From Eutypella sp. D-1 (Eukaryota; Ascomycota; Sordariomycetes; Xylariales; Diatrypaceae), in assembly GCA_023313575.1 (NCBI GenBank), contig JAJTTP010000033.1, positions 124,001-188,000 of the forward strand: a stretch of 64,000 nt of DNA, read 5' to 3'. The first letter of the stretch is position 1. Each line of letters starts with the position of its first letter. The notes beneath the pieces were generated by a model. The model was given only the letters and a program-made list of their open reading frames with translations, did no database searches and was not told the DNA's origin. Both the position numbers and the translations under genes were made by a program. Positions 1 through 64,000 of the stretch are shown here, one piece after another.

Positions 1-981
1 TTTCACTTCCTTCCTTCCCTTAAACCCCTCATAGTCAGGAATCAGGATCGCGGAAAGCAAGACTTCAAACACGAACTGACACCTAAGATATGCACCTCCA
101 GGCACTGGTCCCCGGAGAGCTGTTTCCTTGGCATGGGGAGGGGGGGGGGGATATCCGCTCTCTCTCGACCTTGGCCCAGCTTGACCTAGATATACTCCAC
201 ATGCTTCCCAAGGAACTAAGCGTAGATCCCCAGAAAGCTTCGCAATCTTGATCGCACTTGGCTTTTCTTTAAATAGACTTGGCACTTTATATTTCGACGT
301 CCCTCATACCTACCCCCCGCATACTTCACACCTATCTACCGCATGTCGGGCCCATCCCGGCCCTTCAAATGCCTCAGCCAAGAGTTTTCGTGTCGCCAAA
401 TCACACTAGCGAGAGCCTTCACGAAGCTTCACAGGAGGCCATTCCGGTCGGTTAGATATGTTTCCTGGCGCGGAGGGGTCGACGTCGACCGGCATTCCAA
501 ACAGACCAGGCATGGTCCAGCTGTACGTGCGTGTAAGACGGCAGAGGCATCTCTCTCCCAAGTATCTAGTAGCGAGCGGCGATCTGTTCATGGCAGCACC
601 AGAGAGAGCTATATATAACTTCTGTGTAAATCAAACGCCTTGGCGGAAATGGAGACAGGCATCTATGATATCCCTCGAAATGGATGGTAATCACTCTCCT
701 TGGAGTGAAGGCATACGGTGTTGGGCAACGGGGTATATAGATCACGGATGCTCCTCCTGTCTTTGAGTTGTGTATCCCTTCCTTAGCTGTGCTCTGGAGC
801 CCGACTGTCCTTCTTCTTTCACGAATTTCCCTCGATCTCTTTTTCGACTTTGTAGTCGTTCGTTTCTTACGCTGGTCGTCCATTTAATATTATATTATTG
901 CTTTTTCCTTTTTTCAGACATATTAGCAGTGAGGCTTTGCCACAGAAACACACCCAGCCACCTCCACGAATAGACTTCAAG
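1..981. other. Intergenic and upstream region of the first gene
   Basis: I see no coding signal here; the short open frames overlap on both strands and show no domain. There is a poly-G run near 137-150 and TATA-like stretches near 608-615 and 732-740. The stretch just before 982 is pyrimidine-rich, as is common upstream of fungal genes, and probably holds the promoter and leader of the secreted-protein gene. Confidence 0.5.
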
Positions 982-2253
982 ATGATGGTGATGCTCTACC
1001 AAGCGATAGTCACAGCTAGTCTTCTAGCAAGCGTCAGTGCAGTACCGCTGAACATCAATCTCGGCGCCTACTCACCAGCCCTGTACGTACCACCGTGCCT
1101 CGAGCCCACCCCCCTCCCCCCTCTCCCCTGAACTCATATCCCACGATAGCTTTTTCTAACCAATCGTCTACACATTGTACAGGGTGGTCGGTGATGGCGA
1201 GATCTCATTTGGCGGAGGCCAGGACGTGTCGGAGCTGATGAACACACTGGAGGGCGCCGCCGTGGATGCCGCCGTGGAGAGCAGCGGCGAGGAGGGCCAG
1301 GCAAGGGAAGTCAGGGTTTCCAAAGCCTCCGTCGACGACGAGGAGGCGGCACCGGCCCTCGAGAGCGACGGCGCACCGGCGGCCTCCGGGACCCTAGATC
1401 CGAACCTAGCTGACCAAGGTAAGGTTACCCGCTACCCCCTTCTCCCCCCCCTCCTCTTCCTCACCTTCCAAACCAACCGGCGACATCTTGACCCGCAATC
1501 TTGAAGAGACAAAAAAAAAAACCTCCTCGGCTAACAATCCGTCCCCCAAAAGCCGCTCAAATAGCCGCCCTCCGCGGCGTAGGTAGCAAAGCGAAGGAAC
1601 TCGACCCGCGCAACCCAACGATCACGTCGGCGCCTCAGAAGCGCGACCTGGCGGGTTTCGACCGGGCGCTAGAATACGCGGAGGCCGCGTTGACAAAGGG
1701 CCCACTGATCCAGCTCGGCACGGGCGAGGGCGGTTCCGGGGTCGGGATTATCGTCGATAATACGGGTGGACGGGTCGGCGAGGGCGTTGCCGAGGAGGCG
1801 CCGGGTGTGGGCGGTGGGGCGGGGCAGGAGGAGGAGGCCGTCGTCGAGAAACGTGGTGATTTCGTGGCGCATCAGCAGCAGCCGCAGCGGCGGGCTAAGG
1901 TGACCACTATGTACATCCGTCGTGGCATGTCCGAGGGTAAGTCTTCTATTCTGACCCCTCACCCTTTTTCCTTCCCTCCCCCCCCCCCCTTTTTTGGCAC
2001 CTGGAGAGTACGTACATTTGCTCACCACGCTCCCGCCTGTATAGGTTTATCAACAAGACTCCAGGACCGAGGCGTCGAGACAGCGCCCGTCATGAACATC
2101 CCATCCATCAGGCGCGGCAGGTCCAAGCGCAACGACGACGGCAACAATGAAGCCATCGATTCTATCAACTTGAATGTCGAAGGCGACGAGGGCGTTACTA
2201 TGACATTTGTTGAGAGCGGTGATGAGGACGTGGATGAGGAAGGCGCGGCATGA
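982..2253 (+). CDS. Secreted acidic hypothetical protein (309 aa)
   Basis: Predicted exons are 982-1082, 1183-1418, 1553-1936 and 2045-2253; all three introns are GT-AG and keep frame. The protein begins with a clear signal peptide (about residues 1-20, ending near ASVSAVP). The mature part is rich in Ala, Gly, Glu and Asp, has a basic patch (RRGRSKRN) near the C-terminus and ends in an acidic tail (GDEDVDEEGAA). No catalytic motif or cysteine framework is visible, and I do not recognise the family. The low-complexity mature region suggests a cell-wall or extracellular protein, but that is inference. The ATG at 982 was preferred because the signal peptide starts there; an in-frame extension further upstream has no hydrophobic leader. 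Confidence 0.65.
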
Positions 2254-2576
2254 AGTCTGTGAGGGCTTGATAAAAATCGTATCGCAAGCAACCAATTCAG
2301 CATCGGTATGCCGAACGCTGTTGACTTTTTTCCCTTCCAGAGTGAAGGCACATGGCGCAAATAAGATGTAACTACTCTATAGTGTTTGGTAGACTATCCT
2401 AGCCAAATTCGCCCAGCACCGTTCTCGCCGCTTCAGTAATCTTAACTAGTTCACTGCAACGCCCGTGAAGATGGTACCGCTGTCGTGGTGATATCACATG
2501 CTCTATTCATCAGCGCCCGCTAACCTGGCAACTTGGTCTAGTTGGTAGTAAGTAAGTAACAAAAATGCTTCGCTCG
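2254..2576. other. Convergent 3-prime intergenic spacer
   Basis: The spacer lies between the 3-prime ends of the secreted-protein gene and the NAD kinase gene. It should hold both polyadenylation regions. A tRNA D-arm-like string near 2530-2550 lacks any partner T-arm, and nothing else was seen. Confidence 0.5.
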
Positions 2577-4389
2577 TTAATCCCATACTTCATACACGTC
2601 GTTCTTTTGCTTCTGTCTCGTGTTCCAGCCAAGCTTGGCACTTATACTATTGACCCAGTCCTCGCTGCGGCGGCCATGTGGCTGGACGCTGGCGAACGGG
2701 AAGCGGCTGGCACTGATAGTCACGTAGTCGCCCGGGAAGAGCTCGATGCGCGCGCGCCCATCGAAGCTGGCCCAGCTGTTCGTGCGCGCGTCGTACGGGA
2801 CGCCGATGCGTAGCACGATGGTGTCGGGGAGGATGATGGGACGGAAGGATAGCGTGTGTGGACATATGGAAGTCACGAGCATCACGGGATTTTCCGGGTG
2901 GCAGAGGGAACCGCCCGCCGCGAGGTTGTACGCCGTAGATCCGGTCGGCGTGGAGACGCAAACCCCATCTGCGAGTACCGAGGTGAAATGCTCGTCGTCA
3001 CCAAATATTTCTGTGTAAGACATTGCTGTGGTATGGTAAGGATGCACTCTGTGCTGCGTAAATCTGTGTAGGCTGTTGTGGAACAAACTTACTAGGATTA
3101 GGCCCACGATCTACCACTATCTCGTTGAGTATCTCGTAGGTTCCGTCCGGTTTGTGGGTGTGCTCATTTTCCCTCTCCTCGCCAATAAGCTCCTCAACGA
3201 GGTCAGGACGTTTTTGAAGTTTCTGGGGGTCTATGTCCTCGGTTCCTTGAAGCTTCCGCTTCTTCTTCAGAGTCCTCATGACGGTGCCCTCGAATCGCAA
3301 GCGCAAGCTGACCGTGACACCCTCGTTAAAGGCTTTGGTAAGAATATCTGGGTATTCGGTGAAATCGAATTTGGTGAGAAAGCCAAGGCTGCCGAGTGAA
3401 AAGCTGAGGACGGGTGGCACAATACGCTGGAATAGCCAACTGGCGTAGAGGACAGTGCCGTCCCCGCCAAGAGTAATAACGAAGTCAAACGTATGAGGTC
3501 TCGCGCGACACATCTCTTCATCCCAGAACCGCAGCCGCTTGTCTATAATATCTTTCGGGGAGGTCTTATCTATGACTCCGGCCTCGACATACTCATTCCG
3601 AACGTCGTCTAGTAAACCGCGGATATCAAGGGCTGGGCTGTCTCTGAGACTATGTTCCAAATAAACAGTGTACTTAACCTCCCTATCTTTGCTCAAGAGC
3701 CAACGGGTGAGCTCTCTTGTTTTAGGGATAAGCGCGTAGTCACAGGCTTTGGTCAAGATGAAGATGCTCTTGGCCTTGAATTTCAGGCGCATGTTGCCCA
3801 GGCGCCTACTCAGTTCCCGGACGCCCCAAGCCATTTCGCTCAGCTGCTTTTTGGTTAAGAGTCGACTGTGCATGGCTTCTAGGCCCTGCGCGGCGGGAAT
3901 GTTCTCATCAGACCTCCTCTTGGAGAGGTTCTTTTTCCATTCTTTCTCATCGACCTGACCGGCGTCGGTGCTATTTTCGCTCTCTTGGTCTAGGGTTTGG
4001 GGTCTGTCGGTGCCCTTGGGCTCGACGAGGCGTTGTAGGCCATTCTCGCCGGTCGCGTCCTCCTTTCTCTCGTGGTTTTTGTCGTGGTGGTTTCCATCTA
4101 CATGTGCACCTACGGTCTTAAAGGTATGAGAGCGGGCACCCGGGTTCTCGAGTAGCTTATGGACCAGACACTGGGTTTTCTTGGAGCGTTTTGCGAGATT
4201 AGGAGCGCTGGACTCGGTGGATACGAGGGAGCTCTTCCGACGATATGGATTACTTGGATCAAAGGTAACTTCAAAAGCCTTCATATCATCGTCGCTAGCA
4301 CTCGAGATGGGATCCTCATAGTGAACATGTTTGCCTCCTTCCCCCTTAGGTTGTTCCCCCTTGGCTTGTTCGTCCCTTGATTTAGTCAT
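2577..4389 (-). CDS. utr1: NAD(+) kinase, cytosolic Utr1/Yef1 type (581 aa)
   Basis: ATP-dependent NAD kinase that phosphorylates NAD(H) to NADP(H). Exons are 4389-3093 and 3025-2577; the intron falls inside the conserved DRGPNPT block and splicing restores DRGPNPTMSYTEIFGDD. The first 200 residues are hydrophilic and probably disordered. The catalytic half carries GGDGT (residues 308-312), SLGSLGFLTKF and the substrate-site block SVLADG...[15 protein letters not shown], followed by LSFRPIILPD. There is no mitochondrial presequence, so this is most likely the cytosolic enzyme. It faces the cyanase gene across a 1.4 kb divergent region. A second NAD kinase gene lies at 30986-32437. The family assignment is secure; the yeast-style symbol is by resemblance. 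Confidence 0.93.
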
Positions 4390-5760
4390 TTCTGGGCGGA
4401 CTGGCAGTGATATCGGGCATCGATAGGTCGTGCTTTTAATCGAATGAAATAATACAAAATAAAATGATTGAAAGTTGGTTAATTGAATAATACGACTTGC
4501 CCCAGTCTGCCGATCTCATCACCACCTGGGCAGGTTGATGGAACTGTACGGAGTATGAGTTGGGGAGATGTTGGGGGCTGCGAAGGGGCAAGGGGCAGTG
4601 AACAGGAGAAACGCTGGGCAGTCAGTCAGTGGGCAGTCAGTGAGCAGCCAGTGGAGTGACAAGTGACAGCTGGAACGTGCGGGCTCAGTCAGCACCCGTC
4701 AGCCCCCCGCGCAGCTGCCGCCAATCATTTCTGTGGCATGTCCTGGCATGCATGGACCCTCCTTTATCTGGCATTTCTAGGTGGGGACTCCCGCACCCTC
4801 AACTTTCAGAATGACGTATTATCTTGCATTATCTTATCTTATCACCTATTTTAAGGTTAGTTTCATCTGTAAAGAATGTCTTGGCATTCCCGAAAATCTT
4901 CAAGAGCCCAGACTGCCGGGAATGGGAATTGCGAACTTGCCAGGCTGCCAGATAACTACCTATTTGTAAGTTCCCTATCAGGCCTATGTTCATTCATAGG
5001 TACCCGGCCATGGTCACATGTCCTAAGCGGCCAAGGTTGGAAACGGGAAGGAATTACCATTTTTAAATGCCCAGGTGTTTGCCGCGGACTTACGGAGCAT
5101 CTTTCATCCTCCCAGCACCGATGGATCTCGGTGGCCCATAGTAGAGCTTGGACCTGATCCCCAGACCGATTTCTTTTAACCTTGCGCTCCTATGTATATA
5201 GCCCCTCAAGTTCAGAGGTAATTTAGCATCGCAAAAGGGGCGGGCATAAACACGGCGGGTTGGAAAGCTAGATGCGGTCGACCCGATGGTGAACCCGTAC
5301 GTCTTGAGGAGTAGCCGTACAGTTCAATTCCAACACAAGAGCCTTAAATATAATATCCAACAATGAATATATATACCCGGCCTAGCTACACACGGGGAGG
5401 GGGAGAGTCTTCCTCGTAAAATAGATCATCTGCCATCGATGCCTCGGTAAGCAGACGAACAAATTACTTAATCGATTACCTCACTCAATTCCCGAGATCC
5501 CGGCTTTTCTCCGTCGCCGCCTCCTTTGCCAGTGCGGGGGCCGGGGGGGCCAGAGTCCAGACTAAAGGCTCTCCCATTCAGCCGCCTGGTTATGCCTTCA
5601 TGTTCGTGAAACTCATCATCATTCGAAACGTAGAACACTTTTGGGGGAAACCCCATATTGATCGTTGTCGAACACCAATAAAACGTACCATCTGAGCAAT
5701 CATCATCTTCCTAAAACGCCCGTGTGTGTGTGTGTGTGTGTCTAGATCCAAGTACCGGCA
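4390..5760. promoter_or_regulatory. Divergent promoter region, NAD kinase / cyanase
   Basis: This 1.37 kb stretch separates two divergently transcribed genes and shows no convincing coding. It contains short direct repeats of the form GGGCAGTCAGT near 4618-4660 and a (GT)n microsatellite at about 5725-5742, just upstream of the cyanase start. No specific factor site was identified. Confidence 0.5.
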
Positions 5761-6414
5761 ATGTCCGACTCCAGCAAGATCGCAACGCTCGACGTCAGTA
5801 GTAACAACCCTCCTCCATTCCCCTCATGCATCTCATCCAATCCATATGAAACAAACAGGCTAACATGGCATGCATGCATGCATGCATACAGTCGAGCCTC
5901 GTCGATAGGCTTCCAGCCTACTCGAAGACGCTCTTCGACGCCAAGGCAGCGAAGAAGCTCACCTTCGAGCAGATCGCGCAGGAGCTAGGGCGCAGCGAGG
6001 TGGCGGTAGCGGCGCTGTTCTACGGGCAGGCGCAGGCGTCCGACGCGGACATTGCGAAGCTCTCGGCTCTCCTGGGCGTCTCGCAGGCGAGCCTCGAGTC
6101 TTCCATGGGCGGCTTCCCCGACCGGGGCCGCGCCGGCCCGATGCCGCCCGTCGAGCCCCTGATCTACCGCCTCTACGAGATCGTCCAGAACTACGGGTAC
6201 GCCTTCAAGGGCGTCATCAACGAGAAGTTCGGCGACGGCATCATGAGCGCCATAGCCTTCTCTTCGAAGGTCGAGAAGGAGGTAGACCAGGAAGGCGTTA
6301 CGTGAGTTCCCCTTCTCTAATTAATTAATAAAGGCCGGATCGCGCAAAAAAGGAACGCAGAGCTGACCAAGTGCTAAAAGTTGGGTCAACATCACATTGA
6401 GGGGTAAATGGTAA
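5761..6414 (+). CDS. cyn1: Cyanate hydratase (cyanase, 158 aa)
   Basis: Catalyses bicarbonate-dependent breakdown of cyanate to carbamate and then ammonia and CO2. Predicted exons are 5761-5793, 5892-6301 and 6381-6414. The N-terminal helical domain ([15 protein letters not shown]...[22 protein letters not shown]) is followed by the catalytic core; Arg104, Glu107 ([12 protein letters not shown]) and Ser130 ([10 protein letters not shown]) match the known Arg-Glu-Ser active-site set. The last exon supplies only [11 protein letters not shown] and then TAA, slightly shorter than many cyanases, which continue a few residues past GKW. Intron 1 contains a (GCAT)n run. The acceptor of intron 2 is the weak AAAAG, so the very C-terminus is less certain than the rest. 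Confidence 0.9.
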
Positions 6415-8899
6415 GTCTAAATCTCAGGACCAGGTGCGAGAATGGACATAGACAAGATGCTAATAAACCCACTCACAGGCTGCCATTCACCCGATTCTAG
6501 ATGCGGCATCTCTCTCTTGGCTCTTTCATGCGTTGATTCACGGACCTGCAAGCATGGCGGACGGGCAGACAAGCGGAGGGTGCACATATAAACATTGCAT
6601 GCATGGCAATTGATATTTTTAAGGGACTAGAAGTCCTTCATAATTAATGCCCAAGCATAATGACGATATCCAATTTTTATTGCAACCAACATTGGTGGTC
6701 CGTGTGTGTGTTTTACGACGATGCATGCCGGCCGCTAAGTGGCTTCGTAAGGCGGAACATGCCACCCTTCGTAACCCGCGTTTGCTCGGCTCCGGTTTTC
6801 AGAGGCAAAAACTCCTGTTACCTACATACCTAGCTGGCCCATTAACCCGGCGCGCCGCGCCCGACCTGTTACCGAGCCTTCCGGCTTCCCAACTCTGGCG
6901 CTCTAGGTATCATGCATCTTCCATGTTGAGGCACCGTGATACTCTCCCTCTACCTATATAGGGCACGCCCTCCCTCCCTTACTTCGATAAAAGAGCCATA
7001 GAACGATTCGGGCCGCGATGACCCCCCTCTCTTGGTCGGGCGGGCATCTCCACGATCCATCATCTCCTAGTCGCGTGAAGCTCAGCCCGTCCATAAAACC
7101 AAGCCGGCGGAAACGAACCAAATCGAGCGGTCTTTCCCGTTAGGCTTGACCAAAAACTAGAACGGGTGCTTCGGCTTGGCCTCATGGGATGGGGTTCAGG
7201 CCCAATCAAGATGCAGGGCAGGGGGCTCAGCTGTTATTTAAATGATTTTTCCTTTTCCTAATTATCCGAAGCTGAGGTGTTTCGTTTCGCACTCGTATGG
7301 AGGTAAAGTTAACTCACGGAACCCCCAACACCCCCCGTATTAGGGCTGCGTGTGGAGTTATCCCAACTGCATCGAATCATCCGTTTGGACCACCTAGCTG
7401 CACCACTGCTACGTTTTCGAGTTTAGGTATTGTGCAGACGCCCTCGTTAGGTAATTAGAACATTGGCAACTACTTAGCTACTACATATACCACCGAACCT
7501 CCGGAAGAAATGACGGCCCGAAATCCAGGCCGGCTCAGACTTACGCATGTGGTTAAGTCCGGAATCCCCTCAGGTCAAGTCTTAGTTATGTACTCCACAC
7601 AAGCTCGCCTGACCATGGATTTCTCCAGCTTGCGTAAATTTTGAGGCTTGCTTGGCTTCTTACGATCGCCGGCAATGAAGTGCATTGGCTGAAGCAGTCA
7701 TTGGAGCGCATCAGTCGGCCGAGTTAATAGGTACAGCCCCAGATGACGACGGACGGTGTGGTGTGTCCAAGATTTTTTTTTTCTTCCGCAGCTCATGGCC
7801 CGGGGTGATCGACATGAACGGCCACCATCACTAGCGGGCTCCTCAATGAGTTGGAGAGAGGATGGGGACGAGCGGTATGCATTTCTACATACGTACATAT
7901 CCGTCCGTCAAGGATATTTAAAATAACAAAGGCCTAACTACATACACAAGTGCTTAAATACGTAAGTAAGTATCTACTCTAGGTAGTTATGAATAATGTC
8001 TTGTTGTCTGCCGGCAGTCGGCTAAGACAAGAAAAGGGCTGGATAGTTACGCCTGGCCCCCGATATTTCTCGGTCGAGTCCATACTCAACTGCATCTCGC
8101 GTGGCTTTGACTCAATCAATTCGATACGAGGATCGGATCTGCAGATTTACCTATAACTAGTTACACATACATACATCCATACATACCTAGGTATGAATGA
8201 TCTTACGTATAGCTCCCAAAGCTCCCTGCGTGCCCGGAGAGAGCCGCAGGCAGTTAAGGTGGGGCTGTATGTGAAGGCGGAGAACGCCCTCGGCGGGCGG
8301 ACCATCTACGCAGCATATATAGCCGGACTCCCAATTCCAACGTCTCCCGCGAAATCCCGCGAATCGGAGGCCATGGTTTTGACCGGCTCCATCCGAATCA
8401 GGCAATGCCACCACCACCGCCCTGTCCCAAAGCCAGCCCTACTGGACGCTCCGGGGCACTGGGGAAACCCCAGATTTCCCCCCCATCGGCTTTGCCATGG
8501 AATAGCCGCAAACGGGGCTCTCGTTTCACACGCGCTCCAATGGGGTTCCTGCTCTCTGGTCTGGCCTCGTGTTTTTCTCCTTCGACGCGACGACGACGAT
8601 CCCCCCTGCCGCCGCCGCTGTTGCTGCTAAGTATGGAGAAGACACCCCTCAGGTCTAGCTTGTCCCGGTTCTATGATGGGCTGTGCCGTGCTGTGCTATA
8701 TATACCAGGACGTGGGCGGGTGCGCAGCTGTCCTGACGATACGATGAGATTCTGCATCAGCCCTCTCAGCCAATACAACTAGCTGCTGCACAGACCCCAT
8801 CCTCGCGTCTTAACTCTCAAGAGACCTTGGGGGAGAAAACAGATCGTTTCGTTTCGAGGTAGTAACCCGCCGGTAGACCGCCCCCCCCCTTCTCTCACC
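6415..8899. other. Long intergenic region with the GH43 promoter at its right end
   Basis: No gene is supported in these 2.5 kb; the open frames are short, with no domain or splice pattern. The region is rich in TACATAC/TAGGTA-like motifs (7880-8200). The right end, from about 8650, is the likely promoter of the secreted glycosidase and holds a TATATATA box at 8697-8704. Confidence 0.5.
8697..8704 (+). promoter_or_regulatory. TATA-like element of the GH43 gene
   Basis: TATATATA lies about 200 nt upstream of the start codon at 8900, followed by a GC-rich leader and a C-run directly before the ATG. The placement suits a core promoter; it has not been tested against a transcription start. Confidence 0.4.
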
Positions 8900-9991
8900 A
8901 TGAAGTTCACCGCCCCCAACCTCCTCACAACAGCCCTCGGGCTCGCAAGCCTGACCGCAGGGTTCACGAACCCGATCCGGCGACCCGGGGGCAGCGACCC
9001 GTACCTGACGCGGGCAGACGACGGGTACTACTACCTGATGACGACATCATGGAGCGACCTGCGGATCTCGCGGGCGACGACAATCGAGGGTCTCAAGACG
9101 GCGGAAAAAAAAGTCATCTACTCGGACACGGAGCCCAGTCGGTGCTGCAACGTCTGGGCCCCCGAGGCCCACTTCCTCGATGGGAACTGGTACGTCTACT
9201 ATACCGCCGGCCATAAGCAGAACGTCGAGGCGCAGAATCTGCATGTTCTTAAGGGTGCGTATTACCTACTGAAATCCAGAGATCAGAGAATCTCTAATGT
9301 CCCCCCCCCTCCCTGCTGGGGGAAAATGGGCCCGCGATTTGCTAATCCCATAAAAACGAATTCAGGCGGCGCCTCACCATGGGACGAGTACACGTACGCG
9401 GGGCAACTAACGAACGAATGGACGATCGACGGTAGCATCCTGCAGCTTCCGGGGCGGGGGAAATACCTACTCTCGTCCTGTTTCCACGGGGTGAAAGAGC
9501 AATCGCTCTGCATCCAAAAGCTAGGCGACGACAACATCTCCGTCGAGGGATCCGTAAGCGTGATTTCGCAACCAGACCAAGCGTGGGAGCGGAGCGGCAC
9601 GCCCGTGAACGAAGGGCCCATCGCCCTGTTCCTCGGGGGGAAGACGTATATCACGTACTCAGCGAACTACTGCTGGACGCCGGATTACTGTCTGGCGACG
9701 CTGGAGTGGGACGAGAAGACGGACCCGCTGTCGCCGGACGCGTGGACGAAGTCCGACGGGTGTCTGTTGAAGAGCGGCGGGGGGCATTACGGCACGGGCC
9801 ATAATAGCTTCTTCCAGAGCCCCGATGGCAAGCAGACCTGGAACGCGTACCATGCTACTTCGAACGCGTCCGGTGCTTGTGATGATAGTCGCTATACCCG
9901 TGTGCAGATTGTTGAGACTAATGCTGATGGCTCGCCCAACTTCGGCACCCCTGTGCCGGATAGCTTTGATTCCCCGGAGCCCGGCTCGTAA
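8900..9991 (+). CDS. Secreted glycoside hydrolase family 43 protein (326 aa)
   Basis: Exons are 8900-9254 and 9366-9991. A signal peptide (about residues 1-21) precedes a five-bladed beta-propeller-type GH43 catalytic domain. The three acidic residues expected in this family are visible: Asp33 (GGSDPYL, general base), Asp140 (WTIDGSI, pKa modulator) and Glu201 (PVNEGPIA, general acid). Related enzymes are alpha-L-arabinofuranosidases, beta-xylosidases or endo-arabinanases acting on plant hemicellulose or pectin side chains; substrate cannot be fixed from sequence. There is no carbohydrate-binding module, and the protein ends soon after the propeller. The upstream TATA box and secretion signal fit an inducible extracellular enzyme. 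Confidence 0.88.
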   Translation: MKFTAPNLLTTALGLASLTAGFTNPIRRPGGSDPYLTRADDGYYYLMTTSWSDLRISRATTIEGLKTAEKKVIYSDTEPSRCCNVWAPEAHFLDGNWYVYYTAGHKQNVEAQNLHVLKGAYYLLKSRDQRISNVPPPPCWGKMGPRFANPIKTNSGGASPWDEYTYAGQLTNEWTIDGSILQLPGRGKYLLSSCFHGVKEQSLCIQKLGDDNISVEGSVSVISQPDQAWERSGTPVNEGPIALFLGGKTYITYSANYCWTPDYCLATLEWDEKTDPLSPDAWTKSDGCLLKSGGGHYGTGHNSFFQSPDGKQTWNAYHATSNASGACDDSRYTRVQIVETNADGSPNFGTPVPDSFDSPEPGS

Positions 9992-10938
9992 GTTGAAAGC
10001 GAGGAAGAGGGGGGGGATTAATCTGCATATCAGCACTATATTTTAGGATAGCATGTATGAGAAGTCTATATTATATATAGACATCTATAAATCCAGATTA
10101 TTGTGTTAAATGCTCCATCTAGCCATATATAAGCTCCGCCGTGGTGACACGAGGTCAAGTATAGACGTGGTATAGATGTCCCAAACGCAGATCCAAAAAA
10201 ATAATTACCTACTAGACACATGTGAAATTCAGACTTACGACTCGAGTCAAGATCAGCCCAAACCTCAGACCACATGCATACTTCACATTCCCCTTACATA
10301 GTATAGCTGTGTAGTAACAAAATACGATTACCGTCCTTACTAACCAAGTTTTTTTTTTTGTTCCTAAAGCGGTAGCAGTCAGGCAGCCGCAGCATCACCA
10401 GTACCAGTGCCGATTAGGAGAAGACAGATTTCCTAATCGATTCCAATGCCACTTAAAAACAACTAGAGTCCCCGATCATATATCTCCCCCGGTGGCCATT
10501 CTACCATATATCCCCCAGAACAGGAATATGTATGGGTCGAGCAATCAACGAAAAGGAGAGAAATAGAGAAAGAAAGGAAGAAAGACATTACTACCAACGC
10601 ATCAACCGTGGAACTCGTAAACTACCAAAAACGCCACTCCCACAATGCATAATCTCGTTTAAGCCGCTAAAAAGGAAACGTCAAGCTTCGTTATCAACCG
10701 CCTAATCCCGTCGCGCTATACCATCCGGAAGAGAGAAGAAAGAAAGAAAAAAAAAAAGAACAAATGCAACATTCCATATCCCAAGCATGGTGCAGAAAAC
10801 TCCCAAACAATGCTGCCACGTAAAAAAAAAGGAAAAGCCGCAACAATTTGAGCGACTTCAACCGAAAGGGTCTGCACTCGGGAGTGCTGAAAATCTCAAA
10901 CTGCCATATGCCTCTCTCTCCCTCTCCCTTTCCCTTCC
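9992..10938. other. Convergent intergenic spacer
   Basis: The spacer lies between the 3-prime ends of the GH43 and Ubc1 genes. It holds A-rich runs (around 10360, 10750, 10825) and AT-rich stretches such as 10050-10090, which fit 3-prime UTR and polyadenylation sequence. No coding was recognised. Confidence 0.5.
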
Positions 10939-11876
10939 TCATGCCTCGCCCAAAAGTCGGGCGGTGATGTCGCCCATGTAAGCCTCCTCCAGAGTATAGT
11001 CCATGCCATTATTCTTGTCAATGCCGACATAGTTGAAAGCCTCGACCACATTGTCGAGGTCGAAGCCCATGTTGACAAAACGGTCAATGAGATCCTTGTT
11101 CCAGCCCTGGTATCTGCGATAATAATGTTCCTGTCAGCGGCCAGGCGCGGGGATTTTGTCAAGTCGCCTAGGGGGATCCAGGAGGATAGGTGCGTTCTAT
11201 AGGTGGCATACCTTTTCTCATCGACGGCCTGAGGGGCCTGGGGCATGCCGGTTCGAGGCTGGACGGACTGAAAGGCAGGGTTCGGGTTGGCACCGGCATA
11301 TTGCACGGCCCAGTCGTGAGCCTTCTTGTTGAAGGCGGGAAGATCGTTAATCATCATCTTGGCGACTTCGGCATCTTGGGGGTCCTTGGGTTCGGGGCTC
11401 TCGAAGAGCGATTGGAGGGACAGGAGTGAGGATTTGATGGTAAGGACGGGGGACCAGGCGTTACTCAGAGTGTCGAGGCAGATTGCTCCCTAGGGGGGGA
11501 TTTGAATATCAGCTAACCGGTCATGGGACTTTTCTCCCGGGAGCTTCTCAGGGGAACTTCTCATGGAAACTCCTCAAGAGGGGAGGGGGGAGGGCAGGCA
11601 TTTGTCACGTACTGTCTGGCTGCTGATATTCGGATGCCAGACCTTGGTATCGAACTTCATAATGGGAGGTCGGAAGGGATACTCGGGGGGGATCTTAACA
11701 TCGACAGTGAATCTTCCAGCCTCGTAAGGGGTGCCAGGCGGGCCAGTGATCGTAGCTTTGAGATGTGTCAAATCACCAGAGTTGTCGGCGGGCTTGGCAG
11801 TGATTTGGGAAACGGTAGCATCGGCTTGAATGTCCGCCAACTCCTTGGCGACTCGACGAACCCTGTTGCTAGCCAT
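10939..11876 (-). CDS. ubc1: Ubiquitin-conjugating enzyme E2, Ubc1/UBE2K type with UBA domain (238 aa)
   Basis: Exons are 11876-11613, 11489-11212 and 11113-10939. The UBC fold spans about residues 1-150, with HPN (81-83) and the catalytic Cys92 in [12 protein letters not shown], preceded by PPEYPFRPP. After a Gln/Pro linker, residues about 185-238 form a C-terminal UBA-like domain ([16 protein letters not shown]...[13 protein letters not shown]). E2 plus UBA is the hallmark of yeast Ubc1 and human UBE2K, which extend Lys48-linked chains. The upstream leader has unusual short tandem repeats (11901-11944 and 12068-12095). Confidence 0.94.
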
Positions 11877-11900
11877 AGTTGTCCTCGATGATGATTTCTG

Positions 11901-11944
11901 GTCAGGTCAGGTCAGGTCGTGTCGGGTCGTGTCGGGTCGTGTCT
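11901..11944. repeat. Short tandem repeat in the Ubc1 leader region
   Basis: GTCAG repeated three times is followed by GTCGTGTCGG-type units repeated about three times, 25-68 nt upstream of the Ubc1 start codon on its 5-prime side. It may fall in the 5-prime UTR. Confidence 0.7.
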
Positions 11945-12121
11945 ATGATTATAATCTCTCCTGTGACGCGTTGGTTTGGTAGGTTAGTTCAACGAGTGCC
12001 TGATACTTGGTGATTGCTGCTTGGTACTTGCTGCCTTCTTTGGGGGATAATGGCTCGTTATGGAGGGGTATAGAGGTTATAGAGGTTATAGAGGTTCACG
12101 GGTATACTTCATAGAGAGGTG

Positions 12122-12124
<3 letters not shown>

Positions 12125-12157
<33 letters not shown>
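12125..12157. repeat. (GT)n microsatellite
   Basis: About 16 uninterrupted GT dinucleotides. Confidence 0.95.
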
Positions 12158-12158
<1 letters not shown>

Positions 12159-12947
12159 TATGTCGATAGGATATGGTCACAAGTATACCTAGGTAGGTAT
12201 GCTGGTGGGGTAGATACCTAAGTATGGTGGGTTGGTGGGTAGGTGGATAGGCAAGTAATGGAATGGGTGGATGGTTGGATGGATTGATAGGGAATGACGC
12301 AGCATCAGTGCCCGGATGCCCAGGTGGTCATATAGATGAGATGAAGGTAGGGATTCCAGGTATAAAAGTGTTGGTTCCGTGGTTATTTATATGCAGGGGA
12401 AAGAAGGAAAAGAGGGAAAAGTTATGAAGCTCATAAACACGTTTCAAGAAGAAAGTGCATGTCTCATGACGGAATGCATACTGTCTGAAGACTGTCTGTC
12501 TAGAGTTTTGCTGATGCAGGTGGTGATGTGTGATGAAAGATCTCAGGCTTCGTTTTCGTCATTGGATAGTGATAGTGATAGTGATGGTGATAATGGTGTT
12601 TTATTGTTTCACTTACCTGAGAGGCCCCGGAGTAGGTAGACAGCTGGACTACCTATTTCATAAAAAAGATTACCACTTACTACTATTTGGAGGGTCAAAT
12701 AGTTATATATCTTGAGCAGTGATACCTAAGAAGAGGAGGGAGGGGGAGGAAGGGGGGTGGAAATAAGCAAACCTTGTGGTTTGTGAATATGGGTAGAAAG
12801 AAGAATAGAGAAGAATGGACCTGAATGGATAGAAGAATAGCGAGCAATTGAAGACTTGCTTGCCCGAGGGTTGTAGTGGACTAGCAGGACTGGGCAGTGC
12901 AAGGCACACTACACTCTATGATAGATGCAAGTGAGGATGCAAGTAGG

Positions 12948-12998
12948 TATATATATGTTGTATATATATATATGTTGTATATATATATATGTTGTATA
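12948..12998. repeat. Minisatellite of TATATATATATATGTTG-like units
   Basis: Three near-identical units of alternating TA ending in TGTTG. Confidence 0.85.
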
Positions 12999-13979
12999 TG
13001 GTATGTTGCATAATGCGAAAAGTGAGGTTTCTTTGGAGATGGTTTGTGACATCTGAGTTGTCGCAGTAGTTGCAACCCAGGCATGGAAGCAAGGTAGAAC
13101 GCCTACCAGGTGTCTGAGCAGCTGAGATAGTACTTACCACAGGTACCTAGGTAGGTAGAGCAGGTAGGTACCTTCCTGGGGATTGAGGTAGGTATACATA
13201 CAACCTTGAGAGCCCAGCCTGTCATGGAAGTCCCTGGAAGAAAGATTGTCAGGTACTTCGGTATTATGAGATCGTAAAACAATATAAATGCTTAGCAAAT
13301 ACCAGGCCTAAATGATATCTAACTACAATTTTACTAGGTATTTACCTGCAATGCTGGTAATACCTAATATGGTGATGTATGATGTACTTACGTAGGTACT
13401 TGTGGAATTAAGATCCATCCCAACCTTGGAACTCTATACTTTTGAAAATGCTACTGCCAAAGCGGGGCAGAATTAGGTATGTACTACCCCTCCAATCCTT
13501 TGTCACAATGTACACAGATACAGCAGGTATATAACAGGTACCTGTGTTATCCTCCAATGGTATTTCTGCAATTTGCGATCCCTCTAGGGCTAGCTATGTA
13601 CATATGGTATCTTATACACTGTATTAAACCGGCGTTTTAGGCTGTTAAGTACAGTGTATATTGGACTTCTTACGGGCATACGTACATGCATGTGATGGAA
13701 TGTACCGCCGGATATATTACCCCTCTAGCTACATACTGTAACTTATACAGGTACACATGCTGCTAATCATGCTGTCATATGAAATACCTGTACCCAGTAT
13801 CAAAAATTTCCATCCCACCTGGGCAGCAACAAAATAAAGTAGACTTGATAGACTTGGACTTTTAAACACCAGCACCATACCTACTTCACCCATATCACCC
13901 ACAAGTAGGAATAATTTCCAACTTCCGTCTTGAACCCATCTCCTGCACCCCCCAGCCGGCTGGAGATAATCGGGACAAG

Positions 13980-15707
13980 ATGTCTACCACCACAACCACC
14001 ACCATCACCACCACCGTCCGGAAGAAGGATGCGAACCTTCTCCCGGAAAGCGAACGTTTCCTGCGATGTTGCGCCGACATCGCGAGCGCTCTAATTGAGG
14101 ATCACGAAGCCTCCAAAGATCCCAAGAAACCGAAACGCGATATCAACTTGAACAGTTTACGCACCAAACTTTCCAGGAAACACAAATTAGCCAATATCCC
14201 TCCCTTAACCGCCATCATCGCCGCCATCCCCGAACACTACAAAAAGTACATCTTACCCAAGGTCGTCGCAAAGCCCATCCGAACCTCTTCCGGAATTGCC
14301 GTAGTCGCTGTTATGTGCAAACCCCATCGTTGTCCTCACATCGCTTATACTGGCAATATTTGTGTATATTGTCCTGGTGGTCCCGATTCCGACTTCGAGT
14401 ATAGCACCCAGTCATATACTGGATACGAGCCCACCTCCATGAGAGCCATTCGTGCCCGCTATGATCCTTTCGAACAGGCCCGTGGTCGTGTAGACCAACT
14501 GAAGTCGCTAGGCCACTCTGTCGACAAGGTTGAATATATCATTATGGGAGGCACCTTCATGTCTCTACCCGAGTCTTATCGCGACGACTTTATATCCCAA
14601 CTACATAATGCACTGAGTGGTTATCAGACATCCAATGTTGATGAGGCCGTGGAGGCCGGTGAAATGAGCAATGTGAAATGTGTAGGCATCACCATCGAGA
14701 CGAGGCCAGACTATTGCCTGCAGCCTCACTTATCCAGCATGCTCCGTTACGGCTGCACGCGCCTCGAAATTGGCGTCCAGTCCCTCTACGAAGACGTGGC
14801 GCGGGATACTAATCGGGGGCACACTGTCGCTGCCGTTGCCGAGACTTTTTGCTTGGCCAAAGATGCCGGCTTCAAAGTGGTATCGCATATGATGCCCGAT
14901 TTGCCTAATGTTGGTATGGAACGAGATCTCGATCAGTTTAGGGAGTACTTCGAGAACCCCGCATTCAGGACGGACGGACTCAAAATCTATCCCACCCTGG
15001 TTATCAGGGGTACCGGTCTCTATGAGCTATGGCGTACCGGGCGGTATCAAAATTACACCCCGAACGCTCTGATCGACATCGTGGCCAGGATTCTTGCCTT
15101 GGTTCCACCCTGGACCAGGATCTACCGGGTCCAGCGTGATATTCCCATGCCCCTGGTCACCTCGGGCGTGGAGAACGGCAATCTGCGCGAGCTGGCCCTC
15201 GCCCGCATGAAGGACTTCGGCACCACCTGCCGCGACGTGAGGACGCGCGAAGTCGGCATCAACGAGGTGAAACACAAGATCCGGCCGAACCAGATCGAGC
15301 TGGTCAGGAGGGACTATTCGGCCAACGGGGGCTGGGAGACCTTCCTAGCGTACGAGGACCCGAAGCAGGATATCCTGGTCGCTCTGCTGCGTCTGCGGAA
15401 GTGCACGGAGAAGTACACCTACCGCGAGGAGCTCGTAGGTCAGCAGACGAGTCTGGTCCGCGAGCTGCACGTGTACGGCACCGCGGTGCCGGTGCACGCG
15501 CGGGACCCCAAGAAGTTCCAGCACCAGGGCTTCGGCACGCTGCTTATGGAGGAGGCCGAGCGCATCGCCCGCGACGAACACGGCAGCGCCAAGATCAGCG
15601 TCATCAGCGGCGTCGGCGTCCGGAGCTACTATAAGAAGCTGGGCTATTGGCTGGACGGGCCGTATATGAGCAAGTGGCTCGACGGACGGCCGCAACCGGA
15701 GCCGTGA
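13980..15707 (+). CDS. elp3: Elongator complex catalytic subunit Elp3 (575 aa)
   Basis: Single-exon gene. Elp3 installs the carboxymethyl precursor on wobble uridine 34 of tRNAs within the Elongator complex and was first described as a histone acetyltransferase. The radical-SAM half shows its cysteines at Cys118, Cys128 and Cys131 ([19 protein letters not shown]), then [22 protein letters not shown] and [11 protein letters not shown]. The C-terminal GNAT acetyltransferase domain (about 410-570) shows [27 protein letters not shown] and [20 protein letters not shown], typical of the family. The length matches the usual 550-580 residues. The first dozen residues are a Thr-rich run encoded by ACC/ACA repeats, which is variable between species. 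Confidence 0.97.
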
Positions 15708-16855
15708 GCCGAGCTGATCCGCGCATTTATTCCGTTGCATGCACGAACACCTACTAGGTTGCCGAGGGGATGTGCCGCGAAGAGATAAAACCTCGTAAAT
15801 GGTTATGCCAATCGAGTATTTGGACGCCTATGTCCCGAGGAGACAGCGCATCGCCCGTCAATATACATCGGTCTCTTAAGGGCTTGGCGCAACACAAATT
15901 CTATGCCCATCTCACACAGCCGACAGTATATATGCCTTGATGAGCACCGAATCGTTCCGGTAGAGATGATTCACTACGGGCGTTCCATGGCATCCGCCGA
16001 GTAGAACATCATTGTTCATTCATATATCGGCGCCGAATCTCACCGTGCCGGGTCACTGGATGGATGATGCGCATCTAAACGAGACCCAAGCAAGTCGACG
16101 ACATCACGCCCTTCGAGATAGATACCCTGGGGTCCTGACTTAGATCATCCGTTGGTAATTAGGGGGTTTGCCAGGAAAATCCCTCAATTCTGCCGTATTT
16201 CCACAGCGGCAACGGCAGGCCGCGGGTCTGGGGGTGGGGGTGGGATCGTTGACGATAGTAAGCCTGAGTTATGATGTTGGGGCGCATTTATTTACTACAT
16301 AGCATCCCTTCGATCTAGTAGGGTAACCCGCGAGACTACTACATGAACTCCATGCGGACCCCTTTCTCAGATAATACCTATACCAGAAACCACGACCTAT
16401 CCATCTATCTAGTTTAGTATCGGTCCTTACACGGCGACATATCTACATAGGTAGTGGACAACAACAATTAATATTACCCTGTTGTAGATAGTAAGAGTAT
16501 CTTTTATACTAAGTAAAAAAACCTATAGTCAGAAACCTGATTACTGCACGTTGTCCCGGGGGTGAGACGCTAACGACACCTAGTGCGGGGAGACCGTATT
16601 TCTATGCTGCTGAAATATTTCACCACCTTCCTTGGCAAAAACCAGCGATAAACAGTATAGTACGGAGCCCATTCCGCCCTCACCGTCCCCCGACAACATT
16701 ACAAACTCACAATTAGCCCACGCAACTTGTAGTTAGGTAGTTAATTACCTTACCGCCTCATTTCTAGGTCTCACGTACAAAGTAGCCAGCTAGAAACCCC
16801 CCCCCCCCCCAAAGAAGCGCAGCGCAGCGCAGGGTGTAAAGCCAAAGCCGCGACG
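15708..16855. other. Intergenic region
   Basis: 1.15 kb between the 3-prime end of Elp3 and the alpha/beta hydrolase start. No gene seen. A poly-C run at about 16797-16810 and a GCGCA repeat at 16817-16831 lie just before the hydrolase ATG. Confidence 0.5.
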
Positions 16856-17896
16856 ATGCAGTACTCCCAAAGCAGCGCAAACGACGGGTGTATGCTAGCG
16901 TACCAAACCTCGCACCCTTCCGCTCCTCCTACTACTCCAGCAACAGCAAGACCCAGCACCTGCATCCTGCTCATGCACGGCTTCAGCGGATCCAGCGCGT
17001 ACTTCACGCGCAATTTCGCCGCGCTGCGCGACGCGGGGTACTGGGTCGTGGCGCCGGATATGCGGGGACACGGACGCTCGGGTCGCGGGCGGGGCGGGTA
17101 CCATGTTGCGCGTCTGGCGGCGGACTTGCGGGATCTGCTCGTGCATCTGCGGTCGATAGATTCTGCTTCCCCTTCTTCTACTTCTGAGGCGCAAAGCGGC
17201 GACGGTGATACAGCGGACCCCCTAAGATTCATCCCCGTCGGCTGCTCCATCGGCGCCGCCGTCCTCTGGACGTACGTCGAGCTGTTCGGCGGGAGCGCCG
17301 ATTTCGCGGGGTTCGTGTTCGTCGACCAGGCGCCTCTGCAGGACCGGTCGGCGTTCGGCGGCTCCGGCTCCGACTCCGGAGAAGGGGGAAAATGGGACGA
17401 GACGCGCGCGCACAGGGGATGCTACGACGAAGCGACGCTGCGTGCAGCACAAGAGGCACTCCTACGCGACCCAGCCGGCGCGCACGCTGGCCTCGTGGCC
17501 GAGTGTCTAGGGTACCGGTACAAGCCGGAGGCGGGGGACTCCCCCTCAGACCAGGCAGCCCGCGACGACGACGAGCGCTTCTTCACGCAGATCAGCGGGC
17601 AGTGCGACGCGGAGTGGCTGGCGCGTCTGCTGGCGGACCACACGCGGTACGATCACCGGGAGGCGATTGAGGACGGGATCGATGTCCCGACGCTCGTCAT
17701 GGCGGGGCGGCGGACCGCGTGTTTTCCGCTCGAGGGGGTGCGCGAGACCGTGCGGCTGATCGAGAAGAACAAGAAGAATCGCCCCGGGCTTGTGACGTGG
17801 TCGGTTTTCGATACCGGACATTGGTTGTTTTATGAGGAGCCGGACAGGTTTAATCGGGAGATTGTTGAGTTTGTGAGCAGGTGTACGAGTACCTAG
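16856..17896 (+). CDS. Alpha/beta hydrolase (346 aa)
   Basis: Single-exon gene. The alpha/beta-hydrolase fold is supported by the oxyanion-hole motif LLMHGFSGSS (residues 38-47), VVAPDMRGHGRS, the nucleophile elbow GCSIGA with Ser131, a likely acid in the strand DVPTLVMAGRRTACF, and the catalytic His in DTGHWLFYEEP near the C-terminus. There is no signal peptide or membrane segment, so it is probably cytosolic. A Ser-rich loop (about 101-120) and an inserted cap region (about 165-260) separate the core strands. Such proteins include esterases, lipases and haloperoxidase-like enzymes; the substrate cannot be told. GC content is high, as in its neighbours. Confidence 0.85.
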   Translation: MQYSQSSANDGCMLAYQTSHPSAPPTTPATARPSTCILLMHGFSGSSAYFTRNFAALRDAGYWVVAPDMRGHGRSGRGRGGYHVARLAADLRDLLVHLRSIDSASPSSTSEAQSGDGDTADPLRFIPVGCSIGAAVLWTYVELFGGSADFAGFVFVDQAPLQDRSAFGGSGSDSGEGGKWDETRAHRGCYDEATLRAAQEALLRDPAGAHAGLVAECLGYRYKPEAGDSPSDQAARDDDERFFTQISGQCDAEWLARLLADHTRYDHREAIEDGIDVPTLVMAGRRTACFPLEGVRETVRLIEKNKKNRPGLVTWSVFDTGHWLFYEEPDRFNREIVEFVSRCTST

Positions 17897-20027
17897 TACT
17901 ACTATTACTACTACTACTTCTACAGATTAAAAAAAAAGGCACCCGTGATAGATCTTGTGGGGTTATCGGGTTATTGTCATGATTACGATCAATTCACGTG
18001 CTACTTCTTGATCTGTTCCGCCTTACGTCTACTAATACCCATGGGTATGCACCCCAGGTCTCACCTCACCGGTTCGTGTGCTTACGGTATAGTATAATAA
18101 GCACTTTTCACCCCCGAGATGCTGGAATTCTTTATTCCCGTTTCAGGGCCGTGCTGTGCTGTGCACTTGACCACAGTGAAGGTATCATCTGTATCGAGCA
18201 GCCGTAGTCTCAACGTCAGCTTCTCACGTGTCGACGGCAGGCTTTTTGCCGCTGCCCCGGCTCGTGTGTGCTCGGACAAAACCAAGTATGTATTGAAAGC
18301 CCATGCCGTTCTGACCTTGTCGCTGACTATTTCGTGTAGAGTTCTTAGTCGACTTGCTGGTAAGTCTTGGTTCTAAGATGGGGACTTCCAGGAGGGTGTG
18401 AGCTGGGAAGAGTAGGGGCTTCGAGGGATATGGGATCCACGCTGCTCGACACGGCTTTCCTGCCGTGGAGTCGACCCCCCTCCCAAAGATGGGATGGTAT
18501 GAGAACCGAGCGTAGGGACTCCGGACCATATGTGATATCGAGGGTCTAGAATGAGACACGGCGCTTTGCTTCGGAGTAAGCGGGAGCATCTTCGCTCTTG
18601 TGACCGCAACACTCTAGCACAAATGCGCCGCCACGGCAACCTCTTGACTAGAACGCCGACGGCGATGATGCCAGTTCAAAAAGGATGAGGATTCTAATCC
18701 CCCCACTTATAAATGCTTTCGAGATTATATCCGTTCTTCATTCGATTTGGTAATGGGGCGCCGGACTCGCTATCCATCATTGACGTCATCCAAACACCAC
18801 TCAGAAGACTCGTCGTCTATCCCGTAACGCCCTTCCCATCACCTGATAAGCCACCTCGATGGATTTTGACTAGGATCACGTCGTGCCACCTAAGCCTAGG
18901 CTCTGAAGGCGTCCCCGAATAAGGCATGCGGCTGTCCCGAAGCCCCGGGAATAGCATCGCGGTGTGCGCCTTACCTTGCCGACCTCCACAACCGCAGTAA
19001 GTAATCGAACCCTGGGACTATTTTTTCACCCGCGTACAACCTCCGAACTCCCGAAAAGCGACGGCAAGCCGGCCAGACGAACTGGGGGGGTGTATGTGCG
19101 GTGTGGACGCGGGCCTGCGGCCAGGCTTCCGCTGGGCGTTTTGGGGTGTGATCGATGGCTACGCTGCAAACACTAAGCGCAGCGCCACCAGACACGTCTT
19201 GTAAGCAACCACCACCATCGACTTTCTCCACATCAGCAGGTGTCACACGTATTGATACAACAATCTGACGCTATTTTCTCGAGTAAGACTGAGATCCCAA
19301 GTGAGATGCTTATTTTCCTCGCTTAAGGAGATACACTACTGGCATGTTGCCTATGATCTCGTGCTTGGGATCACGTCCGCGGCGAACGCGCTTGAACGTC
19401 TCGGACAATGGAAAGAGGCGTGCCCATGAACTCGGCGGTTTTCAGATTGCCGAGTAAGTCTCTCTGGCCGACGCCTACACAACCTAGTAGGAATGCCCGT
19501 GGCGTTCCGAGGGCAGCAAAGAGGCTATTCATCCATGATGGAATGGGGGATGCCTAGAGGGATTCCCCCCCCAGCCCCGTGGGAAGTAGCTGGCGGGTAG
19601 AACGTGCCGCTCAGTCATCAGCCTCGCAATAGGAGGTCAGGGTATCGCCGAAACGCGAGCTCGCGGTGGGAACCCCACACGAAAGGGTGAGTCGAGGAGA
19701 ACGCCTCGATCCTGTTTCGGTCGACTGTCACGAGGGCTCGGGAAGACAGGCGAAAGAAAAAACTGCGATAACAGTTCAGTCACTCCCTGCGATGCGATTT
19801 GCGTTGTAAGCATCGACCGGCTACTCCGGCATGGGCTCGACAACTTGGGGAACAGACTCTTCAGGAGGGAAATGTCGATGGTTTGGGTACTATAAAGAGG
19901 CGGCTGAAGTCGCTCCTGGAACCTTCACTGGTTTCGAGATCACCAGCACTTCAGTATCACTCAACTACCTACATTCTGCTTCTACATAGTCTAACAAATC
20001 TTTGATATCAGCTCACCCGCGGTCAAA
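17897..20027. other. Long intergenic region upstream of the cupin gene
   Basis: No gene could be supported in 2.1 kb. The region is not obviously repetitive and has several short open frames on both strands with no domain, so it may include decayed sequence. The last 140 bp form the core promoter of the cupin gene. Confidence 0.5.
19891..19897 (+). promoter_or_regulatory. TATA box of the cupin gene
   Basis: TATAAAG, 131-137 nt upstream of the ATG at 20028. It is the best TATA match in the region, and position and orientation fit. Confidence 0.5.
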
Positions 20028-20849
20028 ATGCTCCAGAACGTCTTTGGTCGTACCCTTACGATCTGCCTCATGGCAGCAGCAGCAACGGCTTCACCACTCG
20101 CAGAGCGGGCGAAGACGGAGAGCTCCACCGCTGCTCCGCCTGCGACTTCGACGCCCTCGGCAGCTGATATCAAGGCCATGCAGGAGGCTCTGATCCTAGC
20201 CCCCTCTCAGCAGGAGCGGCAAGCGATCCTGCTGCCTAACCCCCCCGACGCCAGCAACTACACGTTCCAGTTCGTTAACAACACGGTGCTGCCCCCGACG
20301 GGCGGCACTATTGCCCTCGCGACAGTTAACAATTTCCCCGCGCTCATCGGCACCAACGTGGGCATGGCGATCGGGTTTGTCAACGCGTGCGGGCTCAACA
20401 CGCCGCACTCGCACCCGCGGGCTTCCGAGTTCCTGACCGTAGTGCAGGGGGAACTGGTCGCCGGGCTTGTATTGGAGAACGAGGGCGCCGGTGGCGCAGG
20501 CAACCTCAACGGCACGGACCCGGTCGGGCCCATCGCCATGGTCAACGCGACGCTGTCGAATTATAAGGGGTTCCTGTTTCCGCAGGGCGAGACGCACTTC
20601 CAGTTCAACCCGACCTGTGAGCCGGCGGTGTTCGCCGCCGCTTTCGATAACCTCGACCCCGGCCGCACGCAGATCGCCACCAACTTCTTCTCCGAGTTCC
20701 CTGACGATGTCCTGCTCGCTGCCACCGGCAACAACCTCGAGCTGCTGGATGCCGCTCGAATTGATCAGCTCAGGGATAAGATCCCGCAGGCCTTCGCCGA
20801 GCTCATCGGCAGCTGCGCGAAGAAATGCGGTATCCCTACCTCGGCCTAG
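20028..20849 (+). CDS. Secreted cupin / germin-like (spherulin-type) protein (273 aa)
   Basis: Single exon. A signal peptide (about residues 1-22) is followed by a Ser/Thr/Ala linker and one cupin domain. Both germin motifs are present: the metal-binding pair of His with Glu in NTPHSHPRASEF (His127, His129, Glu134) and the second motif GFLFPQGETHFQFN with His190, so the full 3-His/1-Glu ligand set is intact. The C-terminal tail carries a Cys pair (CAKKC). Fungal homologues resemble Physarum spherulin 1a and plant germins; some plant germins are oxalate oxidases or superoxide dismutases, but activity here is unknown. The protein is likely extracellular or wall-bound, and the upstream TATA box suggests strong regulated expression. 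Confidence 0.87.
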   Translation: MLQNVFGRTLTICLMAAAATASPLAERAKTESSTAAPPATSTPSAADIKAMQEALILAPSQQERQAILLPNPPDASNYTFQFVNNTVLPPTGGTIALATVNNFPALIGTNVGMAIGFVNACGLNTPHSHPRASEFLTVVQGELVAGLVLENEGAGGAGNLNGTDPVGPIAMVNATLSNYKGFLFPQGETHFQFNPTCEPAVFAAAFDNLDPGRTQIATNFFSEFPDDVLLAATGNNLELLDAARIDQLRDKIPQAFAELIGSCAKKCGIPTSA

Positions 20850-22950
20850 ACATTCTTCGCTGCCCCTTCATCCTACGTAGAAGAGGTCGCATTTGTCACT
20901 GGGCCTGTTAGGTTAGCTTCAAGTGGTGCAGATATCCGGCCTCGGGTGTGAAATGGAGAATCACAAGGCACATGGGTTGTGTGGGCGATCAGCGTGAGTG
21001 GAATTTAGAGCAGTCAGTCTCATACTACATACAATTCTAGGGGTTCGATTGATATGGTGCAGTATATAGTTTAGTCTCCGTTTATATATATTTATCACCA
21101 GTGAGAGTACCTCGCGAACTGTGCCGTTAAAATACTACCCACATACCATTAGCACTACGCGGTAGCACAAATTTGCAACTTGGGAAGGCCGCGGAGCGGA
21201 GCGGTGATTTTAAGATGCCGCAGTCCGACGATTCAACAGCGGAGCAATACAAATGGCATAGCCGCCCTGAATTGACGTCGTCTGCATAGACAACAAGGGA
21301 ACATGGTAGGGGGCTAACAGAGTAATTTGCGACACGAGCCGCCTCCCCACGAGCTAGCAGCTTCTCGTGTCAATACCAAGCTGCCCAAAATATTAGTATA
21401 TTCAGGTGGGAGAAATGGACGCTTGGCTGCTTTCAAAGCGTATATATGTGCTCTCGACGGCCCAGCTCATGGACAGAGTTCTATATAAAAAGAAAAGGAC
21501 TAGTTATGTGGCTGTGAGAGCCCGACTACTGCCCAGATAGACGGTGTTTTGCCGGCTGCGCGACAAGTCGCCGTTGATCTTCAAGCCCGCCCCCCTTCCC
21601 ACCTCCTCTTTAGTCGCCTTAGCACGATAATCGTTTCCGATAGAGCGATGGGTGGGGGAGTTGGGTTATGTATTGGCAACAACATGAAGTCTAGGAGAGA
21701 TCACATCGATATTGCTTGGGGGCCATTAATTTCTCTGAGATTTACGAAAAATGGCCCTGACCTAGGGTCTCGAGTATTCAAATAAATTACCTTCACAAGG
21801 GCCTCACAACTAGCCGGATAAATACTAGTTGGCATCAATTACCTTGGTAATAGTTAGGGGACCCAAAACTTGTCTATGTAGTTACAGGACTTTCTCGTGG
21901 CCCTCAACTCCGGAGCATTTTCGGATGGAGCGAATATTTGATGGAGCGAAATGAACCTGGTGAACCCCATAGTAGGCACATACATAGTACATAGTAAGGT
22001 GGACGATGATTTTTTTCCTTATTATATAGATACGTACCGAGCTAGGTTGTTGTCGCGCGTTGTTGTCCAGCCTCGATGTCTCTTGGCAGTCGGCGGTGGG
22101 CGCGCTGGGCACCCAGGGCGGCGACCGCTAAGAAACCTCTCAGATCCATTCCGACCAATGATCATGGTAGAAATCGTCGAAGCCCTCCAGCGAGACCCAA
22201 ACCCATCCAATGGCAGCAAGGGTGCCGATACAATCCAAGGATCAGGCCAGGGGCTGGCATTCTATGCACCATGCTGAATAAGGATAGTCCTGCTAGAGAT
22301 TTAATTTTACCCCTGCCTCTCGGCCCCTGAAAGAATGGATCTGTCGCCCGATCCTCCAATCGCAGGCCTGGTAACCCGCCGGTATTAAGATGTGGTACTG
22401 TCTGGCCGCCCTGGAGCCCTCGACGGAGCTCCCATCCCCTTTTCTCTCTGGGCTTCCCAATGGAATGATTTATTCCCTACCAAGCATATTAGCTCCTTGC
22501 AATGTCTCAGGGGGGGGAGTGTCTTGTCTCGTGAGAAGGTATTTGACCTTCTCCCGTCCCCGTCCCCGTCCCTGTTCTCTTCCTGTTCATCCTGCCAGTC
22601 GTTTATATTGCCGTTTGGAAGACGTTGTTCTCCGCGCGCGCGTTAATCCTCTTCGTACCTAATTCTATTTTCCCATTTGCGTTGGAGCGAGAGGAGGATA
22701 AGATTATTGATTAGTTGCCACCTGAGCCTCTCACTCCTTACACTCATTTGACCAGAAAGAAAAACACACGGAATAGACAAACGCGTTGATTGTACATGTT
22801 TATTCACGCCGCTCCTTAACAAAGCAAAAACACACAAGAGACGAAATACGGGGAAAGCAGAATAAAAGACCCGATTAATTTACCCAAACACCCTTACTAT
22901 CTGCAAATACAAAACGAACAGGAAAAGAGTAACGAAGATAGTTGATCACC
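20850..22950. other. Intergenic region, GH72 promoter at the right end
   Basis: 2.1 kb with no supported gene. A GTCCCC tandem (22555-22573) and an A-rich leader (22850-22945) occur. The last few hundred bases, with pyrimidine and A-rich blocks, look like the promoter and 5-prime UTR of a highly expressed gene. Confidence 0.45.
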
Positions 22951-24697
22951 ATGGGCTTTCTACGCTCAGCGCTTACGTCTTCGCTCCTGTTGGCCGGCCA
23001 TGCCGCTGCCATCGAGCCCGTCATCATGAAGGGGAGCAAGTTCTTCTACGAGAACGGCACCCAGTTCTTCATGAAGGGTATCGCGTACCAGCAGGAGGCC
23101 GGTACCGGTCCCGGCGGCAAGGTTGAGAAGGACGCCAACTATGAGGACCCTCTGGCCGACCCCGTCGCCTGCAAGCGGGACGTGCCTCTGCTCGCCGCCG
23201 CCGGAACCAACACCATCCGTACCTACGCCATCAACCCCGAGAAGGACCACAAGGAGTGCATGTCGCTCCTTGAGAAGGCCGGCATTTACGTCGTCGCCGA
23301 CTTGGGTGAGCCGTCGCTGTCGATCAACCGTGACGCCCCCGCCTGGAACGTCAAGCTCTTCGACCGCTACAAGGCTGTCATTGATGAGCTCGGCAAGTAC
23401 GACAACGTTATCGGCTTCTTCTCCGTAAGTGACTGAAGACATGCGCCCGCCGATTTTGGGATCAGCCAACTAATAACTTCCTACAGGGTAACGAGGTCAC
23501 CAACAACGCCACCAACACGGATGCTTCCGCTTTCGTGAAGGCTGCCACTCGTGACACGAAGAAGTACATCGCCGACAAGATCGCGAACGGCCACCGGTGG
23601 ATGGGTGTCGGTTACGCCGCCAACGACGACGCCGACATCCGCGTGCACATGGCGCAGTACTTCAACTGCGGACCCGAGGAGGAGGCCATCGACTTCTGGG
23701 GCTACAACATCTACTCGTGGTGCGGCAAGTCGAGCTTCGAGAAGTCCGGGTTCGACGTCCAGGTCGACTTCTTCAGCAACTACTCGGTTCCCGTCTTCTT
23801 CGCCGAGTACGGCTGCAACACCGTGGGCGGCGCCGAGGGCCGTCTCTGGGACGACACCAAGGCGCTGTACTCGGACAAGATGACCGGCGTCTTCAGCGGC
23901 GGTATCGTGTACATGTTCCACCAGGAGGAGAACGACTACGGTCTGGTCAAGGTCAAGGACGGCAAGGCGACCACCATGAAGAACTACGACAAACTGGTCG
24001 ACGTCATGAAGGAGGTCAAGCCCGAGGGCATCAAGATGGACGAGTACGAGCCCGAGAACAAGGCCGCCGAGTGCCCCGGCGTCAGCAAGAACTGGAAGGT
24101 CGCCGACGTCCTGCCCCCGACCCCGGACGAGTCTCTCTGCGACTGCATGGAGCAGAGCTCTGCTTGCGTTCCGGCTAAGGACCTGAAGGAGAAGGACTTT
24201 GGTGAGATCTTCGGCTACATCTGTGGCCAGGACGAGAAGGCCTGCGCTGGTATCAAGAGCGACACCGAAACTGGTGTCTACGGCCCTTACCTCATGTGCA
24301 ACCCCCGCCAGCAGCTCGCTCACGTTCTCGACACCTACTACACGAACCAGGGCAGCTCCTCCAGCGCCTGTGACTTCGACGGTTCCGCTGTCAAGGTAAG
24401 TGCAATAACCAGTGTGCCTCGGGCGTAGCGTCTAAGGCCCGCCCCTTTCATCCATTGGATTCCCAAACTAACATTTATCGTTCGTAGGTTTCATCCCCCA
24501 ATATCGACGCCAAGTGCCAGGCCCCGCTCGAGAAGGCCAACGAGGCCGTCAAGCAGGCTGCTACCGCCACTGCTGCCCTCCCGCAGGCCACCGGTGGCTC
24601 CAGCAGCTCCTCCGAGGACGACGAGAGCGCCGCCTCCAGCCTCTCCGCCGGCCTGTACGTGGCCGGTGCCATGGCCATGGGCGCCCTCCTGCTATAA
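22951..24697 (+). CDS. gel: GPI-anchored beta-1,3-glucanosyltransferase, GH72 with X8 domain (530 aa)
   Basis: Cell-wall enzyme of the Gas/Gel/Phr family that cuts and re-joins beta-1,3-glucan chains. Exons are 22951-23424, 23487-24395 and 24488-24697. Order: signal peptide (1-20), GH72 catalytic domain (about 22-325) with the two catalytic acids in FFSGNEVTNNA (Glu161) and FFAEYGCN (about Glu265), a Cys-rich X8/CBM43 domain (about 370-465, e.g. LCDCMEQSSACV and CGQDEKAC), a Ser-rich stretch and a hydrophobic GPI-attachment tail (SLSAGLYVAGAMAMGALLL). The first intron separates SG-N-E from FFS, close to the acid/base. Strongly biased codon use (mostly C-ending) and the compact leader suggest high expression. 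Confidence 0.96.
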
Positions 24698-25386
24698 TCG
24701 GTCCCCTCCTTACCACCACCATATCCGTTGGAGCCAGGAGTTAATGCGTGATGAGCCCGCTTGCCAAGTCGGGTTTTGATGATCGGACAAGCGCGATACC
24801 ATAAAAAAACTCTGATTTTTCTATTTGAAGTTTCGATTTTGCATTGGGAATTGCATACTGTACCTATCTAAGCCAAGAAGGAGAGACCATTTCAGCCCCA
24901 TCTTTGGTCCAGAAGCGTCGGATGTAGAATAACTTCATCACTTGTAGGATACATACGCCTCCCCTAATGTTTTTAGTATGGTGTTTGATAGATCGGAATC
25001 TACGGAATGCCTTTTGACAAGCTTGCCGTTATGCGTTCAGGAGTGCAAGTGAAGCTCGCATTGTAGACGTGTCGTTTGACTAATTTGCGTAGCACATGTA
25101 CATCCACTCATTGCGAATCCCCCGAGGGAGGTCAGTAATCGTCGATCTAAACATGATGTTTGGCATGTGACCACGGCACGCCTTGGAAGAAATTGCGTTG
25201 ATGCTTGAGATTGGCGTCCGTATACCCTTGGTGATAAAGTTACCGAGCACGTAAACGCGGTTGTAGTTTGGAAGGCATGCTTTAGTAGGTCATCTCACGG
25301 TGGTAAGCACGCGAATCCCGTGCGCATATATACAAGCCTCGACAAGCTGGGATCTCTATGTAGGGAGTGATGCACTATCACGACCA
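24698..25386. other. Convergent intergenic spacer
   Basis: Spacer between the 3-prime ends of the GH72 gene and the lipid-droplet hydrolase gene. No coding seen. Confidence 0.5.
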
Positions 25387-26472
25387 TCAACTACCGTACA
25401 TCTCCTGAATCCACGTGCACACCTTCTCGGCGACAGTCTCGCTGTGACGAATGCAGAAAGCGTGGGGCAAACTCCCCTCCTCGTCGACGATCAGCCGCGT
25501 CCTCTCGACCTGGCGCTGGCGTTTCTCAATGAACAGGTCGCGGTAATGGTTCGCGACCCAGTGATCGTCCTTGCCGAAGAAGAAATAGAATCTAGGCGCC
25601 GGCGCTGATGATGATGAACGACTGATGGAGTCTTTAGACTGGGCATCCCGCTCGATACCCCACAACTCCTCGTCCCAGACGTCCTCGCCGATAACCCGCA
25701 TCTCGTCGAGGCCCATATACAGCGCCTGCCATATGCCATCGCGGCTCTTGAGCCAGCGCGCCGTGACGTCCGCCCCGTGCGGCGGGAACCCCATGAACGA
25801 GCGCAGGAACCAGAGCAGCACGCTCAGGGGCCACAGGGCGAGGAAGAGACGGGCCAGGCGGTGCGCGTGGGCCTGCGCGAAGGGAACGCGGCGCAGGCCG
25901 TCGACGCGCTGTCCCGAGGGAGAGCGCGCGATGTGCACGACGGTGGGGAAGAGGAGGATCGCCTTTTCGAGCTTGGGCTCGGGGATGGGCTTGGTTAGGA
26001 GGGGCGGCGATAAAGTGCTGGTCGTTGTCTTCAGCATGCGGTGGCACAGCTGCAACGAGATGTAGGACCCAACGGAATGGCCCATGAGCAACACGTCGTC
26101 GTAGGGCTCACCATGGCGCGAGCCGCCGGGCTCCTCTACGCGCATGGACCGCACCGTCTCGAGAGCGAGCTGGATCTGCTGCTCGAGCGTGTACGGCGGC
26201 CGCGACGAGGTGAAGGGCTCGTGGGAGTCATCGCTGAAGCCTGCCAGATCCTGCCCGTAGATATGGAAGCGGGTGGAGGTCAAAGATAGCGCTGCGTCTA
26301 GCAGCTCGCGCAGATGGGCGAGAAAGGGCGCGTAATAGTCTATCAGCCCGGGGTTCCCCGTGATGAAGTAGATGAGCACATGCTTTGGCTTTTCCGCGGC
26401 GGCCGTGGTATTTTCCTCGCTGCGGGTGGGTTTTGGGGGATATGATAAGGAATGAAGGCTCTTCTTTTTCAT
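25387..26472 (-). CDS. Lipid-droplet-associated hydrolase family protein (361 aa)
   Basis: Alpha/beta hydrolase of the LDAH family (DUF2305; yeast YPR147C-like), linked to lipid droplets and sterol-ester or neutral-lipid handling. Visible motifs are the N-terminal strand VLIYFITGNPGLIDYYAPFL, which is characteristic of the family, YGQDLAGFSDDS, the nucleophile elbow LLMGHSVGSY (Ser133) and a late His in LPHAFCIRHSE. A hydrophobic stretch, LARLFLALWPLSVLLWFLRSF (about 205-225), probably inserts into the droplet or ER membrane. I start at the ATG at 26472; the frame stays open upstream but only with a GTG, so a longer N-terminus would need an extra exon. Confidence 0.85.
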   Translation of the reverse strand: MKKKSLHSLSYPPKPTRSEENTTAAAEKPKHVLIYFITGNPGLIDYYAPFLAHLRELLDAALSLTSTRFHIYGQDLAGFSDDSHEPFTSSRPPYTLEQQIQLALETVRSMRVEEPGGSRHGEPYDDVLLMGHSVGSYISLQLCHRMLKTTTSTLSPPLLTKPIPEPKLEKAILLFPTVVHIARSPSGQRVDGLRRVPFAQAHAHRLARLFLALWPLSVLLWFLRSFMGFPPHGADVTARWLKSRDGIWQALYMGLDEMRVIGEDVWDEELWGIERDAQSKDSISRSSSSAPAPRFYFFFGKDDHWVANHYRDLFIEKRQRQVERTRLIVDEEGSLPHAFCIRHSETVAEKVCTWIQEMYGS

Positions 26473-28397
26473 GGCGTCTTTGGGAATGTTATTGTCGTGT
26501 GAGTAGCTTGTGGCCCAACAGTGATTTTTTTTGTTCTTGGGTAACGGGTTTTGAGCCTTACTTCCCACCTGGCTAGCCAGTTACAACTATTTCCCCTGAA
26601 TGAGGCAGACAGAACAATCTCTAAAGGCGTCTATTAGAAAATACTCGATATGATATAATATGTATTTATCCCATACCTAGGCATTTAGTAAACAATATTT
26701 CATCGAAGCTACCTTAGTAGGTAGGTACTGTAAGTACTCTAGTCGATATAGTACGTACCGAGTGTACCTAGCTAAGACTTGGCAAGGATCCACCTACCAG
26801 ATTAGGGTATCTCGTAGCTCACCAGACCTTTCCGCCCTGCCACCTGGACTTACTGGGCAGGCATATTCCTCACTCCAGGCTGTCATATAGAAAACCCTAA
26901 GCTGCTTAGAGCTCTAAAGTTACAACGTTTAAAAATCAACATTTTCCATCCTCCATTTAACATAAATAAAGCACGTCCCGTAACTCATAAGACCTGTTCG
27001 TGCTATCAGCTGAGCCTTCTCTCATACCTATACTTGAGTACATAACTTATGTACATACTTAGGTAGAGTAACTGGAATCCATGGATCGATCACATTTCAT
27101 CAACTTTCTCAACCAGGGTTGTGTTACGGGTGATGCAGAACTTGACACGGGGACACAAAATATAGGTAGGACACAGAAGACACACCGCGCATTAGGCACC
27201 CATCCATGAATCCATGAATCTGTCTATCCATCCAACCAACCACCTGTTGTAGGTACTTATTCAGCCCAAGTACTTCGTATTCTACTTATGTACCTACATG
27301 TAGGTATGTAGGTAGGGGAGGTACATGTATATATGTAGGTATGGGCAGTAACACGTGCTCTTTTGCATTCCTACCTACCTACACCTTCAAGGCTACCTCT
27401 CTAGGTGTTTTTTTCCTGATCTGCCTACCTCATCTCCCTGTCTGCCCGTGATAGTTGTTATTTATCAATACCTAGGTCGCATCAGCGATACCTCGGGTCA
27501 TGTAACACATTAAAATAAGGCTTACAGCCTACAAAGTTTCTGACATCTGACTCCGCCAAGGTGTCCGTCCCATCTGCTGCCTGCCTTGCCTGTCCACCGA
27601 CTGACACTACATAGAGTCCGTTCTGCTACTACCGTAGATCACACCGGACCGATGAGTTCTAGCTATAAAACTTATTAGCGAACCCTTTTTCTTCATCTAC
27701 TTAGGTAGCTTCCAGCTTTCTAGCCTTGCTGCTATTGCCCTTCTTTATAACTTTCCCGTCGTCATAGCCTCGCCTACCTACTTAGGTATGCATCTGTCAC
27801 AAGCCAACAAGTTACATACCTACATATACACAGTAAGCGTTACTACTCCAGCTATATGTAACTAGGTCCATTGTGTCCCGCTTGGTTTCCCGCTTGGGTT
27901 TCCCGCTTGGTCTAAAAAAACTCGGGGTCACCCTAACTCCCGATCCGTCCGGATCCACGATACCATTTTCCGCGATACTTCCAACGATACTTCCAACGAT
28001 ACTTCTATAAAGTGGATTTTTAAACCACCTCAGAACCTCGGACGTTCCGGGCACTGAACTGGAACTGGAACTGGAACTGGAGCTGGACTGGGACTGGGTG
28101 CGCACGAACGAGCGAACGAGTCTTTTTAGTCTTGTTACTAAATAGTGTTGTTCTTCATTCTCATTCTCATTCTCGTTTTTGGTTTCATTCCTCATTCCCC
28201 AATTCTCACATAGCTTTCTTCTTACTTTTCCACTATATTTCTATAACTACGTAGTTACCTATATATTCTTCTATTTTGTGCGCATACATCCCTCCCTTCA
28301 TCGTAGGCCTTGTCGTCGCCTCGCCTACACACTTACGTCCACATCCACGTCTACGCCCACACCTACACCTACACCTACGCACACACAGACACACGCC
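26473..28397. promoter_or_regulatory. Divergent promoter region, LDAH / acyltransferase
   Basis: 1.9 kb between two divergent genes. It is dense in TACCTA/TAGGTA repeats (26715-26770, 27240-27330, 27380-27480), has a GGAACT tandem at 28055-28085, and ends in CACACCTAC repeats (28350-28395) that probably form the 5-prime leader of the acyltransferase mRNA. No gene supported. Confidence 0.5.
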
Positions 28398-29956
28398 ATG
28401 ACGACATCCGAACTACGGCAGCGGGTGCCGCTAAACCCTGTCCCCGACGCCGCCACGAGCACCACCGACCCGTACCCGCCGAAGAAGAACGAGGCGCTCT
28501 CACATCCGTCCGGCAGGATCAAGTACGGCCGCGTTATGGCCTTCTTGCGTGCTCTGAGCGTCGGCATATACTTCCTTACCGGCTGTATTGTGTATGTCCC
28601 GAGAGGAAAAAGAAGAAAGAAAACAAAAAAAAAGAATGTGCGCGGATCTGACCTGTGAAATATCCCGGTATAGGATCAATGCGACCCAGATTATTGGCTC
28701 CCCGCTATATTTCATAAATAAGGAGCACTACTACGCCTACATGTCATTATGTAAGGCGTCGTTCGGCCTCCTCACCACGACCATGACCAACTGGTGGGCG
28801 CCGACGGTGATTCGAATGAGTGGGGACGAATCCGTAGCCGACCAGCTCAAGCCCACGGCCGACGGTCGGGTCGAATGCGATTTCCCGGAACGCCTAGTTC
28901 TGATCGCGAACCATCAGGTCTGTTTCAGGCCTACCCCCTTTTTTTCTTTTCTTTTCTTTTCTTTTCTTATGTTGCGCCGGGTTGAACGTAACTAACGCCG
29001 ACAGCACCGCAACAGATATACACAGACTGGCTTTATCTCTGGTGGGTGGGGTACACCAATGTGCGCCAAATGCACGGGCATATCTACATCATCCTGAAGG
29101 AGTCGATCAAGTACATCCCGATCATCGGTCTGGGGTGCATCTTTCACGGCTTCATATTCATGTCGCGCAAGATGTCCATCGACCAGCCGCGCCTGGCGTA
29201 CCGGCTGGGCAAGCTCAAGACCAAGTATACCACGCTGGACGGGCACAGCTATCTCAACCCCATGTGGCTGCTGCTCTTCCCCGAGGGCACGAACCTCTCG
29301 GGGAACGGGCGCAAGAAGTCGGCCGTCTGGGCGGAAAAGACGGGTATCCAGGACTTGCGGCACCTCATGCTGCCCCGGAGTACCGGCATGTACTTCTGTC
29401 TCAACGAACTGAAAGGCACGGTGGACTACGTGTACGACTGCACTGTGGCGTACGAGGGCGTTCCGTAAGTCTCCATTCCCACCCTCTATTCGCTTTTTTC
29501 TTTCTTTTCCCCTCCCACATCGGCCCATACAGCTAACCCGACCAATGATATAGCCGTGGCGACTACGGAGAGCAATACTTCAGCCTCTCGAGCACGTTCT
29601 TCCAAGGCCGACCCCCAAAGTCCGTAAACTTCTATTGGCGCCGGTTCGCGGTCGCCGACATCCCACTCGACAGCGCCGAGGCGTTCGACCTCTGGCTGCG
29701 CGAGCGGTGGGTCGAGAAAGACGCCCTGCTGGAGCAGTACATCTGCACCGGGCGATTCCCGGCCAGTCCCAACCCCAACAACAATAACAACAACACCTCC
29801 TCCTCCTCGGGGACCGTCGCTAAGGGCCATATCGAGTCCGAGGTCCGGACCAAGCATTGGTGGGAGTTCCTCAAGATCTTCACCATGCTCGGCGCCTTCG
29901 TCCTGACCTTCAACGTCATACTGAAGACGTTCCGTCGCCTGGCACAGCGTGCGTGA
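28398..29956 (+). CDS. PlsC-type membrane acyltransferase (429 aa), LCLAT1/AGPAT-like
   Basis: Transfers an acyl group from acyl-CoA to a lysophospholipid; family members remodel phosphatidylinositol or make phosphatidate. Exons are 28398-28591, 28674-28917, 29016-29464 and 29554-29956. Motif I appears as NHQIYTDW (Asn144-Asp150, a variant of HX4D with His145 and Asp150) and motif III as FPEGT (234-238). Hydrophobic segments lie at about 48-65 (before motif I), 178-195 (IPIIGLGCIFHGFIF) and near the C-terminus (FLKIFTMLGAFVLTFNVIL). The NHQ-D form of motif I is usual in the LCLAT1/AGPAT3-5 branch. The C-terminal region has an Asn/Ser-rich low-complexity insert (about 366-382). Probably an ER membrane enzyme. 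Confidence 0.88.
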
Positions 29957-30985
29957 ATGTGGAAAGCGGATGACGAACTGAGGGGGCGCACCCGAATCAA
30001 ACGTCTCGTCGCGCTCTTCTTCTTAACTTGCTTTTTTTTTCGGTGATGGTGTTTCTCGGGCTTTGTATTTTTTGTGGTGTGCGTTGGTGGGAGGGGGGGC
30101 ACGGGATAAGCGACAAAGCATCGGCATGGACGGCGTGGGGATGGTGATTATATGGCCTGGGACGGGACGGGACTGGAAGGGAATTCGAGGGATCTTTCAT
30201 CATCATTATCATCATCATCAATCAATCATCAATCACAGGAATCGGCGTCATACGTGGCTATAACGGAGTAGGGGGGGGGGGGGAGGGTGGACTGTCAAGC
30301 GACCAACCAAGGCAGTCATTAGCGGGCGATTTGAGGTTTTATTATTGTTTTCTTTTTTTTTTTAAAAAACAAAAGATACCACGGAGAACGAATTATTTAT
30401 GTGCATGTATCTGGTCTGGTTTTCGTAGATAGGCGTTTGGAGAGAAATGGGCAAACTGAAGAAAAATCCTCCCTCATATTCTGGGCTCGGGCTTATGGAC
30501 ATGATAATGAATGAACCCGGACATGGCATGATAGCAGTGAATAGCAGCGCTAGGGCTATAGAGGACTACTACCAGCTAATTGAGTGGTCGTGATATACCT
30601 ATAATGCCACGAGGCCCATCATTTGATCCCGAAGGACTTATAGTTCGTTGCAGCTGCTGTTGCCCCGGAGCGTATTGGGGTGAGGTGATTTGGAATAGAT
30701 ATTCGGGTTTTGTAGCTTTGTAACGCCCATTTGTCTGATTTGCAATCCGGCAGCCTCACCCTATACTCCTGATATGGCACGGTTTTAACACACAATCCTG
30801 ATGCCATTCTCATGCTGCCCCCCCTGTATGCAAGATGGGAGATGTGAAGATGCCAGCCAGCCCAATAAAACCCAACCCTAGCCTTGAAAGCACCAAAAAA
30901 AATCCAACGAGAACGCCGTCGAATGCCGCTTCGCCAGACTCGCTATTGTACATTACATAGTATGAAGTGCCCCAACTCGAGATCA
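29957..30985. other. Convergent intergenic spacer
   Basis: 1 kb between the 3-prime ends of the acyltransferase and the mitochondrial-type NAD kinase genes. It contains an ATCATC run (30195-30230), a poly-G run (about 30271-30284) and T/A-rich blocks near 30340-30375. No coding recognised. Confidence 0.5.
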
Positions 30986-32437
30986 CTAGTCCTCGCCAAA
31001 GGGATAATTAAACTTCAACAAACCATTCAACCCACCAACCCAGCCATCATCTTCCTCGACACCCCCATCGCGGTGGGGCGCCGGGGAGCGAATAACACAG
31101 GGGACGCCGCCGACCCAAGCGCCGGGGGGGCCAGCCGGCTCGATGACCTCGCCCTCGACGCGGATCTCGGCGCCAGGCAGGACGTCGGCAGCGCGACGCT
31201 TGCCATCGACACTGACTTCCAGCCCGAGGCCGCCGTCGCCGACGCGCTGGTTGCGCGCGCTGATGCGCAGGGTGACGCGGCTGCCGAGCGGGAGGACGAG
31301 GGGGCGGAAACTCAGACTGCGGGCGCAGATCGGCGTGATGAGTAGGGCTTTGACGAGCGGGTGCATGATGCTGCCGCCCGCGGAGAGGGAGTACGCCGTG
31401 CTCCCCGTCGGCGTGCTGATGAGGAGGCCGTCGGCCACTGCTTCCGTGAGGTGGTGGCCGTTGACGAAGACGTCGATGTGTGCGAGGTGCGGGTTCGGGC
31501 CGCGGTGGATCACTAGTTCGTTGACGGCGTGGAAGACGGGGCTGTTACTATCGCTGCCTTTGCCGCTGCTGGTGCTGGTGGCGGGGGATTCGTTCACCTT
31601 GGCCCCCGAGGCATCGTAGACGCCGACCTTGAGCCGATTGCGCAGCAAGATGCGCGCCGAGCGGTTCGTGCCCATGCTCTTCCCGCGGACGCCGCTCCAG
31701 GCATCATTAAGCAAGGGCGTCTCCCCGCCACCGCCACCGCCACCGCCGCCTGCTGCCACGGCGGCTTGCTGGGTATGCGGGCCCTGGAGGTCAGACACGG
31801 AGACGCCGCTGCCGCTCATGTAGACCTCGCGCCAGGCGCGCTTGTACTCGTGGAACTTCCACTCGCCGAGGAAGCCGAGGGTGCCCATGCTGAAGGCCAG
31901 GATGGGCGGCACGAACGCGTGCAGGCTGAAGAGGCTCGCGGCGCGCAGGATGGTGCCGTCGCCGCCGAGCGTGACCACGAGGTCTGTCTTCTCGGGGATC
32001 AGATGGCTGCTAGCCGGGGCGGCGGGACCGTCAGGGTTAGATGATGTGGGGGAGGATGTGGTGGTGGTGGTGTAGATGGGGAAGGGGAGAGATTCATGGA
32101 TGGCCTCAGCGACGCCGCGCTCGAAGATGGGCCGCAAGTTCGGGTACTCGGCGACGATGTGGCGGGCGAACGCGACGGCGGATTCCGTCACGTGCGGGGC
32201 TAGGAGCTTCGGCACGATCAGCACGTTGCGTGGCGGCTCCGGCCACTGCAGCGAGAGCAAGCCCGACGGGTTTTCCTTGTACTGCGGAAGGATCCGGGCC
32301 GGAAGCGATGCCACGTCGAGGAGCTCGTGCCGACGGGCTGTTGTCGTGAAGGCCCGCCGCCTTCTTGCCGGCCGCTGAAGACTGCTCCGATATATGGCCC
32401 CACATGGGCGATAAAGGCTGTCCCACCGGGGTGGCAT
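30986..32437 (-). CDS. pos5: NAD(H) kinase, mitochondrial Pos5 type (483 aa)
   Basis: Single-exon gene for a second NAD kinase. The N-terminus (residues 1-37) is Arg/Ser/Thr-rich and lacks acidic residues apart from one Asp, as in a mitochondrial targeting peptide ([18 protein letters not shown]). The catalytic core has GGDGT (158-162), [11 protein letters not shown], the block [44 protein letters not shown] and [11 protein letters not shown]. An insert of Gly and Ser runs (around residues 230-245 and 285-305) interrupts the fold between conserved blocks and is probably a loop. Yeast Pos5 is the mitochondrial NADH kinase; localisation here is inferred from the presequence. The paralogue at 2577-4389 lacks such a presequence. 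Confidence 0.93.
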
Positions 32438-33528
32438 TACGCCGTTAAACCCTTGCTTACTTTTCTTCTTGTCTACAAAGTCGGCTAAGAGAGGCTCCCT
32501 GCGGTAGCTACTCCTTAAGTGATATCAGACGAGCGACGGAGAAGAAGAAGGTGGCCCGGTCGCGACGACGTGCCATGGGTTAAGCGTATGTCTATGATGC
32601 CAGGAACGCACATTAGTATTTTCCTCACCACATTCAGTCGAAGTCTGGTCCGTTAGATTCTTCATGATTAAAAAGCACGTTTAGACCAAGGGGGATTTCT
32701 AAAACACCTGGGTGAAGTCTCTCTCACCTTAAGGACGTAAAGTACTAAGCTTGTATAGAAAATTCGTAGTATGGAAGCATTCCAGGCATTCTATCCAATA
32801 AGCATTATCTTATCACCGAAGAGATAGTTTACCTTCACATGATGTCAATTCCACAGAGGCTTAGGTACTTATGTATGTACTTAAGTGGGGTATCGGAAAT
32901 GTCGGCGCTAATGTGGCAATTGCATTTGCGGCTGCTTAACTCCGTTAAAAGCTTGTTGCACATCTAGATCCAGCTTTACCTAATGCGGTATAGATAACAG
33001 TCGACCACTTATAAGCAACATGAACCCCGCAATATCCCTGGATAAGGGGTTACATCCATAAATACCTGGGCGCCGTTGCATTTCGAGGTACCTTTTCAGA
33101 AGGTTACCTGTGAAAACCTTAGGTGATGATGTTCCAGACTGATTGATACCTTTCCACTGAATTTCAAAATGATGCGCTTCTCATGACCGTTGACTCAGTC
33201 TCTACATCAAGTTCCGGGGTGACAGCGGCCCTATGTACGTAATATTTGAAAAAAGGATATTCCCAAAGAAAGGTTCGGAATAGACCCCTCTTCAGGTAAA
33301 ATGTCCTTGTGTCTTGTGCAGCTTGTTGTGTAGGATCCTGTATTTATAGTCACCTATGCCCCTCCCCCTTTTCTTCTCGGGATCCTCTTCTAGCTGGCTC
33401 AACCATCTCGAGATTCTCTATAGTGTGTGCCTGTGATTTGACACCCACGTGACTCTCCCTACTGTGACGTTTATAGCAATCTACATATCATTCATTATTT
33501 TCCCCGGTCCAATCTAAAAGCATTTGTC
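32438..33528. promoter_or_regulatory. Divergent promoter region, POS5-type kinase / oxidoreductase
   Basis: 1.1 kb, AT-rich relative to the genes, with no supported coding. Its two ends are the promoters of the flanking genes. Confidence 0.5.
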
Positions 33529-34747
33529 ATGGCGGAGTCCAAGAAGTTCAATGTGGGAGTCATCGGATACGGGTAAGAACCCCCCTTCCCCCCCCATTCT
33601 ATATTACCCGAAGGACATACATCCCCTGAAACTGAATCTAACTCTCCTCTCCAGCCTCTCAGCCAAGGTCTTCCACATCCCCTTCATCACGACCACAGAG
33701 GCCTTCACACTGCACTCAATCCTGCAGCGGAAGCCGACGCCCGAATCCTCAGCCCCCGCCGACCACCCTCAGATAACGCACTTCACAACGCTGGACACCT
33801 TCCTCGCGGACGCCGCGCTCGACATCGTAGTCATCACCACACCGCCCGAGACGCACTTCCCCTTCGCGCGCCAGGCCCTCGAGGCCGGGAAACACGTGTT
33901 CGTCGAGAAGCCGTTCGTGCCGAGCAGCAGCGAGGCGAGCACTTTGATCGAGCTGGCGCGCTCGCGCGGGCGGCTGCTCTGCGTGTACCAGAACCGGCGA
34001 TGGGACAGCGATTTCCTCACCGTGCAGAAGCTGGTCGCGGACCCGACGGTGCTCGGTCGCGTCGTCGAGCTCGACACCCATTTCGACCGGTACCGGCCGG
34101 AGAAGCCGGCAGCCGCGAGCAGCTGGAAGGCGAGTCTGGAGCTCGAGCGGGGCGGCACCGCGGTGTACGATCTCGGCGCGCACCTCGTGGACCAGGCGTA
34201 CGTGTTGTTCGGGTCGCCGCGGAGCGTCTTCGCCAAGTTCCTCGCGCAGCGGGACGGCGCCATCTCGGGCCCCGCGGCTACCACTAAGGTCGAGGGCCTC
34301 GACATCGACGGCGTCGCCGCCCATCTGTACTACGACGGCGGACTGATCGTCAACGTGCGCATCAGCGTCATCAGCGCCGAGGTGCGACAGCCGCGGTTCT
34401 GGGTCCGCGGTTCGCGCGGCAGTTATCGGAAATTCGGGCTCGATCCGCAGGAGGCGCAGCTCCGGACCCCCGGCGGTCCGCGACCGGGAGACGCGGAGTA
34501 CGGCCGTGAGGCTGCCGAGTGGCACGGCAAGCTAGCGGTAGTCGGCGAGGACGGTGCCGTCACTGAGCGCGACTACCCTACTGTCGAGCCCGAGACCTAC
34601 GGCAGGATCTATGAACGTTTCGGCGAGGCCCTCCGTAGTGGCAAGGAAGCCGATGTGCCTGTGCCCGCGTCGCAGGCGCGGGACGTGCTGAGGATTATCG
34701 AGGCTATGAAGGAGAGCGCCAAGAGCGGAAGGGAGGTCAATGTATAG
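33529..34747 (+). CDS. Gfo/Idh/MocA-family NAD(P)-dependent oxidoreductase (378 aa)
   Basis: Exons are 33529-33572 and 33655-34747; the intron splits the Gly codon in the Rossmann motif, giving VGVIGYGLSAKVFHIPF. The N-terminal nucleotide-binding domain continues through DIVVITTPPETH, and the signature HVFVEKPF holds Lys100, the conserved EKP lysine. The C-terminal half has YDLGAHLVDQAYVLFG, with a conserved Asp and His where the family keeps its catalytic or substrate-binding residues. Family members oxidise or reduce sugars, inositols or related polyols; homologues like this are often called galactose/myo-inositol dehydrogenase-like, but the substrate is unknown. There is no signal peptide, so it is probably cytosolic. 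Confidence 0.9.
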
Positions 34748-35014
34748 AGTTTATAGCTACAGCACCTGAGCAGGTAGTTAACTATAGGCCGATAAAACCC
34801 TCGTGCATCTATTCATGCCTCATTTTATGGGAATTCGTTGTAGGGTATAGTTATGTACAGAAGTTCTAAAATGAATAATCCTCCCGAGCCCTTGCCTTCT
34901 TTGCTGGTAAGTCCATTAGGCAAGAAGTCAAATACCTAGTAATAAAGCGGTCGAGTCGTAAACAACGATGTAAGATCGCACCGCATAGGCCCACCAGTCG
35001 GCGCGCTCGTTCAT

Positions 35015-38000
35015 CTAACCCAGATACCCCCGTGCGCGAAACAGCTCGCGAGCAGCAGTAATAGCGGAGGCGAGGCCTGAGTAATCACTAGGGACTTGTT
35101 TCATGGCCTCACTCGCTCTTTCCAAGAGACCACCGGCGTACTTTTGGAGATAGAGCTCAACTATGTCACGCCAGTACGGTGGCATCTCCCTCGCATTTTC
35201 TTTATACTTTACCGAGCTGGTCATGATGTCGGTCAGGTTTGCACTTGGTCCTAGTTCGTACTTTTGAGCTGTAATTTTGCTTGCAGCCGGCTCCGAGCCA
35301 CCCGCCGTCAGACCGCGAGCCCAGGGCAGAATGGCAAATCGAATGGTCCAGTATTGTACGTAGAGGTTGTACCGTATTGCCGACCGCTCGTCAGAGTCCA
35401 ATTCTCGGCCCGGCTCATTGTACCATGGTTTTTCGCAGAGGATCAGCGCTTGGATGCTCACCAAGACCTGCAGGAGAGTCGACTTGTCTGGACGCCACGG
35501 TTCTCCGGACCACGTGCCAAGAAGGGAGAGACATACTATTCACTTCGATCAGCGACCTCTATTCAAATCAAGTACGGAGTAGCTTCCATAGTCTCTAGCG
35601 GGTGCGTAGGGGTATCCAAATCCTGTATCACTTACCAGTGCCATTCTCGTACAGGTTGGGGTTGAACCGCACCGTTCCACCATTGGTGGTAAGGAGCTTC
35701 ATCATGGGCGCGACTTTGGGATATTCTGGAGGACAGAATAGGTCGAACTCGAAGAAACCAAGCTCGTACGGTGTTCCTGCAGCACCTACGATAAGCACTT
35801 TCATTACATCAACCCGCGACGAACCATGGCGCACGAATATCCCATCGGGAAGGGAAGATTGTAAGTTTGACAATTCGGTTATTAGCCTCTTCATCCGACC
35901 GAGATGTGCCGTCCTCCCGAAGGCTGACGTGGCTACGTCTTCGAAAGCAAACCCAGTCAAGATGTCTTCGTCGTCAATAGCTCCAACGCAATGCTCCTTG
36001 TGCCAACTCGTGAGGTCCACTGAGCTCGACTGCTTTTCGTGAGGTCTCATGCTGGGGGGGATCTTTTTTTGATTTGCAGTAAGGCTTTCCGAGACTGCGA
36101 GTATCCTGATGCTGATCTCTCGTAGATCGCGCTGATTTGAGTCTGTCGTGAACGCGTGGGGGTTCCTCTTAGCGTACTCTAGTATCGACTTGCTCTGGGT
36201 ACACAGAGGTTCTAGGAGCGTAATAAGTGCCTCCCCTTGGTCGCCACTTGTCGAATTGGGCCGCGCTATTCCCTTCACTGTTGGGGTCTCAAACGAGACG
36301 TCTACTAGGCTCTCGTCCCTCGAACAGTATATGGGGCGGACATGATACACAAAAGCAGTTGTGCCGGGCCAGACAGACAAGGCTTCGACGAAGTCAAGCA
36401 CCCCATCATACACTGCACGGTTTTGGCCTGCGATCTCAATTGAGCCAGCTCTAAGCATTACGGCGGCCTGCTCGGTCAAAGGACTACGCGCGAGAATAGT
36501 ATTCAGGCACGCCACGGCTGCGTCATTGAACGTTTGGGCCGCCAGTAATTTCGCTAGGATTTTAAAATAGGCCTCCTATTGCGTCATCAGATTGGAAGCT
36601 ATTTGACCAGAAGCACAAGCGCGACACTCACCTGAATGGGGTCATCTTCTGGGCCTGAATGCTTTGGTCGTATTACCTCCTTCGGGGTCAGATAACCGAA
36701 ATAACTAAAGCTACCGTAAAGTGCTGAATCTGGATCAACAAAATGATCCAAAGAGCTTCCGTAACCTACACCTTTGGAAGGTACAGTGCCACCCAAAGGG
36801 GGATTGTTTGGATGGTTTGGTAGAGAAGGGGATTGCGTCCCTAGGCTGGTAGGGGTCTTATGGAGATGACTGCGTATCTTGTTCACCATAGAGCTGCGTT
36901 TTCGATCGGATGGTTTTGGCTTAGGCGGTATATGCCAGCCGCAAGATAGGGCCCAGATCGCAAACAATCGCCCCGTGGTACATATGCAAAAGCTTACGGC
37001 CATTTCTTTGCCCCTAATGGTGACGGGAACAGTTATACTCGATGACGGAGACAATACCTCTCGACAGCCGGGGCAGGTCGACGTCTTGCAGATGCCGGAC
37101 TTGCAGACCGCGCCGCACAAGATGGGCCCTACAGCATTACGGGTCAGTTTTCTAAGTAGTTACGACATAACTTATGCTGGAAAAGCCGCATGCGCTTACC
37201 ATTGCGATTCGAGGCCCAATGCCTGGTCATTTTTATGACATATTCGGGCCCCAGCACAATCTTCGTGTTGCAGCGACAACGCAATGGACCTAGGCTTTTG
37301 GTGAATTCACGTAAGAGATGGATGTCTTCTGCGATAGGTGCGCCCTGCTCAGGTGAGTCTTGATTGGATGCACCTTGCTGATCGGCGCTTTGCATGGCAT
37401 CTTTCGTCGAATGATGTTTTCTTGGCTCACGTGAACTATACTTTGACATCATCTGCATGGCGCCTTGCCGTCTGGATGCCTTGCTTTCTGCCTCCTTGTA
37501 TATAGTAGACGAGCCCGGGCTGTAAGAAGAGGGCCATTTGTCACCATAGACAAGGCCTAGCTGTTTCTCTTTGGCGTCTGTGTGAGCAGGGGTACCTATG
37601 TACGAAGATGGGGTCTTATCTGCGCTGCTTTGAATTGATGTTGATGCCCAAACACCCAAAGTAGGCGATGTATCATTCTCAAAACGATGGTTCATGATTG
37701 AGTCCCCAGAGAACCCAGAGCTGTAAGGCGGCGCGTCGAAACCTTGGTAACGATTGTCGCTGGTGGGCGCACCAACTGGAGTCGTCCCGCTGCTTTGTAT
37801 AGGGGGTGCGCTAAGATTAGAGGTTGGAGAATGAGGGGGGTCATAATAAGAGTAACTGGGTTGGTCAACGGGGTAACCAGGAGCTGGAAGGGCGCCCGGG
37901 TTGGGATAATAGCTGGATATGCCGAAAGGGACGGGGTGGTCACCTTTGACTATGTCGTTAAATAGACTGGGTTGCATCGATGCAGACGCGTCTCTCGGAA

Positions 38001-38241
38001 TGAGTGGCAGGGCCCCCGCTGTCTGATGCCCATGGCCGTAGCCTGCGGTAGGAGCTTGCGACGCCACATCTGCAGACTGCTGCATACTCATAGGTTGACC
38101 CGCATGGGTGGCAGACACAGCCTTGTTCGGAGTTTTCTTCTCGTCAACCCCCAGGAGTATCCCGTCGTCATCATCCTCGCCGCTGTCTCGATTTTGGCGC
38201 CGAAACCTCAGACTACGAAGTCTTCTAAAGCTGCCTGACAT
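35015..38241 (-). CDS. Large E2-like protein with C-terminal BIRC6/UBE2O-type UBC domain (999 aa)
   Basis: Exons are 38241-37200, 37128-36632, 36575-35636 and 35535-35015, all GT-AG and in frame. Residues 1-310 are a disordered Pro/Ser/Tyr-rich region. Residues about 330-400 are Cys-rich ([39 protein letters not shown]) and look zinc-binding, perhaps a degenerate RING/IBR-like fold. Residues about 510-720 form a helical stretch. The C-terminal UBC domain begins near [21 protein letters not shown] and shows [32 protein letters not shown] and the catalytic Cys828 in VCLSLLGTW, followed by [20 protein letters not shown]. This layout matches the BIRC6/UBE2O/UBE2Z class. It may act as a combined E2/E3; targets are unknown. 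Confidence 0.85.
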
Positions 38242-41031
38242 TTTGGAGGTACGCCAACAACAAGAGGATGTGAAGACGGAAAATAGTTATGATAAAACGA
38301 GGTTAACCGAATACGTGGTGTTTCCTGTAGTTAACCTGTACACTGAATGGTGATGAATGCCTGTAACGTGGAGATGTAGTGAGTTTCCATGTGGATCTTT
38401 TCCGGAGGCCAATATTGGGATGCTATGCTACGATAACCGATAATTGGGGAAATGTAGTCGAGAACAATGGTGGCCATAAGCGAAGTTTAAAGTGGTAATA
38501 CCTGCAGGTCGTCAAGTATTCTGGAACTCAGGACTGTCGTTGCTTTTCCTCACGGGGGGAAAGCTGCCAGTGACATGAATCCAATCCTATACCGAGTGAT
38601 GACGAGGTAAAGACTGATGGATGGCAGGATGGAGGCGTTTCACGTGAAAGAGGCGATGACTGTTACAACGGCACTCGATCATTCAGTTGATGTTTGCCAA
38701 GAAGACTATTGGTTCCAAGATGCTATGGGTGGCCTGAAACAAGAAATAAAAACAACCTAAGTATCGAGTTATGGTTGGCTGTATACCAAGTAAATAAAGA
38801 ATGAAGTAAAAGTTGTTTGTGGAAAAGACCTTGAAGATGACTGCCAATACCCATCGAGTAATAATAACAACATTACCACGTGAGTTTCCGTATATAGATA
38901 GATACATGCAAACCAGGGAGGCACCTACCTACCTGCCAGCCCTGCCTAGGATAGGTACATGTTATACATACCTGCTGTAGGTAGAAAGCAAACGCGCCTG
39001 ACGCCTACCTCAAGTGCTTATACCTACCTAAGTAATATATAATGTACATATGTACATCCATTTGCTGCAATAGGTACCTACCTGGAGGGGTTCGGTTCAG
39101 TATAGTAGGCGCAGCTTTTAGGTGGGGTTAACTGTAGTGGGGGTATCAGGGTAGGTATCTGGATGACTAGCCGGGGCGGGACTTGGACTGATAGTTTAAA
39201 TTATGGGTCCCCGTTTTGACAGACAGGTCTTGGAGGTCCCCACACAAAACACAAAATACATATAAACTGAGAATACTAACTAGTAGTATTTAGGTACTTA
39301 GGTAAGTGAAATAAACACTGTATAATAACGGTATTGCTATCCTTAGAGATGGGTGTTATCCTAATTGTTGACCTGGTTATTCGAGTTATACTCCATTGCA
39401 TACATGAAAGGCGCCAAGAACGCCCGAAACAGACATGGTTTTTGGGGGTGAAGGGCCTCGAGTAATCAACCACCCTGACCATCGAGTCTGAGTAAGAATG
39501 ATCGCGGGACAGCAAAGATCCATATCTCAGAAAGCCGACACACTTAGGTACTTGTTTCAATGATTATGGTAACGAGCGTGAAAAGGTTGTATTGTCTAAG
39601 ATAGGGGCCTTTGGCCCAGATAATGAATAACTAGCTAAATACAGCCACCAAGCCACACCAGGCCCCACCATACTCGCTAATTGTCGATTGGAGACGGGAC
39701 CCGCCCAGTTTTTTGCCAACTATAACAATGCTACCATATAATAAGCACACGGACTACGAATCGTGTGGTAGATGGAAATGAAGGCTTTTATTCTAAGCTA
39801 CGATCACTCTACTGACGTCGCGATGCCGATGTGGAACAACCGTCCGCAAGCCAGAAGGTCAGTCTTATCGAACAGCCTGGAAAACTTCGCCGACGGGTTA
39901 CCAGAGGACGCCCCTAAGGCCACCACGGACATGGCCACCAAACCGGACTCACGTACATCGGAACCCGAACCAGACGAGGGCCATAACATCACCAAATTCC
40001 AGATCGCCGCGGCCTTCCACGTCAATCACGATAATGGCAATGGTGCTCAACCCACGAACGCGGACGACGGCTGGGGTGGTCAGGAGACAGGAACCTGGGG
40101 TGTTCAATCCACGAACGCAGACGACTCCTGGGCCGCCTCCGCACCAGCACACGAGCCACAATGGTGATGACAACGATCCCATGCATACGACGCCGATGGT
40201 TTAATACCCTCTTTGGTGGCAACGCGCGGGTAATGCTAAGGGCTGGGAAAGGCAGTGCACCCTGGATGCGATCGAAAGTTGCGGCCATGTCGTCCAGTTG
40301 GTCGTTAGACGTGCCTGTGACGACCGCGATAACCTTGTGGTACGTCTCCGGCTTAGCGTTGCCCTTAGTATTGACCGGCCCGTCGAAAGTCGCCGTGGTA
40401 ATATGAAGGGGCTCTTCCTGGCCCAACCCGGTGGACAATGGATCTTTATCTCAAATCAACGTAAGTACGGGTTTAAGGCCACCTTCGATCGTCGCTTGTC
40501 GGACGACACGTTGAGGACCAGACTAGGAGGTACTGGTTTTTCAATCGTAAGGCCTCGACACCGAAAAGGTCGAGGTTGAAATGAAAACGATCAGTAAAAG
40601 CGACGATATCGACAATCCAAACCGCCTGCGCCGTCTCGTCTTTGGACAAACTTACATTATGCTCCGACAGCCATTCAGCATATTGATCTCCAGAAAGTCT
40701 GTAATACTTGATACGATGTATGTGCCTAGGTACTTAGGTAAGTACCTACAGTACCCAGAGAACCTTGGAAGGTAGGAAAGTACCTCTAGGTACTTAGTTA
40801 CATGTATGTAGGTAACCTCCCGACGTCTTTCACGACCAGTTCCGCCCTAGAATTTCCCCAGGCTTAGAAGGCAGGCACCTGCTCTAACGCGCCCAGTGGA
40901 AGAGTTCTAAACTCCCAGATTGACACAGACCAAGATTGCTCAGCTTCAAGGTTGCCCAAGTCCACTCGACAAACCTGCAAAAATCATAACAATGCTCTTG
41001 TTTTTAGGAGGCTCACGAACCAGTGGACACG
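38242..41031. other. Intergenic region, mostly without recognisable genes
   Basis: 2.8 kb between the large E2-like gene and the reductase end of the NRPS-like gene. It is rich in TACCTACC/TAGGTA motifs (38925-39080, 39285-39300, 40720-40815). One internal segment (39772-40580) has open frames on both strands and is listed separately. The rest shows no coding. Confidence 0.5.
39772..40580. other. Possible orphan or decayed gene, strand uncertain
   Basis: On the + strand, 39772-40167 is open for 131 codons and ends in two similar Trp/Asp-rich blocks (NADDGWGGQETGTWG and NADDSWAAS). On the - strand, 40438-40022 is open for about 138 codons and reads like ordinary protein in its first half (e.g. 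NAKPETYHKVIAVVTG, DDMAATFDRIQGALPFPAL). A further + strand frame covers 40298-40579. No domain was recognised and no splice pattern joins them convincingly. It could be a lineage-specific gene, a decayed one, or chance open frame in GC-rich DNA. Confidence 0.3.
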
Positions 41032-44000
41032 CTATTTTCCTACTTTGTGATCGATCCAACTCCACATGCGCTGCACTGATAAGCGATCCAGTGGCTTAAC
41101 ATCTGCCATGGTGCGTGACACGAGCTTCGTGTGACTGAGGTCAAACGTGCAAGCGCTTTGAACGCCTTGCCTCGAGCGTAATTCTTGACCTTGCGCATTG
41201 GCATCCGAGTCTTCTGTATATTTGGCCTTCCAGAACCCGATTAACCCCTGGGATGGATGGCACAGACGTTGTCGTCCACCGCTTAGACTCGATTCCAATT
41301 GCTCAAGCCACCGCTGTGGTGGGACTGTGTCGAACTCTACGCTTCGGGACTCACGAATCCAGCGCAGCATATCATGCCACTTGGGTGTCTTATGAGGGTT
41401 AAGAACGTGGTATACTGGTACGGTCGATGATGTCCTGATATGAGTCGGCGATATGTGCTCGGGTTCATTGGGCAGAATGATTTCAAGAATAGCCGTCACC
41501 GCGAGGTCCACAGGTAGCCAGCTGAGCGGCTCATATCCAAGGTCAGGGAGGCAATGTGCTATCCGTGCCGTGGAAAGCATGAGTGGGTAGGCTTCGCTCT
41601 CATTCCAAACCCCATCCTTGTTACCGCAGAGCTGTCCGACTCGGATGATCGACACGGACCTGTCAGAGCCTTCGGCCTCGTGTGCTGCAGAACAGATCTG
41701 CTCCGCTACCCACTTGGACTGGGCATAACCTAGCGGCGTGGCATCTTGAGGGTTTGATGAGACCGTCTCGGACACGTGCCCGTTCAAAGTGGCCGAGACG
41801 GCTGCTGTTGAGCTGATGAAACAGAAGTGCGCATCTGCCTGCCTGGTGCAATTGATCAGGTTGCGCACCCCGGCGAGGTGGTATTCGAACGATTTTAGTT
41901 GTAGGCTGAAATTTACCGCCCACGCAGCATGAATGACGAGAGTTGCCTCTTCGACGATTTGCTTCATCGTGTCCTGAGACAACCCGAGATTGTCCTCCGA
42001 CAGAACACAAGGTAGACAGATAACACGATGATCGAGTTTGGAGCTCTCGACATGTGCTTGTGGTTCCGCCAGGCCTCGCGCTGTGAGAGCTCGGTCGACA
42101 CGGCCATATGCCATTCGTGAAGATGGAGCTCGTACGAGGCAGTAGATTTTGCCAACCCGTTGATCTCGCAAAAGGGAACTGAGAATATGTGCGCCGAGAG
42201 CCCCGGTCGCACCGGTCAGCACCACTACAACGCCTGTCTTTTCCATAGGCGTCCTGCCTCGTGGTTGAAAGTCGCTATACCTACCGGCAAGGTCACGCAT
42301 CTGGTTCCTTGAACATATGTCGAAGCCAGCATCTTGAATATCGTTGCCCTGACGAAGTCTTACGATATATTTGGCCAGGGCGTCGACGGTGCCAAGATCG
42401 TAGACGATATTGAGTGGCAACGACGGGGAGTCCGCTGGCATCAATGTCCTCTCTATGAACCTGCGTATCTGTATACATGCCATCGAGTCGACGCCTTGTC
42501 GGAATAGATCCTCGTCCTGGTTAATTTGTCTTCCGGTGCATCTGCAGATCTCGTCGGTGATCCTAGATTGGACCTCATCATCTTGAACCTCGGCGTCGCT
42601 GACCGCGCTGTTCGTTCTCGCATAGACGGTCTCAATGATGTCCGCATACCATTCCTGAGACTGCCGGCGCATGATTGTGCCCTTGCTACTTTTCGGTAGA
42701 TATTCCCTCCCCTTCACAATTCTGATGGTTATTAACGAGGTCCGCGATAAGCGAGCATGACCCGGAAATTCGTTGTTGATTTGTTCTATACTCGGCCACA
42801 GCGTCTCGATGACATCTGCGCTCGGGAGAACATCCGGGGAGGCGAATAGCAACGCTCCTGGAAAGTCCCTGCCCGCCCCAAACACGAGCACATCGCACAG
42901 CAGGTTCGTAGAAGCTAAAATTGCCCCCTCCATGGGTGAGGGATCGAACTTCTTACCGTTAGCTAGCGCGATCTGGGAATCTGCCCTGCTGTGGTAGCGC
43001 CACGCATTCGGTATTGTGGGGTGAGCTTCGAACAAGTCCGAGGTCGCATACGAACCGTCCTCGCGATTCGTCTTCGCCAGTACCGGCCAATGGGGCCGGA
43101 TGACGAGCTCCGCCAAGCCGTCCCCTGTAGGCTCGAATGCGAGCAGATCAGGATCATTCGAAGAGCGAAGATACTGCCAATCCTTGTCTACCGCGTAGTC
43201 CCGGTGCGACGACATCAGAAACCCGCACTCGGCGCTGCCCATCCGCGAGACGAGATTGACACCCTTCGCGACTAGCTCATCGCCGACCGTAGCTGGCAAC
43301 GCCGCTCCTCCGACCCCCACGAGATTCATGCTCTTGAGAACCCAAACGCCCTTACCTTCCGCAGCCAGAAATTGGAGCACGTACGGTACCGAGGTGAAAT
43401 ACAACACCGGGACTGGACTACTGCGGCGGGCGTATGCAACCGCGTCTAGCACGCTGCTGGCCGTGATGGGAGCGCGGCCTTCCGGGAAGAGCCAGATCAT
43501 CGCACCGGCTGTCCACGCCCGAAGGCAATCGGCAAGGCCGCCGTGATATAACGGCGTTGTAGTGAACGTAGCGCTCGCAAGTTGCCCGAGCGATAGTCGA
43601 GGCAATGCGCCAACGGCGCTCCAATGGCTCTGCGGGACGGGCTTCGGTAGGCCGCTGGAAGTTCCTGACGTATGATAGAAAAATGCGAGGTCGGAAGAGC
43701 GTAACTCCAACGAATTGTGGTCGAGGCTAGTTAGGCCCGTGCCCGGTTGCTGTCTGTATAGCGGGATGTTCTTAACCTTAATATCATTCCCAAGTTCGAC
43801 AGCCACGCGTCGCCCTGTCTCATCTGCGAAGAGTGTGGTAACACCGCAACTCTTGCAAAGATGCACAATTGCACTCGGGCTCAACTGAGGTCTGTTGAGA
43901 TCAGCAAAGGTACAAATGCCAGAATAAAGCTGAAGGGCTATTGGGAGCAAGCCCTTACGCTACTAAGAGGACAGTGTTACCTGCGCGTATGAGGCCTAAC

Positions 44001-44414
44001 CATGTAATAATAAAGTCGAGACTACTCAAGCACATCAGACCGACTGTTCCAGCCGTGTTATTGTAGTAGGAAGGGGGCCCCGCGAGCGGGGCTAGGACTG
44101 TGGCCGCATGGTCTGACAAGCGCTTGAGCTCTCTATATGTGATCTGATCGGGTCCTGTACGGTTGTCAGTCGCTACACAGTCCTTCCGATCTCCGTGAGA
44201 TGAGTGCGGGTTACTGGCCTCTGTCAACGCTGTCTCGTGGCGAAAAATCGGCAGTTCCGAGCGCCGGATGGTCGGGGAAACCTCGCGCCTGCTCATCTAT
44301 AAGATCCAGAATCGTGTCGGATTGTGTTAATCGCCCTCCAGACACCGACTTCTTCCATCGTGCCGCCTGGTCAAGCGTACACGTAAAGTAGGTCAATCGC
44401 TCATCTTTATCCAT
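41032..44414 (-). CDS. NRPS-like A-T-R carboxylate reductase (about 1076 aa), mycosporine cluster
   Basis: Three-domain enzyme that should activate a carboxylic acid as its adenylate, load it on a phosphopantetheine arm and release it as an aldehyde with NAD(P)H. Exon 3 (43891-41032) and exon 2 (ending 43959) are firm; exon 1 (44414 to about 44229) joins exon 2 (about 44143) by a less certain intron. Adenylation domain: HTSGTSSGLPK (about 197-207), RADSQIALANGKKFDPSPMEG, and Lys527 in PKSSKGTIMRR. Thiolation domain: FRQGVDSMACIQ with the carrier Ser593. Reductase domain: LTGATGALGAHIL (from about 682), ISSTAA, and the catalytic Tyr846/Lys850 in GYAQSKWVAEQ. No condensation domain is present. 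It is divergent to the aldo-keto reductase and near the mycosporine core genes, so a role in reducing the amino-acid carboxyl is likely but inferred. Confidence 0.9.
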
Positions 44415-44944
44415 GTTTGATCAGAGCATCAGCTTTCAGACGAAGCTTTATGATAATATGAATGCCCTATGCTGCGTGGATTCTTCTTATGATATCCTTC
44501 TTTCATTGGACGTCGCTTTCTGGTTATGTCGACTCCGGTTCCGCCTTCGGAGCTCCGCGCCATGTAGAGATAGCTGCACATGATCTAGGCCGCGAGCTTT
44601 GTACCCCGATTTAAATGGTATATGTCGCAACTATGTCGAATGCACCTGATAGCAAGATTGCAAAGCACTCCCAAGCCTCCGTACTTGATACATGTGGCTC
44701 AATATGCAGCTAAGTGTGTCAATGAATCATCACCTTCCCCTTTGCGGCCCGGATCCATATATCTAAGACATCATGCACTCCAAGGCCGAGAAGCGTCGAG
44801 GGCAAGGCCTAATGCAAGCCCAACGTACCGAGGTCCAATCTGAATATTAGGCCATGTACTCCATCTGCTCGCGAACTTCTCAAGACAGTCATACCATCGC
44901 ACAGTCATGCGTAAGTAGTCACCAAAGAAGCCGCATCCTACAAA
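44415..44944. promoter_or_regulatory. Shared divergent promoter, A-T-R reductase / aldo-keto reductase
   Basis: 530 bp between two divergent starts. It contains a GACGTC core (44509-44514, in TTGGACGTCGC) and a palindromic CGG-N4-CCG (44548-44557), the shape of sites bound by Zn2Cys6 regulators. A TTTAAAT stretch near 44610 could be a core element. No factor is proven. Confidence 0.5.
44548..44557. promoter_or_regulatory. Candidate Zn2Cys6 palindrome CGG-N4-CCG
   Basis: CGGAGCTCCG is a perfect inverted repeat inside the shared promoter. Fungal binuclear zinc-cluster factors often bind inverted CGG triplets; spacing 4 is uncommon but known for some. Chance occurrence cannot be excluded. Confidence 0.3.
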
Positions 44945-45851
44945 ATGACGAAAATAACGATTACGGATACACTCTTGCTTTCAAACTCCAGGAAGATCCC
45001 ACAGCTGGGATTTGGCGTCTACCGATCTTCCGTCGATCAGTGCGTGCAGTCATGCCTGACGGCTCTTCAATGCGGCTACCGCCACATCGACACCGCGCAG
45101 TTCTACGGCAATGAGAAGGAAGTCGGCGAGGCTGTGAGGCAGTCTGGGATTTCGCGCAGCGACGTGTTCCTCACGACCAAGATCCTTACCCCGGGAGGCT
45201 CCGTCGAGGAGGATTATCAGAAATGCGTCGAAAGCGTCAACAAGCTGGACGCGTCGGACGACGACAGCGGATATGTGGATCTGTTCCTCATCCACTCTCC
45301 TAACTGCGGGAAGGAGAAGCGGATACAGCTGTGGAGAGCCCTGGAGCGACTGTATCAGGAAGGCAGGGCGAGGAGTATCGGCGTGAGCAACTTTGGCCGC
45401 AGTCATATTGAGGAGTTGCGGGAGATTGCCAAAGTCTGGCCCCCACACGTCAACCAGATCGAGGTATGTCATGCCCTATACTTGCCTGTCCAGACCACCA
45501 AGTAACAGGAGACCGCAGCTCCACCCGTGGAATCAACAGAAGGGCATCGTGCAGTATTGTCACCAGAATGGAACCGCAATAGAAGCATATTGCCCGCTCG
45601 TGAGGAACACCAAGGGAGATGACGACACCCTCGTCGGCATAGCGAAGAAACACCGCGTATCCCCAGCTCAGATCCTGATAAGGTACAGCCTGGAGAAGGG
45701 ATGGATTCCGCTGCCGAAAAGCGACGATCCATCTAGGATCGCTGCAAATGCTGATGTTTTCCACTTCAGCCTCGACAAGGAAGATATGACTACATTAGAT
45801 GGCCTGGACCAGGGTCGTGACGGTGCTATAGTCCAAGCAGTAGATGACTGA
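44945..45851 (+). CDS. Aldo-keto reductase (283 aa), mycosporine cluster
   Basis: NADPH-dependent carbonyl reductase. Exons are 44945-45463 and 45519-45851. The AKR catalytic tetrad is complete: Asp49 and Tyr54 (YRHIDTAQFYGNEKEVG), Lys79 (FLTTKIL) and His117 (LFLIHSPN). Further family marks are IGVSNFGRSHIEEL, QIELHPWNQQ (restored by splicing) and a cofactor-binding end, IPLPKSDDPSRIAANADVF. The size is typical of short fungal AKRs. It shares a 530 bp divergent promoter with the A-T-R reductase. The simplest reading is that it reduces the aldehyde made by that enzyme to an alcohol, protecting the cell and fixing the amino-alcohol side chain. This pairing is inference from context. Confidence 0.93.
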
Positions 45852-46109
45852 GATGAGTTGGTACATGCGAAAGGCATAGGGGCGCAAGTTGCTCGTCTCG
45901 GGTTGCGGTTGTGGCACGGGACCTCACGCAAATGCAATTGGACATCGTGCAGAACTTCAATCACGCACTGCGCGTTCGCATTATCGTACTTGTGTAATGC
46001 GGCTTACAAGTAGAACCAAAAGACTAGAATGGAGCTCATCATAAACGTATGTTGCCCTCATAAGGACACTGCATCTAGTTCATACCCCCCCTCCCGCGAT
46101 ATCCCCGGA

Positions 46110-46507
46110 TCAGAACCTGTCCTTGTCCTTGACGGGCAACTCGCTTCCCGTCTGTTTCTTGTACTGATCGCGGATGAAGTCCGAGATCTGCTCGTCCTTC
46201 GCCTGCTCGACGGCACTCTCATTGCTCTGGTCTCCCTGTCCAAGGACGTGCTCCTGGACGAAGTCCACACCTGTACACGAGGCCCACAGGCGTTAGTAGT
46301 GCTAGAACATCGCTAGATAGGTGGGCTTGGTAGCAACTAACCTTTATCAAGAGCATCTTCGTTCTTCTCGCTCTCCTTGCCACCGCCGGCCATGCCGTGG
46401 AGCTTGTCCATGAGACCTCCGCTCTCTTTGTTCTGGTTCTGGCTCTGCTCTTGCTGGTTCTTCTCGCCGTCCTTGGAACCGCCGGTGAGCTTATTGACGA
46501 AATCCAT
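46110..46507 (-). CDS. Small hydrophilic conserved fungal protein, stress-type (108 aa)
   Basis: Exons are 46507-46342 and 46270-46110. The protein starts MDFVNKLTGGSKDGEKN, has a Gln/Asn/Lys-rich stretch, then GGLMDKLHGMAGGGKESEKNEDALDKGVDFVQEHVLGQGDQS split over several short amphipathic segments, and ends QISDFIRDQYKKQTGSELPV. No Cys, no membrane segment and no signal peptide are present. Similar short proteins occur in many ascomycetes, where databases often carry the label DNA-damage-responsive protein; I know of no proven biochemical role. It lies between the aldo-keto reductase and O-methyltransferase genes. It may be a stress protein co-regulated with the sunscreen genes or merely a passenger. 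Confidence 0.78.
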
Positions 46508-47338
46508 CTTGATCAGCCTTGGGTGTTCTTAAGATAGTGATTGAAATGCGTAGAGTTTCTACTTGTAGGTGATGAGAGCTCAATAACTCTATACTGTAGA
46601 ATGCTATTCAGGATGTGCTGTGTAGTAGATGTGATAATGGTGAAGGAAGGCTCCAGCTTCTAGATATGGGAGTAGGGAATGGAAGTGATTAGTGTAAAAT
46701 CCGGATCACCCCGCAAGAGAACGGCACTCACCACAAGTAACACCAAGTCTAGCTGACACCAGGGAAGGAAAGAGCTGAAACAACAACGTGATGTCATTGC
46801 TAGGCGTATCTTGGCTTGATTGAGGGCGAATCACTGCTATCCGATCGTCGAAACCCTCCTATCATTCGTGGCACCAGAGTACGTAATTGGTTACACCTAC
46901 AGCACTAAAACCGGGAAATTGGTACACTCACCAATATTCCACGTCTTGGCTGCATTAATGCAAGATCTGGATCCTGAATTCCCAGGCCCGCCCAAATCGT
47001 TTGAGCATACCATATATCACTGCACCTCTGACTGTACATGGTGCCTGCTGGCTGACAACACCCACAGTCTAACGGTTTCCTCGGATGATAGATTCACTGT
47101 CGTGCGTATCCATTAGATCACAAACGGCATGCGACAAGGCCAGACAAGTCGATGAATAGTACATTGAACAATGTCAATTGGCCATAGCATAGGTTGCCTT
47201 CCTTATGATTCATGCAGGCCATGTACATTTCCGTCCTCCGAATAGCCCTCTTTCAAGAAAACCAGGAGCGACTCGATCACCCTCCTATATTTCGGCTTCC
47301 AACTACTGCTGGACAATAAAGTCCTCAGTGGCGATGCA
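46508..47338. other. Intergenic region, no gene supported
   Basis: 830 bp between the small-protein start and the end of the O-methyltransferase. An open frame at 46820-47116 begins with TTG, lacks a domain and was not accepted. The left part is the promoter of the small protein. Confidence 0.45.
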
Positions 47339-48322
47339 TTAACTCTCAATGCCAACACATTTGGTTATTTCCAAAGCGTCCTAACCAGGTCAGCCAACGT
47401 GTCGCAACAGTAAACGGGTAATATATGGAGAAAGTAGACTTACAGGCACGCCACTGGGTTCCCAGCCTTCCACAAACTTGCTCTCGTAGACAAGATTTGG
47501 ATTGCCCCTCGGCTCTGATCCTTGACATTCGTCATACCGGCGTTTCTTTTGTTCGACGGTGCTCCTAACGTATTCAAGGTACGGAGGGTTTCCTGGCTTG
47601 ACAACTGCCAGAGAAGACGTTAGTTTGCCAGTGCCAAACTTCATTCTTCTTTCCGTGAGAGGATCTCACCGTTATCTGCTACGTATATTGAGCCCTGGCC
47701 GACCAGTCCAAGCTCCTCGCACAGCTTGAGGTCTCTTGTGTATGCTGGCTTGTAATGGTCTAAGAACAAGAGATCGATGCGCCTCAACTGTCCTGCATCA
47801 TAGAGACGTTTGAGGGAGTCGGCACTGGCACCAACGACGACGGTCACTACATCGTGCAAGCCAGCTAGATCAACCAGTGATGAGATGACAGCGGCGAACT
47901 CAGGATTCTGTTCCAGACTGAAGTATTGCCCACCACCTGCATCCCTCAATGCCGCAGCAAACGCTATGGCGGAATAGCCGACGTAGCCACCCAGCTCGAC
48001 AACTACTCGCGGCTTCTCTCTTTTGATCAGGTCGACAACGGTGCTGGACTTGTATTCGCCAATGTTCATCAAGTACTTCTTCTTTCGACCGTATTCGTCA
48101 ATTGCGTCTAGCACCCTCTGAGGGTTCCCGCGCATCTGGTCTAAGTCGGGATGGTTGTACATAAAGTGTAGGAGGGCAATCTCCCGGCCATCGTCGAACT
48201 GGAACCCATAGTTAGCGATATTTTCACCTCCAAAACTCAAAATAGGCGATGGTGCACGAGGTACTGACGTAGACGGTCTCCTGAGGCTGATAGGCCTCGC
48301 CGTGGAACTTCTCCTGGTCCAT
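47339..48322 (-). CDS. COMT-type SAM-dependent O-methyltransferase (261 aa), mycosporine cluster
   Basis: Predicted to methylate desmethyl-4-deoxygadusol to 4-deoxygadusol. Exons are 48322-48269, 48198-47670, 47604-47444 and 47380-47339; the first intron carries a perfect GCTAAC branch site, and splicing joins the leader MDQEKFHGEAYQPQETVY to FDDGREIALL. The SAM-binding motif is VVVELGGYVGYS (83-94). Catechol-O-methyltransferase marks follow: LLFLDHYKPAY (metal-ligand Asp) and, across intron 2, ADNVVKPGNPPYL (metal-ligand Asp-Asn). The end, DALEITKCVGIES, is typical of fungal COMT proteins. The nearest gene, 787 bp away and divergent, is the cyclase whose product it should use. The cyanobacterial counterpart is also a SAM O-methyltransferase, but the COMT type is what is seen here. 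Confidence 0.92.
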
Positions 48323-49108
48323 CTTGCCTAGGAAGGATGAGCAGTTTCTCTTCCTTAGGTTCCGTATGGGCTAGACACGACGTGTATGCCTTGCGGTGTA
48401 TGCGTGAAATTCGGGTACTGTATAGCTCTGCCCTGGTACATTAGTCATATTATTGATAGCAAAGGCAGCCTTTAGAGGAAATCGATCCAGTCGCTCCCAC
48501 ACGTGGCTGGCGAGAATGCGATGTGTCACTACTTTAAGGGTCTTGAGGTCATCGACTTTTCCATCAACCCTCAGCCAATGTATCTTATCCGAGCAGCGTA
48601 TCCATCACCATGGAGATGAAACCCAGGCCGCCAGGGATCAAACGAGCCTTATGCCCCGAGGATCTGGATCAATCTCCTGCAGTATGGGCATTAGCCCGAG
48701 TTTTATCGTATGTTTGATGCACGCATCTCTGCGGGTCAGGAACCACACCAAGTCTAATTCACCTTGGCTGTGTTGTCTCATACTTAGACTGATGCAGACG
48801 CATGCGGGCCAGCGTCGTAGACATAGACGCGGTATGAGATGAGATATCAACATGAACAGACCGACAGTTGAGCTCGGCAGGGGAAATGCACTGGATCAAT
48901 GGCTGCGAGTCATGACGATATGACGATTCCATTGACGTCTGCGAATAGTTGTTTTCGTAAGTTACCACGGAGTTCTAACCCGTGTGGCGGCCTTCATATC
49001 GGAATAGCTGGGAGATTTAAGGCTTCCACTACTCCTCAGCTCGATATTCGCCTTCGAGGCGCACCTCTATCTTTCATACATTTTACATCTAGCCATCTCG
49101 AACTGAAA
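48323..49108. promoter_or_regulatory. Shared divergent promoter, O-methyltransferase / DDGS
   Basis: 786 bp between the two divergent core genes. It holds TGACGTCT (48933-48940), one base from the palindromic CRE bound by ATF/CREB-type bZIP factors, and TGACGA in two nearby places (48912-48925). A TTTAAGG stretch near 49016 could be the core promoter of the cyclase gene. No coding is supported. Confidence 0.5.
48933..48940. promoter_or_regulatory. CRE-like site TGACGTCT
   Basis: It shares the GACGTC core with the site at 44509-44514 in the other divergent promoter of the cluster. Fungal AtfA-type factors bind TGACGT cores in stress and conidiation genes. Function here is inferred. Confidence 0.35.
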
Positions 49109-50715
49109 ATGTCTGACCTCAAGGCCAACGTCTCCGAGACCCAGCATGGGTTTCACGTAGAGGGCTATGAGAAAATTGAGTACGACTTCACCTTCGTGGA
49201 TGGCGTCTTCGATGAATCCAACAGTAACCTCGCGGACTGCTACACGAAATGGGGGCGGGTGCTGGCCGTGATGGACAAGAACGTCTACGACATTTACGGA
49301 CAGAAGATGGAGCAGTACTTTAGACACTACAAGCTGGACCTGAAGGTTCACAAGACCTCCATCGGCGAAAAGGCCAAGACGATCGACACGTTCCTTAGCA
49401 TCTGCGACTCTATGACGGAGTTCGGTATCATCCGCAAAGTGGGTTGCTGCGCAGACAAACCGTATAGACCACATATTAAGCAATTGTAGGAACCTGTTTT
49501 GGTCGTAGGAGGCGGTCTCGTCACCGACGTAGCCGGGTACGTATGACTGGTCTCACCAAGTTTGACCCCCGTCCGTAGCCGCAACTGACGACGATTAGAT
49601 TCGCATGTGCGGCCTACCGCCGCAACACCAACTTTATCCGCGTACCGACGACCGTCATCGGATTAATCGATGCTAGCGTCAGCATCAAAGTTGCGGTAAA
49701 TTACGGGCGATACAAGAACAGACTCGGGGCCTACCATGCGCCCATGCACACCTTCCTCGACTTCAGCCTGCTGCAAACCCTACCTAGGGCGCATGTCCGC
49801 AACGGGTTCGCGGAGCTCATCAAGATTTCCTCATGCTCCCACTTGGAGGTTTTCGACCTGCTAGACAAGTTCTGCGAGCAGCTCATCGATACCAAGTTCG
49901 GCCGGACAGACGGGACTCTCGATGAGGTCCGCAAGGCGGCCGATATCGTAAGTAGCCGGTAAACCCTGATGAACACCACTCCGCGACTAAGTGATTCTCG
50001 TAGATCACGCGCGAAGGCATCTACGAGATGCTGAAACTCGAATCGCCCAACCTGCACGAGATCGGTCTGGACAGGGTGATTGCCTACGGGCATACGTGAG
50101 TGACACCGAGATATCCTACAGTAGCAGAATCCAATCAAATGTGCAGTGCTAACTCTTTCACGAAGCTGGTCACCCCTTCACGAGCTAATCCCCGAGACAC
50201 CGCTCCGCCACGGTCATGCAATCTCGATCGACATGGCTTACTCGGCCACGCTAGCCAACCAGAGAGGACTGCTATCCGACGAGGAGCACAGCCGACTCCT
50301 CACGCTATTCTCGAGGGCCGGCCTATCGATCGACCACCCGCAATTCGACGACGAAGTGCTCGACAAGGGAACGGCAGCTATTCTCAAGACCCGAGACGGC
50401 CTACTCCGGCTCGCAGTGCCTAACCCTCTGGGGAAGTGTACCTTCCTCAACGACGTTTCTGCGCAGGAGTTGCGAGATGCCCTGCGAAGACATAAGGAGC
50501 TTGCTCGGGCGTACCCGCGGGAGGGTGCTGGGTTGGAGGCGTACGTCGATAGTAGCGACACTGGCTACGCAGATAATGAGAGTGGACAGAGTACCACGGA
50601 GACGCAATCTGGAAGCACAATGGGCGATGTTGCCGGCGGGATCGGCAATCGCGCTGGCGGCCTCATTAAAGGTGCCATTGGCAAGCTTTCTGACGGCGTT
50701 AAGGTCCAGGCCTGA
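49109..50715 (+). CDS. Desmethyl-4-deoxygadusol synthase-type sugar phosphate cyclase (455 aa)
   Basis: Should cyclise sedoheptulose 7-phosphate to desmethyl-4-deoxygadusol, the mycosporine core. Exons are 49109-49438, 49490-49536, 49599-49947, 50004-50095 and 50166-50715, all in frame. NAD-binding motif [12 protein letters not shown] (115-126), then [12 protein letters not shown] and [20 protein letters not shown]. Metal ligands match dehydroquinate synthase: Glu198 (GFAELIK), His272 (AYGHTWSP) and His288 (PLRHGHA). Ala269 and Thr348 sit 79 residues apart, the pair I recall as marking DDGS (Ala268/Thr347 in the Anabaena enzyme), where valiolone synthases have Asp and His. A Gly-rich tail (about 400-455) is extra to the catalytic fold. 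The ATG at 49109 was chosen; the frame stays open upstream, but that sequence looks like leader. Confidence 0.94.
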
Positions 50716-51547
50716 TGTCGGGTGGTGTAGAGTCTCCCATGTACGTCGCGTTTTATCGCGCTGAATTTTCATATACTTAGAGCGGTTAAGGTGTTAAGGG
50801 TGCTATGTAGCTTTGAGGCGTACTGCAAATAAAAGTCGATCTGTGGTCAATTGAGCCACCCCATGCCTGAGTAGAACGAACAGCGACAGATCAAGCCGCC
50901 ATCTGGGCTTGTCTTTTGCAATGCGAATCCAAAAGGTTCATACTTGTATGCTGTGTGAAGTGAGCTAATTCCACTCCCATGTAGCCGTCATTAGACAATT
51001 TTTTAGTAGCTCGTTCGGTGGCCTGCCCGCTAATTTAACCCCTGAAATGGCAAGGGTGGTGTCGTATGCTTGGTAGAAGCTGACGATGCCCATGAACCTA
51101 AGTATTTGATAGGAATAGTCTCGTACAGTTTGATGTTCGTTTTTTCTTTTCTTTAACTCGCTGTATATTGGAAGTAATCGGAGCCGGTTTTGGAGTCTGA
51201 GACATTCTTGTTGTCGTTGACGTAGTCTATTCATGCAGCCGCCAAAGCGCCAGTCGGTTTCCTGGAATGTAACATGTTCTGCAAGAAGAAAATAGCGAGG
51301 CATGAAAGGCATGAATCATTGACATGACTGAGCAGGTTGGCATTGCCACAGACCTAGCCCTGGAACACGCGAAATCATCTGCCTATAGGCAAACTAGCCA
51401 GCTCTCAATATTAGTCACTCTCTACAGCCTGGCTCGACAATCCGCCATTAAACGATACTCCACGACATTGATCCTGGTGTTGATATTTCGAGCTACGCTG
51501 AGCAAGTATTCAAGAGGACGCTTGTCACCTCCCCCATCAGCGCAGTC
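50716..51547. other. Intergenic region between cyclase and ATP-grasp genes
   Basis: 830 bp. A 115-codon open frame on the - strand (51312-50965) has a normal ATG (starts MPFMPRYFLLAEH) but no domain or homologue I recognise; it could be a small gene, at low confidence. Otherwise the promoter of the ATP-grasp gene is expected here. Confidence 0.4.
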
Positions 51548-53092
51548 ATGTTAACACGGCCTCTGGATATCGATTGCAGATCATTGGGGCTTGTCGTGAC
51601 CAGTATTATCATTTTGCCATGTTCTCTCCTTGTGGTCCTTCTTATTTACATCACTAGAGCGATTTCCTCCGGCGTGGGGCTCACGGATGAACACAAGCTT
51701 CGGGATAGGAGGCGGAACCACCGGGATCGGGATGACCAAAGATATGTTATCCTCGTCACAGGAGTTGGCATGGCTAAAGGTCTGGCACTCGCCCGAGCAT
51801 TCCATATACGCGGAAACCGTGTAGTCGGCGCAGATTTCGAGAGTCAACACATCCCGTGTTCTGGGCGTTACTCCAAAGCCCTCTCGACATTTCACCCATT
51901 GGTTAGGCCCGCTGACAGCGGGCAGACTGAGGCATACGTGGCAAGCCTCATTGAGATTGTAGAGACGGAGCATGTTGACCTATGGGTATCGTGTTCGGGA
52001 GTTGGCAGCGCCATCGAGGATGCCCGCGCCAAGGAAGCCATCGAACAGCGGGGTCATTGCACGTGCATACAATTCGACGTCGAGACTACTTCGAGACTCC
52101 ACGAGAAGGACTCGTTCATGCGGGAGGCGAAGAGGTTGGGGCTTCCCGCCCCAGAGACACACGACATAAAGTCTGTCGACGAAGCCCTGAGAATATTGTC
52201 CGACTCTGAATCGGCGGATCCAGACCGGAAGTTCGTCTTGAAGCCGGTCGGAGTCGATGATGTTCATCGTGGCGATATGACGCTCTTCCCTCTCAAATCG
52301 CATTCCAGAACTAGGAAACATCTATCCCGTCTCCCAATATCACCTGCTACGCCTTGGATCATGCAAGAGTTCATCCCGGGCGGGGAGGAATACTGCACCC
52401 ACGCGTTAGTCGTGCGCGGCGAGGTGAGGTGCTTCGTGGCGTGCGCTAGTGCGGAGCTGCTGATGCATTACCGCGCGCTACCGTCGACTTCTGCGTTATC
52501 AATGGCGTTTCTGAATTTCACGCGCGAGTTCGTCGCCCGGTCGCATAATCCCGAAACGTGGACGGGTCACCTCAGCTTCGACTTTATGGTTCGGGACTGC
52601 GAGGCAAAAGAGACTGGCATTGATAAGAAGATCTACGCCATCGAATGCAATCCCCGAGTGCATACAGCCGTCGTACTTTTTGACCTATTCGGTCCGGACA
52701 CCGCGGCTTTGGTGGATGCCTACATTTCTGCACTGCGACCTGTTCGTAATGGCCTTGATGCGACGATAAATTGTGCTGGGGGACACCTAATAGTCCCAAC
52801 CCAGGGAACGCCGCCTAGATACTGGCTGGGGCATGACCTAGTGACACTCGTCCTGCATCGAGCATGTCTCTTTGCGATCGGCCGGGCAAGCTTGGGTGAC
52901 CTGATCGGCGGGTGTGCAACATTCGTCGCCCACGTATACACGATGAAAGAAGGTACCTTTGCTGCGTGGGATCCGTGGCCGGCCGTGATCCTCTATCACG
53001 TGTACTGGCCAATGACCATACTGTCAGTCTGGTGGAAAGGAGGACGTTGGAGCAGACTCAATGTCAGCACGACAAAGATGTTTATCCTGTAA
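51548..53092 (+). CDS. ATP-grasp amino-acid ligase with N-terminal membrane segment (514 aa), mycosporine cluster
   Basis: Single-exon gene. It resembles the MysC-type ATP-grasp ligase that activates 4-deoxygadusol and joins it to an amino acid (glycine in cyanobacteria). Residues about 13-36 form one strong hydrophobic segment (LGLVVTSIIILPCSLLVVLL), followed by a basic stretch (RRRNHRDRDD), so the enzyme is probably membrane-anchored with the catalytic part in the cytosol. A pre-ATP-grasp domain starts YVILVTGVGMAKGLALARAF; the ATP-grasp domain shows FVLKPVGVDD (Lys232), WIMQEFIPGGEEY and the metal-binding YAIECNPRVHTAV (Glu366, Asn368). The C-terminal 130 residues include a hydrophobic patch (WPAVILYHVYWPMTILSVWW). 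Position downstream of the cyclase supports the role; the amino acid used is unknown. Confidence 0.9.
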   Translation: MLTRPLDIDCRSLGLVVTSIIILPCSLLVVLLIYITRAISSGVGLTDEHKLRDRRRNHRDRDDQRYVILVTGVGMAKGLALARAFHIRGNRVVGADFESQHIPCSGRYSKALSTFHPLVRPADSGQTEAYVASLIEIVETEHVDLWVSCSGVGSAIEDARAKEAIEQRGHCTCIQFDVETTSRLHEKDSFMREAKRLGLPAPETHDIKSVDEALRILSDSESADPDRKFVLKPVGVDDVHRGDMTLFPLKSHSRTRKHLSRLPISPATPWIMQEFIPGGEEYCTHALVVRGEVRCFVACASAELLMHYRALPSTSALSMAFLNFTREFVARSHNPETWTGHLSFDFMVRDCEAKETGIDKKIYAIECNPRVHTAVVLFDLFGPDTAALVDAYISALRPVRNGLDATINCAGGHLIVPTQGTPPRYWLGHDLVTLVLHRACLFAIGRASLGDLIGGCATFVAHVYTMKEGTFAAWDPWPAVILYHVYWPMTILSVWWKGGRWSRLNVSTTKMFIL

Positions 53093-53517
53093 GGGTTTTG
53101 AGAGGCCAATGATGTAATCCACCTGGTGGGGTAGGAGTGGGGTGAGATGATGTGCTTGAAGACGCCGATGGAGACGTAGTGTGTACTGAGTGATGTGAGG
53201 GGTGATGTGATAGGGGGCTAGTTGAGTCCCACCTACCTACCTAGGTACTTAAGTAGCTAGCCAACCAGCACAACTTACCCAGTATCAAGTATGCGAGCCT
53301 CCGCACACCATCTTTTCATATATTGGAGCGATTTTAATGTCCATCAGATAATTGGACAAGTCACATTACCTTGAGAGATCAATTGCGAAACCACAAGTCA
53401 CTTCATGGACATACATGCACCAGGCCTGCTCGACAAAAAGCCTTAGTGACTAAATCTCTCTAACGATTGCTTGGGGCGTCTGTTTCGAGGTTACTGTATC
53501 ACATTCGACTATTCAAC
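53093..53517. other. Intergenic region
   Basis: 425 bp, containing a TACCTACCTAGGTACTTAAG stretch (53231-53252). It probably marks the right edge of the mycosporine cluster and holds the Nudix gene promoter. Confidence 0.45.
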
Positions 53518-54141
53518 ATGTCGCAAAGCCATCAGCAGCCGGTAATCACGAGGGTGTCTGAGCTGCCCACAGACCAGGCCAAATGGGTCACCCTCCGAAA
53601 GATCGAGTACATTGACCAGGTTGGCAAGGAGCGCACATGGGAGGCCGCCACCCGTAAGACTCGGGGGGAATCCGGCGTCGATGCCGTCGCGATAGGCAAC
53701 ATTTTCCTACACCCATCGCGCCCACCTTCCACGATGGTCGTCATCCAGTACCGGCCACCCCTGGACGCTTACACGGTGGAGTGGCCCGCTGGCCTCGTCG
53801 ACCCTAACGAAACTGTCGAGGAGGCAGCAGTGCGCGAGTTTAAGGAAGAGACAGGTTACGACTGCCGCCTTCTGAGTATCAGCCCGGTACAGGCAGCGGA
53901 CCCCGGACTTTCGGACGCCAACATGCAGCTAGCCATGGTCGAAGTCCAGCTGAGAGAAGGAGACGAGGAGCCCGAGCAGAGACTTGAGGACGGAGAGCAT
54001 ATCCAACGCGTCCTTATTCCCTTCGCCGAATTCTATGATCGTCTTGTAGAATATACGAAGGGAAAGCGCATGACCGTCGCTGCTAAACTCTTCCACTTCG
54101 CCGACGGCATGCGTTTCGCACAAACGCAAAAGTACTTCTAG
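53518..54141 (+). CDS. ysa1: Nudix hydrolase, ADP-ribose pyrophosphatase type (207 aa)
   Basis: Hydrolyses ADP-ribose and related ADP-sugars to AMP and sugar 5-phosphate. A full Nudix box is visible at about residues 92-114 (GLVDPNETVEEAAVREFKEETG, shown as its parts G-x5-E-x7-REx2EExG). Upstream is the conserved TLRKIEYIDQVGKERTWE and GNIFLHPSRPPSTMVVIQYRPP; downstream AADPGLSDANMQLAMVEV is typical of Ysa1/NUDT5. The start at 53518 gives a normal-length enzyme; the frame is open upstream, but that adds only leader-like residues. No signal or membrane segment. It is probably a housekeeping neighbour and not a member of the mycosporine cluster. Confidence 0.92.
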   Translation: MSQSHQQPVITRVSELPTDQAKWVTLRKIEYIDQVGKERTWEAATRKTRGESGVDAVAIGNIFLHPSRPPSTMVVIQYRPPLDAYTVEWPAGLVDPNETVEEAAVREFKEETGYDCRLLSISPVQAADPGLSDANMQLAMVEVQLREGDEEPEQRLEDGEHIQRVLIPFAEFYDRLVEYTKGKRMTVAAKLFHFADGMRFAQTQKYF

Positions 54142-54556
54142 GCCCTGGGGGCAGTGAATGGATGGATGATAGAACATGTCATTTACTTATACTAACCGCT
54201 TTAGGGTGAGCCTAATACATGGTTACCGACGAGTAATCTCTATGGAAGTGTAACGAATAGTCATCGTGAAAACAAATGCGGCAGGTTGTTTTAGATGTCT
54301 ATGAATAAGTTTCATTCTTGAGTAGATGATGACAGCTTGAAATCTTCTGCTATATAGCTATTAATCGCAAAGCACTCGAGTGTATATGATGTGCTTCCTA
54401 AACTGCATTCCCGGCATGGGATACTGGTGCGATGCGAGGAAAACATCCCTCATACATGCCAAGCCCTAGAAAATGGTCTTATCAGGGCCCATTACTGGAA
54501 TGGAGGACCACTTATCTGGCCTATAGGTATATCCCCTGGCACAGAGCACTTTGCAT
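54142..54556. other. Convergent intergenic spacer
   Basis: 415 bp, AT-rich, between two 3-prime ends. Nothing recognised. Confidence 0.5.
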
Positions 54557-56047
54557 CTAGTTTCTTCCTCCTACATCATCTTTGCTGACAGCACTGAACT
54601 GGACCTTCTTGTCGGCTTTTTCTCTACTCTCTGTGGCAGCTCTGGATTGCAGCTTGATGCCACACGATGCCAGAAAAGTGGCAAGAACTTGGATGACCGA
54701 TAGGAGACCCGACATTCGTAGCAATACTAGCACAGCTTCCATATCGTCTGGACTATTCGACGACTTCTTTAAGCGCGCTGCATCTGAAAGGCCGTCACTT
54801 GTCGTATCTACATTCTGATCCTCAGCTGAGGCGTGCTGCAGGGTTTCTTCGGCAGCCGGGCCCACTCGGTCATCAAGCGTGGGGGCCTTTGGATACGGCC
54901 TCGTCGGTGTAGACAATGCAACAAATGCTCTTGCGAGATTGTAGACTGTTGGTAGCGTATGATCTTTCCGGTTGCCGCGAAGCGTTTTCTGCCTTAATGA
55001 GTCGCCAAAAATTGAGGGAGGTGCCTCCATAGTAGCATTGTCTTGGTGCGTTAGCTGGTATTTTCGACGAGGTGAATTGGGGGAGATCGTCCTCTTGATC
55101 TCACTTGGGTCACGAGGACACTCCTCGATTTCCTTTTCAATTGCCTCGCCTGCCCCTTCACCAAACACGGCCTCCCGAGGACCAGGCATAACTATGGGCG
55201 CCTCTTCGAAATTCTCTTTCTCCATTGCAAACCTCAAACCCCTGGCTAGCTCGTCGAGGGGTTTCGTTAACCTATCCCGACCCTTGGGAGTTATGCGCGT
55301 AATCGCATAGGTTCCGTCCCGTGCCAGCCACGATGAGAATTTCTGCCAGTTGTGCTTCATTCGGTCGTTCCTGCCCTTAAGTCTTCCTCTGACTTCGATT
55401 CTCATGATGAACGGCCGCTCGCTGTGGCGAAAAGAAAAGGCTGTGTGAATGACGTTGCTGTGCAGGGGCTGGGGTTCGAGGTCATTCTCGACAAGGTCCC
55501 ATTGAATCGTCTTATCGGCGAAGGCTGATTTTCCAGGAACCAAGTGGCCCGAGAACATCCACCGGCTCTCTTGGACAAAGACCTTCTCAGAACGCTTGCC
55601 GATGCCCCCAAACCCAGCAAAGCCCCCGACCTCCAATTGAGGCAACATGCTGCTCTCTTTTGTGCTCATCAAGTTTCGAGGCTGGCCAGTCAAGTGCCGA
55701 GGGCCAAACCACTCGTAGAGCTGTACTCCCTCACTATATGGCCCACGTCCGTGGTCTTGGGAATGGTGCTTGGGATTGTCCTCATTGACATTGTCGAGCG
55801 TGACGATAATTGTGGCATGCTTGAGATGGGAATTTGCCGGCTGATGGAAATTTAAATCGAGGTAAATTATCCCCGCCGGGGCAGGCGTCTGTCCGATGAC
55901 CCCCCACTGAGACCTATCGCATCTCAATCTACAGTCGATCTTCACATGGCCTAGATCGTGACTACCCACAGAGGCCTGTCGCGACGGAAGGTGGTCGAAC
56001 CATTCAGAGTCATGGTTTCCGAATCTGCGCTTCAAGATAGGATGCAT
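54557..56047 (-). CDS. Hypothetical protein (496 aa)
   Basis: Long single-exon frame with a normal ATG at 56047. I do not recognise the family. The first 260 residues look globular and beta-rich (e.g. AGIIYLDLNFHQPANSHLKHATIIVTLD, read as two strands, and VIHTAFSFRHSERPF). The middle is charged and probably disordered. A hydrophobic helix (about 455-475, VLVLLRMSGLLSVIQVLATF) near the C-terminus could be a membrane anchor. It is divergent, across 455 bp, to another unrecognised gene at 56503. Such proteins without known domain are common in accessory parts of ascomycete genomes. Confidence 0.75.
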   Translation of the reverse strand: MHPILKRRFGNHDSEWFDHLPSRQASVGSHDLGHVKIDCRLRCDRSQWGVIGQTPAPAGIIYLDLNFHQPANSHLKHATIIVTLDNVNEDNPKHHSQDHGRGPYSEGVQLYEWFGPRHLTGQPRNLMSTKESSMLPQLEVGGFAGFGGIGKRSEKVFVQESRWMFSGHLVPGKSAFADKTIQWDLVENDLEPQPLHSNVIHTAFSFRHSERPFIMRIEVRGRLKGRNDRMKHNWQKFSSWLARDGTYAITRITPKGRDRLTKPLDELARGLRFAMEKENFEEAPIVMPGPREAVFGEGAGEAIEKEIEECPRDPSEIKRTISPNSPRRKYQLTHQDNATMEAPPSIFGDSLRQKTLRGNRKDHTLPTVYNLARAFVALSTPTRPYPKAPTLDDRVGPAAEETLQHASAEDQNVDTTSDGLSDAARLKKSSNSPDDMEAVLVLLRMSGLLSVIQVLATFLASCGIKLQSRAATESREKADKKVQFSAVSKDDVGGRN

Positions 56048-56502
56048 TGCTGCAGTAGTTCACAATCTGTTCAAAGGGAAAATTACTGACTATAACGTGG
56101 CGACTTGTAGCCAATCTATAGCAAACACCAGAAGCGAAAGGTGGCGATGACGGAGCGTCAGCACTGGCCAAGAAGATGCCATCAATCTATTCCAGAAGCT
56201 TCGGCGTCTCTCGTGTCACATGGTTGTAGCGCGAGGCGACCTCGGTGAATTATCAAGTATAGGGTGCGCCACATATACCTCCGTAACCAATATTGAACCT
56301 TGTCGTCATGTAGGATAGGGCATAAGCTGAGTGCGACTCTAGTTCGGCGTGCTTACAGTGGCGCATAGCCTTCCCCAGCCTCGCTGAGGTCTCTAGGACT
56401 TTTCAGCTTATGGGTCAGGAGCCTGATATTCCCAAATTATTTGCAAAGCGCATTGACGATATCGCTACCGGCGTCCCTTCTTGATTGACAGGGACGAATA
56501 AC
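56048..56502. promoter_or_regulatory. Divergent promoter of two unrecognised genes
   Basis: 455 bp. A short open frame at 56410-56484 (MGQEPDIPKLFAKRIDD) lies just upstream of the right-hand gene and could be a first exon, but no good splice donor joins it. Confidence 0.4.
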
Positions 56503-58831
56503 ATGATGCCCAACCACCAGACCCGAGCCGGGCGGCCTAGGCCGATCGAATTCTCACCCAATATCGAACAGCGGATGAATGTCGACTTTGAAGACAGTAG
56601 AGTCCCAAGCCTTCTCAACGAGGCTGCTATGAACACTTGGGATCCATTCGGGAATACCGACACCACAATACATCTTACTTTAGATGTCGAAGACGATCTA
56701 GATTTAGCCCTCGAGAACCTGTCTCGCTTGTCTCGCCTTGGTGACTTTACGAGCGCAAGAGCCCTCTTTCACGAAACCCTAGAGAATCACCTTGATAAGC
56801 CTCAAGTCCTGATTCGGTGGACCGAGACGTTGCTGCGGCAGGGTGATTACAATTCCTTGCTCAGCATCGACTCGAGCCCTATTGAGAATTTGGGAGCTTA
56901 CGGTGCCAATACTGAAGCCGCAAAACTGCCCAAGTTATACTGGAGACTCATGCGGTTGGAAGCCCGTTACCAGAGTCTGAAGATCAATGCGGCGAGCGAG
57001 GAGTGGAATGTCCTTGACGATGTCATAGACTACCCCTTCGCAGATACAATGCTGGGGTCCGCAGAGGTTCGTTTTCCCTCCCTGCGCTCCACCTAGATGC
57101 CCTGTCACTAATCTGAATCACCAGATCAACATATTGGTCTTGTTCAGCCGAGTAGCTAGGTACCAAACGGGGTCCATATTGCTATTCGCTAAAATGGAAA
57201 CTCGTTTGACGGCGGCCTGGTTCCGTCATATGTACAGCGAGCTACTCAGGGAAGGTCGGGTCTGGGATATGCACGATTTATTTATCATTTCGTTCAACAT
57301 TAATGAGAAAGCAGCTAGTTACAGGACCAACCTAGCACTCAGCTTAGACGAGCCATCACATTTCAGTCTTCGACATGTCCTGGAGAGACTGATACAAGAC
57401 TGGCAGGTGCCAAGATATGACGAATCCACGGCTCTGGCGCTTTTGGACATCGTTTCCACATGCCTAATGGGCATGGTACTAAATAACAGGAATGCGCACA
57501 CGGAGCCCGCTACGCAAATTGATTCAATTTTCGAGCTATCCATCGATCTGTCACACTCAGTGATGAGGAATGATCCGGATAATATGAAAAGCAGGCCTTT
57601 CACGAAATGGCTTTCATGTAAAGCTATATGGGAGGAATTCAAGAGGTCTGACTGCTCTAAGCAAGTTCAGACCAATTTAGCATTCGCTAGAGGTTTGGGC
57701 TACTACGCCAGCCCTGACAGCCTCCCGATGTACGTCCCAGCAGCAGATGAAAACCCCGGTTGGATAATGAATAATGCACCGGACCAATTCAAGGACATCG
57801 TGGAACTAGTGGCAAACGTTGCAAGAAGCCAGGAGGATCACATGATGGAAACTCTATACCTCACGCAATTAATCCATTTTACCTCGAACCCCGTTGCGGA
57901 GGTTTCGCGCCTTCTCCACCTCCAGAAAGACATCTCTAGAAGTATCATCGCATACCATCGAAGTCTTGCAGCGTGTTATCTATTCTGTAACTCACAAGAT
58001 ACAGCCCAGAATCTTCAGGTTGAGCTTGATATACAGCTCAACAAGCACCTTGTTCACGACGCCGAAACATTATGGTTACTTAGCAGGCTTCGCTACTCAT
58101 TGGGAGGGTATGGAGAGTCGGTCGCATTCTGGACTGCAGATTCCATATATCGATTCCTTCCCAATCACCTGCAGTATGATTTGGAACGAAAGATTCCACA
58201 TATTCGCAACCGAACAGCTAGGAAGCCCCGAGCAAGCACTCCTCCGCCTTTCAACCTATACGAATGTCGAGGACGTAAAAGCATAATACCGCTCGTGACA
58301 GGAGGCCCGCCAATGGATAATCGATCAAGGGGCATTCCACTGTCCCATGAAAACGACGAGGAAGTGACTAGAGAGAGGGACTTTCAAAGCATAGACCCTC
58401 AGTCGGAAGCAACTGAACTTCGGGACAGGGCACAACTCTTCCTACCCCAGAATGACCCAGATCATGATGAGCAACAGATCTACCCAGCTATCATCGGACG
58501 AAAAGACAGCAATAGAGCAAATGCAAAACGGACCAAAAGGTTTATCAATCGAATTCCTGTCCACCCATTTTCCTCTCATGTAAGGCGCCACTCCCATGCG
58601 AGGGGCCGATCCCGGTCTAGCCGCCCAACTCGACCAAGGATTCAACTTTCGCCCTCATCGGATAAGGAAGCTGACTGGGAGTCCGAGCCGGAGGAAGATG
58701 ATAACCATGATAGACCACCGAATTATAGTCAACACTCCATCGCCACTGCAGAAGGCACCAGCACCTCTTATGAGAGTGCGCTTGTGAAATGGAAACCACC
58801 GGCATCAAATGAAGAGCAGAATCCATCCTAG
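56503..58831 (+). CDS. Hypothetical protein with N-terminal helical-repeat-like region (about 756 aa)
   Basis: Exons 56503-57066 and 57125-58831; the intron is GT-AG with a CACTAAT branch site. No known domain is named. Residues about 60-180 (LENLSRLSRLGDFTSARALFHETLENHLDKPQVLIRW, in part) have the helix-turn-helix spacing of TPR-like repeats. The middle is helical and Leu-rich. The last 180 residues are disordered, with Arg/Ser (HARGRSRSSRPTRPR) and acidic (EADWESEPEEDD) runs. The first ATG of the frame is at 56503; the frame extends to 56485 only through a TTG. Function unknown; a protein-interaction role is suggested by the repeats only. Confidence 0.75.
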
Positions 58832-60483
58832 TGCGATGTGTGGAGTACGAGGGCCATTCTAACACCGGGAATAGACCCTTGGGATATATTAAATGGTATT
58901 GGAAATCACCGTTTTCAAGGACACCAGTCAAGATATAGACTTTCAACAAGTGATCTGGTTGGTAGAGATTACCGGGACGATAGTCGACTTCTTCGCAATC
59001 CGCCTTTGATGGGGAACCCTCTACAAATAGTATATAAAGGGCATGGGCCACTGCGAGGAAGTCCGTGCAGAGGAAGAGGGTATCCAAGCCCTGAGTGGGG
59101 ACCGTCACAGGCCGAGGCCTTTATTTCTATATGGCAGTCAATCCAGGAACGAGTTATCAAGAATCCACGGCCAGGAGTCCAATACCATTTGGCGATGGAC
59201 ACTTCAGGAACGCCTTGTCTGACGCAGAGACGAGATACAACACTGGGGAGCGGGAGACCTTGGGAGTGGTGCGAGCGTTGGCAGAATGTCGATGGTTGCT
59301 GATTCCTTGGCCGCATCCCGTGATACTTTATTGCGACCATGCTAATCCTCAAGACGTTCAGCAACGACAATACAAACAATGGACGTATCGCAACCTGGCT
59401 GGAACGCCTGGCAATCAGGGTCAATACGCACCAAGCACCCGGTCGCCTCGCGCTTTGGCCGCATCGATGCCCGGATCTCTGCTATAAACTTGGGCGGGAT
59501 GTACAGGGCCTGCTTGTTGCGGCGCTCTTGCTCGGCTGCAGCTGTAGTCACAGCTGTCACAGTGGTCGTTATGACCGTGGTCCAGCAACAGCATCAGTAG
59601 GAATAATCACAGACTGCTGCGTTCCCTGGCAACTCCCTTGAAAAACGGATTGGGAGACGCCGAGAAGAAACTCACGCAGTATACAACAAAGCTTCATGTC
59701 TTGGTATGGTCTTGGGCAGGAGAGAGAGGGTGCTCGAGTCTCAGACGCGACTCGAGGCTAAGGTTGAGGACTATCGAAAGCAGCTGCTGCAGGCGGAGAT
59801 TAAGCAAAAACATCAGATTTTGCGGGAGCTCGATAACAGGCGCAAAGTGTTCACCAACCAAGAAGAATGTAATCTTAGAGTTGCCGAGGCCGACAAGCAC
59901 CAGCAGCCCAAGCCCCAGCCTTGGCCGCAACTGGAGCAACAGCAAATGGTGCCAGTGGTGAAGCAGGAGGGGTAGCGGCAGCAAGAAGTCTGAACCTACA
60001 AGTGTCTTCTTTTGCTGTCGTGTGCTGCGACGCCTTCGTTACGGGTATCGTGATGTTGGCGTTGTAGATGTCTTATGGCATGCTGTGCTTGTCCTCCCTC
60101 ATCTTAGGTATTTTTTATCCTTGAGCTTGTAATGCAATTTGGTGGGAATTCTGATACTACTAATTGTTACTTGTGGCACGCTTACTTGTAATCATATCTT
60201 TTACACCCCACCAGCGGACTATTTCCCCCTTAACGAGCTGGGGACATGCTTCTGTATGTGTCACCTACTATATATAGCACGCGCATATAGCGTTGCGTCG
60301 TTATCACATATGGCGTGAAAATAGGGCAGTCACGTGTGAGTAGATAACGTGATCTCAGCTGATGGGGCTATGATTACTACGGCCGCTGGTAGCGAGTAGC
60401 CGCCGAATAAAACCATGGAGATTTATGCACGGTAGCTATGTGATCAATTACATAATTCCACTTCAAGACGGATTTCATCCTAT
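58832..60483. other. Intergenic region holding a decayed retroelement and a short coiled-coil frame
   Basis: 1.65 kb. A retroelement fragment (59085-59460) is listed separately. An 89-codon frame at 59706-59975 (starts at an alternative codon; Gln/Glu/Lys-rich coiled coil, e.g. EDYRKQLLQAEIKQKHQILR) may be part of the same relic or chance. 60000-60483 contains the promoter of the HET gene. Confidence 0.5.
59085..59460 (+). mobile_element. Decayed Ty3/Gypsy-like retrotransposon fragment (RT C-terminus / RNase H)
   Basis: Three pieces in three frames align in order with a Gypsy RT-RNase H region. First, about 59092-59212: EWGPSQAEAFISIWQSI and NPRPGVQYHLAMDTSGT. Second, about 59206-59340: LSDAETRYNTGERETLGVV and RALAECRWLLIPWPHPVIL ending YCDH. 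Third, 59342-59415: ILKTFSNDNTNNGRIATWLERL. The expected stretch between DTSGT and LSDAETRY is missing, and a frameshift separates the second and third pieces. No LTRs, integrase or protease were seen nearby, so this is an inactive remnant. Confidence 0.7.
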
Positions 60484-62814
60484 ATGACACCCAACATGTC
60501 TTGTGCCGCTGCGACAGGCGACTCCCGCGATCTACTTGAGGATGAAATGACACATGAGGCCGCTCTGACCTCCCCGCATGCGACCGGGGCTCCATTCACG
60601 GTCTCCGACTCCACGGAACGTGCGTTAAACATCGCACTTGAGCTATTAATCGACCAAGATGAGGAACCTGTCGAGTGGTATATGCGCTGTCTTCATCGCC
60701 TCTTTATCCTCCTGGACTTGGCGGGACACTATTCCTCAAACAGGGATTATGACTTCCTAGAGAGTCTCTCCCCCGGACAAGAACATGCAACAGCACTGCT
60801 CGAAGAGTGGTGGACTAAAACGGATGTGCTTACTTCCAAAGTCAAGAAATGTGTGTTTGGGTTGGTCCTAGCATCTCAGGCGCCTGAAACCTATCGCGTA
60901 GAATTCGAAAGGCTCGAGGCTCTGACGCCTCGTGTGGATATCCCCTTACTGCATGAAGCACACCAAGAGCTACAAAGCTGTTGGCATGATAGGCCCTATA
61001 TATCAGGCCTAAGGGATTCCTGGAGGGCCTTTATTGACTGCTCAACTTACCATCGGCGCATGTTTGCTCTTTTCTATGGGGAGCTATCCCCTGAGGATGA
61101 CGTCGACAGCTCAACGTGGGATTTTATGAGGACAGATGGCCGACGTGACGCAGGCGGCGAAGCAGCTATCGAGAGAATTGGTCGCGCATGGCTCAGACAG
61201 TTTTCTGAAAGCCCAAACCGCGAAACCGGTTCTGCCGTTGGCTTCCATTGGGACAAGAAAAGGTTGCAGATCCGGGATTGCCATATTGGGATCCCAGTAA
61301 ATCTGATTCCATGCCCTTGGCTACATAAGAAAGACGGCAAAGACCAACACCAATCTCCCTTGCCCTATTACCTTTGGGATATCAAAGCAAGACGTACCGT
61401 GGAGACAGCCGAGCTAGACGCTTCGGCTGTGAGATATGACATAGTAAGTCACACGTGGGGTCGGTGGAGGAAGCCTGGCGCAGGGGCTCGTGTGTCTGGG
61501 GTTCCCTGGCTGGTTCCAGAGAATACAGTGTTTGATGTCAACGCCCTTGGTACTTTGCTGGAGCAGGCTGGCTTCCACGAGGAATATGTCTGGCTAGACC
61601 TTCTCTGCATCCCGCAGGAAAGGTCAGATACTGAGCAGGTCCGTATTTGCCAAGTCGAGCTCGCGAGACAGGCCCAGATCTTTTATCGCGCTCAGACCGC
61701 CGTCGCATGGCTTCATGATGTCTCAGACTGGCGAGGTGCTGAAGCCGCAATCGCGTGGCTCGGCTTGGACTACCTGAGGACGAATACACCATCGGACATG
61801 GTAGAGAGAAGGGATATGATGGGGTCCATCATGAATGAATTGGAAGCAATATCGACAGACCATCACAGCTTTCCCGTGCGGGGAGGGTCAACTAGCTGGT
61901 TGTCATCACTGTGGACATTGCAGGAGTCGATGATCCGTCAGGACATGTTTCTAGCGAGCCGTTCATGGGAGCCTCTCCTGGCCGGGAACAATCTTCTTAT
62001 CACCCTAGACTACCTGTCTGCACTGGTCAGACTATCTCAGATCTCTCCAAACTGTCCAGTCGGAGTCAAGGAGTTCTGGGCCTTGTTGATGACGGAGAGA
62101 CTGGAGAGTCTATATCAGCCGAACAGACTCACACCGCTGATTCTGGGACAGAGACGAGCCTGCACGCATTCGAGAGCTGTAGCGATAATGGCCGTCACAG
62201 GGGCGACCGACTGGTTTCTCGGGAAAACCGTAGAGCAGTTTCGACAGGACGAAGAGGTTCCCGATGTATACCCGATAGAGTTCCTCAAAGAGGTGTGTGA
62301 AAAGTCTGGCGCCGCCTTCTTCATGTCGTATCTTCACCCTTCCACCGCAGACGACGATCGGAACGCCCGGGGGAGCATGCTTCCATTCGCAGCAGATTTA
62401 CATGATAGCCACAACTTGAAGATTGCAAGCCAGCTAGATTGCGTAGTCGAAGACCATGAGACTGTCAGGGAATGGGTGATCCAGGAGGATTTTAGCGTGT
62501 TGCTGCCAAGAGTTTGCATAGTGGCATCCAAAATGGAGGTCCTGGAAACAGCACGAGTGCGCGTGGTCGTTAACGAAGTCCAAATAACTCTGCAAGAGTA
62601 CGTTGCCCTTTTCGCCGGCGAGACCTACGCGGTGTGTACCCAGGTCCCAAAGGCATTTCTTTCAGGTATACGCGGCATCATACTCAGCCGCCCAGATGGG
62701 CAGCATATGTTTAGAAAGCTCGCCGCGTTTGCCTCGACCCGGGTTGTGGGAGAGCATAAATATTGGGAGTCTAAACTCCCAGAAGCGAGATGGGTCAATT
62801 GGCTCGTTTCTTAG
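60484..62814 (+). CDS. HET-domain (heterokaryon incompatibility-like) protein (776 aa)
   Basis: Single-exon gene. The HET domain begins at about residue 318 with YDIVSHTWG and continues through EYVWLDLLCIPQE (about 369-381) and ICQVELARQAQIFYRAQTAVAWLHDV, then SSLWTLQESMIRQDMFLASRSWEPL, the usual block order of the family. Residues 1-300 are a helical region without a named domain. No STAND/NLR partner domain, WD repeats or TIR domain follows. HET proteins trigger regulated cell death on fusion of unlike fungal individuals or in related defence; whether this one does is unknown. It sits next to retroelement debris and short repeats, typical of fast-evolving regions. The start could also be the ATG at 60496. 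Confidence 0.88.
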   Translation: MTPNMSCAAATGDSRDLLEDEMTHEAALTSPHATGAPFTVSDSTERALNIALELLIDQDEEPVEWYMRCLHRLFILLDLAGHYSSNRDYDFLESLSPGQEHATALLEEWWTKTDVLTSKVKKCVFGLVLASQAPETYRVEFERLEALTPRVDIPLLHEAHQELQSCWHDRPYISGLRDSWRAFIDCSTYHRRMFALFYGELSPEDDVDSSTWDFMRTDGRRDAGGEAAIERIGRAWLRQFSESPNRETGSAVGFHWDKKRLQIRDCHIGIPVNLIPCPWLHKKDGKDQHQSPLPYYLWDIKARRTVETAELDASAVRYDIVSHTWGRWRKPGAGARVSGVPWLVPENTVFDVNALGTLLEQAGFHEEYVWLDLLCIPQERSDTEQVRICQVELARQAQIFYRAQTAVAWLHDVSDWRGAEAAIAWLGLDYLRTNTPSDMVERRDMMGSIMNELEAISTDHHSFPVRGGSTSWLSSLWTLQESMIRQDMFLASRSWEPLLAGNNLLITLDYLSALVRLSQISPNCPVGVKEFWALLMTERLESLYQPNRLTPLILGQRRACTHSRAVAIMAVTGATDWFLGKTVEQFRQDEEVPDVYPIEFLKEVCEKSGAAFFMSYLHPSTADDDRNARGSMLPFAADLHDSHNLKIASQLDCVVEDHETVREWVIQEDFSVLLPRVCIVASKMEVLETARVRVVVNEVQITLQEYVALFAGETYAVCTQVPKAFLSGIRGIILSRPDGQHMFRKLAAFASTRVVGEHKYWESKLPEARWVNWLVS

Positions 62815-63937
62815 GTCTGTCGAAGTATTCCATTAAAGTACTCCTTACATCATATGAGCCCTACGGCATATGTAAAGCCGTTTCGGCTCTTCTTTGTTTT
62901 TTCCTGCCTACGTTATCAATTAATACCGCAGAGCATCATGTTGCGTTGTGGGTAGAGTCAAATCGATCACAGCATGTTCCCTAAAGTTCGATGCCTAAGC
63001 GATAGGACATAGCAATATGCTGCGTCTGGCGTTATCATAGTGGCACCATGACTTCTTCCTCGCCATCCAACGCTATGAGTGCGTTCTACTTGCGAACACA
63101 TTCCGCTTATCGCCATAAAGTCAGTCGCCTCTAGCCAAGCTCAATCGCAGGCGCTGCAGCTCTAGCATGAACCCAGTTTCCAACAATTACGTTCCTGTTT
63201 TCCAGCAGGCGAACTATTGTAGCCAGGCAGAGTAGCCCCACACGTTAGGGGTATCACAGGGGGGGAAGGAACGCCCAATTGCTAACCACTAGCATGGAGC
63301 GCGCTGCAATGGAGGCAGGGGAGGTAGCATCCTTTAGCGCTACCGCATACACATACAGCAACTCCCGCAAATAATTAGGCTTCCTGTGAACCTGACCTGG
63401 GAATCTTTCACTTCGCCTCTTCACATTGCAAGTGTGATAGGCTTAGTAGTGAACCCAAAGATCATAGTCTGATTGAAAATGCGTTATCAGAAACTCATCG
63501 CTATGCTATATAACTGCATGCAAGGAGATACACAGCGTCCATTCACGAGTATAACGGCATGCACAGAGATACAACCCCCCCCCCCCCCCCCCGGCGCCCC
63601 TGCCCATGTCGACACTATCAAACGGATTGTGAGCCCAGATATAGGCATTTCGGTTACAGCCTACGTTCATGAGTATAACTGTATGCAATGAGGTATACAG
63701 CCGGCATTCATGAGACGTGCATCGTCTCTCGGGTTATTGACGCGGCTACTGACTTCTGTATGCCTCATTCCTATATATATAAACTTCCAATTTATAAAAA
63801 GGTAAGTATCCTCCTTAAAGTCGGTAAAGTAAACCCATACTTCTTTTATCAAGACCCAAAATCTATTCCACAACATTTAGCTCCATTACCATACTTACAC
63901 CATCTCTCAGACACCTACCTTTAAACCATATTCAACA
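62815..63937. other. Intergenic region with short repeats
   Basis: 1.1 kb without a supported gene. It contains a degenerate direct repeat (63508-63714) and a C18 run. The end has CT-rich and CAACA sequence just before the ATG at 63938, the expected leader of the next gene. Confidence 0.5.
63508..63714. repeat. Degenerate direct repeat, three copies
   Basis: Three copies of a unit like GAGTATAACTGCATGCAAGG followed by AGATACA lie at about 63508-63549, 63547-63573 and 63668-63714, with an 18-base C run (63575-63592) between the second and third copies. Flanking CATTCA(C/T)GAG is also shared. Origin unknown. Confidence 0.65.
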
Positions 63938-64000
63938 ATGGCAGCTTCTTCGCAATCCCTCAGCACTGTCGACCACGCCAAGCCAAAGACGTATCCCAAA
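63938..64000 (+). CDS. Start of a gene running off the window (partial)
   Basis: ATG at 63938 in a good context (TTCAACAATGGC) opens a frame of 21 codons to the window edge, reading MAASSQSLSTVDHAKPKTYP and one more residue. It is too short to name. The upstream CT-rich leader supports a real start. Confidence 0.5.
   Translation, partial: MAASSQSLSTVDHAKPKTYPK

What the first reader, a model, noticed from the sequence alone, without database searches (positions are those of the whole stretch)
41032..53092. Putative fungal mycosporine (UV-sunscreen) biosynthetic gene cluster
The sequence shows a DDGS-type sugar phosphate cyclase (Glu198/His272/His288 metal site, Ala269/Thr348), a SAM O-methyltransferase and a MysC-like ATP-grasp ligase within 6 kb, with an NRPS-like enzyme and an aldo-keto reductase beside them. 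In cyanobacteria the same trio plus an NRPS-like gene makes shinorine-type compounds. Fungi have long been known to make mycosporines, but complete ascomycete clusters of this gene content are, as far as I know, not well described.
Basis: partly seen in the sequence, partly recalled or inferred. Interest (0 to 1): 0.92.

Follow-up and report, generated by a model that had tools for sequence, protein, structure and literature searches.

The report
Ascomycete sunscreen cluster with carboxylate reductase
This fungal gene cluster carries the three genes known to make mycosporine sunscreens plus a linked reductase pair that may turn the attached amino acid into an alcohol.

Summary
The cluster is real. 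A 2-desmethyl-4-deoxygadusol synthase (DDGS), an O-methyltransferase and a MysC-type ATP-grasp ligase lie within 6 kb of a Xylariales genome. The DDGS call is firm: 496 bits to solved structure 5tpr, 237 to the valiolone synthase entry. A ligase homologue lies within 2.6 kb of DDGS in 80 of 80 bacterial loci; a methyltransferase homologue lies directly downstream in 64 (69 have a match). It looks like a carboxylate reductase. Of its 120 listed relatives, 35 share a contig length with a listed DDGS or ligase, and all 35 fall in one clade with the window's copy. Best reading: the trio makes an oxo-mycosporine; A-T-R plus the neighbouring aldo-keto reductase reduce the side-chain carboxylate to an alcohol. 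The three-gene core is proven in Phaffia (2023), and NRPS-like mycosporine clusters were noted in Hypoxylaceae (2021). What I add is the clade-level linkage, the A-domain evidence and the proposed reductive step. Against it: Phaffia's three genes alone gave mycosporine-glutaminol in yeast, and Fusarium has A-T-R relatives with no DDGS visible.

The parts
41032..44414 (-). NRPS-like adenylation-carrier-reductase (A-T-R) protein, probable carboxylate reductase; main exon 43891-41032 with stop, intron 43958-43892, first part from ATG 44414; a further small intron near 44.2 kb unresolved
   Evidence: Pfam AMP-binding, AMP-binding_C_3, PP-binding, NAD_binding_4, all above cut-off; gene model; motifs present: HTSGTSSGLPKP, PLYHGG, LPKSSKGT, GVDS, TGATGALG, GYAQSK; closest relative 94% identical in an unnamed ENA entry, next 55% in Diatrype stigma
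44945..45851 (+). Aldo-keto reductase, 283 aa, exons 44945-45463 and 45519-45851
   Evidence: Pfam Aldo_ket_red; NCBIfam DkgA 213 bits, below its cut-off of 425; segments IDTAQFYGNE, LTTKI and LFLIHSPN present (that they hold the catalytic residues is recalled); nearest paralogue in the genome 45% identical
46110..46507 (-). Small two-exon gene for a charged, Gly-rich protein of about 108 aa between the aldo-keto reductase and the methyltransferase; membership uncertain
   Evidence: Open frames with a plausible intron; no Pfam match at E 0.01
47339..48322 (-). O-methyltransferase, exons 48322-48269, 48198-47670, 47604-47444, 47380-47339
   Evidence: Pfam Methyltransf_3 and Methyltransf_24; splice model with GT-AG introns, not checked against close homologues; no other match in the genome
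49109..50715 (+). DDGS, 2-desmethyl-4-deoxygadusol synthase, 455 aa, five exons: 49109-49438, 49490-49536, 49599-49947, 50004-50095, 50166-50715
   Evidence: 496 bits to 5tpr, 237 to 4p53, 120 or less to dehydroquinate synthases; below the aroB cut-off, 188 of 305 bits; 82% identical to a Xylariales homologue; splice model agrees with 13 homologues apart from the variable tail; the only other DHQ_synthase family match in the genome lies in a 1608-aa frame, probably AROM
51548..53092 (+). MysC-type ATP-grasp ligase, 514 aa, single exon, N-terminal hydrophobic helix at about residues 5-44
   Evidence: Only match in the genome; AlphaFold model matches ATP-grasp enzymes; homologue 27-33% identical within 2.6 kb of DDGS in 80 of 80 bacterial loci

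Best explanation
A reductive mycosporine cluster. DDGS cyclises sedoheptulose 7-phosphate to 2-desmethyl-4-deoxygadusol, the methyltransferase makes 4-deoxygadusol, and the ATP-grasp ligase joins an amino acid to give an oxo-mycosporine absorbing near 310 nm (these functions are shown for homologues elsewhere, not here). Then, by inference, the A-T-R protein adenylates the free carboxylate of the mycosporine-amino acid, loads it on its carrier and releases it as an aldehyde with a nicotinamide cofactor, and the aldo-keto reductase reduces the aldehyde to the alcohol, giving a mycosporine with an amino-alcohol side chain such as glutaminol or serinol. My confidence that the trio makes a mycosporine is about 0.95; the figure given is for the whole statement.
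For: DDGS identity. Trio conserved: in 80 bacterial DDGS loci the ligase matches in 80, the methyltransferase in 69 (64 of them on the same strand within 500 bases downstream of DDGS), the aldo-keto reductase in 0, and the NRPS-like protein in 3 at 23-25% over the reductase part. The reductive pair thus appears to be an addition on the fungal side. A-T-R linkage: 35 of the 120 listed A-T-R relatives share their longest-contig length with a listed DDGS (29) or ligase (28), 22 with both; locus tags are close in Pestalotiopsis fici (PFICI_12759, 12761, 12763), Apiospora marii (PG985_009726, 009727, 009729), Xylaria curta (NUW58_g783, g784) and Pyricularia pennisetigena (PpBr36_09129, 09130), and the length 19,050 bases recurs for all three genes. 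All 35 fall in one clade of 50 with the window's protein, support 0.999; 0 of the other 71 ingroup sequences are linked. A domain: the position of the substrate-amino Asp is His in 121 of 123 aligned sequences, the other 2 gapped; 5 of 6 A domains taken from this genome's amino-acid-type hits have Asp there. TIGR01733 scores 44-60 bits in five relatives against a cut-off of 317.4, while five domains of this genome exceed it. Reductase domain: Pfam NAD_binding_4 129 bits against a cut-off of 20; best solved relative 8aep; TIGR01746 168 bits, below its own cut-off of 213.
Against: Phaffia DDGS, OMT and ATPG alone gave mycosporine-glutaminol in S. cerevisiae (identified by HPLC co-migration in the section read), and the authors have the ligase attach glutaminol directly (PMC10057719); so a dedicated reductase may not be needed, at least there. 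A-T-R relatives occur in 45 Fusarium entries of the 120 listed, none sharing a contig length with a listed DDGS or ligase, and only three alignment columns separate the linked clade from the rest by an 85% criterion, so the substrate may not be specific to mycosporines. The linked clade also largely follows fungal taxonomy. Conservation of the aldo-keto reductase in relatives' clusters could not be tested. No expression or product data exist here.
Confidence: 0.5

Rival explanations
1. The trio makes a mycosporine, but the A-T-R protein and aldo-keto reductase serve another carboxylic acid (aryl, polyketide or unknown) and are only neighbours.
For: Relatives occur in Fusarium (including an entry named nrps11) without a DDGS in the visible lists; two of the three nearest paralogues in the genome, L009 and L010, share a PLFH pocket motif; fungal A-T-R enzymes with known substrates include aryl-acid and aliphatic-acid reductases (PMC9605436, passages).
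Against: Close locus tags in Pestalotiopsis, Apiospora, Xylaria and Pyricularia and 35 linked relatives of 120. No polyketide synthase was recognised in the 21 of 23 window frames of 220 aa or more that were scanned.
Confidence: 0.25
2. The A-T-R protein and aldo-keto reductase reduce free glutamine or serine to the amino alcohol, which the ATP-grasp ligase then attaches to 4-deoxygadusol.
For: Fits the Phaffia scheme, in which the ligase is said to incorporate glutaminol (PMC10057719, section 2.3).
Against: The A domain lacks the Asp that binds a free alpha-amino group and scores far below the amino-acid A-domain cut-off.
Confidence: 0.15
3. The NRPS-like protein adds a second amino acid to give a shinorine-type imino-mycosporine.
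For: Same gene class name as in the cyanobacterial cluster.
Against: The C-terminal domain is a reductase and no thioesterase is among the Pfam matches; the A domain is not of the amino-acid type. PMC10057719 (introduction passage) says the fungal cluster yields only aminocyclohexenones.
Confidence: 0.06

Closest known systems
Phaffia rhodozyma MYC cluster (DDGS-OMT-ATPG), PMC10057719
   Same: Same three core enzymes, clustered; deletion and yeast expression prove the pathway there.
   Different: Three genes in 7.9 kb, no A-T-R or aldo-keto reductase reported in the parts read; a basidiomycete, with DDGS rather than the methyltransferase facing away from the other two.
NRPS-like 'myc' clusters of Hypoxylaceae, PMC8403587
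   Same: Ascomycete NRPS-like clusters assigned there to unidentified mycosporine-like compounds; Hypoxylon and Annulohypoxylon proteins are among my linked relatives.
   Different: Named there from homology to a bacterial cluster; in the passages read no role for a reductase in mycosporine synthesis was proposed and no gene list was seen.
Bacterial mysABC-type loci (actinobacteria, one Melainabacteria record)
   Same: DDGS 50-58% identical, with ligase homologue (80 of 80) and methyltransferase homologue directly downstream (64 of 80).
   Different: No aldo-keto reductase match and no convincing A-T-R gene. Cyanobacterial shinorine clusters with an A-T-TE NRPS were not among the loci fetched; that architecture is recalled.
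Fungal carboxylate reductases (A-T-R), PMC9605436
   Same: Same domain order; PFICI_12763, one of my linked relatives (P0036), is listed there among thirteen P. fici A-T-R enzymes for which no earlier study was reported.
   Different: The characterised ones act on amino acids, aminoadipate or aryl and aliphatic acids; which of the paper's clades holds PFICI_12763 was not visible in the passages seen.

Membership tests
DDGS (2-desmethyl-4-deoxygadusol synthase) | Closer to characterised DDGS than to EEVS or DHQS | tested here: met
   495.6 bits to 5tpr, 237.3 to 4p53, 120.1 or less to DHQS. That 5tpr is the Anabaena DDGS and 4p53 a valiolone synthase is recalled; the table names them 3-dehydroquinate synthase and Cyclase.
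DDGS (2-desmethyl-4-deoxygadusol synthase) | Metal ligands Glu and two His; Ala and Thr where 4p53 has Asp and His | tested here: met
   E198, H272, H288, A269, T348; alignments; 80 of 80, and 79 of 80 for Thr, in bacterial relatives. That Ala and Thr are diagnostic is recalled.
DDGS (2-desmethyl-4-deoxygadusol synthase) | Converts sedoheptulose 7-phosphate to desmethyl-4-deoxygadusol | not testable with these tools
   Needs an enzyme assay
Mycosporine cluster (core trio) | DDGS, O-methyltransferase and ATP-grasp ligase adjacent | tested here: met
   Window 47.3-53.1 kb; conserved neighbourhood in bacteria
Mycosporine cluster (core trio) | Ligase has ATP-grasp fold | tested here: met
   Foldseek best matches 4wd3 (amino acid ligase) and 2pn1, E 3.5e-11 and 5.1e-11, query TM-scores 0.38 and 0.41; Pfam alone missed it for the window's protein
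Mycosporine cluster (core trio) | Makes a compound absorbing near 310 nm | not testable with these tools
   No culture or expression data
Shinorine-type cluster with MysE-like NRPS | A-T-TE NRPS-like protein with amino-acid A domain (definition recalled) | tested here: not met
   A-T-R, His in place of Asp
Fungal A-T-R carboxylate reductase | Adenylation, carrier and NAD-binding reductase domains with their motifs | tested here: met
   the N-terminal exon junction is unresolved
Fungal A-T-R carboxylate reductase | Reduces a carboxylic acid to an aldehyde | not testable with these tools
   Needs an enzyme assay; substrate unknown

The most novel reading that the evidence does not exclude
A dedicated lineage of fungal carboxylate reductases works on the finished chromophore: it adenylates the carboxylate of a mycosporine-amino acid, carries the sunscreen on a phosphopantetheine arm and releases it as an aldehyde that a partner aldo-keto reductase turns into the amino alcohol. 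This would be the enzyme for amino-alcohol mycosporines of these ascomycetes, acting after rather than before ligation.
Probability: 0.4. Interest if true: 0.65.

Novelty: new variant of a known kind. Interest (0 to 1): 0.52.

Why it matters
Fungal mycosporines are reported with amino-alcohol side chains such as glutaminol and its glucoside (PMC10057719 and PMC3083659, passages), yet in the papers seen the origin of that alcohol is left open; the Phaffia scheme starts from glutaminol. A conserved A-T-R gene and a neighbouring aldo-keto reductase give a concrete, testable enzyme pair. If true, it would also give a substrate to a group of fungal carboxylate reductases for which I saw none reported, and an enzymatic route to UV filters without the carboxylate charge.

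Tried and rejected
Valiolone synthase or dehydroquinate synthase identity for the cyclase: rejected, although public records label homologues that way. Pfam for the ligase: no match above cut-off; phmmer and a profile against PDB sequences found only weak hits, mostly dehydrogenases; the fold comparison settled it. AlphaFold of the NRPS-like A domain: pLDDT 66.2, residues 68-126 and others under 50; not used for a fold search. First exon junction of the NRPS-like gene: 71 GT-AG or GC-AG combinations keep the frame open, none decisive. A membrane anchor as a fungal novelty of the ligase: dropped, since a hydrophobic stretch precedes the conserved part in 43 of 43 aligned fungal proteins and also in the open frame of 68 of 80 bacterial loci (the bacterial start codons were not determined). 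Specificity-changing columns between linked and unlinked A-T-R sequences: only three. A hypergeometric value for the clade concentration was computed but is not relied on, because relatives are not independent. A glycosyltransferase for glucosylated mycosporines: none recognised beside the cluster in the frames scanned; the only related hit is a cell-wall glucanosyltransferase domain at 23.4 kb. A-domain controls: of the eight loci, six were aligned (L096 and L100 were not taken); five have Asp, L097 has Gly; L098 and L099 are below the TIGR01733 cut-off; L008 was misplaced by the motif search and left out.
Full report
What is there. The window is part of contig C27 of an unnamed 48.5 Mb fungal genome in 72 contigs. 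Best named relatives of the cluster proteins are mostly Xylariales (placement partly recalled); the NRPS-like protein groups with that of Diatrype stigma (support 1.0) and the ligase is closest among named fungi to Monosporascus, which suggests Diatrypaceae (recalled). Between 41.0 and 53.1 kb lie an A-T-R NRPS-like gene (-), an aldo-keto reductase (+), a small gene of unknown kind (-), an O-methyltransferase (-), DDGS (+) and an ATP-grasp ligase (+). Flanking genes look unrelated: a NUDIX gene from 53.46 kb and a ubiquitin-conjugating domain near 36 kb.

The cyclase. The five-exon model gives 455 aa that align with 13 fungal homologues at 72-82% identity, apart from a variable tail. Against solved structures it scores 496 bits with 5tpr, 237 with the valiolone synthase entry 4p53, and 120 or less with dehydroquinate synthases (the enzyme identity of 5tpr and 4p53 is recalled). 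It falls below the aroB cut-off, 188 of 305 bits. At positions 269 and 348 it has Ala and Thr like 5tpr, where 4p53 has Asp and His (alignments). Ala is found in 80 of 80 and Thr in 79 of 80 bacterial relatives.

The trio as a unit. One scan with two peptide patterns from the DDGS alignment returned 80 bacterial loci, the best 80 of 97 confirmed, actinobacterial except for one Melainabacteria record; no shinorine-type cyanobacterial locus was among them. tblastn with the window's proteins finds the ligase in 80 of 80 (27-33% identity, 0.1-2.5 kb from DDGS), the methyltransferase in 69 of 80 (64 on the same strand within 500 bases downstream of DDGS, one 1.8 kb downstream, four about 4.5 kb away on the other strand), the aldo-keto reductase in 0 of 80 and the NRPS-like protein in 3 of 80 at 23-25% identity over the reductase part. 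In this genome the ligase and the methyltransferase have no second match, and the DHQ_synthase family only one other, in a 1608-residue frame that is probably the AROM gene. The ligase escapes Pfam, but its model matches ATP-grasp enzymes, best an L-amino acid ligase, with modest TM-scores.

The NRPS-like protein. Its domains are adenylation, carrier and NAD-binding reductase; motifs for each are present. The first exon junction is not settled. The protein search gave 956 relatives, of which 120 are visible; likewise 120 of 3346 for DDGS and 120 of 1568 for the ligase. A shared contig does not by itself mean adjacency, but close locus tags in four named species and a 19,050-base length found for all three genes point to it. 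In a FastTree tree of 121 ingroup and 2 outgroup sequences the 35 linked proteins and the window's lie in one clade of 50 (support 0.999); none of the other 71 is linked. The remaining 15 members of the clade are the window's own protein and 14 whose partners are not visible in the capped lists. The clade largely follows fungal taxonomy, so linkage may have been lost elsewhere rather than gained here; 45 Fusarium entries, none linked, lie outside it.

Substrate reasoning. In amino-acid A domains an Asp binds the substrate amino group (recalled from the PheA structure). Aligned to amino-acid-type A domains of the same genome, this position is Asp in 5 of 6 controls and His in the window's protein; it is His in 121 of 123 sequences of the tree alignment, gapped in 2. 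The amino-acid A-domain model TIGR01733 gives 44-60 bits in five relatives (cut-off 317.4) and was not listed for the window's A-domain piece, whereas five domains of this genome exceed the cut-off. Long matches to paralogues in the genome are 26-33% identical. So a free amino acid is an unlikely substrate, and a mycosporine-amino acid, whose nitrogen is part of the chromophore, is a natural candidate in this neighbourhood. This last step is inference; nothing in the pocket separates the linked clade from the unlinked ones, which counts against a mycosporine-only specificity.

Literature. The Phaffia trio is proven by deletion and yeast expression; there the ligase is said to add glutaminol, and three genes sufficed for a product identified by HPLC co-migration (PMC10057719: abstract, sections 2.1 and 2.3, found passages). 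That counts against a need for the reductase pair. The Phaffia cluster was reported in 2016 as hitherto unknown (PMC5103461, passages). [quoted passage not shown] Colletotrichum is said to make mycosporine although no cluster was found in the genomes of that work (PMC4974774, passages). Fungal carboxylate reductases were sorted into seven clades, two of them without a known member; PFICI_12763 is among the enzymes listed (PMC9605436, passages). Fusarium NRPS11 has no known product in the table seen (PMC3694855, passages); PMC6480918 (passages) names none. Nine paper searches were made, eight on mycosporines and one on NRPS11; in the listings and passages seen, none proposes a reductase for the amino-alcohol side chain. 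The library holds open-licence papers only.

Verdict. Shown: gene content, domain identity, motifs, conserved linkage of the A-T-R gene, the altered A-domain position. Inferred: the product, the substrate of the A-T-R protein, the order of steps and the partnership with the aldo-keto reductase, whose conservation in other clusters I could not test.

Noticed in passing
G000 contig C27:120013-122478, upstream of window base 1: Another open frame of 1020 aa with an amino-acid-type A domain (TIGR01733, 292 bits, below cut-off) followed by weak similarity to the carrier-reductase part, possibly an amino-acid reductase, about 43 kb from the cluster.
   Followed up: partly
   Followed up: partly
46110-46507 (-): Small two-exon gene for a charged Gly-rich protein inside the cluster, no Pfam match.
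   Followed up: partly
51548-51680 (+) and L013-L092: The ATP-grasp ligase has a strong N-terminal hydrophobic helix in 43 of 43 aligned fungal proteins, and a hydrophobic stretch also precedes the aligned part in 68 of 80 bacterial frames: the ligase may sit at a membrane.
   Followed up: partly
3001-4515 (-) and 30989-32524 (-): Two separate frames with NAD kinase domains lie in the same window.
   Followed up: no
12001-14000: A stretch of low GC (0.43) with strong GC skew (0.22); other 2-kb bins range from 0.47 to 0.58.
   Followed up: no
60436-62814 (+): Frame of 792 aa with a heterokaryon incompatibility (HET) domain.
   Followed up: no
[quoted passage not shown] one is even named chitin synthase.
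   Followed up: partly
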